Shown one piece after another: positions 1-50,936 of a stretch of DNA of 50,936 bases (its first letter is position 1; each line of letters opens with the position of its first letter). The notes beneath the pieces are model-generated. The model had not been told where the DNA came from and ran no database searches. It saw only the letters and a program-made list of their open reading frames with translations. Origin of the DNA: a virus; the IMG/VR virus record IMGVR_UViG_3300023281_000640, positions 1 through 50,936 of that record. The stretch is one strand, 5' to 3'. Both the position numbers and the translations under genes were made by a program.

Positions 1-1575
1 GAAACATTAACAATAGCACAAGGTGGTGGTATACAATCAGAAATGACTTCTGTAATTGGTGGTGGTACTATTACTATCACCAATACAGATAGAGGTTCTT
101 CTCAGGATATATTTAAAAACGTAACCAATGGCAAGGCTACCATTGTAGCTAAAGGCAACGATGCTACCTTAACTTTTTTAGGTTGTGATGGAACAAATGT
201 AGAGGTTGATGAAGAAGCAAAAACTGTAACTATCTGTGCTGTAAAGCAACAGTTATCTGTAATAGGTGAGGAACTTACTATAAGTCAGGGAAACACAGTA
301 ACCTTGCCAACCAATACAGGACCTCAAGGTCCTAAAGGAGACACAGGTGCCGCAGGAGCCGCAGGTGCAGCAGGTGCTAAAGGTGATAAAGGTGATACAG
401 GACTAACAGGTGCCGCAGGAACCAATGGTACTAACGGGGCAGCCGGTGCCAAAGGTGATACGGGTGATACAGGAGCCACGGGTGCAACCGGTGCTGCCGG
501 AACAAATGGTACTAATGGTGCAAAAGGAGATACAGGATCTACTGGACCACAAGGTGGACAAGGGATACAAGGTAATCCGGGAACTGCTGGAGCTAAGGGA
601 GACACGGGAGCAGCTGGAGCAGCTGGAGCGGCTGGAGCAGCTGGGGCAAAAGGAGACACTGGAGCTCAAGGAGCAAAAGGTGATACTGGTTCACAAGGTC
701 CAGCAGGACCTAATGGTGGAACATATCACTATACTAATTCAGGTGATAACCCAAGTAAATTTAGATTCTGGGGTACTTCATCTACTTATGGTATAGGAAT
801 GCAATCTGGTCAATCTTATGGATACCTAAATGACTATGCTACAGTATTCCAGATGAACAATTCTGCAGAACGTGGATGGGTTTGGAAATATGAAGGTCAG
901 GCAAACACTGACGGTGCAATGTCATTAACAACTTCTGGTAATTTAAAAGTTAAAAATGTTGTTGATGCAGGATATGTAAGAATTAGTGGTGCAGATGTAA
1001 TTAATAGTAAAGGAGAGTGGGTAGGTGACCCAACAGGTTTGACAGGACCCAAGGGAGATACAGGAAATACCGGTGCTCAAGGAATACAAGGTGTTACTGG
1101 ATCTCAGGGACCAGCCGGAGATAGGGGAGCAACTGGTTCTCAAGGGGCTGCCGGAAGCAATGGAACTAATGGAATCAATGGAGCTAAGGGTGACACTGGC
1201 TCAACAGGACCTCAAGGCTCAACTGGAGCGGCTGGGGCTACAGGTGGACAAGGACCACAAGGTCCGCAGGGTGATAGGGGACCAGCAGGTAGTCAAGGAC
1301 CAACAGGTGATAGAGGACCTACTGGTAATACTGGATCAACAGGAAGTCAAGGACCACAGGGAATACAAGGCCCTGCTGGATCTGCTGGGGCAACCGGAGC
1401 AAAAGGAGCAACCGGAGCAACTGGACCTCAAGGACCTCAAGGACCAAACTTTCCTGTAAGTATTGATGGGCAAGCAGATACAACAATAGTTAGAGTAGAT
1501 GTTAGTGGAAAATTCAATTGTGCTACTTTTAAATTACTTGATGGTAGTACATTTAGTGTACAACTCTGTGGATAA
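1..1575 (+). CDS. collagen-like tail or head fibre protein (5' end outside window)
   Basis: The reading frame is open from base 1, so the gene starts upstream; the ATG at 43 is probably internal. Counting from that ATG, residues 93 to about 222 and about 334 to 475 are Gly-X-Y triplets ([10 protein letters not shown] type) that should form collagen-like triple helices. Between them lies a non-collagen segment of about 110 residues, rich in Gly, Ser, Tyr and Asn, that resembles phage fibre domains. It ends in a motif like [20 protein letters not shown] short globular C-terminus follows ([20 protein letters not shown]) and probably trimerises or caps the helix. Such proteins are common trimeric fibres in phages. 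The phrase [10 protein letters not shown] at the edge resembles [10 protein letters not shown] further in, so the N-terminal region may hold repeats. Fibre identity is inferred; the receptor is unknown. Confidence 0.8.
607..642 (+). repeat. 9-bp tandem repeat inside collagen-like gene
   Basis: Four adjacent copies of the 9-mer GGAGCAGCT lie in frame, the third with one substitution (GGAGCGGCT). They encode Gly-Ala-Ala triplets. Because the unit is a multiple of three, gain or loss of copies would change fibre length without a frameshift. Confidence 0.8.
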
Positions 1576-1592
1576 AATATAAACTAACAATT

Positions 1593-2030
1593 ATGGCAAA
1601 GAAGAAAAAAATATCAACTAAGAAAACGGCAACAAAAAAGAAAGTTGTTAAAAAGGTTATTAAAAAAGTAGAGGTGCCTGTAGTAAAGGAACACCTATCC
1701 CAAAGGTTTTATTTTGATATAGAGTCTTTAGTAACAGATGGTAACTCTTTAATAAAGGAAATAATATTTACTTATACAGGTTCATTGGTAATACCCAAGT
1801 CATTAAAATCATCATACGAAAAGAAAAGTGTTACTGTACACGGAACATATCTTGTAAAAGATACTGATGAAGGGATTGTAACAACACAAGATTATAAATC
1901 ATTATCTAAAAATGATGTAAAATTATTCTTAGTAAAGTATTTACGTGATGAATATATAACAGGAATGCAGGATATAATCAAGAAAGATTTATTGCCTGAT
2001 ACAAATTTAGTTGTTGATCTTACTTGGTAG
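1593..2030 (+). CDS. small protein with Lys-rich N-terminus, unknown function
   Basis: This is a 145-residue protein with an ATG start 17 bases after the fibre gene, behind an A-rich leader typical of Bacteroidota genes without a clear Shine-Dalgarno site. Residues 1-28 are extremely basic (MAKKKKISTKKTATKKK and so on) and probably bind nucleic acid or another acidic surface. The rest looks like a compact mixed alpha/beta domain with no motif I recognise. It ends with TAG, one of only two TAG stops in the window. Position next to a fibre gene suggests a virion or fibre-associated role, but this is inference. Confidence 0.75.
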   Translation: MAKKKKISTKKTATKKKVVKKVIKKVEVPVVKEHLSQRFYFDIESLVTDGNSLIKEIIFTYTGSLVIPKSLKSSYEKKSVTVHGTYLVKDTDEGIVTTQDYKSLSKNDVKLFLVKYLRDEYITGMQDIIKKDLLPDTNLVVDLTW

Positions 2031-2053
2031 TTTATAAAATATTATTATCTTTG
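2024..2053 (+). promoter_or_regulatory. Bacteroidota-type promoter (TTG / TAnnTTTG)
   Basis: TTG at 2024-2026 is followed after 19 bases by TATCTTTG at 2046-2053. This is an exact match to the -33 TTG and -7 TAnnTTTG elements used by the Bacteroidota primary sigma factor. It overlaps the end of the preceding gene and lies about 30 bases before the ATG at 2084, so it should drive the small coiled-coil gene and perhaps genes beyond it. Confidence 0.6.
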
Positions 2054-2083
2054 AAGAGTATACAAATTTAAAAACCAATTATA

Positions 2084-2344
2084 ATGACAAAAGCAAAAAA
2101 GATTTCTAAAACGGAATTGACTGAAGTAAAAGAGCTTCAAAACCAAATTAATACATTACTCATGAATATTGGTAATGCTGAATTAGTCAAGAGTCAACTA
2201 GTATCTAGACATGCAGAATTGCAAGTTCAATGGAAGACTGTAAGTGAATCTCTTGAGAAAAAATATGGTTCAGTAAATATTAGTCTTGAAGATGGAACTA
2301 TATCTGATATTGAAAAAGAAAAAGCAAGTTTAGAAAAAGCTTAA
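2084..2344 (+). CDS. small coiled-coil protein
   Basis: This 86-residue protein begins MTKAKKISKTELTEVKELQ and is almost wholly predicted helix with heptad-like Leu/Ile spacing over residues 10-75, suggesting a coiled-coil oligomer. No catalytic motif is visible. It has its own host-type promoter (TAnnTTTG at 2046) and lies between fibre genes. Small coiled-coil proteins at this place in phage genomes are often fibre chaperones or minor structural proteins, but nothing in the sequence proves either. Confidence 0.7.
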   Translation: MTKAKKISKTELTEVKELQNQINTLLMNIGNAELVKSQLVSRHAELQVQWKTVSESLEKKYGSVNISLEDGTISDIEKEKASLEKA

Positions 2345-2366
2345 ATTTCCTTTTCATAACTGTTTG

Positions 2367-2415
2367 CAAAATTTTTTAAAACTAGCATTAACTTGTTTGG
2401 TTTTAAAAAATTTTG
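2367..2415. repeat. perfect 16-bp inverted repeat before the vWA fibre gene
   Basis: CAAAATTTTTTAAAAC (2367-2382) and GTTTTAAAAAATTTTG (2400-2415) are exact reverse complements separated by 17 bases. No U-tract follows, so it is a poor classical terminator. The last bases of the right arm are the first bases of the promoter-like TTTTGTATATTATAAATGTA element. It may be an operator, a termination or processing hairpin, or both. Confidence 0.7.
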
Positions 2416-2430
2416 TATATTATAAATGTA
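2411..2430 (+). promoter_or_regulatory. recurrent TTTGTA promoter-like element
   Basis: TTTTGTATATTATAAATGTA lies 43 bases before the ATG at 2474. Near-identical elements occur at 6645, 20464, 26131 and 49057, each just before the first gene of a cluster. The TA of the canonical TAnnTTTG motif is not conserved, so it may be a variant host promoter or a phage-specific signal. The remainder of the 2345-2473 gap contains only the inverted repeat described separately. Confidence 0.45.
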
Positions 2431-2473
2431 TAGTTTACAATAAGGCAGTACATTATAGTAAAATAAAACATTT

Positions 2474-4693
2474 ATGATCCCAACAAACTCAAGCGGCACC
2501 ACAAATGGATGTGATAGCATATCTTCTAATTGTGTAGTATGGCAAGGACCAGATATATCCTGCATAGATTTATGTAATGGAGATACTATTTCAGAAGTAG
2601 TATTTAAATTAGCTACTAAATTATGTGACCTTATTGAAAGTGGTGTTCAAGCAAATCCTGATTTAGCAGGCTTAGATTTATCATGTTTAGATTTACCCGG
2701 AACTGAACCAACAGAGATAGTTCCTGTACTACAAGCTATGGTAGTACAAATATGTCTTAATGCTAATCCAAATACTAGAGTAGCACAAGCAGCTGATTTA
2801 CCTATAATGACATTGCAAACATGTCTAATAAAAAATGATAAAAATGGTAATCCAGTAACTCAACTTCCTTTAGATGAGTACGCTACTTTGATAGCTCAAC
2901 AAGTCTGTGAAAATGTTCAAGAGATAGTTGATATTAAAGCACAGATATCTAATATAAATACAAGACTTACTAGTATAGAAAATTGTGTATTTGTTGGTGG
3001 TGTATGCCAAGTTGGTTCATCAACTGAAGAGCAAATTATTCCAACATGTGTAAGTAGAGTTGGTCAATTGACTGACGTATCAGTAGTAGTTTTAGCACTT
3101 GAAAGTGCATTTTGTTCTTTAAGAGATGCTGTAGGTACTCCCGCATTAATTAGTAATGCTGTAGCACAAACAGTAATTATTGGTTCAACATCAATGTTAG
3201 GAACAGAAAATGCTACATATAATTCAATAGCAGGATATAATACATCACCGTCTACATTAGCTCAATCTGTGCAAAATGCTTGGATAGTTATAGATGACAT
3301 GTATAATGCTATACAAAGCATACAAACTAATTGTTGTCCTGGTGGATGTGATTCAGTCATATTTCATTATTCTACATCAAGACAAACTAATACAGTAGGT
3401 GTAATAGAATTAATTAACTTTGATTTTACCGGATCAACAATACCTGTTGGATTTAATGATACATCAGGTCATTCAATTATTACATTAACTGATGCAAACG
3501 GTAGTTCACTTAGTTCAGTAGTAAATGTATCTTCATTGCAAAATAATGCATCTGGTATAAACATTTCTACTGGTTCATTAAATGTATTTCAAGATATAAG
3601 TATAACAGTTGACTTTGCAGTATCAAACGGTAGTGATACATGTGAATCAAGAATAACAAGCATATCCAATGGAATTGTACCATGCCCTGCTGTTTTGATA
3701 GATAATATAGCATCAACACAAGTAACTTTATCTTTTGCAAATAATTTAGGAATAACAGCACAATACACACTAGACTTATTACAATCAGGAGTTGTAGTAG
3801 ATACAGAAGTATTTAATAATCCTGGTGGCTCAATAGCTCATACATTTACAGGTTTAACACCTAATACAGCATATGAAGCTAAATTAAAAATAGTTATTGA
3901 TGGTGCTACAAAAGAATGTCCAATTGTTACAAGTTTTACAACTGTAGCAGGAGCTGCTCCTTGTAGTGAAGGAATGGATGTAGCATTTGTTTTAGACTAT
4001 ACGGGAAGTATGGGTGGTATTATAGAAAATGTAAAATCAGGTGTAGCCTCTCTTGTTAGCACAATAGATGCATCATCAGGTTCTAATGATTATAGATTAG
4101 CATTAATTACTGCAGATGAAAGCAGTGGGGATGCAGCTTATAGTGCTTGTGCAGACTATACTAGTTTACCAAATAATCAAAAAGTATCAAATTTAGGAAC
4201 AAGTGGTAACTATCAACATATAACATCTTGGGAACAATTTTCTAATAACAATGGAACAACTTTTACATCACAATTAGATAAACTAAATGGAGGTGTTGAT
4301 GGAACATGTGTTAATCTAGGTGATGGTATTAATGGTCCTGAACCATGTGATTATGCTGCACAACTAGTTGTTGGGGCTGCTGCATTAAGTGGAACCTTAA
4401 GAAGTAATGTAGCTAAGTATGTTATTATTGTAACTGATAATTTACCAGGAGGAACAGCAGATTCATTTAATACACAAACATGGTCTGGTATTCAGTCAAT
4501 GATAGCTTTTGCAAATGATAATGGAATTAAATATAATGTTTGTGGACCTGGTGTAAATTTAAGTGGAACTATACCTCCTATGACAGATCCTGTATTTCCA
4601 TGGCGTGAATTAGCAACACAAACAGGTGGTGTATATAATGCATCAGCAGATGCATCTCAAATTAGTGCGGACATAGTATCAGGTTGCTCATAA
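2474..4693 (+). CDS. tail fibre/adhesin with fibronectin-like and C-terminal vWA domains
   Basis: The 739-residue protein has an N-terminal region with a Cys-rich segment around CVVWQGPDISCIDLCNGDTI and a predicted helical section. I associate this pattern with fibre-attachment domains in Bacteroidota phages. The middle is beta-rich and Ig-like (about 300-415), followed by a fibronectin type III-like domain (about 420-495, with the TGLTPNTAY turn). The C-terminal 230 residues form a von Willebrand A domain: VAFVLDYTGSM gives the metal-binding DxTxS motif (D508, T510, S512), and IIVTDN is a second typical strand end. The vWA fold binds ligands through a divalent metal, so a host-surface adhesin role is likely. 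The start follows a 129-base gap with an inverted repeat and a promoter-like element. Confidence 0.8.
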   Translation: MIPTNSSGTTNGCDSISSNCVVWQGPDISCIDLCNGDTISEVVFKLATKLCDLIESGVQANPDLAGLDLSCLDLPGTEPTEIVPVLQAMVVQICLNANPNTRVAQAADLPIMTLQTCLIKNDKNGNPVTQLPLDEYATLIAQQVCENVQEIVDIKAQISNINTRLTSIENCVFVGGVCQVGSSTEEQIIPTCVSRVGQLTDVSVVVLALESAFCSLRDAVGTPALISNAVAQTVIIGSTSMLGTENATYNSIAGYNTSPSTLAQSVQNAWIVIDDMYNAIQSIQTNCCPGGCDSVIFHYSTSRQTNTVGVIELINFDFTGSTIPVGFNDTSGHSIITLTDANGSSLSSVVNVSSLQNNASGINISTGSLNVFQDISITVDFAVSNGSDTCESRITSISNGIVPCPAVLIDNIASTQVTLSFANNLGITAQYTLDLLQSGVVVDTEVFNNPGGSIAHTFTGLTPNTAYEAKLKIVIDGATKECPIVTSFTTVAGAAPCSEGMDVAFVLDYTGSMGGIIENVKSGVASLVSTIDASSGSNDYRLALITADESSGDAAYSACADYTSLPNNQKVSNLGTSGNYQHITSWEQFSNNNGTTFTSQLDKLNGGVDGTCVNLGDGINGPEPCDYAAQLVVGAAALSGTLRSNVAKYVIIVTDNLPGGTADSFNTQTWSGIQSMIAFANDNGIKYNVCGPGVNLSGTIPPMTDPVFPWRELATQTGGVYNASADASQISADIVSGCS

Positions 4694-4708
4694 AATAAAA
4701 AATAAAAA

Positions 4709-5275
4709 ATGGCTTGTAATTGTACAAAATGTAATAAAAACTGTAGTTGCGCTGACACAGCAATAACTAATGCATGTACTTATACTGATTGTAGTGTAGG
4801 TAGTGAAAGATGTGATGACGTTCAATGTGCATCTTGTGTTAGCTATTGTGGGACTTCCTTTCAAATAGGTAATACTAATAGTAAAATAGTTATAACCTCC
4901 GGTGAACGGTTGGATTCTATTATACAAAAGTTTTCTATGATACTATCAAATGGGTTAGGAGCTTGTACATCAAATGACGTACAACATGATCCATATAATG
5001 TATATGCTGGTGTAGTTACTAGTAGTACAATAAATGTTATATGGAATGGTATATGGAGTAATAGTACAGGTATAAATATATATACTGCACCTCAAATAGG
5101 TGGAGGAAGTAATGTTTGGACACTGCAAAATAGTACACCAATTGTTACTACAGTAAATAATTTTACTATAACAAATTTAATAGCAAGTACTGCATATAAA
5201 GTAAAAGTTGTTGATAACGGCAACAGTGCTGCATGTAAACCAATAGAGCTTTTAATTTCTACTCTAGCAGCATAA
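4709..5275 (+). CDS. Cys-rich protein with C-terminal fibronectin-like domain
   Basis: This 188-residue protein lies 15 bases after the vWA fibre gene and is probably co-transcribed with it. Residues 1-50 hold about twelve cysteines (MACNCTKCNKNCSCADTAI and onward), enough for metal binding or several disulfides. A segment SGERLDSIIQKF resembles the attachment helix region of the previous protein. Residues 95-188 look like a fibronectin type III domain (TSSTINVIWNG, then NLIASTAYKVKV). It is probably a short accessory fibre or collar-decoration protein. The strong terminator at 5321 closes this unit. Confidence 0.7.
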   Translation: MACNCTKCNKNCSCADTAITNACTYTDCSVGSERCDDVQCASCVSYCGTSFQIGNTNSKIVITSGERLDSIIQKFSMILSNGLGACTSNDVQHDPYNVYAGVVTSSTINVIWNGIWSNSTGINIYTAPQIGGGSNVWTLQNSTPIVTTVNNFTITNLIASTAYKVKVVDNGNSAACKPIELLISTLAA

Positions 5276-5320
5276 AAAAACAACACGTGGTGGTTTGTTG
5301 GTTTTCTACTACAAACGTTG

Positions 5321-5357
5321 GGAGAGGCCGGGTATTACCCCGGTCTCTTTTTTTTTT
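5321..5357 (+). terminator. rho-independent terminator
   Basis: GAGGCC GGGT / ACCC GGTCTC arms form a GC-rich hairpin with an ATT loop and one bulged C, followed by a run of at least ten T (5348-5357). It is unusually GC-rich for this genome and lies about 45 bases after the Cys-rich gene. A weaker GTTTGT/ACAAAC pair lies just upstream (5293-5316). Confidence 0.88.
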
Positions 5358-5386
5358 ATATCTTTACAATAATCAAAAAAAATCTT

Positions 5387-6610
5387 ATGGACAATTTAAA
5401 ACAGAGAGTATTAGAATCATTAAAGTGGAAAAAGCATCCTTCAATCAGTAGTGAAAGACTTGGTATAACTGAGAAACAATACAAAAATATCAAAAAAGAA
5501 TTATTAGCTGAGAGGAAGAATAAGAAAAAGAAATCAATATTTTTTAGCAAAGCGGCAGAAAATGCTCAGGTTGTAGAAGCAATTGATTTAGAAAGAGGAG
5601 AAGGTAGGATATCAGGAACTTTTGATCATGAACCAAAAAGTGCAGAAGAAATAATTGAGTTACTGAAAATAGATACTGACAGATGGAAGCTGTCTCAGTA
5701 TTGGAATAAACAAATGGGTGATCACTGGAGAGTATCAGCATTAGTATCTCAAATTAAAAACCCAGAGGAAAAGCTTTTTAAAGAGCTATTAGAAAACTGG
5801 AAACCTAAGACTTATAAATTACCTAAAGTGAATCTTAAGAATATTGTTTCAAATGATCCTGTATGTGGTGTAATATCATTACAAGATATTCATTTTGGAA
5901 AAGAAGGTAATGACACTATAGATAAAGATTTTGAAGATACAGTAATGTATTTAATACAAAAGGCAGCCCCAGTTAATTATATAGAAAGAATGTACTTTGT
6001 TGTAGGAGGTGATTTAATCAACATGGATACGTTTTCTGGCACTACTACTAGTGGTACACCATTAGATAATTGTATGAGCGCTACAGAGGCTTATATGCAA
6101 GCCTTTGATGCAATGCATTGGGCTATTAATTATATTAAAGCTTATTGTAAAGAATTAGTTGTTGTATATGTTCCTGGTAATCATGATAGATTATCATCTT
6201 ATCATTTAGTACATGCACTATCAAAATCTATTGTTAGTGATGAGATAGTTTGGGATACTAAATATGAAGAAAGAAAAGTCCATGTTTGGCATAATAACTT
6301 TAATGCTTTTGAGCATGGTGATAAACGTAGTAAAAATAACCCTTTGATATATGCATCAGAATACCCTAAGCAATGGGGTGCTACAACAAATAGAACGTTA
6401 TTCAAAGGTCATATACATACAGATAGGAAGGTTGAGTATATGACATCAAATGAGACAGCAGGTTTTATTGAAAAGACTCTACCAAGTTTAGGAAAAACTG
6501 ATTACTATCATTATAGCAATAAATATGTTGGTAACAGAAGATCTGGTAAACTTGAATTACAACACCCTACAATGGGTAATATATGTGAATTAACATATCA
6601 AGCATTGTAA
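5387..6610 (+). CDS. calcineurin-like metallophosphoesterase
   Basis: A 407-residue protein. The ATG at 5387 is preferred over an upstream in-frame start at 5318, because the latter would be translated through the terminator hairpin. All metallophosphoesterase motifs are present: DIH (D167, H169), GGD (D209), GNHD (N265, H266, D267), EHGD (H310) and GHIH (H342, H344), so a dinuclear metal site is expected. The first 45 residues are basic and helical (LKWKKHPSISSERLGITEKQ), resembling a small DNA-binding or helix-turn-helix domain. The substrate cannot be read from sequence; related phage enzymes include nucleases of the SbcD/Mre11 type and nucleotide phosphodiesterases. The gene stands alone between two terminators. 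TATCTTTA at 5359 is one base off the TAnnTTTG element and may be its promoter. Confidence 0.88.
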   Translation: MDNLKQRVLESLKWKKHPSISSERLGITEKQYKNIKKELLAERKNKKKKSIFFSKAAENAQVVEAIDLERGEGRISGTFDHEPKSAEEIIELLKIDTDRWKLSQYWNKQMGDHWRVSALVSQIKNPEEKLFKELLENWKPKTYKLPKVNLKNIVSNDPVCGVISLQDIHFGKEGNDTIDKDFEDTVMYLIQKAAPVNYIERMYFVVGGDLINMDTFSGTTTSGTPLDNCMSATEAYMQAFDAMHWAINYIKAYCKELVVVYVPGNHDRLSSYHLVHALSKSIVSDEIVWDTKYEERKVHVWHNNFNAFEHGDKRSKNNPLIYASEYPKQWGATTNRTLFKGHIHTDRKVEYMTSNETAGFIEKTLPSLGKTDYYHYSNKYVGNRRSGKLELQHPTMGNICELTYQAL

Positions 6611-6613
6611 ACA

Positions 6614-6648
6614 CCTCACTTTTAATTTCATTAAGTGGGGTTTTTTTT
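6614..6648 (+). terminator. rho-independent terminator
   Basis: CCTCACTT (6614-6621) pairs with AAGTGGGG (6633-6640) across an 11-base loop and is followed by eight T. It lies immediately after the phosphoesterase stop codon and ends that transcription unit. Confidence 0.85.
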
Positions 6649-6664
6649 GTAAATTATAAATATA
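6645..6664 (+). promoter_or_regulatory. recurrent TTTGTA promoter-like element
   Basis: TTTTGTAAATTATAAATATA shares 17 of 20 bases with the element at 2411. It begins inside the T-run of the preceding terminator and ends five bases before the ATG at 6670. If it is a promoter, the neck operon transcript would have a very short leader. Confidence 0.45.
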
Positions 6665-6669
6665 ACTGT

Positions 6670-7236
6670 ATGATCAACAATTTTAAAAAACCCAATTTAA
6701 ATGCTCCTAGATATAGAGAGAAAAGACTTGGGTTATTAAATGAAGAAACATTTAAGGAGTTTAAAGATAAAAAACCTTTATACTCTAAGATAGATAACGT
6801 TAAATTAAAAAAGATAATTAAATTATATAACATTAAACTTTGGAATACTGTAGTAGATAATAGAGATGGTGTAGAGTTACCTGATTCATTGGGTTACTTG
6901 TTTATTGGAACATGCCCTTCATCTAAATCAATTAATACAAATTATGCATTATCAAAACAATATGGTAAAGTTTTACAAAATAAAAATTGGGACACTGATG
7001 GTAATTTAGGAAAAATATTTTATACAAACTACTCAACTAAATATAGATTTAAGAATAGAGAGTTGTGGAGGTTTGTAGCATGCAGAGAATTTAAAAGAAG
7101 CGTTGCAAAAAGTTATCCTGTCAACTGGACTAAGTATTTAGTTATGAAAAATAAATATAAGGTGGCTCATCTTTATGATGAAAACCCTGAAGAAACCAGC
7201 AAAGCATTAAAGTATTATAATGAATTTGAAAAATAA
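6670..7236 (+). CDS. conserved crAss-like neck/virion protein
   Basis: This 188-residue protein has the distinctive phrases DGVELPDSLGYLFIGTCP, GKIFYTNYSTKYRF and ELWRFVACREFKRSVAKSYP. I associate these with a protein conserved across crAss-like phages in the block between the capsid genes and the muzzle. It is basic and mixed alpha/beta, with no enzyme motif. It is first in a tightly spaced operon running to 20434 (five bases to the next gene). A role in the neck or head completion is inferred from position, and the exact ring or connector assignment cannot be made from sequence alone. Confidence 0.7.
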   Translation: MINNFKKPNLNAPRYREKRLGLLNEETFKEFKDKKPLYSKIDNVKLKKIIKLYNIKLWNTVVDNRDGVELPDSLGYLFIGTCPSSKSINTNYALSKQYGKVLQNKNWDTDGNLGKIFYTNYSTKYRFKNRELWRFVACREFKRSVAKSYPVNWTKYLVMKNKYKVAHLYDENPEETSKALKYYNEFEK

Positions 7237-7241
7237 AAAAC

Positions 7242-7916
7242 ATGGCAACAATAGCAGAAACAATATCTAGAATTAGAGGCCAAGTAAAAGCAGAGGTTCA
7301 AGATGCCTTTACTACTGATAGATATATTTATAGCTTAATTGAAAAGTACGCTCAGGTTTTAATGAGAAGGCAAGATTACGCAAATAAATTATTAAAATTT
7401 AATTCAGTTTGGAAAACATTACCCTATGTAGAATTAATTGACGTAGATAAAGTTGAAGCACACTGTGCCGGAATACAAAGTGGATGTACAATAAAACGTA
7501 CAAAACATAGATTACCTTCAATGTTTGAAGGTTACTGGGGTCCACTAATACGTACCATTAGTTCAATAGATGGTTCACAAGAGTTACAAGGGACTCAGCC
7601 TGGTACATATACTTCCTTAACCAAAAGCACATCATTTAAATATAATAAAACTCTTTATTTTTGGTGGCTTGATGGATATATCTATTGTCCAAATATAGTT
7701 TGGGATGCAATTAAAGTAGAAGGAGTTTTTGATTCAGACATTACAAAATGGAATTGTGATACTGAGGATGATTGTACACCTAGATATGAACAAGAAATAT
7801 ATATACCTGAAGCATTGTTTGCTGAAATAGAAAGTCAAGTTATACAGACTATGGTGGGTACATTAAAAATACCATCTGATGATTCAGATAATAAACGTAA
7901 CCTAGCAAGAACATAA
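7242..7916 (+). CDS. neck/connector ring protein (crAss-like)
   Basis: This 224-residue protein begins MATIAETISRIRGQVKAE. The N-terminal half is helical, as in small head-tail connector proteins (TTDRYIYSLIEKYAQVLMRR), and the C-terminal half is beta-rich with several Trp and Cys (LYFWWLDGYIYCPN). It lies five bases after the previous gene and ten before the next connector gene. In crAss-like virions several ring proteins stack beneath the portal, and a gene of this size at this place fits one of them. No enzyme motif is present. Confidence 0.7.
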   Translation: MATIAETISRIRGQVKAEVQDAFTTDRYIYSLIEKYAQVLMRRQDYANKLLKFNSVWKTLPYVELIDVDKVEAHCAGIQSGCTIKRTKHRLPSMFEGYWGPLIRTISSIDGSQELQGTQPGTYTSLTKSTSFKYNKTLYFWWLDGYIYCPNIVWDAIKVEGVFDSDITKWNCDTEDDCTPRYEQEIYIPEALFAEIESQVIQTMVGTLKIPSDDSDNKRNLART

Positions 7917-7926
7917 AATTAAAATA

Positions 7927-8871
7927 ATGGGTGTATCACAAAAATATAGAACATTTAGTCAACTAATGGAAGACGTATCTATTGATTTTTCTAACTATGC
8001 GTTAGAAGGAATGATAGAACCTGCACAATTAATTAAAGTTGCACAAAGAGTAAATTATGATTTAGGTTTACGTATACACAGAACTAAAGAAGTTATTATA
8101 GATATAGAACATGGCAGAGGTCAATTACCTTCTGACTTTCAATATCTAAATTATGCATTTAGATGTGGCTCATATACAGTAAACAATTCTATGCCATCAG
8201 GTACACATGTAGAAACATATAATGATGTACCTTATGTACCAGCACCAAGTGATGCTGTACCATGTGAAGATGGAGAAGCTTGTAAGGACGTATGTGTAGT
8301 TAAGACATGCAATGATAAGAATCAGTATCAATTAGTACAAAGAGTGGGTGGTGGTCAATTTAGAACATTTACAGACTGGACTGAACTAAGAATAAAAAAC
8401 GTTAATGATAAAGTTTGTTATTGTCCTAGTCTGGGAGCACAAGCAATAGATATAGCAGAAATTAAAGATGGTTTTTTAATTACAACTTTCCGTACAGGTA
8501 AAGTCTATTTAAGTTTTCAAGGAGCAATGGAAAATGCCGAAGGAGATTTGCTAGTATTAGATCAACCATATTGTAATGAATATTATGAGTATGCAATAAA
8601 ACAAAGAATATTAGAAAATATGGTTTGGAATGGTGAAAATGTATCACAGCAATTAGGTTTAGTAGAAACTAGATTGAGAGCAGCAAGAAATAATGCACTT
8701 AGTTTTGTCAATACACCTGACTTCCAAGAGATGAGAAAAGTATGGACAATGAATAGAAGAGCACAATATCATAATTATTATAATATGTTTTTAAGTTATG
8801 CTCCTGCAAATCCAAGAGTTATAACAGCACCGTCTGTTTCAGGATCATCAGCGTCATGTCCAACTTGTTAA
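7927..8871 (+). CDS. tail-stabilisation/neck ring protein (crAss-like)
   Basis: The 314-residue protein carries MEDVSIDFSNYALEGMIEP and the phrase HGRGQLPSDFQYLNYAFRCG, a pattern I recognise from crAss-like structural proteins just before the muzzle gene. The N-terminal helices and the C-terminal helical part (YYEYAIKQRILENMVWNGEN) resemble the P22 gp4-like connector fold. A Cys-rich loop (CEDGEACKDVCVVKTC, about residues 117-132) interrupts it and could be stabilised by disulfides or metal. It is 14 bases upstream of the muzzle-like gene with which it probably interacts. Confidence 0.72.
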   Translation: MGVSQKYRTFSQLMEDVSIDFSNYALEGMIEPAQLIKVAQRVNYDLGLRIHRTKEVIIDIEHGRGQLPSDFQYLNYAFRCGSYTVNNSMPSGTHVETYNDVPYVPAPSDAVPCEDGEACKDVCVVKTCNDKNQYQLVQRVGGGQFRTFTDWTELRIKNVNDKVCYCPSLGAQAIDIAEIKDGFLITTFRTGKVYLSFQGAMENAEGDLLVLDQPYCNEYYEYAIKQRILENMVWNGENVSQQLGLVETRLRAARNNALSFVNTPDFQEMRKVWTMNRRAQYHNYYNMFLSYAPANPRVITAPSVSGSSASCPTC

Positions 8872-8885
8872 AGAAGTAATATATT

Positions 8886-11800
8886 ATGGCAAAAAAGGAA
8901 TCTTCTTCTCCACGTGCATCTGCACAAGGAACATCTTCAGTAAATACAAATTCATTTACTAAAGGTATGAATAAAGATGTTGCTCCTTCTTTTGAAGGTA
9001 GGGAATCATGGTGGCATGCACGTAATGCAGCAAATAATTCTGAAGATGGGGATTTAGGAATGATAGGTAATGAGCCATCAAATTTAATGTGCGGTGTCAT
9101 ACCTTATACAGTTATAGGTGCAATACATAGATATGGAGATGAATGGGTTATTTATTCTACAGATGATATAAACTCTGAGATAGGTACATTTGATGATAGT
9201 GAATGTACATACACAACATTAGTAAATGATCAGTGTTTAAACTTCAACAAAAAGTTTTTAATTACCGGAGCTGCAAAAGAAAATTTTGATTGTACATGGC
9301 AAGTATATTGGGATGATGGTAACAACCCATCAAGAACATTAAATATAGATAAAATCCCATGGAATCAAATACAAGTTACAGGTCCAGATATTGATGGTTC
9401 TGATTGTGTTGAGTATGAAGATGTTATTCCTAGAACACTAAATTGTGAAAAAATAAGATTGGCCCCATTAGTTGATACACCTTGTATTAATTTATCTCAG
9501 TCAGTTGATTCAGGTATGATTTCTAATGGATCTTATCAAGCATTTATAGCTTATACAGAAAATGAGCAAAAGGTAGGAGATTACATAGGTATTTCAAACA
9601 TCCAAACAATATTTGATCATTTAGGTACTAGTGGATCATTAGATATTGAAGTTTCCAATTTAGATGAAAAATATGAATACTATGAGTTAGTAATACTTAG
9701 AAGAAATCAAGGTCAAACATCTGCCAAGAAAATAGGATTATATAGTACACAACAAAAGAAAATTAACATTGATTATATTGATGAGGCACTTCCTCCTGTA
9801 GACTTAATTCAAATACCTTTGATGAGTCCTGCTTATGAAAAGTCTGAATCAATGTTTGTTGTAAATGACTGGCTTATAAGACAAGGACCTGTTGAACAAT
9901 TTGATTTTAACTATCAACCACTGGCAAATAATATAAAGGTAGAATGGGTAACTAATTCTTTACCTTCTAACTATTATCACAAGGGAGGAAATAAATATAA
10001 TTTTTTGCGTGATGAGCAGTATGCTTTTTTTATAAGATGGATATATAATACAGGAGAAAGATCTTCTTCATATCATATACCTGGTAGGGCTCCAGAGATG
10101 TATAATGTTGTAACTAGACAAATTACAAATGTACCTGGTCCTAATGTTTATAATGAAGATCAACTTTTTAATGGAGCTAATGTATTAAATACAATAGATG
10201 GAGAAAAACTATTTAAAGTTTATAATACAGCATCTGTTGAAAGTACTGCTGTCTCACAGTTACCTGATGGATCTACAATAACATCTAGAGGTAATATGGG
10301 TTATTGGGAATCAACAGAAAGATATCCAAATGAACCAGACATATGGGGTGATTTATGTGGTAAGTATATAAGACATCATAAAATGCCAACCGAAGAAGTT
10401 GGACCTACTGTTGCGTTATCAAATACTGGAATAGATTTAATAAACATTTTAGGAGTTCAATTTAATAACATTGAAAGACCTAAATATAATGATGGTACAT
10501 ATATACCAAATGTAGTAGGTTATGAGATTCTAAGAGGCTCAAGACTAGGAGCTAAATCTATATTAGGAAAGGGCTTGTTTAGAAACATGAGAGAATATAA
10601 AGTGCCTAATCCAGAAGATTTAATAGGTGGCACAGATGTTCAAGGTTTATATCCTAATCATCCTTATAATGATTTAAGACCTGATGTATATTTTCAAGAT
10701 GGTGCTAATGAAAAACTAACTGAAGGATGTAATGACTTTGGAGAATCTATAGGTGATTATAAAGCTTTAACTGGATATTCAAAATCAGTTTTTACATTCT
10801 CATCTCCTGACTTAATGTTTAAGCAGCCTTTCTTAAATGCATATGAGACACGTTTATATGGTCAATTATCAGGAAGATCATCAGGGTACTTTATACCATC
10901 AGAAGATCATCCTCAACAAAAAATAATAAGAGGGATTGCTGCATTTGCGTCAGCTATAATTGGATTTGGTTATGCCTTGTATCAGTTAAGAGGTACTACT
11001 GGTAGAAATGCTACAAGTAATAGTTCTAATTTATCTAGTGTTACACAAGAAGCAATTGACGGTAAAGCACAAAGAGGAGGTGGTGGATCTGTTATTTTAA
11101 CAGTACCACCCGGTGTTGCTTCAGTAAACTTAAATGGTAGAACTGGTGGAGAAATCTCTGGTATGCAACAACCATGGGATGAGAGATTTGATGATTACAT
11201 TGATGCTGCAAGAGATCAAGCTGTTGAATCAGCTGAAGCTGGAGGAGGAAATGAAAATATAGCAGGAGTAGATTTTGACTCTGACTCTACAAACTTACTT
11301 GATACATTAGCAGGGATAGGTGACTTATATACTGGTGGTACATTTACAGCTAATGCAGAGAAATACAATGCTGAAAAAAATGCAGAAGATGGTGCAATTC
11401 CCGGAATTCAATCGGGTAAGGTAGAAAAGACACGTAGTAATGATACTAATGTATCAAACTTACCTCACTTTCTTAAAGTTGTTACAAATGTATTAAGTAC
11501 ACAAACAAATATTGCTATTGCAGGTAATGAGATTATTGATGCGTTTTATAATTCTACTGATTACAGAGACTACATGTGGAAATATAATTCTGATGGTCAG
11601 TTTACAGATTTTACACCAATTAACAATGATTTATGGAGAATTAAAAATGAAGACTCTAATTATTTAGGATCATCATTTCAAACATTTGATAGTGGAAAAT
11701 ATAAAATAAACAATTTATTTAGACCAACAACTGTAGCAGTATCACTAAGTGAAGAAATTGAAGACCCGACTGTTGAAGATAATTCAAGATTTGTAGTAGG

Positions 11801-14800
11801 TGGTTCTATTAATGCTAATGGTCAACCCAATATTCATAGTGATGGTTATTTTCTATCACCAGGAAAAGATAATCCACGTAGTTCAAATATATCAGCACAC
11901 TATGGTGCATTAAAATTTAATTTTGATAATCAATATGGACAGCTTTCAGGTATTAAACAAATACCTATGAGAGGCTGTGTTGAACTATTAGATCCAGAAA
12001 AGCCATTAGGTTATTTATATTCATCAGCACCTAGTTTTGCTGGTGATACGTTTGTTGGAAGATACACAGAAAAAACTATAATGCCTATTTTTACTAGGTA
12101 CTTACTTGGAGAACCAGATGGCTTTACATTTGATTATGCTTTGTATGTAAATATACCGTACCCAAGATATTGGATGAACTCACAAAGATTTGATATAACT
12201 AATTTAGCTAGGGCAATATCAAGTTTAGGTCTTACAGGTATTTTTGGTGGTTGGGATGATATAGTTCCAAATGATTTATATTATTTAGATAGAGGAGAAA
12301 ACTCTTGTGGTAGTGCATTTAGTGCTTCAACATGGAATGGTAGTGATCCCAATGGATTCTTTGAAATGAGATATGCATATGGTTATACACATACTAATGG
12401 TATATTAGACTTTTATGTTGAATCAGATATAAATTTAGCACACAGAGATTGGGAAGATGAACCACAAAAAAGAATATATGAGCCTTATGATTACAATGAT
12501 GTAGATGCATTATTTCATGCAAGGATTGAAAAGGCAGATAACTTTTATAAATATGATGAGTCATTAAGCCCTAGTAAGTTTCCTACACAAATGACATCTT
12601 TTGGTCTAGTTCAACCTTTAGATTATGATCCAATAACTGCAGAGGAATGTTTTGTAAATTATCCAAAAAGATTAATCTACTCATTACAAGCACAAGAAGA
12701 ATCTAAGAAAGATTTTTGGAGAGTCTTTTTACAAAACAATTATAAAGACTTTAAAAATGATGTTAGTGTAATAAAACCAATAAATAAAAGTGGAGCACTA
12801 ATATTCTTTCCTCACTTATCACCTCAAATGTTTCAGGGTCTTGATACCTTAAGAACACAGTTAGATACTAAACTTACTATAGGTGACGGAGGATTGTTTA
12901 GTCAACCATTTCAAAATGTTGCTAATGCAGATTTATCAAATGAATATGGTTCATCAGAAAGTTTAAGGGGAGTTATAAATACTCCTTTAGGTTTGTTTTT
13001 TATATCTCAGGCTCAAGGTAAAATATTTCAGTATGGGGGTAAAGGTTTAGATCCTATTTCTAATAATGGAATGAAATGGTGGTTTGCAAAATACCTACCT
13101 TCTAGATTTGTAAAACAGTTTCCAGAATCTGAGAATTCTGTTTGGTCAGATAATCCTGTTGCAGGAGTTGGGTGTCATGTCATTTATGATTCAGTAGATG
13201 ATATAGTATACTTTATGAAAAAGGATTATCAACTTAAATCACAATATATAGCAAGAGCTGAATTTACTGATAGCATAACTAAACCAATTAGTATTACTTT
13301 AGGTGGTAGTAGTATTCCTGTTGATATAGGAGATCCAATATATTTTGATGACTGTTCATGGACTGTTAGTTATGATCCAAAAGCAAAAGCATGGATATCA
13401 TTCCATGATTGGCATCCAGGGTTAGCATTGCCTAGTATTAATCATTTCTTTACAACTAATCAGTATGAAGATTTAAACAATCCATCCTGTCCTCCTGGAT
13501 ATACATTTAACCCAGTAAATGGTTTATGTGAAATAAGTATAAATGAAGTAGAAGATTCTGAAGTAACTGTTACTAATATAGCAGCTGATATTACAGGTGG
13601 AGCAACGAATTGTTTGTTAGATATTGTTATTGCAATGGATGTATCTGGAAGTACTACACTTGCTGGACCGCCTCAATATACTCCTATGGTATTTGATGCT
13701 GCTGGAAATTTAGTTCCTGGTACAGGAGTTATGGGAGATACACAGAACTCAACAGCACAATTACGTTGGTTGGATGTATTTATGAACAGTACAGATGTAA
13801 CTGATGCTTTAGCTGCAGGAACAATGCAAATAGGTACTACAATGTGGGCAGATAATAGCAATCAATTATTTCAGGGTGGTTTGAGTATGAATTCTAATGC
13901 AACAGGTGTATCATTGTGTAATCTATATACTGCAAATTGGCCAGCTAATGGAGGTACTAATCCACAGAACGGTATTTTTGGTACTGGTGGAATCAATAGT
14001 CCTTTAACAGGTAATGGCGGATTAGCATTGCTAAATAATAAGTCTGCATCAAGTTTTAGTGCACAATATCCTGCCAGGACACAAGACCCTAGTTTTAGAC
14101 AAATATTAATTGTTGTTACAGATGGTACTGCAGCAAATGCGGGAGGTCTTCCTAACAGTACAGCAAATGGTGTACCTCAGTATCAAGATCCTGCTGTAGG
14201 TTCTGCAGGCAGACCTAACCCTAATACAGGTAATTGGGCAGCCGGATCAAATCAATCAGCAGACATAGATTTACAAGATGATCATAAACAACAAATATTT
14301 GCTGTTTATTGTGGGGCTACTAACCCAGTTCCTAATGTAACTGCTTTATTAAATGGTATTAGTAATTCAACATATGATGTTCCTAATTCTTTACCAGGTC
14401 CAAATCAATATACAATGGCTGCTAATAATAATCAATCATTATTAGATTCAGCAAGTGAAATAGCCGGTGATGTTTGTTCTGTGCCTTTTGCATGTGAATG
14501 TCCTACAGGTTATACACTAGTTTATCCTGACCCAAGTACATCAACATATAGTTCATCTACTGGTACATGTAGTGATGATCCAGTCTTATCACCTATCTGT
14601 AGAAAGGTAGAATGTGAATGCCCGCCTATTACAGTACCGGGTACTGTTGTAACAGAACTAGGAACATGTCCAGATAGTGCACCATTAATTTATCAAATTG
14701 GTGATCCTAACTTTATACAACCAGATCCAGCTAGATGTAACTATTTTTATTATATAAGTACACAAGCTAATTATGTATATGGAGGTATTTGGAGACACAA

Positions 14801-15398
14801 TGTACGTTGTGATTCATTTGCTAATTTTTATAATGTAGATTATCCTTGGGAAATAGATCTAATATCTAATACAGGTCAATCAGTAAATACAATTAGAAGT
14901 TTTGAATATCAACTTGAAACATATGTTTATAAAGGAGATCCTCAATATAATATGTGTGGAGGTGATAAATGGGAAGATTTAGATTTTAATTTTGATGCAT
15001 CTATTATTTATAACAATGATCAAACATCAGGCTTACTTGAATTAAACCCACAACCAGTTAATAGTCCGTGGGCTAATTTAAATTATCCAATAGTAAATTT
15101 AAATAGTATAGATATATTAGTATCTAAAGTTGAACACAAGTTTAGATTTAATCAATTTTGGGATATTACAAATGATAGGGGAGAGTTTACTAATGTTGAG
15201 CAGTCTATATTTAATACACAACCAAATGGATATGTAAGACCTTTAAATACGCTTAATCTTAATTATCAAAAATCTCCTACTGAACGTAAAAAGTTTAGAC
15301 ATTATTCTAATAACTTAATCTTACGTAGAAATGTATCAGGCAACAGAAAAATGTTATTGAGGTTAAACAATACTAAACTTTTACTATCACAAAGATAA
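8886..15398 (+). CDS. giant muzzle/tail-hub (stabilisation) protein with vWA insertion
   Basis: The 2170-residue protein starts with a Ser/Ala-rich tail and then NTNSFTKGMNKDVAPSFEG, the typical opening of the crAss-like muzzle or stabilisation protein, which relates to P22 gp10-type hubs. The body is beta-rich. A hydrophobic stretch lies near residue 690 (AAFASAIIGFGYALYQL). The segment SWISFHDWHPGLALPSINHFFTT (split over about residues 1500-1522) and the segment GGIWRHNVRCDSFANFYN (about 1964) lie next to each other in relatives as I recall them. Here they are separated by about 445 residues holding a vWA domain (D1585, S1587, S1589; second Asp 1746) between Cys-rich modules. The stop overlaps the next start (TAATG), so translation is probably coupled. 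The protein should gate the portal vertex and carry the distal tail. Confidence 0.8.
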   Translation: MAKKESSSPRASAQGTSSVNTNSFTKGMNKDVAPSFEGRESWWHARNAANNSEDGDLGMIGNEPSNLMCGVIPYTVIGAIHRYGDEWVIYSTDDINSEIGTFDDSECTYTTLVNDQCLNFNKKFLITGAAKENFDCTWQVYWDDGNNPSRTLNIDKIPWNQIQVTGPDIDGSDCVEYEDVIPRTLNCEKIRLAPLVDTPCINLSQSVDSGMISNGSYQAFIAYTENEQKVGDYIGISNIQTIFDHLGTSGSLDIEVSNLDEKYEYYELVILRRNQGQTSAKKIGLYSTQQKKINIDYIDEALPPVDLIQIPLMSPAYEKSESMFVVNDWLIRQGPVEQFDFNYQPLANNIKVEWVTNSLPSNYYHKGGNKYNFLRDEQYAFFIRWIYNTGERSSSYHIPGRAPEMYNVVTRQITNVPGPNVYNEDQLFNGANVLNTIDGEKLFKVYNTASVESTAVSQLPDGSTITSRGNMGYWESTERYPNEPDIWGDLCGKYIRHHKMPTEEVGPTVALSNTGIDLINILGVQFNNIERPKYNDGTYIPNVVGYEILRGSRLGAKSILGKGLFRNMREYKVPNPEDLIGGTDVQGLYPNHPYNDLRPDVYFQDGANEKLTEGCNDFGESIGDYKALTGYSKSVFTFSSPDLMFKQPFLNAYETRLYGQLSGRSSGYFIPSEDHPQQKIIRGIAAFASAIIGFGYALYQLRGTTGRNATSNSSNLSSVTQEAIDGKAQRGGGGSVILTVPPGVASVNLNGRTGGEISGMQQPWDERFDDYIDAARDQAVESAEAGGGNENIAGVDFDSDSTNLLDTLAGIGDLYTGGTFTANAEKYNAEKNAEDGAIPGIQSGKVEKTRSNDTNVSNLPHFLKVVTNVLSTQTNIAIAGNEIIDAFYNSTDYRDYMWKYNSDGQFTDFTPINNDLWRIKNEDSNYLGSSFQTFDSGKYKINNLFRPTTVAVSLSEEIEDPTVEDNSRFVVGGSINANGQPNIHSDGYFLSPGKDNPRSSNISAHYGALKFNFDNQYGQLSGIKQIPMRGCVELLDPEKPLGYLYSSAPSFAGDTFVGRYTEKTIMPIFTRYLLGEPDGFTFDYALYVNIPYPRYWMNSQRFDITNLARAISSLGLTGIFGGWDDIVPNDLYYLDRGENSCGSAFSASTWNGSDPNGFFEMRYAYGYTHTNGILDFYVESDINLAHRDWEDEPQKRIYEPYDYNDVDALFHARIEKADNFYKYDESLSPSKFPTQMTSFGLVQPLDYDPITAEECFVNYPKRLIYSLQAQEESKKDFWRVFLQNNYKDFKNDVSVIKPINKSGALIFFPHLSPQMFQGLDTLRTQLDTKLTIGDGGLFSQPFQNVANADLSNEYGSSESLRGVINTPLGLFFISQAQGKIFQYGGKGLDPISNNGMKWWFAKYLPSRFVKQFPESENSVWSDNPVAGVGCHVIYDSVDDIVYFMKKDYQLKSQYIARAEFTDSITKPISITLGGSSIPVDIGDPIYFDDCSWTVSYDPKAKAWISFHDWHPGLALPSINHFFTTNQYEDLNNPSCPPGYTFNPVNGLCEISINEVEDSEVTVTNIAADITGGATNCLLDIVIAMDVSGSTTLAGPPQYTPMVFDAAGNLVPGTGVMGDTQNSTAQLRWLDVFMNSTDVTDALAAGTMQIGTTMWADNSNQLFQGGLSMNSNATGVSLCNLYTANWPANGGTNPQNGIFGTGGINSPLTGNGGLALLNNKSASSFSAQYPARTQDPSFRQILIVVTDGTAANAGGLPNSTANGVPQYQDPAVGSAGRPNPNTGNWAAGSNQSADIDLQDDHKQQIFAVYCGATNPVPNVTALLNGISNSTYDVPNSLPGPNQYTMAANNNQSLLDSASEIAGDVCSVPFACECPTGYTLVYPDPSTSTYSSSTGTCSDDPVLSPICRKVECECPPITVPGTVVTELGTCPDSAPLIYQIGDPNFIQPDPARCNYFYYISTQANYVYGGIWRHNVRCDSFANFYNVDYPWEIDLISNTGQSVNTIRSFEYQLETYVYKGDPQYNMCGGDKWEDLDFNFDASIIYNNDQTSGLLELNPQPVNSPWANLNYPIVNLNSIDILVSKVEHKFRFNQFWDITNDRGEFTNVEQSIFNTQPNGYVRPLNTLNLNYQKSPTERKKFRHYSNNLILRRNVSGNRKMLLRLNNTKLLLSQR
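13445..14780 (+). other. vWA domain insertion inside muzzle-like protein
   Basis: This part of the gene encodes a module starting with CPPGYTFNPVNGLCE, then a vWA domain with IAMDVSGST (MIDAS DxSxS) and ILIVVTDGT, then CECPTGYTLVYP and further cysteines. The two CP-x-GY modules frame the vWA domain like a duplicated Cys-stabilised linker. The boundaries are approximate and rest on recalled conservation of the flanks. Confidence 0.6.
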
Positions 15399-18300
15399 TG
15401 AGAAATAAAAAAAGCATAGGACTACCGGGTGGACCAAATGAAATAATTGTTGATCCAAAAGGACAATGGAACCATCCAGGAAAAAATACACGTATTGAAA
15501 GTAATCAGATTACTATGCAAGGTGTAGAGCATCCAGTGTGGGCTCAACCCAACGTTGGTACTGGAACAATGATGATGCCTGGTAGTGAACACTATTTTAA
15601 AAATGCAGATTATGTAGATGAGTATCCCATGGCTCAAGATGGTACAGAAGTGGAGGAAAAATCCTTTTGGGGTTTAGTTAAAGAAATGGCCAAAGTTCCT
15701 GGTGCTAACATATCTAACATGTTAGGTATAATGGGAATACCTGCAAATCTTATAGCAGAGGCTACTGAATCAGTTACAGGACTTGGTGATGGTGAATTTA
15801 ATTTTATGGATGCTATGCCAAGCCTTGCAACAGCAGCATCAGATTGGGATGAGATATTTGCATTTACAAACCAAAATGGTACACCTGTAAAAAATGTAGC
15901 TGGATTAGAAGATGCAGAAGGAAACCCATTAGTAGAAAATCCTGTAGGTGCATTTATTACTAACTTAGGAACTGACCCAAGTACTTACGTAGGAGCAGGA
16001 GTAGCTAAGAATATTATAAAAAAAGGTGCTAAAACAATACCCGCTATGGTAAAATCTGCATATAAATATAACCCATTAGCATATAATAATATAGACTCTA
16101 AACTTCCTGAAATTTTACAACTCAATAAAAACAATGAAAAATGGTTAAGACAAGTTGGTAAACCGGCTATTGTTGATGCACAAACAACACGTACTGTTAG
16201 AGAAATAGGAGAGACGATAGATCCTGGAGCATTTGCTTTAAAGCTTGCAGAACTTAAAAATGCACCACTTGGACAATTTAATATGAGTAAAAGATATCCA
16301 GGACCATTTTTTAAAAAGGGGGAAACATTTTTTGATTACAGCAAAAAACCAAAACCCGGTTTAGACGGTTTACGTAATACTAGAGGTAGATCAGGAAGTT
16401 CTGATTATTTAATTGAATTTGATCCATTAGATCCAATAAAATATAAAGGTATGGATTCATATTTTCAACCAGCATATAATCAAGTAATGCAGTTAGATCC
16501 AAAACCATTTAGCAAATGGGTTGGTGATGTAGGTATTATGAAACCTAAGATGAGAGAAGTTGATAACTTTAATTTTTATAAAAAAGATTGGTTAAGGGGT
16601 TATAAACAAACACCTTTAGATGAATTACAATATGGTACAGAAATACCAAATGAAGCTGCATTACCTAAAGCTCAAAATGCAGGAGAAACAGGTAATGCTG
16701 TAGTATTTGTAGAATCACCTACAAGAGATAAATATACATATGATCTTTATGATACTTCAAAGAAAAACTTACCTGCTGAATTATTAAAATTTAAAGAAGA
16801 CTTTAATTTTGGTGAGAATATGCTTCAAGGTCTTTATGGTGATATGTCAAAAGAAAAACTTGATAATAAATATTTAAAGTTTTTAAATGGATTATATAAG
16901 GATTTATATAATCAAGAACGTCAATCTGACATAGATGGTGGAGCTTCGGATCAAATACATGCACAACGAATGCAAGTTTATAAAGTTATTCAAGGTGAAG
17001 AAAAGAAAATTGATCAGAAGTATAAAGAAAAGATTGACCGTTATAGTCAAATGGTAAACCTTGGTCAGGAAAGTTTTAATAATAGTGAGTTGAATCCAAG
17101 GACTATATCAATGGATTCTACGTTTTACAAAGAAGCAGAGAATCTTAAAAAAGTTTATGCAAGACTACATCCAAATTCTAATGTTGATATAGTTCCTATA
17201 TATGATAACCCTGATTTAGTGAGAGATAAAGTTGCTGGGTTAAATCCAAATGATTCAATGTATTTTTTTGGTCATAGTGGAGATAGGTTGGGTGGTATAC
17301 CAAATGAAGAAATAGCAACTATTTTAGCAGGTTCTGAAGCAGAGAATTGTTATTTGGGTACTTGTGGATTGCAGGGCAGAGAATTGCGACCATTTCAAGA
17401 AGCTCTACAAGGAAAGAATTTGCAATATAGACCTGTAGGTTCTTGGTGGGGAGTAAACCCAAGTGGAAGTTCAATAGAAGATGCCATGTGGTCTAGAGTT
17501 ACTGATGAAGGGAAAATGGGGCTTTCAGAAAGAGGTAAAAAGGCAACAGTAGTAAAACCTAAATTAGGAAAAGATTATAATAAAGAACAAGATGGTGGAC
17601 AGCCCACACAACCTAAAACATGGGAAGATACAATTAACTATATTGATCAAGAAAAATTAAAAAGGGCAATTGCTCAGGCAGAAAGTTTGAATGGTAAACT
17701 TATGAAAAATCCTGATTCAACTGCTTCTGGATTGTATGGCCAACGTTTTTCAGAATTGCAAAAAGGTAAACTGTATGATGGTACAAGAGATGAGTTTATA
17801 GCTGATTTAGATGCACAGAATAGAATATTTGGTATTAGACTTAATGAAGGTTTAAAATCAAATAACACTACACCTTTGTTAAAGGATGCATTTGATTTAA
17901 TGAATGAGTATAAACCTCAGATTGAAAACTTTAATTTTTCTTATGAGGATATTATAGCTTTATCAAATTTTTTAGGTAGACAGGGTACAAGAGAATATTT
18001 TGGTAATGTTATTAGAGATGGTAGAACCCTGGAAGATGTTTATCCTACGCTTTATGGTGAAAGTATTAAACAAGCTAATAAGACACCAACTCAATATTTA
18101 GATATAACAAGACCATATTATAAAAAACAATATGGTAATGGTGAAGAAAGATATGTAGTAGCACAAGATAACACTAGAGTTGCTAGACCTAAACTTAATA
18201 TTCCACCTGAATTAAATTTTAAATTAAATACACCATTACAAGACTTTTTAAATACTGCTGACCCAACTAAACTTAATGATAATTATGGAAATGACAGGGT

Positions 18301-20434
18301 AGTTGCAAGAGATAATACATCTATATCCATACCTAGGTTTGATAAAATAGAGTTACCTACAGATCAAATAAGCAGTGATGATTATGAAAAGATAGTATCA
18401 GATATAGCAGAAGACGAAAGATTACAAAACACACCATATAATAGTCCTAATTTAGTTGCTGATTTTATTAGAAAGTCCAATGAATATTCAAGCGGTTGGA
18501 AAGATATGAGTGAAGCCAGTGATACAGAAATTCAAGATTTACAAGAAGTATTATTAAGTAAAGGATATAACATTGGTAGAACTGGTGCAGACGGTGTATA
18601 TGGACGTAAAACATATTCAGCTCATCAAGCCATGGTGGATGATTTAAATTTAAATCCTACATCAATATCTAGATATCATAAAAAGTATTCTTTAGATACT
18701 AAACAAGAAGTAATGGGTATTCAACAAAAACTTGTTGATGAAGGTTATCTTTCTCCTACTTTAACCAATAGAACCGCAAGTAGTATTGATGGAAAGTTTG
18801 GTGATCAAACTAAAGAAGCATTAGATGCATACAACACTGCAAATACTAAAGAAGATCCTCAAGCTCTTGTGTTTGACTTTATACCAAGCAGCTTAGAAGA
18901 AACAAGATGTGCAGCCGGTATGTGTACTATACTTGAAGGAAATCAAGTAATGACAGATGCATTAGGTGTTAAATATAAAGATGCCTGGGACATATTTGAA
19001 AATATGGATAAAACTAAAAATAGCAATACTATTTTTAATATATATGATGATGATGCATTTAAGAATATTAATTCAGTAGAAGATTTAAAAAGAATTACTA
19101 AACAAGTAAAAAGAAAAAAACAAACAAAAGCATCAGACTATGAAGTAGGTGATATAGTTGGTTTGTATTGGGATGGTTCAAGTCATCATGAAGAAACACT
19201 AAACTCAAAAACACATAATACTCATAGTGGTTTTGTATCAGATATAGTTGATGGTGTTCCAATTATTACACATAATGTAAATGGTTCTGTTAGGCAGCAA
19301 CCATATAATGAATTAACTACAGCATGGATTAAAAGACCAAATGAAAATCTTGATATTAAATCAAAGTATAATGTTGATGGAATAGAAGATATTCAAATAA
19401 ATGATAATGCAATACAAAATTTAGCATTTAAATATTCAGGCTCTCAAGAAGGTAGAGTTGTTTATGAAGGAGAAAGACTTGAACAACTTCAGAATATATT
19501 TAAAAGAGCAAAATATAATTCTTTAAAAATACCTAAGATATTAAATTCTTCTGTGGATGCTGATTGGCTTGAGTCAACTGTAATTGGTATAACGGGTGTT
19601 GAAACAGGAGTTGGTAGTAGTGTTCCAAGAACAATAGATGATGTTACTAAAGGAAGTTTAAAAAATGTTGCTAGAGGTGTAGTATATGATATTGAAGGAA
19701 AAGAAGATAAAGATATTTCATTAGGTATTGGTAAAACTAAGTTAGCATCATTAGATAGTTTTGCAAAAAAATATTTTGATATTAATAGTGTAGAAGACTT
19801 TAAAGATGACAATAAAGGTTTAGATGCAATAACATATATGATAACTAAAAACTATGAACTTTTTAAAGACTATGCAAAAGAATATCCTTCATTGGGTTTG
19901 ACAGAAACTGATATAAGAAACATGGCAATTTTAGCATATAATCAAGGGTCTAGTAGATTATTAAACACAGGACGTGTAGCTGATGATAGAACTTCACAAC
20001 AAGAGGTACAAGCTCTAAGAGAATTGTATGATGCTACACTATTAGATATTAATTCAACCAACTATAAATATATTCCTGTCATGGCTGATGCTGCTTTTAA
20101 AGTAGGTCAAATATTACCAGAAGGACTGCCCGGATCTGTACGTCCAGCTGACTCTTATATTAAAAAAGTAAATAAATATAGATCAGATTTATTTCCTGAA
20201 ACATTTGCTGCTATAGATCAAAATCCATCAACTTTTGAAATGTCATCTATGGCACAGGGAGGAGAATACGGTGTATACAATAATTATATATCTGGTAAAT
20301 ATGATGGAACATATAGAGAAAAAAGTGCAACAGAATTATATAACAAACTTAATGCAAAACATTATCAAGAAGCTAAACAACGAGGTATGAGTGTTCCAAA
20401 TTTCATAATGACAGAACTTATTAAAGACTCTTAA
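15398..20434 (+). CDS. multi-domain virion peptidoglycan hydrolase / ejected cargo protein
   Basis: The 1678-residue protein starts in the TAATG overlap with the muzzle gene. Domains visible in order: a possible clan-CD (caspase-like) cysteine protease near 600-690, with FFGHSG (H626) and CYLGTCG (C656); a lysozyme or transglycosylase-like segment near 745-905 (AIAQAESLNG with E762, then NPDSTASGLYGQ); two peptidoglycan-binding repeats near 1042-1150 (GADGVYGRKT and SIDGKFGDQT); an NlpC/P60- or CHAP-like amidase near 1165-1310 (C1171 or C1176, GDIVGLYWDG, THSGFV with H1276, THNVNG with H1292); and a second transglycosylase-like domain near 1390-1560 (GVETGVGSS with E1402, ILAYNQGSSRL). It probably cuts the cell wall during genome delivery and may also serve at lysis. 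Catalytic assignments are from motifs only. Confidence 0.72.
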   Translation: MRNKKSIGLPGGPNEIIVDPKGQWNHPGKNTRIESNQITMQGVEHPVWAQPNVGTGTMMMPGSEHYFKNADYVDEYPMAQDGTEVEEKSFWGLVKEMAKVPGANISNMLGIMGIPANLIAEATESVTGLGDGEFNFMDAMPSLATAASDWDEIFAFTNQNGTPVKNVAGLEDAEGNPLVENPVGAFITNLGTDPSTYVGAGVAKNIIKKGAKTIPAMVKSAYKYNPLAYNNIDSKLPEILQLNKNNEKWLRQVGKPAIVDAQTTRTVREIGETIDPGAFALKLAELKNAPLGQFNMSKRYPGPFFKKGETFFDYSKKPKPGLDGLRNTRGRSGSSDYLIEFDPLDPIKYKGMDSYFQPAYNQVMQLDPKPFSKWVGDVGIMKPKMREVDNFNFYKKDWLRGYKQTPLDELQYGTEIPNEAALPKAQNAGETGNAVVFVESPTRDKYTYDLYDTSKKNLPAELLKFKEDFNFGENMLQGLYGDMSKEKLDNKYLKFLNGLYKDLYNQERQSDIDGGASDQIHAQRMQVYKVIQGEEKKIDQKYKEKIDRYSQMVNLGQESFNNSELNPRTISMDSTFYKEAENLKKVYARLHPNSNVDIVPIYDNPDLVRDKVAGLNPNDSMYFFGHSGDRLGGIPNEEIATILAGSEAENCYLGTCGLQGRELRPFQEALQGKNLQYRPVGSWWGVNPSGSSIEDAMWSRVTDEGKMGLSERGKKATVVKPKLGKDYNKEQDGGQPTQPKTWEDTINYIDQEKLKRAIAQAESLNGKLMKNPDSTASGLYGQRFSELQKGKLYDGTRDEFIADLDAQNRIFGIRLNEGLKSNNTTPLLKDAFDLMNEYKPQIENFNFSYEDIIALSNFLGRQGTREYFGNVIRDGRTLEDVYPTLYGESIKQANKTPTQYLDITRPYYKKQYGNGEERYVVAQDNTRVARPKLNIPPELNFKLNTPLQDFLNTADPTKLNDNYGNDRVVARDNTSISIPRFDKIELPTDQISSDDYEKIVSDIAEDERLQNTPYNSPNLVADFIRKSNEYSSGWKDMSEASDTEIQDLQEVLLSKGYNIGRTGADGVYGRKTYSAHQAMVDDLNLNPTSISRYHKKYSLDTKQEVMGIQQKLVDEGYLSPTLTNRTASSIDGKFGDQTKEALDAYNTANTKEDPQALVFDFIPSSLEETRCAAGMCTILEGNQVMTDALGVKYKDAWDIFENMDKTKNSNTIFNIYDDDAFKNINSVEDLKRITKQVKRKKQTKASDYEVGDIVGLYWDGSSHHEETLNSKTHNTHSGFVSDIVDGVPIITHNVNGSVRQQPYNELTTAWIKRPNENLDIKSKYNVDGIEDIQINDNAIQNLAFKYSGSQEGRVVYEGERLEQLQNIFKRAKYNSLKIPKILNSSVDADWLESTVIGITGVETGVGSSVPRTIDDVTKGSLKNVARGVVYDIEGKEDKDISLGIGKTKLASLDSFAKKYFDINSVEDFKDDNKGLDAITYMITKNYELFKDYAKEYPSLGLTETDIRNMAILAYNQGSSRLLNTGRVADDRTSQQEVQALRELYDATLLDINSTNYKYIPVMADAAFKVGQILPEGLPGSVRPADSYIKKVNKYRSDLFPETFAAIDQNPSTFEMSSMAQGGEYGVYNNYISGKYDGTYREKSATELYNKLNAKHYQEAKQRGMSVPNFIMTELIKDS

Positions 20435-20463
20435 ACCCTAAAGATTAGTGAATCTCCTTAATT

Positions 20464-20483
20464 ATTTGTATATTAATAATATA
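20464..20483 (+). promoter_or_regulatory. recurrent TTTGTA promoter-like element
   Basis: ATTTGTATATTAATAATATA lies 11 bases before the GTG at 20495 and 53 before the alternative ATG at 20537. ATTATT (20461-20466) and AATAAT (20475-20480) form a 6-bp inverted repeat around it. The element matches those at 2411, 6645, 26131 and 49057. Confidence 0.4.
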
Positions 20484-20494
20484 ATATTATCAAC

Positions 20495-23092
20495 GTGGAT
20501 TTAAACAAAAAAAGTGTAAAACAACAAGGAGGCGCAATGATACCTCAGCAACCAGGTATGCAAGAACAACCTATGGGAATGCAACAGCAACCTCAAGTTG
20601 ATCCTCAAGTTATGCAGATAACTGAAGTCTTTTCTCAGTCAATGAGTCAAGGTCAACAACCACAAGAGATAGTAATGAACCTAATGGCACAACAGGTTGA
20701 CCAAAACCTTATAGGTCAAGCTCTTATGACTATGGGCTATGAGGAAGAAATGGTTATGGAATTATTTCAACAAATTGAGCAGTCTCAAAGACAACAAGAA
20801 CCTAGCCCTCAAGAAATAACAAATAATCCACAACAATTAGCAAGAGCAGAGTCAATGCAAGAAGATGCTCCAGCTATGGATATGAATATTGATCCAATCA
20901 ATATGGCTAAGTCAGGTATTGAAATAGATCCTAAAAATGAAGGTAAGTTTACAGCATGGGCTAAATCACGTGGTATGAGTGTTTCTGAAGCTGCTAATAA
21001 GGTTATGTCAAATACAGAAGCATATCCCCCATCTGTAGTTAAGATGGCTAATTTTGCTAAGAATGCAGCTGGTTGGAATAAAAAAGAAGGTGGAGAACAA
21101 AAAGCTTTTGAACCACACTTTATGTATAAAGATGATAGAAAGATTAAAGCAAGAGATCATGAAGCACACCTTAGACTAAAGAAAGCCGGTTATGGTCATG
21201 ATGCTCCAAAAGCTAAAGCTGGAGGAGAGAGCGTGTATGATACACCTATATCTAATAGAACACCTGGTTCTTATATAAAAGAAATGCAAGTAGGCGGTTA
21301 TGTTCCAATTGGTTTTAATCCTGATCCTCAAGTACAAGCTAAATTAGAACAAAGGTTTTCTAATGATGCAACTGCAAATCAGTTAGCTGATTTTATAAAT
21401 GTTGCTGGTGACTCAACTCAAAATAAAGTTATACAAAACAAAGACAATGGTTACTTAGCACCAAACCCAATGTATTTAAACCCAGCAGCTTTTGGAGATC
21501 AAACTGTTAATATAAATGATATAATAAATACTACAGCTGGTGTAGTTACTGATTTTTTTGGTAAAGATGGTGCTATTACCAACTTTAAACAAAATAGAGT
21601 TGATGACAAACTTACTAGATTAAAAAATTCAGAATATAAAATTAAATTTGATGTAAGTAAAGAAAACGAACAATCTTTTAATGATTATGTTACACAATGG
21701 AAATATGAAAACCCTGAGAAAGATATATTAGGAAATCTTGTTGAAGAGTCAGAGAAAATAGCAAATGAAATTTCTTCAGAAAACATTGACGTTAATGATC
21801 CTGCAGTAGAAAAGTTTCTTAATATGAATCTAGATACGATATCAGAGAAGGGCAAGCTGTTATATGAGAATTTAAAAGATAAGTTTTTTCCTAGTGGTAC
21901 ATCTAGTAAAAGATATGGTGGTTCATTGCCTAAAGCACAATTTAGTGTTCCAGATAGTGGTGCACCTTTTGCAGATCCAGTTGCTGAAGAAAACCCTTTA
22001 AGCTTTCAAGACTGGGCCATGCAAGATTCTTTTAATAGAATGACAGCTAATGCACCTCAAGAATATCAAACATATGTTGAAGGCTTTAATAGTGAAGAGC
22101 AAGGACCAGAAGCTAGTACAGTACCACTACCTGAACCAGCTGGTATTCCTAGTCCAACAGAATGGGATAAGGATGGTGATGGGATTCCTGATTCTATAGA
22201 TATTGATGGTGGTGATGGATCAGGAGAAGGAGCGCCAGGTACAGCAGGAAGCCCATCTGCTGATGAATTAAGAAGCAGGATAAATAAACCCAAAATCAAA
22301 AGAAAAAGAAATCCTTTATTTGCTATAGAAGACTTTCCAAATACTGCAGGCGGTAACCTTTTTGCTAAAGCATCAAATGCAGCTTACCAAGGTTTTAGAA
22401 TCTCTAATGATATTAAAGAAGCAAAAGCAAATAAACAAGCAGAGTATGATTTAAAAACTGTAGATACTATAGCTGACAATACTTTTGGTGTTATGTATGA
22501 CATGAATTTTAAACGTGGTAAGGGAGAACTAGTAAACCCAGGCGGGTTTGGTAGTGAAGGAGATAGAACTACAGGTTTATATATGAATGCTAAAGAAGGT
22601 GGTGGAGTTAACAATGCAGGGTTTGAAGCACTTCCTGATTATGTAAAACATAAGATACTTAAGAATATGCAAGTTGGTGGAACTGCTGTAGTTGATACAG
22701 CTTCAATACTAAGTGGTTTACCATATGATTTTATGTCTACAAGTATGGGCAAGCAGCTTTTAAATGTAAAACCAGACACAGCAACTGATATTATGGATGT
22801 ATATTCAAAAGCTCAAAACATTAATAGTTTAAGTGATGGTCTTGATTTCTTTACATCTGTAAGTAAAAAGGACATTGCAAATGTAATGAATGAGTCAGGT
22901 ATAGATAAATATACTGTTAGAGATTATGTGAAAAATCAAGATTTTTATAATGATGCTAGTTGGGCAACCCAACAAGCTATAAAACTAGCAATGAAAACTA
23001 AAGGTTTAAAACAAGGTGGGGAAACTGTAGAAGTAGATTCAAGAATGTTAGCAAAATTAATTGCAGCCGGAGCTGATATAGAAAAATTATAA
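20495..23092 (+). CDS. Gln/Gly-rich virion cargo protein
   Basis: This is an 865-residue protein if the GTG at 20495 is used. An in-frame ATG at 20537 is preceded by AGGAGG at four bases, so the true start may be 14 codons later. Residues 15-110 are Gln/Met-rich low complexity. A conserved-looking segment near 150-200 (FTAWAKSRGMSVSEAANKVM, then PPSVVKMANFAKNA) is one I associate with virion proteins of Bacteroidota phages. Short GG motifs recur (KEGGEQ, KAGGES, QVGGYV, RYGGSLPKAQ, QVGGTA, KQGGET). DKDGDGIPD at 558-566 matches a calcium-binding loop. No enzymatic motif is seen. Position among ejected proteins suggests packaged cargo. Confidence 0.68.
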   Translation: MDLNKKSVKQQGGAMIPQQPGMQEQPMGMQQQPQVDPQVMQITEVFSQSMSQGQQPQEIVMNLMAQQVDQNLIGQALMTMGYEEEMVMELFQQIEQSQRQQEPSPQEITNNPQQLARAESMQEDAPAMDMNIDPINMAKSGIEIDPKNEGKFTAWAKSRGMSVSEAANKVMSNTEAYPPSVVKMANFAKNAAGWNKKEGGEQKAFEPHFMYKDDRKIKARDHEAHLRLKKAGYGHDAPKAKAGGESVYDTPISNRTPGSYIKEMQVGGYVPIGFNPDPQVQAKLEQRFSNDATANQLADFINVAGDSTQNKVIQNKDNGYLAPNPMYLNPAAFGDQTVNINDIINTTAGVVTDFFGKDGAITNFKQNRVDDKLTRLKNSEYKIKFDVSKENEQSFNDYVTQWKYENPEKDILGNLVEESEKIANEISSENIDVNDPAVEKFLNMNLDTISEKGKLLYENLKDKFFPSGTSSKRYGGSLPKAQFSVPDSGAPFADPVAEENPLSFQDWAMQDSFNRMTANAPQEYQTYVEGFNSEEQGPEASTVPLPEPAGIPSPTEWDKDGDGIPDSIDIDGGDGSGEGAPGTAGSPSADELRSRINKPKIKRKRNPLFAIEDFPNTAGGNLFAKASNAAYQGFRISNDIKEAKANKQAEYDLKTVDTIADNTFGVMYDMNFKRGKGELVNPGGFGSEGDRTTGLYMNAKEGGGVNNAGFEALPDYVKHKILKNMQVGGTAVVDTASILSGLPYDFMSTSMGKQLLNVKPDTATDIMDVYSKAQNINSLSDGLDFFTSVSKKDIANVMNESGIDKYTVRDYVKNQDFYNDASWATQQAIKLAMKTKGLKQGGETVEVDSRMLAKLIAAGADIEKL

Positions 23093-23094
23093 TT

Positions 23095-26000
23095 ATGGCA
23101 AAAATTAAAATAAATAAACTACCTGAAGGATTTGTTATACGCAATGGTAAAGTTGTAGAAGTTACTAAATCTATGAAAGATGGTGGAATGACAACAGGTG
23201 ATCAAGCTGATTATGGTTTGGTTACAACTCCACAGGAATACTATGGTCAAACTAATTTTAATGATTCACAAGATGAATCAGTTAGATATAGTTTATCAAG
23301 TGTACCAAGAGAAGATGCTAACTTAGAAGCAGAAGGTGGAGAAACAGTTTTAACCGATTTAAATAATGATGGGACATTTGGTTTATATGATATAACAGGT
23401 CCTAGACATACCAGCGGTGGTGTACCAATGTTTTTGCCAGAGCAATCTTTTGTTTTTTCTGATACACGTAAATTAAAACTATCAAAAGATGAAATGTCAG
23501 AATTTGATATGGGCGGAGCTAAGAAAACTCCAGCCAAAGTGTCAAAGAAATTTGGCTTACAAGAATACTATGGTGCGTTAAATTCACAATACTCTGATAA
23601 CATATCTGCAACAAGTGCAGAATTAATGTTAAAGAAAAATATGAATGATCTTTCTAAGTTAGCATTTATGCAAGAAGCAAAGAAAGAATTTTCTGATGGT
23701 GTACCATTAGCGTCTCATCCTTACTTAGTATCTATAGGAGAAGATCCAATTGAGTTTACATCTAGGGTTGAAGAAATATCAAGAAGAGAAGCAGAACAAA
23801 AAGCATTAGCTGCTTTATCTCCTGAGCAACAACAACAAATAATGATGTTGCAACAATTTTTAGCTCAGCAAGATCAGCAGCAAATGACACCTCAAGGTAA
23901 TCAACAAATGATGCCTCCTCAGCAAATGCAGCAGCCTATGGGTGTAGATCCATTAGCTATGGCTTTAGAAGATGAAGGAGGATTGGCTACTGCTATGTTT
24001 GGTACAGAGCTGGGAGACTTTATACAGAAAGCACAATATGGTAATGGTGAGAAAAAAGGTGAAAGAACTTATACCTTAGATGAAGAACAAGTTAGTAGAG
24101 CAGAATATCTTGATTATTTTATTAGAAATCAATTGCATAGGGATTTTGATGGTAGTGTTAAACCAAAATTTTTAGACGAGTTAACTGTAGGAGAAAAGTA
24201 TTTATATGGTAAAGCATTAAATCCTGTTGAAAACTATGACCCGTCTAGCTCGTGGTCATATTGGGACGATGATCTTTCACTTACTGAAGAAGAATTTGCT
24301 GTACAGTTTCCTGAAGATGTGGAAGGTTTTGTAGGTCCTACACAAACTAATGTACAAAGAGATAACAACAATACGGTTTCTAAAACAGAAATACCAGTAA
24401 CAAAAAAAGAAGAAGATAAGGTAGAAGGAAATAGAAATCCTTTTAAAGCAGGAACCAAGGAACATAATGAGTTTAATTTAAATATTCAAGAAGGATACAG
24501 TCCTGTTGTAGTTACTGTTGACGGTAAAAAACAATTAAAGTTTATCAAACCTGCGTCAGATGAAAGAACAGATACAAGAAAAAGTAGAGAAAAAGGAAAA
24601 ATCTCTGAAGGTGATATAAAAGGTTCTGGTAATAGAACACCTGTATATACAGATGATGTAAGAGAACAACAAGAAATAACAGATGCATCTGGAATAGCAT
24701 CTTTTATAGGTGGTATGTATGATGGTGCAAACCTACCTGATGATCAGTTTGGTGCTGATGAGTTTGGTTATGGTTCATCATTGTTTTCTTCAGAGGAAGC
24801 GGAAGAAGATTTTATGTTCAGAAATCAAGCTATTGTTGATGAGTTAGGACCAAACTGGAAGTACAATTATCCAAGATCAGATAAAGAAGGTTATAATAAG
24901 AACTGGAAAGCATTTCAAAATAAATATGAAGAAAAAAGAAGAGAATATTTTAAAAAGAAAGATCTTCCCTATATACCTTATTTCTTTAATGAAGAGTCTT
25001 TAGCTAAAGCATTTAAAGATAATCCAGAAACCTATGATGCAGATGGCGATGGTAAAATAGATAAGAAATGGAAAAAAAGAAAATTTGATGGATTGAGAGG
25101 TGGTTATACTGCCAATGCTCCAGGTTTTGATATTGACTATTCTCCTGAAGACATAAGGATGATGAATTTACCAGAGCCAGATAAAACAATAAAGGTGCCT
25201 GGAGTTAAAGAGTATGAAGGACCGGGTAAATTATGGTGGGCTCAAGACATTAATAATCTTAATACTGTTGGAGCTATAAAAGATACTTTACGTTTACCAT
25301 ATGCTCCTGTATTAGAAGATCAAAAAATAGACTATGTACTTGATGATTATACAGGTAGAGTAAATGCTAACACTTCTGCATTAAATACTATGGCTAATGC
25401 ACTAGGTACATATGGTCCACAGGCTATTGCTAGAAGTGATATTTTTGCTAAAACTCTAGCTGCTAATGCAAACGCAATTAATCAAGTTAATCAGAACAAC
25501 GTTAGAACTATGAATCAAGTTGCAACTATGCAACCACAATTAAACATGAAGGTAGATCAGCTAAATAATGCAACTACCAAGCAGCTTTATGATGATACAA
25601 TAACATCTCTTCAACAGAAAGATAACTTTACTAATTGGAGAACAGGAAAGTATAATGAACTGTTTAATGCAGGGTTAACTAATTTGGCCAATACATATAA
25701 CTTAAATACAATTAATCCAAATTATAATACTAACCCAAATCAGTTTGGTATAATTGAATTTACTGAAGATGGTAGAAAATTTTCAAAAACAGGAGAACGT
25801 GATGAGGCATATGAAAGAGCTCAAGCTTTTCAAAGAGCTCAAGAACTAATAGGAGAAGATGGTAGTGGTGTACAAAGACCAGTAACAAAAGAATATCTTG
25901 AGTTTTTGTATCCTGATTATTATTCTCAAACTACAAGTAAAAATAGTAGATTGAATAATGCACAAAGAGATTTGTCTGCTAATGGGCTACCTCCGGGGTA

Positions 26001-26106
26001 TCAAGAGCCTATTACACAAAGTCAAAAAGGCATGGAGACAAAAGAGAATAAAAAGCGTTTATCAAAGTGGGCAGTACCATTTTACAGTGGTAAGATGGGA
26101 ATGTAA
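23095..26106 (+). CDS. virion cargo protein with GG-rich N-terminal signature
   Basis: The 1003-residue protein starts two bases after the previous stop. Residues 80-125 contain EGGETVLTDL and the phrase GPRHTSGGVPMFLPEQSFVF, a recurrent module in large virion proteins of Bacteroidota phages as I recall them. Residues about 242-283 are Gln/Met/Pro-rich low complexity. DADGDGKID at 648-656 matches a calcium-binding loop. The C-terminal third is Asn/Gln-rich and helical (NANAINQVNQNNVRTMNQ), like proteins that unfold for ejection through a narrow tail. It shares the GG and KAQ-type short motifs with its two upstream neighbours. Function beyond a structural or ejected role is unknown. Confidence 0.66.
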   Translation: MAKIKINKLPEGFVIRNGKVVEVTKSMKDGGMTTGDQADYGLVTTPQEYYGQTNFNDSQDESVRYSLSSVPREDANLEAEGGETVLTDLNNDGTFGLYDITGPRHTSGGVPMFLPEQSFVFSDTRKLKLSKDEMSEFDMGGAKKTPAKVSKKFGLQEYYGALNSQYSDNISATSAELMLKKNMNDLSKLAFMQEAKKEFSDGVPLASHPYLVSIGEDPIEFTSRVEEISRREAEQKALAALSPEQQQQIMMLQQFLAQQDQQQMTPQGNQQMMPPQQMQQPMGVDPLAMALEDEGGLATAMFGTELGDFIQKAQYGNGEKKGERTYTLDEEQVSRAEYLDYFIRNQLHRDFDGSVKPKFLDELTVGEKYLYGKALNPVENYDPSSSWSYWDDDLSLTEEEFAVQFPEDVEGFVGPTQTNVQRDNNNTVSKTEIPVTKKEEDKVEGNRNPFKAGTKEHNEFNLNIQEGYSPVVVTVDGKKQLKFIKPASDERTDTRKSREKGKISEGDIKGSGNRTPVYTDDVREQQEITDASGIASFIGGMYDGANLPDDQFGADEFGYGSSLFSSEEAEEDFMFRNQAIVDELGPNWKYNYPRSDKEGYNKNWKAFQNKYEEKRREYFKKKDLPYIPYFFNEESLAKAFKDNPETYDADGDGKIDKKWKKRKFDGLRGGYTANAPGFDIDYSPEDIRMMNLPEPDKTIKVPGVKEYEGPGKLWWAQDINNLNTVGAIKDTLRLPYAPVLEDQKIDYVLDDYTGRVNANTSALNTMANALGTYGPQAIARSDIFAKTLAANANAINQVNQNNVRTMNQVATMQPQLNMKVDQLNNATTKQLYDDTITSLQQKDNFTNWRTGKYNELFNAGLTNLANTYNLNTINPNYNTNPNQFGIIEFTEDGRKFSKTGERDEAYERAQAFQRAQELIGEDGSGVQRPVTKEYLEFLYPDYYSQTTSKNSRLNNAQRDLSANGLPPGYQEPITQSQKGMETKENKKRLSKWAVPFYSGKMGM

Positions 26107-26115
26107 ACCTAAAGG

Positions 26116-26150
26116 GTTTATACAAAACACTTTGTAAACTTATATAATTA
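26116..26150 (+). promoter_or_regulatory. recurrent TTTGTA promoter-like element with inverted repeat
   Basis: TTTGTAAACTTATATAATTA starts at 26131, 35 bases before the ATG at 26166. Its TTTGTAAAC is the right arm of an imperfect inverted repeat with GTTT-at-ACAAA at 26116-26126 and a four-base loop. A smaller AAACCT/GGGTTT hairpin directly after the previous stop (26105-26119) may help end the upstream transcript. Confidence 0.42.
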
Positions 26151-26165
26151 TATTAATTTTACATT

Positions 26166-29100
26166 ATGGCAACATACATAAAAGGAGCAGATACATACTT
26201 ACCGGATATTAAACCGTTCACACCGGATTATAAGTTCTTGTCTGCTGTATTAGAGACAAGACAAGATAAGTATGATACTAATTTTAAAGCTACTAATGAA
26301 TTATATAATAAAGTAGTTTATGCTGATTTGTCAAGAAATGATACTAAAGAAAGAAGAGATCAGTACGCAGAACAAATTGCACCACAGATTGAAAAAATAT
26401 CTGGTATGGATCTATCATTACAACAAAATGTCAATGCAGCCAAAGATGTGTTTGCCCCATTCTATGAGGATGACATTACTGTAAAAGATGTTGTATTTAC
26501 TTCTAGATATAGAGAAGAAATGAAAACAGCAAACTTATTGCTGAATTCACCTGATAGAAGTGTCCAAAGTAAATATTGGAAAACAGGAGAAAGAGCAATG
26601 CAATATCAAATGGATGCATTTATTAATGCTGATGCTGATAAAGCTATGCAAATGGCTTTACCAAAATATGTTCCTGATGCTAACTTGTTTGAAATGGGTC
26701 AGCAACTATTAGAGAATATGGAGCCGCCTTTAAAAATGAAAAGAGATAGGTTTGCTAAAAAACCTAATCCTAAATATAATCCTAATAAACCTATATCAGC
26801 AACTAATCCAAAAGAGATTGCAAATACTGATTGGATTATTACTGAACAAAACGGTGCTCAAGTAACTGGTGCTGCATTACAGCAGATCAGAAATAGACTT
26901 ATGGAACACCCAAGAGTACAAGCTGCATATCAAACAGAAGCATATGTAAAAGGTATGGATTGGGCAACAGCAGCAGTTAAAGACGGTAGGGCAGCCAACT
27001 TAGAACAAGGACAAGAACTTTGGGCTTCTGAAACAATTAGAAGAATTGAAACTCTTAATGAAATTAGGATAGCTCAAGACATGCAAGCTTTGGCTAAAGC
27101 AGAAAAAGCTAATGTTTCTTGGGCAAACTATAAAGGTGCAAATGGCCTAATAGAAGGATCACAACTTGATAAAGCAAATACAGAACAGTTATCAAAAACA
27201 GAACAATTTAAAGCAGCACTAGAAGCCAAAAAAAGAATTAGAGAAGAAGCAGCTTTACCTAGCCAAACATTAAATAATACATTAAATAAAGCATATAGTA
27301 TGCTTATGCAGAATAATATCATGGATGACATGAGAGAATCTGCACAAGCATTTAGCGCAAGAGACTATGAATATGTAATGCGTGAAAATGAATATGCTCT
27401 GAAAGAAAAACAGTTCAAATATGATATGAGCAAGATTAGAGCTAATGCTGCTAATCAGCTTAACTTAGAAAAGGTTAAACAAAAAAATAGACTTGATCTT
27501 GAAAAATATAAAAGTGAGTTAGAAGGTACTGGTGTAAATAGTCCACTTGGTGATGCCTTATCTACTGGTTATACAACATTAGGTGATGGCAATACAATAG
27601 ATTTAGCTACTAATAAAAAAAATAAGGTTACTCAGAATGCTGACATGATTGAAAGGACTAAGGATCAGTTTCATAAAGCTGATACTAAACTAGCTGCTAA
27701 TCAAGTAAATGATATTGTTAGTATGATGAGTTTGATGAATCCTAGAGGTGATAATGCAAGTGAAGATCAAACTTATGGTATTACTGTAACAGGAGAAAAT
27801 GGAGAATCAAAAGAATTTAGAGGATCCATATCAGAAATAAAAACAAAACTATTAGAGCAAACTACTAATGATGAAGGTGAATCTACTGGTTATGTTAACA
27901 GAGATTTGATTAATAAAATATATAGTGATAAGAACGAAGAGTTTTCAAACACTAGACAACAAGCTTTAGATAATCCAAACATGGTATTATCAAAAGATCA
28001 AAGAACTCAGTATGATCAGTTGTATGAAAAGATGAATGGTATGAATGGTACCAACACTCAGATAAAAGGTGTAGAACAATTTGTAACAACAGCATATGAA
28101 AAATTTGATGAAGCAAATAACATCACTACTGTTGCTGTTAAAAAAGAAGAAAAGCACGTTAGAAACTTAATGGATAATGGTAATTTTCCAAACATCTTTA
28201 AAGACGGTATACCTTTGAATAAAGAAGAGTATATTGCTATGGTTAAGAAAGGTGTTGAGGAAGGTACCATTACTAATGTTGATTTAAATTGGAAAGTAGA
28301 TACGGGAACAAATGCAAAAGATTATAAGATTCAAGCTATAGAAGAAGTAATTACTGAATATGGAGTAGATAAAGTATACTTAACAAATCCAGATGGCTCT
28401 AAGAAAATGGTTCTTGATGAAAAAGCAATTCAAGATGAAGCGGGTATGGTTTATGATGCCTTAAAGAAAGGATTAAACAAAAGACTTACTGGTCAAATGG
28501 ATGCAAATGTAAAGTCAGGAGATTTTAATTCTGCCAGATATGGTATTGATGGAAGCTTTACTGATGTTGTAAGTAACCCTACATATAACTATGCTATTAA
28601 CCCTTTAGCACGTAATGCTGACAATGAGCAGGAGATGGCTAACATGATTAACCAAATTAAATCTTTACAAGCTAACAACACTACATTTGGAATGGGTGTT
28701 GGTACACTAGGTAAAGATAGTGAGTTAGAACAAAAAAATGATCTAGCATTAAAGGTGTATAATCTATGGATAGAAGATTTAAATACGTGGATTAATAATC
28801 CTAAAAGATCTAATACAGATGCTATAGCTCCAGTAGGAACATTAGCTTATATGCCAGTATATGACAAAGCTAAAGTAGGAGATAAAACACATGCAGGATA
28901 TGAACTTAAGTTTAGTTCAGAATGGTTAGCATCTAAAGTAAAAGGGACCGCTGGTGATGTAAACAAACAATTTGGTGCATTGACTACAGCTGACATATCA
29001 AAATTAAAAGGTGTTGGTGTAGATAATAATGAGAGCGGTATATTCTTAGTTTATGATCAGCAAGATGATATGAATGTTAAGGCTAAAAAGAATGATTATT

Positions 29101-29447
29101 ATTCTTCAACAGAAATAGATATATTAGGTGGAGATAATAATAACTATCATGACTACACAGTTCCTAATGATAATGGTATAACTAATACTGCAGAGTATAG
29201 AGTTATAAAAAATGGAACAGGTGATTATAATTTTAGCTATAATGTAAATTATTATAATCCTTATGATCCTAATGCAGAAAGTTATACTGAGTATACTACA
29301 GATTCAGGTACTATACAAATGGATTATAGAAATGGCTTAATGGGTATTGATCAGCAGATGATGGCAATGAAAGCTCAGTATGAAGAGATAAGAAGAAATA
29401 ACCAAGCTTTGAGAGAAAAGGATCAGGCTATTTATGGTAAAAAATAA
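26166..29447 (+). CDS. large helical virion cargo protein
   Basis: The 1093-residue protein begins MATYIKGADTYLPDIKPFTP, followed by long predicted helices (LSAVLETRQDKYDTNFKATN). A strongly charged coiled-coil region lies near 395-460 (YALKEKQFKYDMSKIRANAA). The C-terminal part is richer in Asn, Asp and Tyr and ends in another helix. No catalytic motif is seen. It is first in the cluster that encodes the RNA polymerase polypeptide, 11 bases upstream of it. In crAss-like virions, large helical proteins from this region fill the tail barrel and are ejected, which fits this sequence; the exact counterpart is not identifiable here. Confidence 0.65.
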   Translation: MATYIKGADTYLPDIKPFTPDYKFLSAVLETRQDKYDTNFKATNELYNKVVYADLSRNDTKERRDQYAEQIAPQIEKISGMDLSLQQNVNAAKDVFAPFYEDDITVKDVVFTSRYREEMKTANLLLNSPDRSVQSKYWKTGERAMQYQMDAFINADADKAMQMALPKYVPDANLFEMGQQLLENMEPPLKMKRDRFAKKPNPKYNPNKPISATNPKEIANTDWIITEQNGAQVTGAALQQIRNRLMEHPRVQAAYQTEAYVKGMDWATAAVKDGRAANLEQGQELWASETIRRIETLNEIRIAQDMQALAKAEKANVSWANYKGANGLIEGSQLDKANTEQLSKTEQFKAALEAKKRIREEAALPSQTLNNTLNKAYSMLMQNNIMDDMRESAQAFSARDYEYVMRENEYALKEKQFKYDMSKIRANAANQLNLEKVKQKNRLDLEKYKSELEGTGVNSPLGDALSTGYTTLGDGNTIDLATNKKNKVTQNADMIERTKDQFHKADTKLAANQVNDIVSMMSLMNPRGDNASEDQTYGITVTGENGESKEFRGSISEIKTKLLEQTTNDEGESTGYVNRDLINKIYSDKNEEFSNTRQQALDNPNMVLSKDQRTQYDQLYEKMNGMNGTNTQIKGVEQFVTTAYEKFDEANNITTVAVKKEEKHVRNLMDNGNFPNIFKDGIPLNKEEYIAMVKKGVEEGTITNVDLNWKVDTGTNAKDYKIQAIEEVITEYGVDKVYLTNPDGSKKMVLDEKAIQDEAGMVYDALKKGLNKRLTGQMDANVKSGDFNSARYGIDGSFTDVVSNPTYNYAINPLARNADNEQEMANMINQIKSLQANNTTFGMGVGTLGKDSELEQKNDLALKVYNLWIEDLNTWINNPKRSNTDAIAPVGTLAYMPVYDKAKVGDKTHAGYELKFSSEWLASKVKGTAGDVNKQFGALTTADISKLKGVGVDNNESGIFLVYDQQDDMNVKAKKNDYYSSTEIDILGGDNNNYHDYTVPNDNGITNTAEYRVIKNGTGDYNFSYNVNYYNPYDPNAESYTEYTTDSGTIQMDYRNGLMGIDQQMMAMKAQYEEIRRNNQALREKDQAIYGKK

Positions 29448-29458
29448 AGTATAAGTAA

Positions 29459-32400
29459 ATGGAAAACGAATCAAATACACCATTACAACAACTTAATAGA
29501 GAAGCTGAAAGACCTGCCCCAAGTGTAATACCTGATGGGCAGTTCCGTTTTGAACCTATTGAAGAATTATTTGAAACTCCAGAGGAGAACTTTAATAATT
29601 ATGCTATGAGCGGTGACTTAGCAGCTGATGATATATCAGGTGTTAATGAATATACAGCAGCAATAGATAAATATGGTGTTGGTGCTATGGCAAGTTTAGG
29701 TATAGCTGATCCAGGTCCTGCTACTGATACGTATAATCCTGTTACTCAAAGTAGACCTGATAATACTGAGAACACCTTTTCAATGACAAAAAGGTTATTG
29801 ACTTTAAATGATACACCCGTATCAGAAAAAAAAGTTGCCCCTGCATTTTCAGGAATGAGGCAAACTCAGTTTATGAGATATTTTGAACATCCTGAATTTG
29901 ATAAGTTAGGGTATTCTCCATATTCTAATATGGAAAGTTATTATAATGCAAACTCTACTATCTGGGATGACATGACTAGAATGAGAGGTAATTGGTGGTC
30001 ATTAGTTGGTACAGGATTAAGTTCTGTATATGGATCTATGTTTAGTGGTTCTGATTATCTTGAGCCAGATCTAGATTCAGCTACAGCTTTTGAAGACAAG
30101 ATGGGTATAATGAATTCTACTAGAGGAGGCTTTGGTGGTTTTATGAATAATCTAGCAGCTAACTCTGCATATACAGGAGGTATACTTATATCTATAGCAG
30201 CTGAAGAAGTAATACTAGCAGGTATTACAGCAGCATCTGGAGGTACAGCAGCACCAGCTACTATAGCTAAAACAGGTCTGAATGTTGTTAGAGGTGTTAA
30301 AGGCTTTTTTAGTTTTACAAAAATGTATGAACGTACAAGAGATATACTAAAGCAAGCTAAAGCAATTGAAAATGCTAGAGATTTTTGGGTTGCTGCTAAA
30401 GGTGGTCAAAGATTAAAAGCTGCTGGTAATTTACTTGGTAGAGGTTTTACCCCTAATACAGTAAAAGCATTTAGAGATATAAAGACTGCAAAAAATGCTG
30501 GTCAAAATATGAGCAACCTTGCTAAAATGAATGCAAAGTTTGGTGGTTTTTATAGAGATATGAGAGCTGTTAATTTAGCTATGGCTGAGAGCAAGTTAGA
30601 AGCCGGTATGGCATATAATCAAGTGCTTAAAAATGGTATGAACAACTACGCTGCTGCTAATGGTGGTCAGGGTGTTGATGAATATGAGATGGCTAGAATA
30701 AGTAATGCTGCTGATAAAGCTGCATTTAAAACAATGATGGCTAATGCACCAATAATATATGCAAGTAACTGGTTAGTTCTTGGTAATGCATTAGGCGGTT
30801 TCCAAAGAGGTATTCAGCGTACAGTAGGTTCAGCATTTGGTAAAGGGATTGCTAAAAATGTAATAAATACAGCAGGTAAAAAAGTAGTTGATGCTGCAGG
30901 TAAAGTAATTAAAAATCCTTTTAAATATTTAGGAGGAAAAGAAAAAGGCTTCTTAGGTTTAAAAAGACTGGGTGCAAAGATTACAGCTGCAGGCGGATGG
31001 AAAAGTGTTGCTGGTAGTGGTGGTATAGTTATGTTAGACTACTTTGCAGCCAATGTTGCTGAGGGTATTCAAGAGGTTTCTCAAGAAGCAATATCTGCAG
31101 CTACAGTTGGTTATTATACAGAAATACTACAAAACCCAGCACAAGGTGGTGTTACATTACAGAATCAAATGATACTATCTGCAATGGGTGATCAGTTTTC
31201 TAGTGAAGGGTTTAATGTATTTATGTCTGGTTTCTTAATGGGTGGTCTTGTACAACCTGTACAGAAAGCGTTTATGCAAGGTGTGCCTTCTATATATAAG
31301 TATGGATTGCAAGAAGCCGGTATTGGTTTAGCCACAGCAAAACAAAAAGAAACATTTGCTGAATTTAGAAAGACAAGAGATGAGATGATTGAAAAGATTG
31401 TTGACTCTTATAATAAATCATGGAATGAGCAAGCTATTGATCCATCAGAGTTGTTTGATGTTAATAGATTAAACTTCATGATTCAAAAAGAAATGGCTGA
31501 AAAAATGAAGAAGTCTGCATATCAACAAGACTTCTTTGGGTTTAAAGATGCTGAGGATGCAGCTAAGTTCCAACAGTTTTTTACAATGTTTGAAACAAAT
31601 GGAACAAGACATTTTAGAGATCAGCTATTAGGTTTCTTAGATATGTCTGATACTGAACTAGTTGAGGCATTTCCTGGTGTTAGTAATAAAGACAAAAAGG
31701 ACGGCAAGTTAAGAAAGCGTATAAATGAAACCATTATCCAAATGGATAAGATGGAAGAAAATTACAATAAGCTTAAAGATAAATATGTTAATCCTTTTGA
31801 TGAAACTAAATTTAACCGTAAAACACAAGAGAAAGAATATATAAATGAATTAGTTGCAAGAGCTGGATATGATCATGTACGTTATTTATACATGTTTACT
31901 AATGAAGGTTTTATGTCTGCAGTCAATAGAGCTGATGGAATATATTCAAAACTTGAGGCAGAACCTTTATTTGCAAAAATGGCTGCAAGTGATATTACTA
32001 CTTTACTTGACCCAGAATCAATTGAAAGAGAGATTATAATACTTCAAGAAGAAATAGATGCATTTGAAGGAGCAAATCCAGAAGGTGCGGCAACTGCAGC
32101 GTCACCAAAAACAGAAAAAATTGCAAGACTTAAAGCTATTCAAAAAATTGTAACTGATAAAAAGAATAGATTTAAGAGCGGTACATTCAAGAGAAATAAG
32201 GCATTAAAAGAAAGCTTAAGAAATGAGTTTAAAAATTACGTAAGATTCTTAGCTAAAGAGCAAGGTTCATTTGTAAATGAAGATAATATTGATGCTGCAT
32301 TAACTGATATAGTTGATTACTATGCTTTAGATAATAGAGCAAAAGTATATGACAAAGCTATTGAGTTTATGAATAACCCTGAGAAGTTTGCTGAGATGGT

Positions 32401-35400
32401 AGAAAGATCTCAAGCATTATCTAAGAATAGAATAGAGGGTAGAGCAAAAGAAACTAAAGCCGCTTTAGAAAAATATACTGATATCATTTTAGCAAATCAA
32501 TTAATAAATGATTTAGCTAAAGATCCGGTTGGTGCATATGCAGATGAAGCACAGATGCTACTCTTTTTACAGACAGGAAATGCAAACTTTCTTATAGATT
32601 TTTATGATGAAAACGGTAAAGTTGTTGAGGGTGTTCATGATGTAAAATATAAAATGATACAGTCTCTGATAAGTGTTTATAAATCTACAAGTACGGATCA
32701 GACTACCGAAGAAGAAATAACTCAAGAGCAAAAGGATGAAGCAAAAAGACAAGATGTTGATGAGCAGAAATCTGATTTAGATCTAATGCTTGAGAATGCA
32801 GGTATTAAATTAACTGTTGATACAATAACTGTAAGTCCTTATCTTGATGAGGTACTAAAGAGATCTTATAGAAGTTATAAAGCAAGAATGGCAGCGGCAG
32901 GTAAAACAAGTTTATCTGTACAAGAGTGGAAAAACTCTGCTGAAGCTCAGGAACTAAAGAATGTATTTAATGCTATAAAGCAAGTATGGGCTGCAGGTGT
33001 AATGACAAAAAATGCAGCTGGAGAAACAGTATATGCAAACCCTATAGAGCAATCACTTATTGATTCTGACACAGGGTTTCAAGACTTTTTGTCTACACCT
33101 AAACAAGAATTGCTATCAGAAAATCCGCTAATCACTTCTATATTAAATCAAACAACTATTAAGTTAGATGATATATATGAGCAGCCTGATGTTGCTGATA
33201 ATATTGAGGTTACTGAAAAGCCTTTAAAAGAAGGTGTTATAGCAGACTTATATAAAAGAGTAGTAAAAGTTCCCGGTCAGGATCCTATAACTATTTATGA
33301 GTTGCTAGATAAAAAAGGGAATAAATTAAGTTCAGATTTATTAGATTTTGTTGATCAACAATTTGAATCAACAAGAGGTACATTTAATGAGAATGCTGCT
33401 GCTGCAGCTTATGATGCTTTGTCTGCACTTGATGATCAAGCTCCTGATTCAACAATCTTTGAGTTTGATGGTGTCAGCGGTTTGTTTTATGGAATGTCTG
33501 TATACAAAGGAAATGAGAAGTATATCATAATCCAAAAACCTAACAGCTCAAAGAAATTTGGTAAGAATCAAAAGCTTAGAGTAATTAAAGAATCTAATAA
33601 TGTTGGGCCTATATCAAAAAGAAAGTTTGAATATATAAAGCAAGGAGAGTTTAAAAACGTTTTCTCTGTTGAGGAAGTAACAATGGATGTATTAGATGAC
33701 TCAGTTAGTAAGTTAGATATTGAATCATTAGTCTCCCCTTATGCACATGCTAATAGATCTGACAAGAAAGGTTTATCAGATGAGCAGATAGCACAAGCTT
33801 TAACATATGAAAATGCCGAAGGCAAGGAAAGGCTCAAAGCTATACTAAAAGAACTTACACCAGCTGAAAGAGAACAGCTAGAGTTTGTTGTATATAAAAA
33901 CCCAAATCCACAGACTGTAAAAGATTATTCTGTTCAGAATATGTCTGGGTATCAATATAAAACTGCAAACCCATTAATTAAAAGATATAGTAGTGAATAT
34001 GTTGTGGGTATTAGAATTAATAATACTGTAACACAAGAAAGAATAAACCAAAAACTATTAGAAAAGAAAATACAACCTTCTGATTCAGAAGATGGAATAT
34101 TTGCATACCTGAACAATGGTTCATTTTTAATTAAAGATCAACTTACAGGAGCTAATATAGATCCTAGATCTATGAACTTAAGACAAGCTCAGAATGTAAT
34201 CTATGCTCCATTTGGTAAAAGTATAACTACAGAAGAGCAGTTAGGAAAAATTCAAAAAGCATTTACATTAAACTCTATGCTTACTACAACATTTAATAAT
34301 CTTGGAGTAGCAGAAGAAAAGCAATACTTTAGTATAAATGATTTACCATTTAATATACAACTTAATCCAAAAGGAGGAAGGATTGTATATAGTACTGGTA
34401 ACCCTATTTATATGGATGCATTAGATTATCAATATGCAGATGAAAATAATAACTACTTTATATTTGATTTAAAGTATGATAAAAAACTTGGTAGCAGAAT
34501 ATTTAACTACACCACATCTGCTGAAAATGAAACAGAGTTAAAAGATAAAATCTTAGCTCAACTAGAAACTCAAGGTACTACTAAAGATAGTATGCTGGCA
34601 GGTTCAGACAGATATCTTGCAGCAGTTAAACTACCAAATGGTACTTATGCTTTAGTTAATCTTAAAGCAGTGTCATATACAAAAGAAGAAAAAGAAGCTC
34701 TCTTTGTAGAAATTGTTGGCAAAGCTAAAGAAATTCAAGCAATTAAAGATGATGTCAAAAGAAATGCTGAGGCTATTAAATATAATGAAGAATTATCAGA
34801 GAAATTATTTTTAAGTAGTTATCCTGGAAATCTTATTGATTTAAAAGTTGGGCAAGACGGAAGTATATTTATTCAATTAGATAAACAAAAAGGAGAAGAG
34901 ATAGTCAAGATAGATGATGCAAGCATTGACTTTCCTGTTGTTAATTCAGAAACAGATGCCGTTAAAATAATAGAAAGTTTACTTACCAAGTTTAATAAAA
35001 AAGAAAAAGTTGCTCAAAATAATGCACAAGTAAGAGACAAGAATATAAGAAAGTCTTTTGCAACAGGTGCTCCTGCTCAAGATATAGTGGATAAAAGCAC
35101 AACTGAAGTTGGAATTGAAGTAGTAACAGATAACTCATTGGTTCTTTCTGCTGAGTCAGATGCAATACTAGCACAACAAGCTGTAGCATTTGCAAGTGTT
35201 AGACCCAAGAATGAAGGCAAGAGAGTTGAAGAAGAAACAGAACTACCTGAGATATCAGAAGAGTCTGATGACAGCGTTCTTGATATGACAGAGGATGAAC
35301 TAATCTCTAGAATTGATAATGATTTCCAAGGTCATCCTGTAGGCATTGAGCATATAATAAATAAAATGCTTAGAGGAGAACGTCTCAATGAAGCAGAAGA

Positions 35401-38400
35401 AAAAATGATGAAGAATCCTGTTATTTCTAATGGGGTTAATTTACGTGTTGCTGCTGCAGGAGGTATAGGTAGTCTTAAACCACAAGAAAAAACAAAGGAG
35501 ACAACATTAGATAAAGAAAAAGCTAAGCTTAAAGAATTAAAAGCTACACTGACAGAAGGATTAAAAGGTGCAGCTAAAATTGATGCATTAGATGGAAGCA
35601 AAGAATATCAAAAGCAACTTGCAATAGTTAAAAAACTTTCTAAGACAGCAAACAAATTAGTTGAAACAACTACTGAAGTAGAAAGAATAGAAGACTATAA
35701 TGAGTTTTTAGATTGGGCAAATGAATCATTACCTTCTATAATAGGTATAGAGGATGTACTTACTCTAGCAGATAACGGAATAAGTAAAGGTTATAAAAGA
35801 GTTGGTGCGTTTGTTTTAGATATACATAAAATAGCAGGAGGAGTAAGTGTAAACGGTACTGTATACGTTGGTGCTAATAATCCTTTTAAATATCATGAAG
35901 CTTTTCATGGTGTTTTTAGAATGCTACTTACACAAGAACAAATAGATAGATACAGAAAACTTGCTAAGTCAGAGTTAAAAGGTAAGTATGGTTCAAGGTA
36001 TAAGGCTGAATTAGAAAAGTTTAGAACAACTGCAAAACAATACGAAGATCTTTCTGACATTGAATTAGAGAATGAGTTTGTAGAAGAATACATGGCTGAT
36101 GAATTTGAAGCATTTAAAAAAGATCCTAGAAGTACTAAAACTAATACAGAGATTAAATCACTCTTTACTAAAATAATTGAATGGATTAAAGGCGTGTTAT
36201 CTAAATATACACCTAATGAATTACAAACATTATATGAAAATATTGATGCTGGTAAATTTAAAAGTGCAACTGTACAATTAAATGAGTTTACGTCAGATGC
36301 TGGAATTACTGTTGCAAATGCATTGGTAAGACATGATGTAGTATCTAAAGATGAAGACGTATCAGGATTTCTATATCTTGATTCAATGATTATTGATCCA
36401 TTGATTAGATCTATGGCAGGTATGTTTATAACTAGAGTTAATAACTTAAAAGAAACAAACTATAGCCCTAATGATGTTTATCAGGGTCTTGCACGTGACT
36501 TTAGAATTTTACTTGATCCAGAAGATGCCAGCAATGAAATTTTAGGAGCAGGAAAAGTAAGACAACTTGAAGAGTTAGAGAATGCATTTACTAATTACCC
36601 AGAAGATATAAAGAAAGAAGTTTTTAGTTTGCTTGATATAATATCAGATCAAGATAAAGAAAGTGAGTTTAAATCAGAAATATCAGAAGACTCAACCGGA
36701 TTAAGAAAAGCAGATGAATTTGACAAAGATGCGTCTACAATAGGAGGATTTAATTCATTAAGCAAAAAGGTAAGATCTTACATTGCTACTTCAACAATGA
36801 AAGATGTAGACTTTTTTGGTAAGGCAGAGTTAACAGAAGGGGAGCCTTTAATTATTCCTGTTAAATTTAATGAAGCATATAACGGTTTATTAAAAGCTGT
36901 GTCTAATATTAGTGATCAATCAGTAATGCTTAAGCGTATGTATGCATACTCAAGGTTAAATCCTAACATGGCTGCTGTAGTTGACAAACTATTTAATGAT
37001 ACAAACTTAGATATAAACGCTCTGGCTTCTGAATCTCCATTCTTAAATGTAAGTAATACTAGTCTATTGCAATCAATGCTTAAAGGTTTTGAAAACTACA
37101 AGGTAGATTATATATTTAATGAAAGAGATGGAGCAGGAAACATATTAATATATACTGCATCAGAACGTGATGATATTAACTCACAGTTAGATGAGTGGTC
37201 ACAAGCATATATAACTAAAAGAAAAGAATTAAACTTAGATGAATCTGGTACAAAAATAAATAACTTGCTTGATTTAGTTAAAAACATGTCTTTGATTTTA
37301 GGTAACAAAACCAAATACTTGACTAATGAAAAGACTAATGAGAAAGCCAGAGAGCATTCTCAAAAATTATTTGATATAACAGGTATAAGGTTAAGTCCAA
37401 TGTATTTAAACTATAGTTATATTAAGACTTTTGATTATGCTCAATTAGACGCAGCACAAAAAGTATTATATAATGCTTACTCTATAGAGCCTGTATCAGA
37501 ACAATTCTTGGTGACTTTGTATGATCTTATGTATAGAGATGATAATATTTTCTCTAAGAAATCAGATGGTATGGCATCTAGACTTACTTATATAAGTTTA
37601 AATAATGCAGCCTTTGATGAAACAATTGGTGCGTCATCATTTATTAATCCAAATGGAGATTTAGTTTATGGCCACCAACTTCCAACTTATCATCTGAAGG
37701 CAGTAGCTGCATTAAATAGTGTAAGTAAAATAGATGAATTATCAAACGATGAATACCTAAGCAACAATTATTTATTAAATAATGAAGCATTTAGAAATTT
37801 ATCATCTCAAGGTAGAATAAAAGTAATTAGAATTGCAGGTAGTAAAATAAAATCCATTGTTACAACAGATCTTAATGATGGTGTTGCAGAAGACATATTA
37901 AATACATCTTTAAATGATAGTAAGTCTACACAAAGCTTTGGAGAGTTCACACCAAAAGAGTTTGCTGTATCATTAATTAACAACTATGTATCTAATTTTA
38001 ATAGAAGAAAAGGAGATGTTGATTCAGTAGAGGGTGTTGGTAAATTGCCTATAGCAACTGCACCTGTATTTTTAAGAGTAATGGAAGCAGCCAATACAGG
38101 AGACCTGGTGTCTTTACCTGTAATAAAAGCAGTAACCATGAATGGTGAAAATGTTGAGCTTACACCACAACTTGTAAATGCATTTATAGATAGAATAGGT
38201 TCAGAGTTTGAAAGAATAAATAGAGAAGCTATTGCTTTTGATGAACTTGGAGATAATATCCAAGGATATAACGATACTATGCAGGGTAGAGCATTTAGTT
38301 TTGTAAATACAGGTCTGTTGTTAGATCCTATTACTCAACAAACATTAGCTAATGTAGCTATCAAAGCAGGAGAACAAAAACAAGTAATGACTTTTGATCA

Positions 38401-41400
38401 AGGGGTCAAGTTAGCTTTAGGTGTCTCAAGTTCAATTATAAGAAAAGAAGTTACTGGAAATCTAAATGCGTCTTTTGAAGAGTTCAATGAATTAATTACA
38501 AAACTAAAAGTAAAAGATAATTTATCAACTCAAGTTAGGCAAGGATTGCAAGTAGGAGAGGGAGTTGCTAGAACAAAGGTTGAACTGGCAGGTAGTCAAT
38601 TAAATTTAAATACCAACGAATCTCATAACCTTCAACAGATATTTTTTAATAACTGGATTAACGCAGCGTCTATCAATGATCTTCTATTAGGTGATCAAGC
38701 TGTGACACTACAAAGTATGGTTGATAAAGTTAAAAGAGCTAAGTTAAATAATGCTGCATACTATAGTGCATACAGTGCATTAACTGCTCCTGAACTTGGA
38801 ATTAATCATGCAAGTACAAACTTTGATATGTTTGTATTTGATGAAATAACAGAGCAATCATCTTTAACAGGTAATAATATTGATAGTGCAGATGCACAAG
38901 CATACATTACAACTAAAGGATCAAGGTATGCTACATTTGGTTTTGGTAGGTTAAGCCCTTCTATGGCCAGCATGTATGACACACTTGACATCGGGGAGGC
39001 ACCAACTAGTGATGCTATTTTTGGAACTGAAGAAAAACCTATAGGCCTTGCAAAAAAACAAGAACTTATAAATTCTAAAAAGTATGTTTACATGGACGGT
39101 AAAACAGCAGTTAAAATGTCTGTTACTGTCTTAACAAAAGACTATACTTCTAATTATAATGCAGAGTTAGGCAAGTGGGAAGCTAAACCAACTATGAAAC
39201 AGCTTCATTATTTACGTGAGCAAATGGAAGCTAATGAAGAAGCTAATAAAAACTTTGCTATGGCTGCTCCATTATCAGCTGTAAAGATGATGAAGGATAC
39301 TGTAAACAAATTAAATGATGACTCTAGCGGTTTTGATTTAAGTCAGGATTTAAAATCTACCAAATTAAATACAGAGTATTTAGGACTTCAAGTTGTTCAG
39401 CCATCTAATAAGATGGAAATTACTGACATGACTCAGATTAAAGATATAATTACATCAGAGCAAGATGATACTGTTGAAGTTCCTGGAATGGGCTTAAATG
39501 AAAGCGGTAAGGTAATGACAATTGGTGATGTAAGAAGATTATATAATGATGCAATATCACAAAGGGTAACACTAAAATATAAAAATAAAAGAAATCTGGT
39601 ATTTAATTTTGATACAGTATTAGATGAATTTAAATTATCTAAAAAGAAAGGTGCTATAACACCTAACCTTGGAGCATTTTTAGATTATGCACAAAATTCT
39701 TTAAAGGCCTCTGGCTCAGCATCAAATTTATTAGAGTTTTTTACATCAGATAAAAATGAACAAAAGTTTAATCTTAATAATCCTTTTACGGCTAAGAAGT
39801 ATGAACAACTATTCCTTTCATACTTTAGTAAGGGAACCTTAAGAGAAAGCGTTCCTGGTACAGCCTTGGCTTTAGTATCATCTTTTGGTACTAGATACTA
39901 TAGAAAAGTGTATGAAGTTAAAAATGGTATACCGGTAAGATCAGAAATATTAAGGGCAACCCAATACAAAGGTGACGCTGCAGACAGAGTTCCTGGAGAT
40001 GGTGTTTATCCAGAAGGTATAGTTATTCTAGATGTTTTAAGAACAGGAATGATGGGTTATACTAACCCTGCTGATGAATCTACTAAAACAGGTGAAAGAT
40101 ATAGTGAAGTTGTTATGCCAGCAATGGATAAGAATGTAATGGACTTGATTGCTAATACAGGTGCTAATATCCCTGAAGTTATATCTAAGATGTTTGGTGT
40201 GCGTATACCAACTCAAGATAAACACTCTGCTGTAAACATAAAGGTTGTAGATTTTCTACCTGCTTATTATGGTTCTTCTGCTATATTTCCTAAAGAAATA
40301 GTTGAAGTATCAGGTGCAGATTTTGATATAGATAAAGTATATGCAAAAATTAAAGAGTATTATTTAGATAAAAATAATAATTTTATAGAGTTTGGTAAAG
40401 GTGATCCATATACAGAGTATGTTAAAAATATAAACAACCTAACAGCCAAACCAGATACAGTTTATAATAAAGCTGCATCAATGTTTAATAATGATCAGCT
40501 TGCTATTAGAATGGATAATGCTTTATCCCCGCAAGAAATGAATAGATTAACTGATCAAGAAGGTGAGAATAAATTTAATGAGAATTCTTTAAGAGCTGCT
40601 TTAGCTCTTGGTTTGCCAGCAACTAAAAATCAGTTTGCTGACTATGTTAAAAAGCACGGTAACCCTAATGAAGCAGTATTAAATAATAATATTTTAGACT
40701 ATAGTTATGCACTTGTTGGTAATGAAGGTATGACAGGTAATGAATTACTTAGACAAGATCTTAAAAAAGATTTACCTATTGCATATCAAGCAGCAGATAT
40801 AGAAGTATTGAAGACTGCATTTGACCAACTTGTAGCTAATCCAGAAATACAACTTTTTAAAGATAGACAAGATTCTCCTGTTGATGTAGATTCACTGACT
40901 GGTATGATTAAATCTTTTGAAGCAAACAAGGGAGCAGCTATTGGTGCTGTAGTATTACCTAACGTATATCTTAATTTATTAACTGAATATAATATTCAGC
41001 TATTTAAACCTTTTAAATTAGGCAATGATACATATAATGGGTTTGGAGAAAAGCTTATCAACGGAGAGAGAAAACAAGATATAATTTCTTCTTTAGTTAC
41101 AATGGAAACAGATAATGCTAAAGAAAGGTTTATATCTAAATTGGGATTAAACATACATGCTGTAGGTATGGCTGCCAATATGATTTCACTAGGTATACCT
41201 TTAGAAACAACATTGCTTTTATTAAACTCTGCTGAAGTTAGAGATCTATATGACTTATCTCAGAACAAAGTTGATAATACATCTCCAAGTTTAAAGGCAT
41301 TAGTTAGTAGTAGAATAACATCTTTAAAAGCAAAAGTAACAGAAGAAAAAAATAAAAATGGAAAAGTAAAGTTTGCCTTAGTAGATAAAAACTTACTTGT

Positions 41401-43231
41401 AAAAGCTGTAGATAGCACTAAAGACTTAAGTGATAATGAAAGATTACAAATCTTATACGCTTTTCAAAGGCTAGACAAAATAAAAAATTGGACTTCAAAA
41501 ATGAGACCTGCTGTTGTTTTATCACAAGGGTTGCCTCAAAATGTTCCAAGTATTAAGAAGAACATTGAAGATTTACAATTTCTGTTTGGAAGTGAAGCTC
41601 AAGCAGATGTAAGTAAAATTTTTAAAAGCAATACATGGCAAAGTAATAACCTTAAAATCTTTAGTCAGATTTACACAGATCTATTACCAAATGCTCTTTT
41701 AACAATGTCTCCTGAGTTTATAGAAATATTACGCCCAGTTAATGATAATCTAGATGTTGATAATGATAACTTTGGATTTGAAACTGCAGCAAAAGTAGAA
41801 CAAGATTTACTTTCTTATTTAACAATAAAGAGCTATCAGCATTTATTAAACAATAGTTCTGGCAATGCAGCACCGGTTACAAACAATTTAATTTATCCTG
41901 GTCCAATAAATGAAGCAGACTTATCTATTGTTAAAATGATAAGGGATGAAAAAACAAGAAGGTCAGAGAACAATGAAGAAACTAATTTCTTTTTAGATTC
42001 ATTTGTAGGAACTGAGTATGCAACTGACAACGGGAATAGAACAGGATTAAACATAGCTACTGCAAATACTTGGAGAAGATTAAATGCAGCAAACATGATT
42101 GATCTTCAAACTTCTTTTGCAAAATTATATGGTGGATTAGAAACAAGAGATTTAGCAATATCTATTCTTCATTATATGATGGTTAAAGACGGCTTGCAAT
42201 TGAAGTATGGTTCTTTATTAAAAGCAATGAGCCCCTTTGTTATGGAAAAGTATCTTAATAATGTAGATACAGTTGAACTAGCATTAAAAGGAATTGTCCC
42301 TTATGAGAAAGCATTTGGCATAACAAAAGAAGAACTTATAGAAGAATTTAAGGAAGGTTACTTACAGTCTAATCCAACAGGTCCTATACTACGTAACTAT
42401 AAAACAAGTGAACCATTTCTTGAATATCTTCCTGTTGAAGAAGTAGTTTATCTTCAAGATGAAATGGAAGATAATGGTAAAATGGTTGATTACTTTAGAT
42501 TAGATCTTAGTGATCCTATAACTAAAATGTATAAGCTTTTTAAACGTGATCAGGATGTAGACACTGAGAATGGAAAAGTTGCATATAAATTAGTTCCATC
42601 AATGGGATCTAACCAGCAATTTGCTGCAGGTTTTGTAGGTGGTCCAAGATTAACATATGATCAGACAAGAAATATCAACAGTAACATTCCAGCTAATAAA
42701 GCTGTTAAACCAGCAGAACAAGCTGGTGAGTCTGCTGGTGCAAGTGTTGGTGTTAGCGCTGTAGAAACAGAGCAAAAACAAGATGTATTAAGAACTCCTG
42801 GTGCAATCATTGAAGTTACAAACAACAGCCTAGAGGTAAAAGAAAATGAAGGAGATAAAAATACTAATATAGCAGATACAGCAAAAGCACTTGAAGAGTT
42901 GTCAGGTTTAACAGCAAGTGGTATCTTTGATGAAGTGGCTAATGCTGATATGGAGAACAACTCACAGAGCTTAGATTCTAAGACTGAAGAACAACAAAGT
43001 CAAGAAGATCAATTAAAACTAGATTTAACTGAGTCAGAAGAAATAAGTGAGGTTGCAAGTCTTGAGCAATGGTGGGCTGATAATGTTGCTGGTAATACAG
43101 AGGCAGAAAAGAAAATGAGTGAGCAAGGTATAAGCTCTTTACAAGATGCTATGTTTGCATATGGAGATTTGTTTTCACAAACGGAGCTTGGAGAACAAGA
43201 ACTAATAGATAGACTTAAATGTTTACTATAA
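29459..43231 (+). CDS. giant virion RNA polymerase polypeptide with zincin motif
   Basis: This 4590-residue protein is the largest in the window. Near the N-terminus (about 120-170) is a conserved-looking FEHPEFDKLGYSPYSN segment, then Ala/Gly-rich hydrophobic stretches and long coiled coils. HEAFH at 2146-2150, with EEYMADEFEAF about 55 residues later, is a zinc metallopeptidase signature. RNA polymerase features follow: a beta-like barrel segment near 3210-3340 (AVKMSVTVLTKD, K3276, LGLQVVQPSNKMEI); VRIPTQDKHSAVNIKV and then GADFDIDK with the catalytic D3621, D3623 and D3625; and a trigger-loop-like segment near 3881-3895 (ETDNAKERFISKLGLN). The DFDID triad is the catalytic motif reported for the phi14:2 virion polymerase, which is roughly half this length. 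It is likely packaged, ejected and used for early transcription. The C-terminus is acidic and disordered. Tandem TAA stops end it. Confidence 0.85.
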   Translation: MENESNTPLQQLNREAERPAPSVIPDGQFRFEPIEELFETPEENFNNYAMSGDLAADDISGVNEYTAAIDKYGVGAMASLGIADPGPATDTYNPVTQSRPDNTENTFSMTKRLLTLNDTPVSEKKVAPAFSGMRQTQFMRYFEHPEFDKLGYSPYSNMESYYNANSTIWDDMTRMRGNWWSLVGTGLSSVYGSMFSGSDYLEPDLDSATAFEDKMGIMNSTRGGFGGFMNNLAANSAYTGGILISIAAEEVILAGITAASGGTAAPATIAKTGLNVVRGVKGFFSFTKMYERTRDILKQAKAIENARDFWVAAKGGQRLKAAGNLLGRGFTPNTVKAFRDIKTAKNAGQNMSNLAKMNAKFGGFYRDMRAVNLAMAESKLEAGMAYNQVLKNGMNNYAAANGGQGVDEYEMARISNAADKAAFKTMMANAPIIYASNWLVLGNALGGFQRGIQRTVGSAFGKGIAKNVINTAGKKVVDAAGKVIKNPFKYLGGKEKGFLGLKRLGAKITAAGGWKSVAGSGGIVMLDYFAANVAEGIQEVSQEAISAATVGYYTEILQNPAQGGVTLQNQMILSAMGDQFSSEGFNVFMSGFLMGGLVQPVQKAFMQGVPSIYKYGLQEAGIGLATAKQKETFAEFRKTRDEMIEKIVDSYNKSWNEQAIDPSELFDVNRLNFMIQKEMAEKMKKSAYQQDFFGFKDAEDAAKFQQFFTMFETNGTRHFRDQLLGFLDMSDTELVEAFPGVSNKDKKDGKLRKRINETIIQMDKMEENYNKLKDKYVNPFDETKFNRKTQEKEYINELVARAGYDHVRYLYMFTNEGFMSAVNRADGIYSKLEAEPLFAKMAASDITTLLDPESIEREIIILQEEIDAFEGANPEGAATAASPKTEKIARLKAIQKIVTDKKNRFKSGTFKRNKALKESLRNEFKNYVRFLAKEQGSFVNEDNIDAALTDIVDYYALDNRAKVYDKAIEFMNNPEKFAEMVERSQALSKNRIEGRAKETKAALEKYTDIILANQLINDLAKDPVGAYADEAQMLLFLQTGNANFLIDFYDENGKVVEGVHDVKYKMIQSLISVYKSTSTDQTTEEEITQEQKDEAKRQDVDEQKSDLDLMLENAGIKLTVDTITVSPYLDEVLKRSYRSYKARMAAAGKTSLSVQEWKNSAEAQELKNVFNAIKQVWAAGVMTKNAAGETVYANPIEQSLIDSDTGFQDFLSTPKQELLSENPLITSILNQTTIKLDDIYEQPDVADNIEVTEKPLKEGVIADLYKRVVKVPGQDPITIYELLDKKGNKLSSDLLDFVDQQFESTRGTFNENAAAAAYDALSALDDQAPDSTIFEFDGVSGLFYGMSVYKGNEKYIIIQKPNSSKKFGKNQKLRVIKESNNVGPISKRKFEYIKQGEFKNVFSVEEVTMDVLDDSVSKLDIESLVSPYAHANRSDKKGLSDEQIAQALTYENAEGKERLKAILKELTPAEREQLEFVVYKNPNPQTVKDYSVQNMSGYQYKTANPLIKRYSSEYVVGIRINNTVTQERINQKLLEKKIQPSDSEDGIFAYLNNGSFLIKDQLTGANIDPRSMNLRQAQNVIYAPFGKSITTEEQLGKIQKAFTLNSMLTTTFNNLGVAEEKQYFSINDLPFNIQLNPKGGRIVYSTGNPIYMDALDYQYADENNNYFIFDLKYDKKLGSRIFNYTTSAENETELKDKILAQLETQGTTKDSMLAGSDRYLAAVKLPNGTYALVNLKAVSYTKEEKEALFVEIVGKAKEIQAIKDDVKRNAEAIKYNEELSEKLFLSSYPGNLIDLKVGQDGSIFIQLDKQKGEEIVKIDDASIDFPVVNSETDAVKIIESLLTKFNKKEKVAQNNAQVRDKNIRKSFATGAPAQDIVDKSTTEVGIEVVTDNSLVLSAESDAILAQQAVAFASVRPKNEGKRVEEETELPEISEESDDSVLDMTEDELISRIDNDFQGHPVGIEHIINKMLRGERLNEAEEKMMKNPVISNGVNLRVAAAGGIGSLKPQEKTKETTLDKEKAKLKELKATLTEGLKGAAKIDALDGSKEYQKQLAIVKKLSKTANKLVETTTEVERIEDYNEFLDWANESLPSIIGIEDVLTLADNGISKGYKRVGAFVLDIHKIAGGVSVNGTVYVGANNPFKYHEAFHGVFRMLLTQEQIDRYRKLAKSELKGKYGSRYKAELEKFRTTAKQYEDLSDIELENEFVEEYMADEFEAFKKDPRSTKTNTEIKSLFTKIIEWIKGVLSKYTPNELQTLYENIDAGKFKSATVQLNEFTSDAGITVANALVRHDVVSKDEDVSGFLYLDSMIIDPLIRSMAGMFITRVNNLKETNYSPNDVYQGLARDFRILLDPEDASNEILGAGKVRQLEELENAFTNYPEDIKKEVFSLLDIISDQDKESEFKSEISEDSTGLRKADEFDKDASTIGGFNSLSKKVRSYIATSTMKDVDFFGKAELTEGEPLIIPVKFNEAYNGLLKAVSNISDQSVMLKRMYAYSRLNPNMAAVVDKLFNDTNLDINALASESPFLNVSNTSLLQSMLKGFENYKVDYIFNERDGAGNILIYTASERDDINSQLDEWSQAYITKRKELNLDESGTKINNLLDLVKNMSLILGNKTKYLTNEKTNEKAREHSQKLFDITGIRLSPMYLNYSYIKTFDYAQLDAAQKVLYNAYSIEPVSEQFLVTLYDLMYRDDNIFSKKSDGMASRLTYISLNNAAFDETIGASSFINPNGDLVYGHQLPTYHLKAVAALNSVSKIDELSNDEYLSNNYLLNNEAFRNLSSQGRIKVIRIAGSKIKSIVTTDLNDGVAEDILNTSLNDSKSTQSFGEFTPKEFAVSLINNYVSNFNRRKGDVDSVEGVGKLPIATAPVFLRVMEAANTGDLVSLPVIKAVTMNGENVELTPQLVNAFIDRIGSEFERINREAIAFDELGDNIQGYNDTMQGRAFSFVNTGLLLDPITQQTLANVAIKAGEQKQVMTFDQGVKLALGVSSSIIRKEVTGNLNASFEEFNELITKLKVKDNLSTQVRQGLQVGEGVARTKVELAGSQLNLNTNESHNLQQIFFNNWINAASINDLLLGDQAVTLQSMVDKVKRAKLNNAAYYSAYSALTAPELGINHASTNFDMFVFDEITEQSSLTGNNIDSADAQAYITTKGSRYATFGFGRLSPSMASMYDTLDIGEAPTSDAIFGTEEKPIGLAKKQELINSKKYVYMDGKTAVKMSVTVLTKDYTSNYNAELGKWEAKPTMKQLHYLREQMEANEEANKNFAMAAPLSAVKMMKDTVNKLNDDSSGFDLSQDLKSTKLNTEYLGLQVVQPSNKMEITDMTQIKDIITSEQDDTVEVPGMGLNESGKVMTIGDVRRLYNDAISQRVTLKYKNKRNLVFNFDTVLDEFKLSKKKGAITPNLGAFLDYAQNSLKASGSASNLLEFFTSDKNEQKFNLNNPFTAKKYEQLFLSYFSKGTLRESVPGTALALVSSFGTRYYRKVYEVKNGIPVRSEILRATQYKGDAADRVPGDGVYPEGIVILDVLRTGMMGYTNPADESTKTGERYSEVVMPAMDKNVMDLIANTGANIPEVISKMFGVRIPTQDKHSAVNIKVVDFLPAYYGSSAIFPKEIVEVSGADFDIDKVYAKIKEYYLDKNNNFIEFGKGDPYTEYVKNINNLTAKPDTVYNKAASMFNNDQLAIRMDNALSPQEMNRLTDQEGENKFNENSLRAALALGLPATKNQFADYVKKHGNPNEAVLNNNILDYSYALVGNEGMTGNELLRQDLKKDLPIAYQAADIEVLKTAFDQLVANPEIQLFKDRQDSPVDVDSLTGMIKSFEANKGAAIGAVVLPNVYLNLLTEYNIQLFKPFKLGNDTYNGFGEKLINGERKQDIISSLVTMETDNAKERFISKLGLNIHAVGMAANMISLGIPLETTLLLLNSAEVRDLYDLSQNKVDNTSPSLKALVSSRITSLKAKVTEEKNKNGKVKFALVDKNLLVKAVDSTKDLSDNERLQILYAFQRLDKIKNWTSKMRPAVVLSQGLPQNVPSIKKNIEDLQFLFGSEAQADVSKIFKSNTWQSNNLKIFSQIYTDLLPNALLTMSPEFIEILRPVNDNLDVDNDNFGFETAAKVEQDLLSYLTIKSYQHLLNNSSGNAAPVTNNLIYPGPINEADLSIVKMIRDEKTRRSENNEETNFFLDSFVGTEYATDNGNRTGLNIATANTWRRLNAANMIDLQTSFAKLYGGLETRDLAISILHYMMVKDGLQLKYGSLLKAMSPFVMEKYLNNVDTVELALKGIVPYEKAFGITKEELIEEFKEGYLQSNPTGPILRNYKTSEPFLEYLPVEEVVYLQDEMEDNGKMVDYFRLDLSDPITKMYKLFKRDQDVDTENGKVAYKLVPSMGSNQQFAAGFVGGPRLTYDQTRNINSNIPANKAVKPAEQAGESAGASVGVSAVETEQKQDVLRTPGAIIEVTNNSLEVKENEGDKNTNIADTAKALEELSGLTASGIFDEVANADMENNSQSLDSKTEEQQSQEDQLKLDLTESEEISEVASLEQWWADNVAGNTEAEKKMSEQGISSLQDAMFAYGDLFSQTELGEQELIDRLKCLL

Positions 43232-43245
43232 TAAAAAGATAAGAA

Positions 43246-46200
43246 ATGGCTAAATGTTATAATAGAAATGATCCTGGATATCAAGCATTAAAAGATGTTT
43301 ATAAATCTGATTTACGTACTTCTCAAGTTATTAGTAATTGGCAAGAGGTAAACGAATCTGATATTTTTCCAAGTCCTGTTCAAGCTAAAGCAATGGTTTC
43401 TGATCAAAAGATTGTATTTAGTTTACAGCAAAAAGACTTTGGTACAGCTGTGCTTGATAATGTAAGAAGAGAAAAAATTGGAAGTAGATTAGCGGGACAG
43501 TTTCTTATAAATAATTCTAATCCTGATACTTTACTATATGATGAGTCTTTTTTGCAAAATAATTTAAAAAGATTTTATAGGTATTTAGAAATTAATAATA
43601 TACCTGAATCAGCTTTTAGTGTAACTAGAACAAAACAAAGTTATAAAATAGAGCCTATTAACAGTGTATTTACTAGAAGAGATCTATTAGAAAAATCAAG
43701 ATCTTGGGATACAAATAGATCAAGAGCTGTAGTGATGCATTTAAAAAGAATGTTTCCACAGGTTGATGTAAAAATGATATCAGTTGAACAAGCCAGAGTA
43801 TTATTAGAAAGCTTGCCAAAGTATAATACCAAAGATGTAGGGTTTAAAAATGTTAAGTCTTTTTATTATAATGGAGTAGCATACTTAATTAAAGGTAGAG
43901 TTACTGATGAAATAGCAATTGAAGAAATGCTGCACCCTTTTATAGATGCAGTAAAAATGGAAAATGAACAACTGTTTAATAATTTATTAGATGAAGCAGT
44001 AACTAATTTTCCTGAACTATCCGAACAAATAAAAGATGCATACAATAATCAATCTAGAAACTTTAGTGAAACAGAAAGAGATCTAGAAATTGTAACGCAG
44101 GCTTTGGCCAGACACTTCAAAAAAGAATATGAAAGTAAACCAACAAAAGGTTTCTTAAACGCAATTGGTGAATTATTAGAATGGTTTAAAAGCGTTATAG
44201 AAAACTTAAGTATTTATCTTACAGGTAGACCCTTACCTGTGTCAGCTATAGTAGCTAGCACATCTATGAGTGATATAGCAAAACTACTAAATACAGAAGG
44301 AATTCAGTTTAAGTTGGAGAAAAGAGTAAATGGAAATGTAAGATATAACTTATCAAAAGAAAAAGCATCTGAATTAAAAGCAGCAAGAGCTAAAGCAAAT
44401 CCACTTCAAAAGCCAATAATAGATCAACTATTTAATCTAGCTCAACTTGAAAAACAAGTAGTACATCAGTTTTCTACTTCTGAAAAAAACGCTGCTGCTG
44501 GTGATACACTGGTAGTATTAAATGAAAAAGATCATGTGTACTATAATCCAAATAAGACCAAAGATATATATACATCAGCTACAACAGCTATCAAAGGAGT
44601 CTTATCTCCAACTAAAGTAGTTGAACATAGACTTAATCTTGAAATTGGTAATGAAGTAGATACTTTATTGGAAGGCGTTATTGGAGACTTAAAATTTAAT
44701 GCTGCATATAAAAACCTAAAGACCAATAATATATCTAAGGAAAAAGCAAAAGAGGTATATGATACATTAGATTCTATAATAGAAAACTACCGTGAGACAG
44801 GATCAATTATTTTATCACAAGTAGTATTGTTTGATGAAGAAACAAAAATAGCAGGTATGGCTGATATTTTTATCATTGATGCAAAGGGTAAAATTAGAAT
44901 TTTTGACTTAAAGACAAGTAAAAATAACCTGGATGATGTAAATGATGATGGTATTAAAAAGTATAATTTTCCATACTCATTGGGTAATGACAGCAGGCTT
45001 TTGCAATACGGTGTAACTAAGTTGTCTACACGAGCACAACACAACCTACAGGTCTCTTTATACAGAAGGATGGCTGAGAACATGGGTTATGAGGTTGCAT
45101 ATGATGAGTTTGCTATGGCAACTATACATTTCCATGTAGGAGTAGAAGGAAAAGGTGTTGATCAAGTATTTAATGGTGAGGTAAATTATGATAGAATAGA
45201 GCCACATCCAATAAGCACTCAGTTAGATAAGGTAAATAAATTAATACCTATATCAAGGAACTCTGCTAAGAAAGACTCACTGTCAAAAAAACAACGTGAT
45301 GCATACAATGCAAGGTGGGATGGTAAAAATGAAAAGACAGAAACAACAGAGCAAGATAAAAAAGATGCAGAAGGATATACAGAATATAATATTCATGCCG
45401 GTCTACTAGAAAACTATATGAATAGACTAATTGATAAGAGAGATCTTATACCTTTAGTAAAGAATAGTATTTATCTTCAGTCTACTCAACAAAAAGAGAT
45501 TGATCAGATATCAAAGACCATTGCATATATTGCAATTGCACTGTCTGAAGATGCCGGAAAACAATCAGTTGTTTTATCTGAGGTATTGCAGGATGCATTA
45601 CAACAAATAAAAGAATTTAGGGCTTATATGGAAGACCCTAATAACATTGATAAGCCTGAGTATTTATCATATGCATTACATTTTGAAAAATATCTAGAAA
45701 CATTTAAAGGCCTATATGAGTTAACAGATCTAATTGGCTTAAACAATACACAGAAAAATTTAATTTTATCACTACAAACTCAGCTGAATGCACTTAACGG
45801 GTCTAAGTCAGACAGAGGTATTGTTGACAATGCATTATATGATTACGTTCAAGAGCAAGTAAGACAAAAGTCTAGTAATGATTATGGTGGTGAAGGAAGT
45901 TACTTCACTAAAGAAGACCTTGATTTGGTCATGAAATTTGCTGCAGACATTGATGGAATAGAGTATCAGACCAGAGACATGGATACATCAGGAGATGTTT
46001 TGCTTTCTGTCATGGCTAAAATTAGAAAGGTACAAACACAAAAATTATTAGATAAGGTATCACAAAGAGAAAGTATAATTAGAGCTGCAGGGCAAAAACT
46101 AGTTAAACTTAATCCAGGCATAGATCTAAAAGATCTTTATAATTTTATGCTTGAGTTTGTAGAGATTGACGGAGACCAAGTATTTAGTGGACAGTATGTA

Positions 46201-49017
46201 AAAGCACTAAGCCAAAAGTATAATATAAAGCAAGATAAATTAAGATCTGTTTTATCAGATAATGAAGGTACATGGTATGAGTATAGACCAGTATTTAATT
46301 TAGAAGAAGCTCAAAAAACAAAGCAAGGTAGAGAAGATATTAAGTGGAACATAGACTTAGCCAATAAGAAAAGAGCATACAGTGATTTTTTTCAAGCAGA
46401 AGATAAAGATGAAAATGACAAGCTAATAGATGGTATGTACCATAAGTATACTCAAGAATTTAAAAACGCAAGAGCTAAGTATGAAATTTGGAATCCTGGT
46501 ACTGAAGCAGCTACAAGAGGTTATTGGCAAAAAAGAGAAAGTGTTACACAAGCAGATTGGATTACATACCGTGCTAGATACTTTGATAGAAAGCCTTATA
46601 CAAAAGCAAATAGAGTAAACGGTGCACCAGATGGTACAATTCAGATTGTAGGAGAAAACTTTGATGCTGTAAGGCCAGAGTATGTAGAAGCAGTATTAGA
46701 ACCAAGAAATGGGGACAGCATGACTAATCCAAAATACAAAGATATTATGGATCCTAATAAGACAGATGCTTTATCTATTGCACAAAGAGAGTTTTATGAA
46801 ATGTATGTAAATATGTTTGAAAAAGACCTTCTTAAAAAAATACCAATTGGTATAGCAGCTGACATGTTAGGAAGAGCACCTTTAGTAATGAACAGATTAT
46901 TAGATCAAGTGTCTAGTAAAGGAACTTTGTATAGTAAGATGTATGCTAAGGCTGCCCGTACTAAGGCTTGGAATATGTTTAAAACAACTCAGCAGCAAAA
47001 AAATATACAAGTAGACAATCAGGGTTATATAATAAATCAACTTCCAATATACTATACAGGTAGACCAAGAACAGATGAAGAAAGAGCTAGTGTTCAAAAA
47101 GATATTGATATATTAAAAGATCTATATAAGAAGAATAAAATAACAAGAGATCAATACAAGGATGATATTGCTATTTTAAATGGTAAGATGTCTAAGATTA
47201 TGTCTACTCCAGCATTGGGACAAATAGACACAGATATGGCTTCTAGTTTACTTAAGTTTAGTGCAATGGCAGAAAACTTTGAAACAATGGGTCAAATTGA
47301 TGATACACTAAATGCTTTTGTTAAAGTTATTGAACAAAGAACATACACACCTGCCCCGTCAGCTGGAATAAACTTGGTTAGCAGAACAGCTAATAAAATA
47401 ATAACTAACGTAGGTACTAAAGCTAATAGAACTGAACAACAAAAGAATGTTGTAAGAAGAGCTAAAAAGTTTATGTCAATGGTTCATTATGATAATGAAT
47501 TAGTAACTAAAGGTGCATGGGATAAAATAGCTGATGGTATTATTCAGTTTTCTTCTTTATCATATGTAGCATTTAACCCGTTTGGTAACTTTAATAACTA
47601 CTTAATTGGTAGACTAAACAATAATGTAGAAGCATTAGGTGGTAGATTCTATTCTCAAGCTGCATTTAAAAGAGCAACCTGGGAATTTAATAAAAGAGCC
47701 TTACCAGCATTAGTACAAAGAACATCACACGGAGGTGCAGAAGATTTACTTGACGTAGTTACATTAGGAGTAATACCCGGATTAGCTAAAGCAGATTATA
47801 ATAAAAAATTACCTAATAATAAATATGAGGCTTTTGTTGACAGGTTTAGAATGATGGATAACATGGCTGATCTACGTGAACAAAGTATGGCTACTGATGG
47901 AGGTAAGAGCTGGTTTGATAGAGCAACTGAATGGGGTTATATAATGCAGGATGCTGCCGAGTATAACTCTCAAACTAAAGTTGGTATGGCTATCTTAATG
48001 GATTATATGATAGAGGATGACGGAGGTAACTCTTTATCTTTATTTGATGCTTTTGAATATGATACAAAAACTCATAGTAACATTTTAAAACCAGGATATA
48101 AGTTTCTTATTAAAAGAGATGGTAGCAAGGTTGAATGGAATGATGATATGAGATATGAAATAAGAAATGAAATCAGAGAAGTCAACAAGCAGATTCACGG
48201 TAACTACGCTAAAGATGATAGAATGGTTTTACAATCTCATACCCTTGGGAATCTTGCTGTTCAATTTAAAAAGTGGGTTGCTCCTGCAATTAGAGCAAGA
48301 TATCAAAGAGAGTATTTTGATCAGAACTTAGGATGGATGGAAGGTAGATATAGATCTGCTTTATCATTTATAAACTATGCAATGAAAGAGGTCTTTGTAA
48401 ATCAGAACACTCATTTTAAAACAATGGGTAAAGATTATATGGATTCTCAAGTAAACTACTATAGTAATGAAAAGTATGGTGTAGATAGAAAGTATGGAGA
48501 AGGAGGTAACATGGATCAAAGAGCTAAGAATAAACTATTTGGTTTTTATAGAACTATGGGTGAATTAGGAATAATGTTTAGTGTTATGTTCACTTCAATG
48601 ATGCTTGATAAAATTTTAAGAGGAGATGATGATGATACTGATTTTGAAAAAAGACTTAAAAACTTAACAAGATACCAAGCAGATAGAGCTTATAAAGAAT
48701 TGGTATTATTTATGCCTTCTTTTGCCGGTGCTAAGCAAATTGATCAAATGGCAAACTCTCCTATTGCTTCTGCTAGATCTGTAACAGAAATGTCAGAGTT
48801 CCTGGAAATGTTTATTGTTGGAAATGCCAGATATGGATTATCAAAAATAACAGGTAATGAAGAAAAATTCTTATCTAACTCTTCATATGTATATCAAAGA
48901 GGAGATAGAAAAGGAGAATTTAAAGTTCATAAAAACTTTAGAGATGTATTTCCAATTGTTTATTCAATACAAAAATGGAAATCTTATATTAAGAATGCTG
49001 ATTTCTATATTAAATAA
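43246..49017 (+). CDS. giant virion protein with PD-(D/E)XK nuclease motif and degenerate zincin motif
   Basis: A 1923-residue protein in a different frame from the polymerase gene, 14 bases after it. Near 226-230 it has EEMLHPF where related domains have HExxH; the first His is Glu, so the peptidase is probably inactive. Residues about 430-610 carry a RecB/Cas4-like PD-(D/E)XK nuclease pattern: GMADIFIID (D540), FDLKT (D554, K556) and QVSLY (Q602, Y606). The middle is helical and charged. The last 250 residues include hydrophobic segments (ELGIMFSVMFTSMMLDKI) that could contact the host membrane during ejection. It may trim or protect incoming DNA, or act on host DNA next to the polymerase. 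The start ATGGC has an A-rich leader. Confidence 0.75.
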   Translation: MAKCYNRNDPGYQALKDVYKSDLRTSQVISNWQEVNESDIFPSPVQAKAMVSDQKIVFSLQQKDFGTAVLDNVRREKIGSRLAGQFLINNSNPDTLLYDESFLQNNLKRFYRYLEINNIPESAFSVTRTKQSYKIEPINSVFTRRDLLEKSRSWDTNRSRAVVMHLKRMFPQVDVKMISVEQARVLLESLPKYNTKDVGFKNVKSFYYNGVAYLIKGRVTDEIAIEEMLHPFIDAVKMENEQLFNNLLDEAVTNFPELSEQIKDAYNNQSRNFSETERDLEIVTQALARHFKKEYESKPTKGFLNAIGELLEWFKSVIENLSIYLTGRPLPVSAIVASTSMSDIAKLLNTEGIQFKLEKRVNGNVRYNLSKEKASELKAARAKANPLQKPIIDQLFNLAQLEKQVVHQFSTSEKNAAAGDTLVVLNEKDHVYYNPNKTKDIYTSATTAIKGVLSPTKVVEHRLNLEIGNEVDTLLEGVIGDLKFNAAYKNLKTNNISKEKAKEVYDTLDSIIENYRETGSIILSQVVLFDEETKIAGMADIFIIDAKGKIRIFDLKTSKNNLDDVNDDGIKKYNFPYSLGNDSRLLQYGVTKLSTRAQHNLQVSLYRRMAENMGYEVAYDEFAMATIHFHVGVEGKGVDQVFNGEVNYDRIEPHPISTQLDKVNKLIPISRNSAKKDSLSKKQRDAYNARWDGKNEKTETTEQDKKDAEGYTEYNIHAGLLENYMNRLIDKRDLIPLVKNSIYLQSTQQKEIDQISKTIAYIAIALSEDAGKQSVVLSEVLQDALQQIKEFRAYMEDPNNIDKPEYLSYALHFEKYLETFKGLYELTDLIGLNNTQKNLILSLQTQLNALNGSKSDRGIVDNALYDYVQEQVRQKSSNDYGGEGSYFTKEDLDLVMKFAADIDGIEYQTRDMDTSGDVLLSVMAKIRKVQTQKLLDKVSQRESIIRAAGQKLVKLNPGIDLKDLYNFMLEFVEIDGDQVFSGQYVKALSQKYNIKQDKLRSVLSDNEGTWYEYRPVFNLEEAQKTKQGREDIKWNIDLANKKRAYSDFFQAEDKDENDKLIDGMYHKYTQEFKNARAKYEIWNPGTEAATRGYWQKRESVTQADWITYRARYFDRKPYTKANRVNGAPDGTIQIVGENFDAVRPEYVEAVLEPRNGDSMTNPKYKDIMDPNKTDALSIAQREFYEMYVNMFEKDLLKKIPIGIAADMLGRAPLVMNRLLDQVSSKGTLYSKMYAKAARTKAWNMFKTTQQQKNIQVDNQGYIINQLPIYYTGRPRTDEERASVQKDIDILKDLYKKNKITRDQYKDDIAILNGKMSKIMSTPALGQIDTDMASSLLKFSAMAENFETMGQIDDTLNAFVKVIEQRTYTPAPSAGINLVSRTANKIITNVGTKANRTEQQKNVVRRAKKFMSMVHYDNELVTKGAWDKIADGIIQFSSLSYVAFNPFGNFNNYLIGRLNNNVEALGGRFYSQAAFKRATWEFNKRALPALVQRTSHGGAEDLLDVVTLGVIPGLAKADYNKKLPNNKYEAFVDRFRMMDNMADLREQSMATDGGKSWFDRATEWGYIMQDAAEYNSQTKVGMAILMDYMIEDDGGNSLSLFDAFEYDTKTHSNILKPGYKFLIKRDGSKVEWNDDMRYEIRNEIREVNKQIHGNYAKDDRMVLQSHTLGNLAVQFKKWVAPAIRARYQREYFDQNLGWMEGRYRSALSFINYAMKEVFVNQNTHFKTMGKDYMDSQVNYYSNEKYGVDRKYGEGGNMDQRAKNKLFGFYRTMGELGIMFSVMFTSMMLDKILRGDDDDTDFEKRLKNLTRYQADRAYKELVLFMPSFAGAKQIDQMANSPIASARSVTEMSEFLEMFIVGNARYGLSKITGNEEKFLSNSSYVYQRGDRKGEFKVHKNFRDVFPIVYSIQKWKSYIKNADFYIK

Positions 49018-49048
49018 GACAATTTAACAGGTTTAAACCCTGATTTTG

Positions 49049-49076
49049 ACACAAAATTTGTGTATATTATTATATA
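49049..49076 (+). promoter_or_regulatory. promoter-like element of lysis cassette with inverted repeat
   Basis: TTTGTGTATATTATTATATA starts at 49057 and belongs to the recurrent element family. ACACAAA-A-TTTGTGT (49049-49063) is a perfect 7-bp inverted repeat around one base. TTGACA at 49046 resembles a sigma-70 -35 box. CAGGTTTAAACCCTG just upstream (49028-49042) can fold and may weakly terminate the giant operon. Confidence 0.45.
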
Positions 49077-49090
49077 GGATACAAGGAAAA

Positions 49091-49450
49091 ATGAAATATA
49101 TATTATCTTTATTATTAGTAATACTCTTAACGTTCTCATCTTGTGGTACATACAACTTATCTACAAGCTATAAGATCAAAAGTGTTTTAACAATAACAGA
49201 AAAAGGTGACACACTTGCTGTCCCTGTTAGAGACTTTAAGTTTAGAATATTACGTCAAGAGGATCCTTTTAGATATAATTATAATCAAAATTGGCAATAT
49301 AGAAACTGGAATTACTATAATGTACCTAACATTAATGTTAGAAATACAAACACCCCACCTGTAATGTACACAAGACCAGTATCTATAGCAATAATTAAAC
49401 CTACAAAGCCAATTAAAATTGCTCCAACAGTTAAGCCAAAGAAAAATTAA
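49091..49450 (+). CDS. small lipoprotein, probable lysis accessory (spanin-like)
   Basis: This 119-residue protein starts at the ATG at 49091 behind AAGG, which places a classical signal peptide at the N-terminus: MKYILSLLLVILL followed by the lipobox FSSC with C18 as lipid anchor. An upstream TTG-initiated extension (from 49046) would bury the signal and overlap the promoter, so it is rejected. The mature part has a beta-like segment, then an Asn/Tyr/Arg-rich stretch, and a Pro/Lys-rich C-terminus (KPTKPIKIAPTVKPKKN). It lies eight bases upstream of the holin. Lipid anchoring, small size and Pro/Lys-rich tail fit an outer-membrane spanin or other lysis lipoprotein; that role is inferred from context. 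Confidence 0.7.
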   Translation: MKYILSLLLVILLTFSSCGTYNLSTSYKIKSVLTITEKGDTLAVPVRDFKFRILRQEDPFRYNYNQNWQYRNWNYYNVPNINVRNTNTPPVMYTRPVSIAIIKPTKPIKIAPTVKPKKN

Positions 49451-49458
49451 ATTTAACA

Positions 49459-49872
49459 ATGACAACTAAACTATTCATAGTGAGCATAACAGCATTCTGC
49501 ACGTATTTATGTACGTACTTTTTTGATTTATCAATGGAAAACATGGAACAATACTTAGCTGTTTGTTCAGTATTATGGTTAGATGGCATTTTTGGAGTTT
49601 GGGCTGGCTGTAAAAGAGAAGGATTTAAAACCTATAAAGCATTAAGAATAACAAAGAACACCTTTACATGGTTAGCAATCCTGACCGTTATTCTTATGAT
49701 AGAAAAAGGCTTTGCAGGAACAGGTTGGCTATCCGAAGTAATTGTAGTACCCTTTATGATACTACAACTTATAAGTGCTTTAAAGAATGCTTCTATGGCA
49801 GGCCTAATAAAGACAGCAGAGCTTAATAAAATCTTAGATAGAATTGACAATCACAAAGGACTTAGAAAATAG
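49459..49872 (+). CDS. phage holin (toxin secretion/phage lysis holin family)
   Basis: The 137-residue protein has four hydrophobic segments (about 4-22, 31-49, 69-85 and 90-108) and the family-like pattern WLDGIFGVWAGCKREGFKTYKALR: an Asp-Gly in the second membrane segment followed by a basic linker. This resembles PF05105-type holins. It ends with a charged helical tail. It should form membrane lesions that release a murein hydrolase at lysis. No separate endolysin gene is in the window, so the enzyme is either elsewhere or is the hydrolase encoded at 15398-20434. The stop is TAG and the terminator hairpin overlaps the 3' end. Confidence 0.82.
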   Translation: MTTKLFIVSITAFCTYLCTYFFDLSMENMEQYLAVCSVLWLDGIFGVWAGCKREGFKTYKALRITKNTFTWLAILTVILMIEKGFAGTGWLSEVIVVPFMILQLISALKNASMAGLIKTAELNKILDRIDNHKGLRK

Positions 49873-49884
49873 AGTCCTTTTTTA
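49855..49884 (+). terminator. rho-independent terminator overlapping holin 3' end
   Basis: AAAGGACT (49855-49862) pairs with AGTCCTTT (49873-49880) over a 10-base loop that contains the holin stop, followed by further T bases. It closes the plus-strand late block and lies between convergent genes. On the opposite strand the T-run is only three bases, so it probably works mainly in the plus direction. Confidence 0.8.
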
Positions 49885-49885
49885 A

Positions 49886-50158
49886 TTACTGAGATAAATA
49901 TGTTTGTATAAAATGCACAGTCCATGCAATCAAACCATTTAAGTTCAATACAACTAAGTTCCATTGCTTACGAGATGCTGTTTGAACTATAACAAAAACA
50001 AAACCTATCATAAATAAAACTGGTTCTAAAGTCCATTGAGCAGAAATCAAAAAGCCTGCACCCATGTAACCTACACGGGATGCAACTTTCTGATAAGTAG
50101 TAAGTTTATTATTATAAGAAAATAAGCTAATTATATTTTCTTTTAATTTACCCTTCAC
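49886..50158 (-). CDS. small membrane protein downstream of nrdA
   Basis: This 90-residue protein starts with GTG at 50158, overlapping the end of nrdA by 11 bases, so it is probably translationally coupled to it. A basic N-terminus (MKGKLKENIISLF) is followed by two or three hydrophobic segments (about 28-40, 43-60 and 68-84; for example LEPVLFMIGFVFVIVQ). I do not recognise the family. Coupling to ribonucleotide reductase suggests a nucleotide-metabolism or transport role, but a small membrane protein could do many other things. Confidence 0.65.
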   Translation of the reverse strand: MKGKLKENIISLFSYNNKLTTYQKVASRVGYMGAGFLISAQWTLEPVLFMIGFVFVIVQTASRKQWNLVVLNLNGLIAWTVHFIQTYLSQ

Positions 50159-50936
50159 AACTTGAACATTCTAATATATTACGAGCAAAATCTTGTGCAC
50201 TGCTTTTACTAAATTGATAGTATAAAGTTTTTACACCTTCTTCCCAAGCATACATATATAATTTGTTTATATCTTTAGCTGAGACAGATGGATCTATCAT
50301 TAAGTTTAATGACTGTGATTGATCAATATACTTTTGTCTTTGTGCTGCCTGCAATACAATCTCTTTTGGAGATATCTCAACAAATGATTTGAATACTTCT
50401 TTGGTTGGAAAATCTAAGTGTTGTACACTACCATCTTTCTTTAAGATAGACATCCAAGTCTTGTCTGTATTTAGACCGTGCTTCTCAAGCTCCTCTTCTA
50501 AAAATGGGTTCTTGTAAATAGTCTTAGACTTAGCAAGGTCTTTAATAAAGTAGTTAGACTTGATAGGCTCTATACCCATAGATACAGCACCGTGTATAAA
50601 TGAACTAGACTTAGTAGGTGCAATAGCCATCAAAGTAGTATTAGCATAACCTTCTCTAAGAGATCTATACCCGTAATCTTTGTGTAGTTCTCTAGAAGCA
50701 ATCTCACTTCTGTCTTTAAGTGTTCTAAAGATCTCACTGTTTAATCCTTTAGCTTGCAATGAGTCAAACTCAATAAGCTTAGACTGAAACAAAGAGTGGT
50801 ATCCTAAAACACCAAGTCCAATTGCTCTATGCTTCTCAGCAAAGTTAAACGCTCTCTTCATACCCGGCATAGTCTCAGACTTAATAATGAATTCATCCAT
50901 TACTGCATTTAAGAAATATACATATGTTTCAATTGC
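50148..50936 (-). CDS. nrdA: ribonucleoside-diphosphate reductase large subunit, C-terminal part
   Basis: The frame is open to the window edge, so the N-terminal portion with the active-site Cys and Glu lies outside; about 262 C-terminal residues are visible. Family features: RAIGLGVLGYHSLF, the finger-loop-like TLMAIAPTKSSSFIHG, SQSLNLMI, and WEEGVKTLYYQF, whose adjacent tyrosines correspond to the radical-transfer pair of class I enzymes (Y730/Y731 in E. coli). The C-terminus CSSCEG carries the Cys pair that shuttles reducing power to the active site. This is a class I (NrdA-type) reductase that makes deoxyribonucleotides for phage replication. It is transcribed toward the late block, as expected for an early/middle gene on the opposite strand. 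Confidence 0.93.
   Translation of the reverse strand, partial: AIETYVYFLNAVMDEFIIKSETMPGMKRAFNFAEKHRAIGLGVLGYHSLFQSKLIEFDSLQAKGLNSEIFRTLKDRSEIASRELHKDYGYRSLREGYANTTLMAIAPTKSSSFIHGAVSMGIEPIKSNYFIKDLAKSKTIYKNPFLEEELEKHGLNTDKTWMSILKKDGSVQHLDFPTKEVFKSFVEISPKEIVLQAAQRQKYIDQSQSLNLMIDPSVSAKDINKLYMYAWEEGVKTLYYQFSKSSAQDFARNILECSSCEG

Follow-up and report, generated by a model that had tools for sequence, protein, structure and literature searches.

A giant open reading frame of an uncultured crAss-like phage joins homologues of the cargo protein gp47 and the RNA polymerase gp50

An uncultured phage related to the crAss phages that are common in the gut encodes a protein of 4590 amino acids that, with a probability of roughly 80%, is a translational fusion of a gp47-like cargo protein, including its C-terminal zincin domain, and a gp50/gp66-type RNA polymerase (RNAP). 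We analyzed all 50,936 bases (the window) of a virus record in IMG/VR; the record is a fragment, and the contigs that carry relatives reach about 118 kb. The open reading frame (29459–43231, + strand) runs from ATG through a stop codon with 4590 codons and no internal stops, for a predicted mass of 511 kDa. Purifying selection acts on the frame (dN/dS of 0.05–0.20, depending on the region), except for the last 270 amino acids. Both halves are homologous to proteins that are separate in crAss phages, and in profile alignments they are collinear with gp47 and gp50. If the modules are swapped, the N-terminal part matches gp50 with E = 0.24 and the C-terminal part matches gp47 with E = 0.33. Given the homology to both proteins and the clean swapped, reversed, and shuffled controls, we place counterparts of gp47 and gp50 in one frame. 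Scans of the full protein against Pfam and PHROG matched no families, and sequence searches of the PDB with protein and profile queries gave nothing significant. The structure of phi14:2 gp66 (6VR4) was reached solely through structure comparison.

The RNAP module spans amino acids 2300–4320 (36356–42418, + strand). A first-pass annotation had already described a 4590-residue polypeptide with a crAss-like RNAP core, and the open frame and the match to gp50 uphold this description. For the alignments to gp50 and gp47, the window-side profile was built from a non-redundant set of 44 sequences. Against a profile of gp50 and gp66, amino acids 2406–4312 align to residues 275–2210 of crAss001 gp50 (1646 columns, E = 9e-44), which is nearly all of gp50, so the homology is full-length; reversed and column-shuffled controls gave E = 0.19 or worse. 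A tblastn search with amino acids 3001–4590 against 50,697 phage records found 106 of them, with crAss-like phages leading (best E = 1e-15), and several of the matches are annotated as RNA polymerases or as crAss RNAP catalytic subunits. Amino acids 1–3000 had no tblastn matches in the same 50,697 records.

Predicted structures agree with the alignments. The AlphaFold model of amino acids 2960–4150 (pLDDT 83, pTM 0.83) has 6VR4 as its best solved match in the PDB (E = 1.1e-27, TM-score of 0.63 by query length), followed by QDE-1, with a weaker match to gp96 of phage P23-45. As had been proposed, the region around D3621 is thus modeled with a gp66-type fold, and a beta-like part, a beta-prime-like part, and a trigger loop share one chain. 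The model of amino acids 2040–2960 is less confident (pLDDT 74), and its sole significant match in the PDB is also 6VR4 (E = 1.6e-11), which implies that the enzyme starts soon after the zincin domain. The first-pass annotation had placed more than 3000 residues ahead of the core, which is too many: the part that is homologous to gp66 and gp50 starts at about amino acids 2300–2406, so the extension ahead of a complete gp66-type enzyme is about 2300 amino acids. (In phi14:2 gp66 itself, DFDID is found at residue 1361 of 2180.)

The expected catalytic motifs are present where they had been reported. VRIPTQ (3581–3586) and DFDID (3621–3625) belong to the block VRIPTQDKHS...GADFDID (40199–40333, + strand), which corresponds to the beta-prime-like barrel with its metal-binding motif; the DxDxD sits in this barrel and pairs with the motif of gp50 in the alignment. 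DNAKE (3885–3889; 41111–41125, + strand), in the trigger-loop region, is aligned to DNVKD of crAss001 gp50. Upstream, the beta-like barrel stretch (39113–39286, + strand) includes the invariant residues K3219 and K3276, which may be the catalytic lysines. Across 14 relatives with 31–79% identity to the window, the motif residues vary little or not at all, and D3621, D3623, D3625, and the preceding R-I-P are invariant in all 44 relatives. The predicted structure has both barrels in a single chain that folds like gp66. From sequence and models, we identify this module as a two-barrel, single-chain, crAss-type RNAP with conserved catalytic motifs. In a tree of RNAP cores, the fused clade together with Spirosoma sequences is set apart from the crAss families (support 100/100); the tree is midpoint-rooted with long branches, and either the fused or the split state may have come first.

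It is quite improbable that this RNAP is made in the cell rather than packaged, or that it is no longer active. In favor of this, no RNAP core was found in the large neighboring proteins that we tested from Lbo-JY46, phi4:1, and csAssE, which have relatives of the N-terminal module; those from Lbo-JY46 had no DFDxD polymerase. But the catalytic motifs are invariant and the module is under purifying selection, and the RNAP shares its chain with a homologue of a cargo protein and sits in a block of structural and cargo genes.

The N-terminal module covers amino acids 1–2030 (29459–35548, + strand; the boundaries are approximate). Within it, amino acids 344–1021 (30488–32521, + strand) are homologous to residues 304–879 of crAss001 gp47 (E = 5e-13); the remainder, including amino acids 1022–2030, is assigned to the gp47-like module by position and collinearity. 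Controls with reversed or shuffled templates gave E = 0.029 or worse. Profiles of this module also match the phi4:1 gp038/csAssE pair (E = 2e-9) and Lbo-JY46 (E = 9e-8), and phi4:1 gp038 carries a structural annotation from MS/MS. A hydrophobic segment at amino acids 241–259 (30179–30235, + strand; Kyte-Doolittle mean of 1.79) is only suggestive of a membrane helix, as the Kyte-Doolittle value is above 1.6 in 22 of the 44 relatives.

Between the two modules lies a probable zincin-type metalloprotease domain (amino acids 2031–2280; 35549–36298, + strand), identified from its sequence, which ends the gp47-like part. In profile comparisons, amino acids 2082–2271 match residues 2101–2294 of crAss001 gp47 (E = 3e-9). 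The domain has the lowest dN/dS along the chain (0.054). Its HEAFH motif (amino acids 2146–2150; 35894–35908, + strand) has a counterpart in the YHEAFH of crAss001 gp47 (2341 amino acids, HExxH at 2157), and HExFH is invariant in the 44 relatives. The candidate third ligand is E2209 or E2210 (36083–36088, + strand); both glutamates are invariant in the same set. Similarity to solved or curated proteases was not significant: the best PDB sequence match was to a Pro-Pro endopeptidase (E = 0.38), the fold search returned no proteases, and there were no Pfam matches. The role of the N-terminal part had been posed as an open question, with ejection, priming, promoter recognition, and proteolysis as options; it is now accounted for as a gp47 homologue with a zincin, and of those options, ejection and proteolysis fit best.

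After the RNAP comes a fast-evolving C-terminal tail (amino acids 4321–4590; 42419–43228, + strand) with dN/dS near 1. The tail is 56% identical to that of a homologue that is 90% identical overall, in an ungapped comparison in which indels may inflate the divergence. The final ~70 amino acids (within 42419–43228) are recognizable across relatives.

The arrangement is conserved: we collected 211 complete fused ORFs with both motifs from many samples. These range from 4283 to 5223 amino acids, depending on the start codon. Some contigs were fetched repeatedly, and 44 sequences remain after redundancy removal. That an assembly artefact joined two genes has a negligible probability and is refuted by this conservation. 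A few relatives do show the chain in two pieces, but these breaks are inside the RNAP module at differing places and never at the gp47/gp50 junction. We also considered if the broken homologues (L037, L078, and L106) represent a natural split into beta and beta-prime, and rejected this: the breaks are frame changes at differing places, each in one contig, and resemble errors made in sequencing or assembly. In another contig (L189:4808-14689), an unrelated N-terminus of 1731 amino acids takes the place of the gp47-like part together with the first ~700 amino acids of the RNAP module, which reflects either a module exchange or a chimeric contig.

Across lineages, the same series of cargo, zincin, RNAP, and gp49-like modules is cut at different gene boundaries. 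For example, a genome scan of Spirosoma terrae found an N-terminal module of 1993 amino acids (E = 4e-13), a zincin-like domain plus RNAP in 3581 amino acids, and a third ORF of 1513 amino acids that is gp49-like (E = 5e-10). S. oryzae has a matching ORF with the zincin-like domain and the RNAP, followed by an ORF of 1512 amino acids. Two other cases, crAssphage KP06 and a Bdellovibrionales MAG, instead have the RNAP joined to the gp49-like part. As the zincin-like domain opens the RNAP ORF in Spirosoma, these genomes support a functional link between zincin and RNAP. The Spirosoma domain has its first catalytic histidine replaced (EExFH) and is still part of the RNAP chain, so the zincin domain may have a connecting role in addition to an enzymatic one. 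The blocks in S. terrae KCTC 52035 (L298, 573,714 bases) and S. oryzae DSM 28354 (L295, a 228,862-base contig) lie within large contigs of isolates, which suggests prophages.

Immediately downstream of the fusion, a partner protein of 1923 amino acids (43246–49017, + strand) is a homologue of the RNAP-associated gp49 (tblastn, E = 1e-21; crAss001 gp49, E = 2e-14). Upstream are a muzzle-like tail protein of 2170 amino acids (8886–15398, + strand), which matches phi4:1 gp042 (E = 4e-20) and the csAssE "Muzzle protein," and an ORF of 865 amino acids (20495–23092, + strand) with weak similarity to cargo protein 1 (gp45) of crAss001 (58 columns, E = 5e-5). Between these two, an ORF of 1678 amino acids (15398–20434) contains the peptidoglycan-binding domain PF01471 (E = 1e-7) and has weak matches to endolysins; it is probably a tail-associated cell-wall enzyme. 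The order of muzzle, small cargo genes, gp47/gp50, and gp49 parallels phi14:2 g071–g065, whose products are annotated from MS/MS of virions. The window also has a DNA-repair exonuclease gene among the tail genes (5318–6610) and, at its end, a gene or gene fragment for the large subunit of ribonucleotide reductase (50148–50900, - strand).

A sister contig, with 95% identity in the 1923-amino-acid protein, encodes a crAss-like TerL and major capsid protein (MCP), and each of the eight sister contigs that we tested has a gene for a portal protein related to the one in phi14:2. There are crAss-like homologues of TerL, portal, MCP, and muzzle, at ~22–29% identity, and the MCP and muzzle are nearest to those of Lbo-JY46, csAssE, and phi4:1. 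In a broad sense, the clade can be called crAss-like. The cyanobacterial Leptolyngbya phage Lbo-JY46 (L040, PP438436.1) has the MCP, the muzzle, the N-terminal module, and the gp49-like protein in common with the clade. There are also matches in MAGs of Pseudomonadales, Campylobacteraceae, and Neisseriaceae, which may be binning errors.

How might such a chain work? In crAss001, gp47, gp49, and gp50 were found in virions by mass spectrometry (PMC10172136), and the virion RNAP of phi14:2 makes early, rifampicin-resistant transcripts (PMC10136315). With crAss001 and phi14:2 as a guide, the 511-kDa chain would be packed in the capsid and extruded through the tail, probably with the N-terminal module first and partly unfolded. 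In the cell, it would refold and, independently of the host polymerase, transcribe the early genes of the phage. Through the fusion, the cargo module and the polymerase would be supplied at a 1:1 ratio and in a fixed order, and the zincin is probably active while the chain is ejected or shortly afterward, or else works as a connector. Alternatively, the chain may be a polyprotein: the zincin would cut between the gp47-like part and the RNAP in the course of ejection or later, so that these two function as separate proteins, and cargo, zincin, RNAP, and gp49 would be one functional unit with shifting boundaries. The zincin sits precisely at the junction of the two modules, is under stronger constraint than any other part of the chain, and keeps its motif in the 44 relatives, and the corresponding parts are separate proteins in crAss001 and phi14:2. 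Still, self-cleavage seems unlikely to us: the Spirosoma zincin and RNAP remain fused despite the loss of the catalytic histidine, crAss001 gp47 retains the zincin although its RNAP is already separate, and we did not identify a cleavage site.

The fusion physically ties gp47, a crAss cargo protein known mainly as "RNAP-associated," to the polymerase. Because the two are fused in one lineage and are neighbors in others, gp47 and the RNAP probably act together. The crAss tail has constrictions of under 50 Å (PMC10172136), which raises the question of how a half-megadalton chain would pass through them and then refold to a working enzyme.

The enzyme and the cargo protein are each known, and it is their conserved fusion that is a new arrangement; a literature search found no earlier description of a conserved gp47+gp50 fusion, but one may exist. 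Size alone is not novel, as crAssphage KP06 gp44 has 4070 amino acids and crAss RNAP genes reach "up to ~6000 aa" (PMC10136315). In crAss001 (Steigviridae), the homologues of all three parts, gp47, gp49, and gp50 (DFDVD at 1483), are encoded by separate genes, with gp49 and gp50 on the strand opposite gp47, whereas the window has gp47 and gp50 in a single ORF, with gp49 next to it on the same strand. The single-chain, two-barrel RNAP of phi14:2 (gp66, PDB 6VR4), the best structural match for both of our models, has 2180 amino acids and is separate from its upstream neighbor g067 (1797 amino acids). No zincin was detected in g067, and a test for a degenerate N-terminal zincin in gp66 gave no support for one (best E = 0.019 over 48 columns). 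KP06 gp44 is likewise a giant fused RNAP chain, but its RNAP is joined to the gp49-like part and not to the zincin protein; KP06 gp45 is annotated as an RNAP-associated protein fused to a zincin protease. The Spirosoma elements share the module order of the window and its joining of a zincin-like domain to the RNAP, and differ in that the N-terminal module is a separate ORF (in S. terrae), the zincin is without its first catalytic histidine, and there are ~850–1070 additional C-terminal residues.

Two-barrel RNAPs are not the only ones to be found in giant proteins. N4-like phages carry an RNAP of the T7-type polymerase fold, which is unrelated, inside a much larger ejected virion protein. The example from phage DEV has 3398 amino acids (PMC10925440). 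In the Thermus phage P23-45, gp96 is a giant chain with a two-barrel RNAP and a metallopeptidase (PMC10770324), and one might suppose that, as in gp96, the N-terminal part in the window is a tape measure that sets tail length and carries the RNAP along. The comparable size of gp96 (5002 amino acids) and its combination of metallopeptidase, membrane domains, and RNAP (PMC10770324) would fit, but we disfavor this reading as very improbable. The domain order is reversed: in gp96, from a long-tailed phage, the RNAP is at the N-terminus of a tape-measure fusion, whereas in the window it occupies amino acids 2300–4320 and its partner is homologous to gp47 and not to a tape measure. Furthermore, the crAss-type muzzle in the window and the crAss-type portal in the sister contigs fit a short-tailed virion. 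Finally, the cultured Flavobacterium phage FPSV-S29 has ~2000 amino acids and then an RNAP in one "structural protein" of 4419 amino acids (L300:9971-23230; MK764449.1, 33971–47230), and the polymerase is not named in the record. The RNAP is at amino acids 2018–4101 (E = 1e-27), with DYDID at 3240. Its N-terminal part has no detectable homology to the N-terminal module of the window or to gp47, and unlike in the window, an HExxH (at 4197) lies C-terminal to the RNAP. With its comparable giant chain, this cultured phage could make an experiment on the passage of such chains possible.
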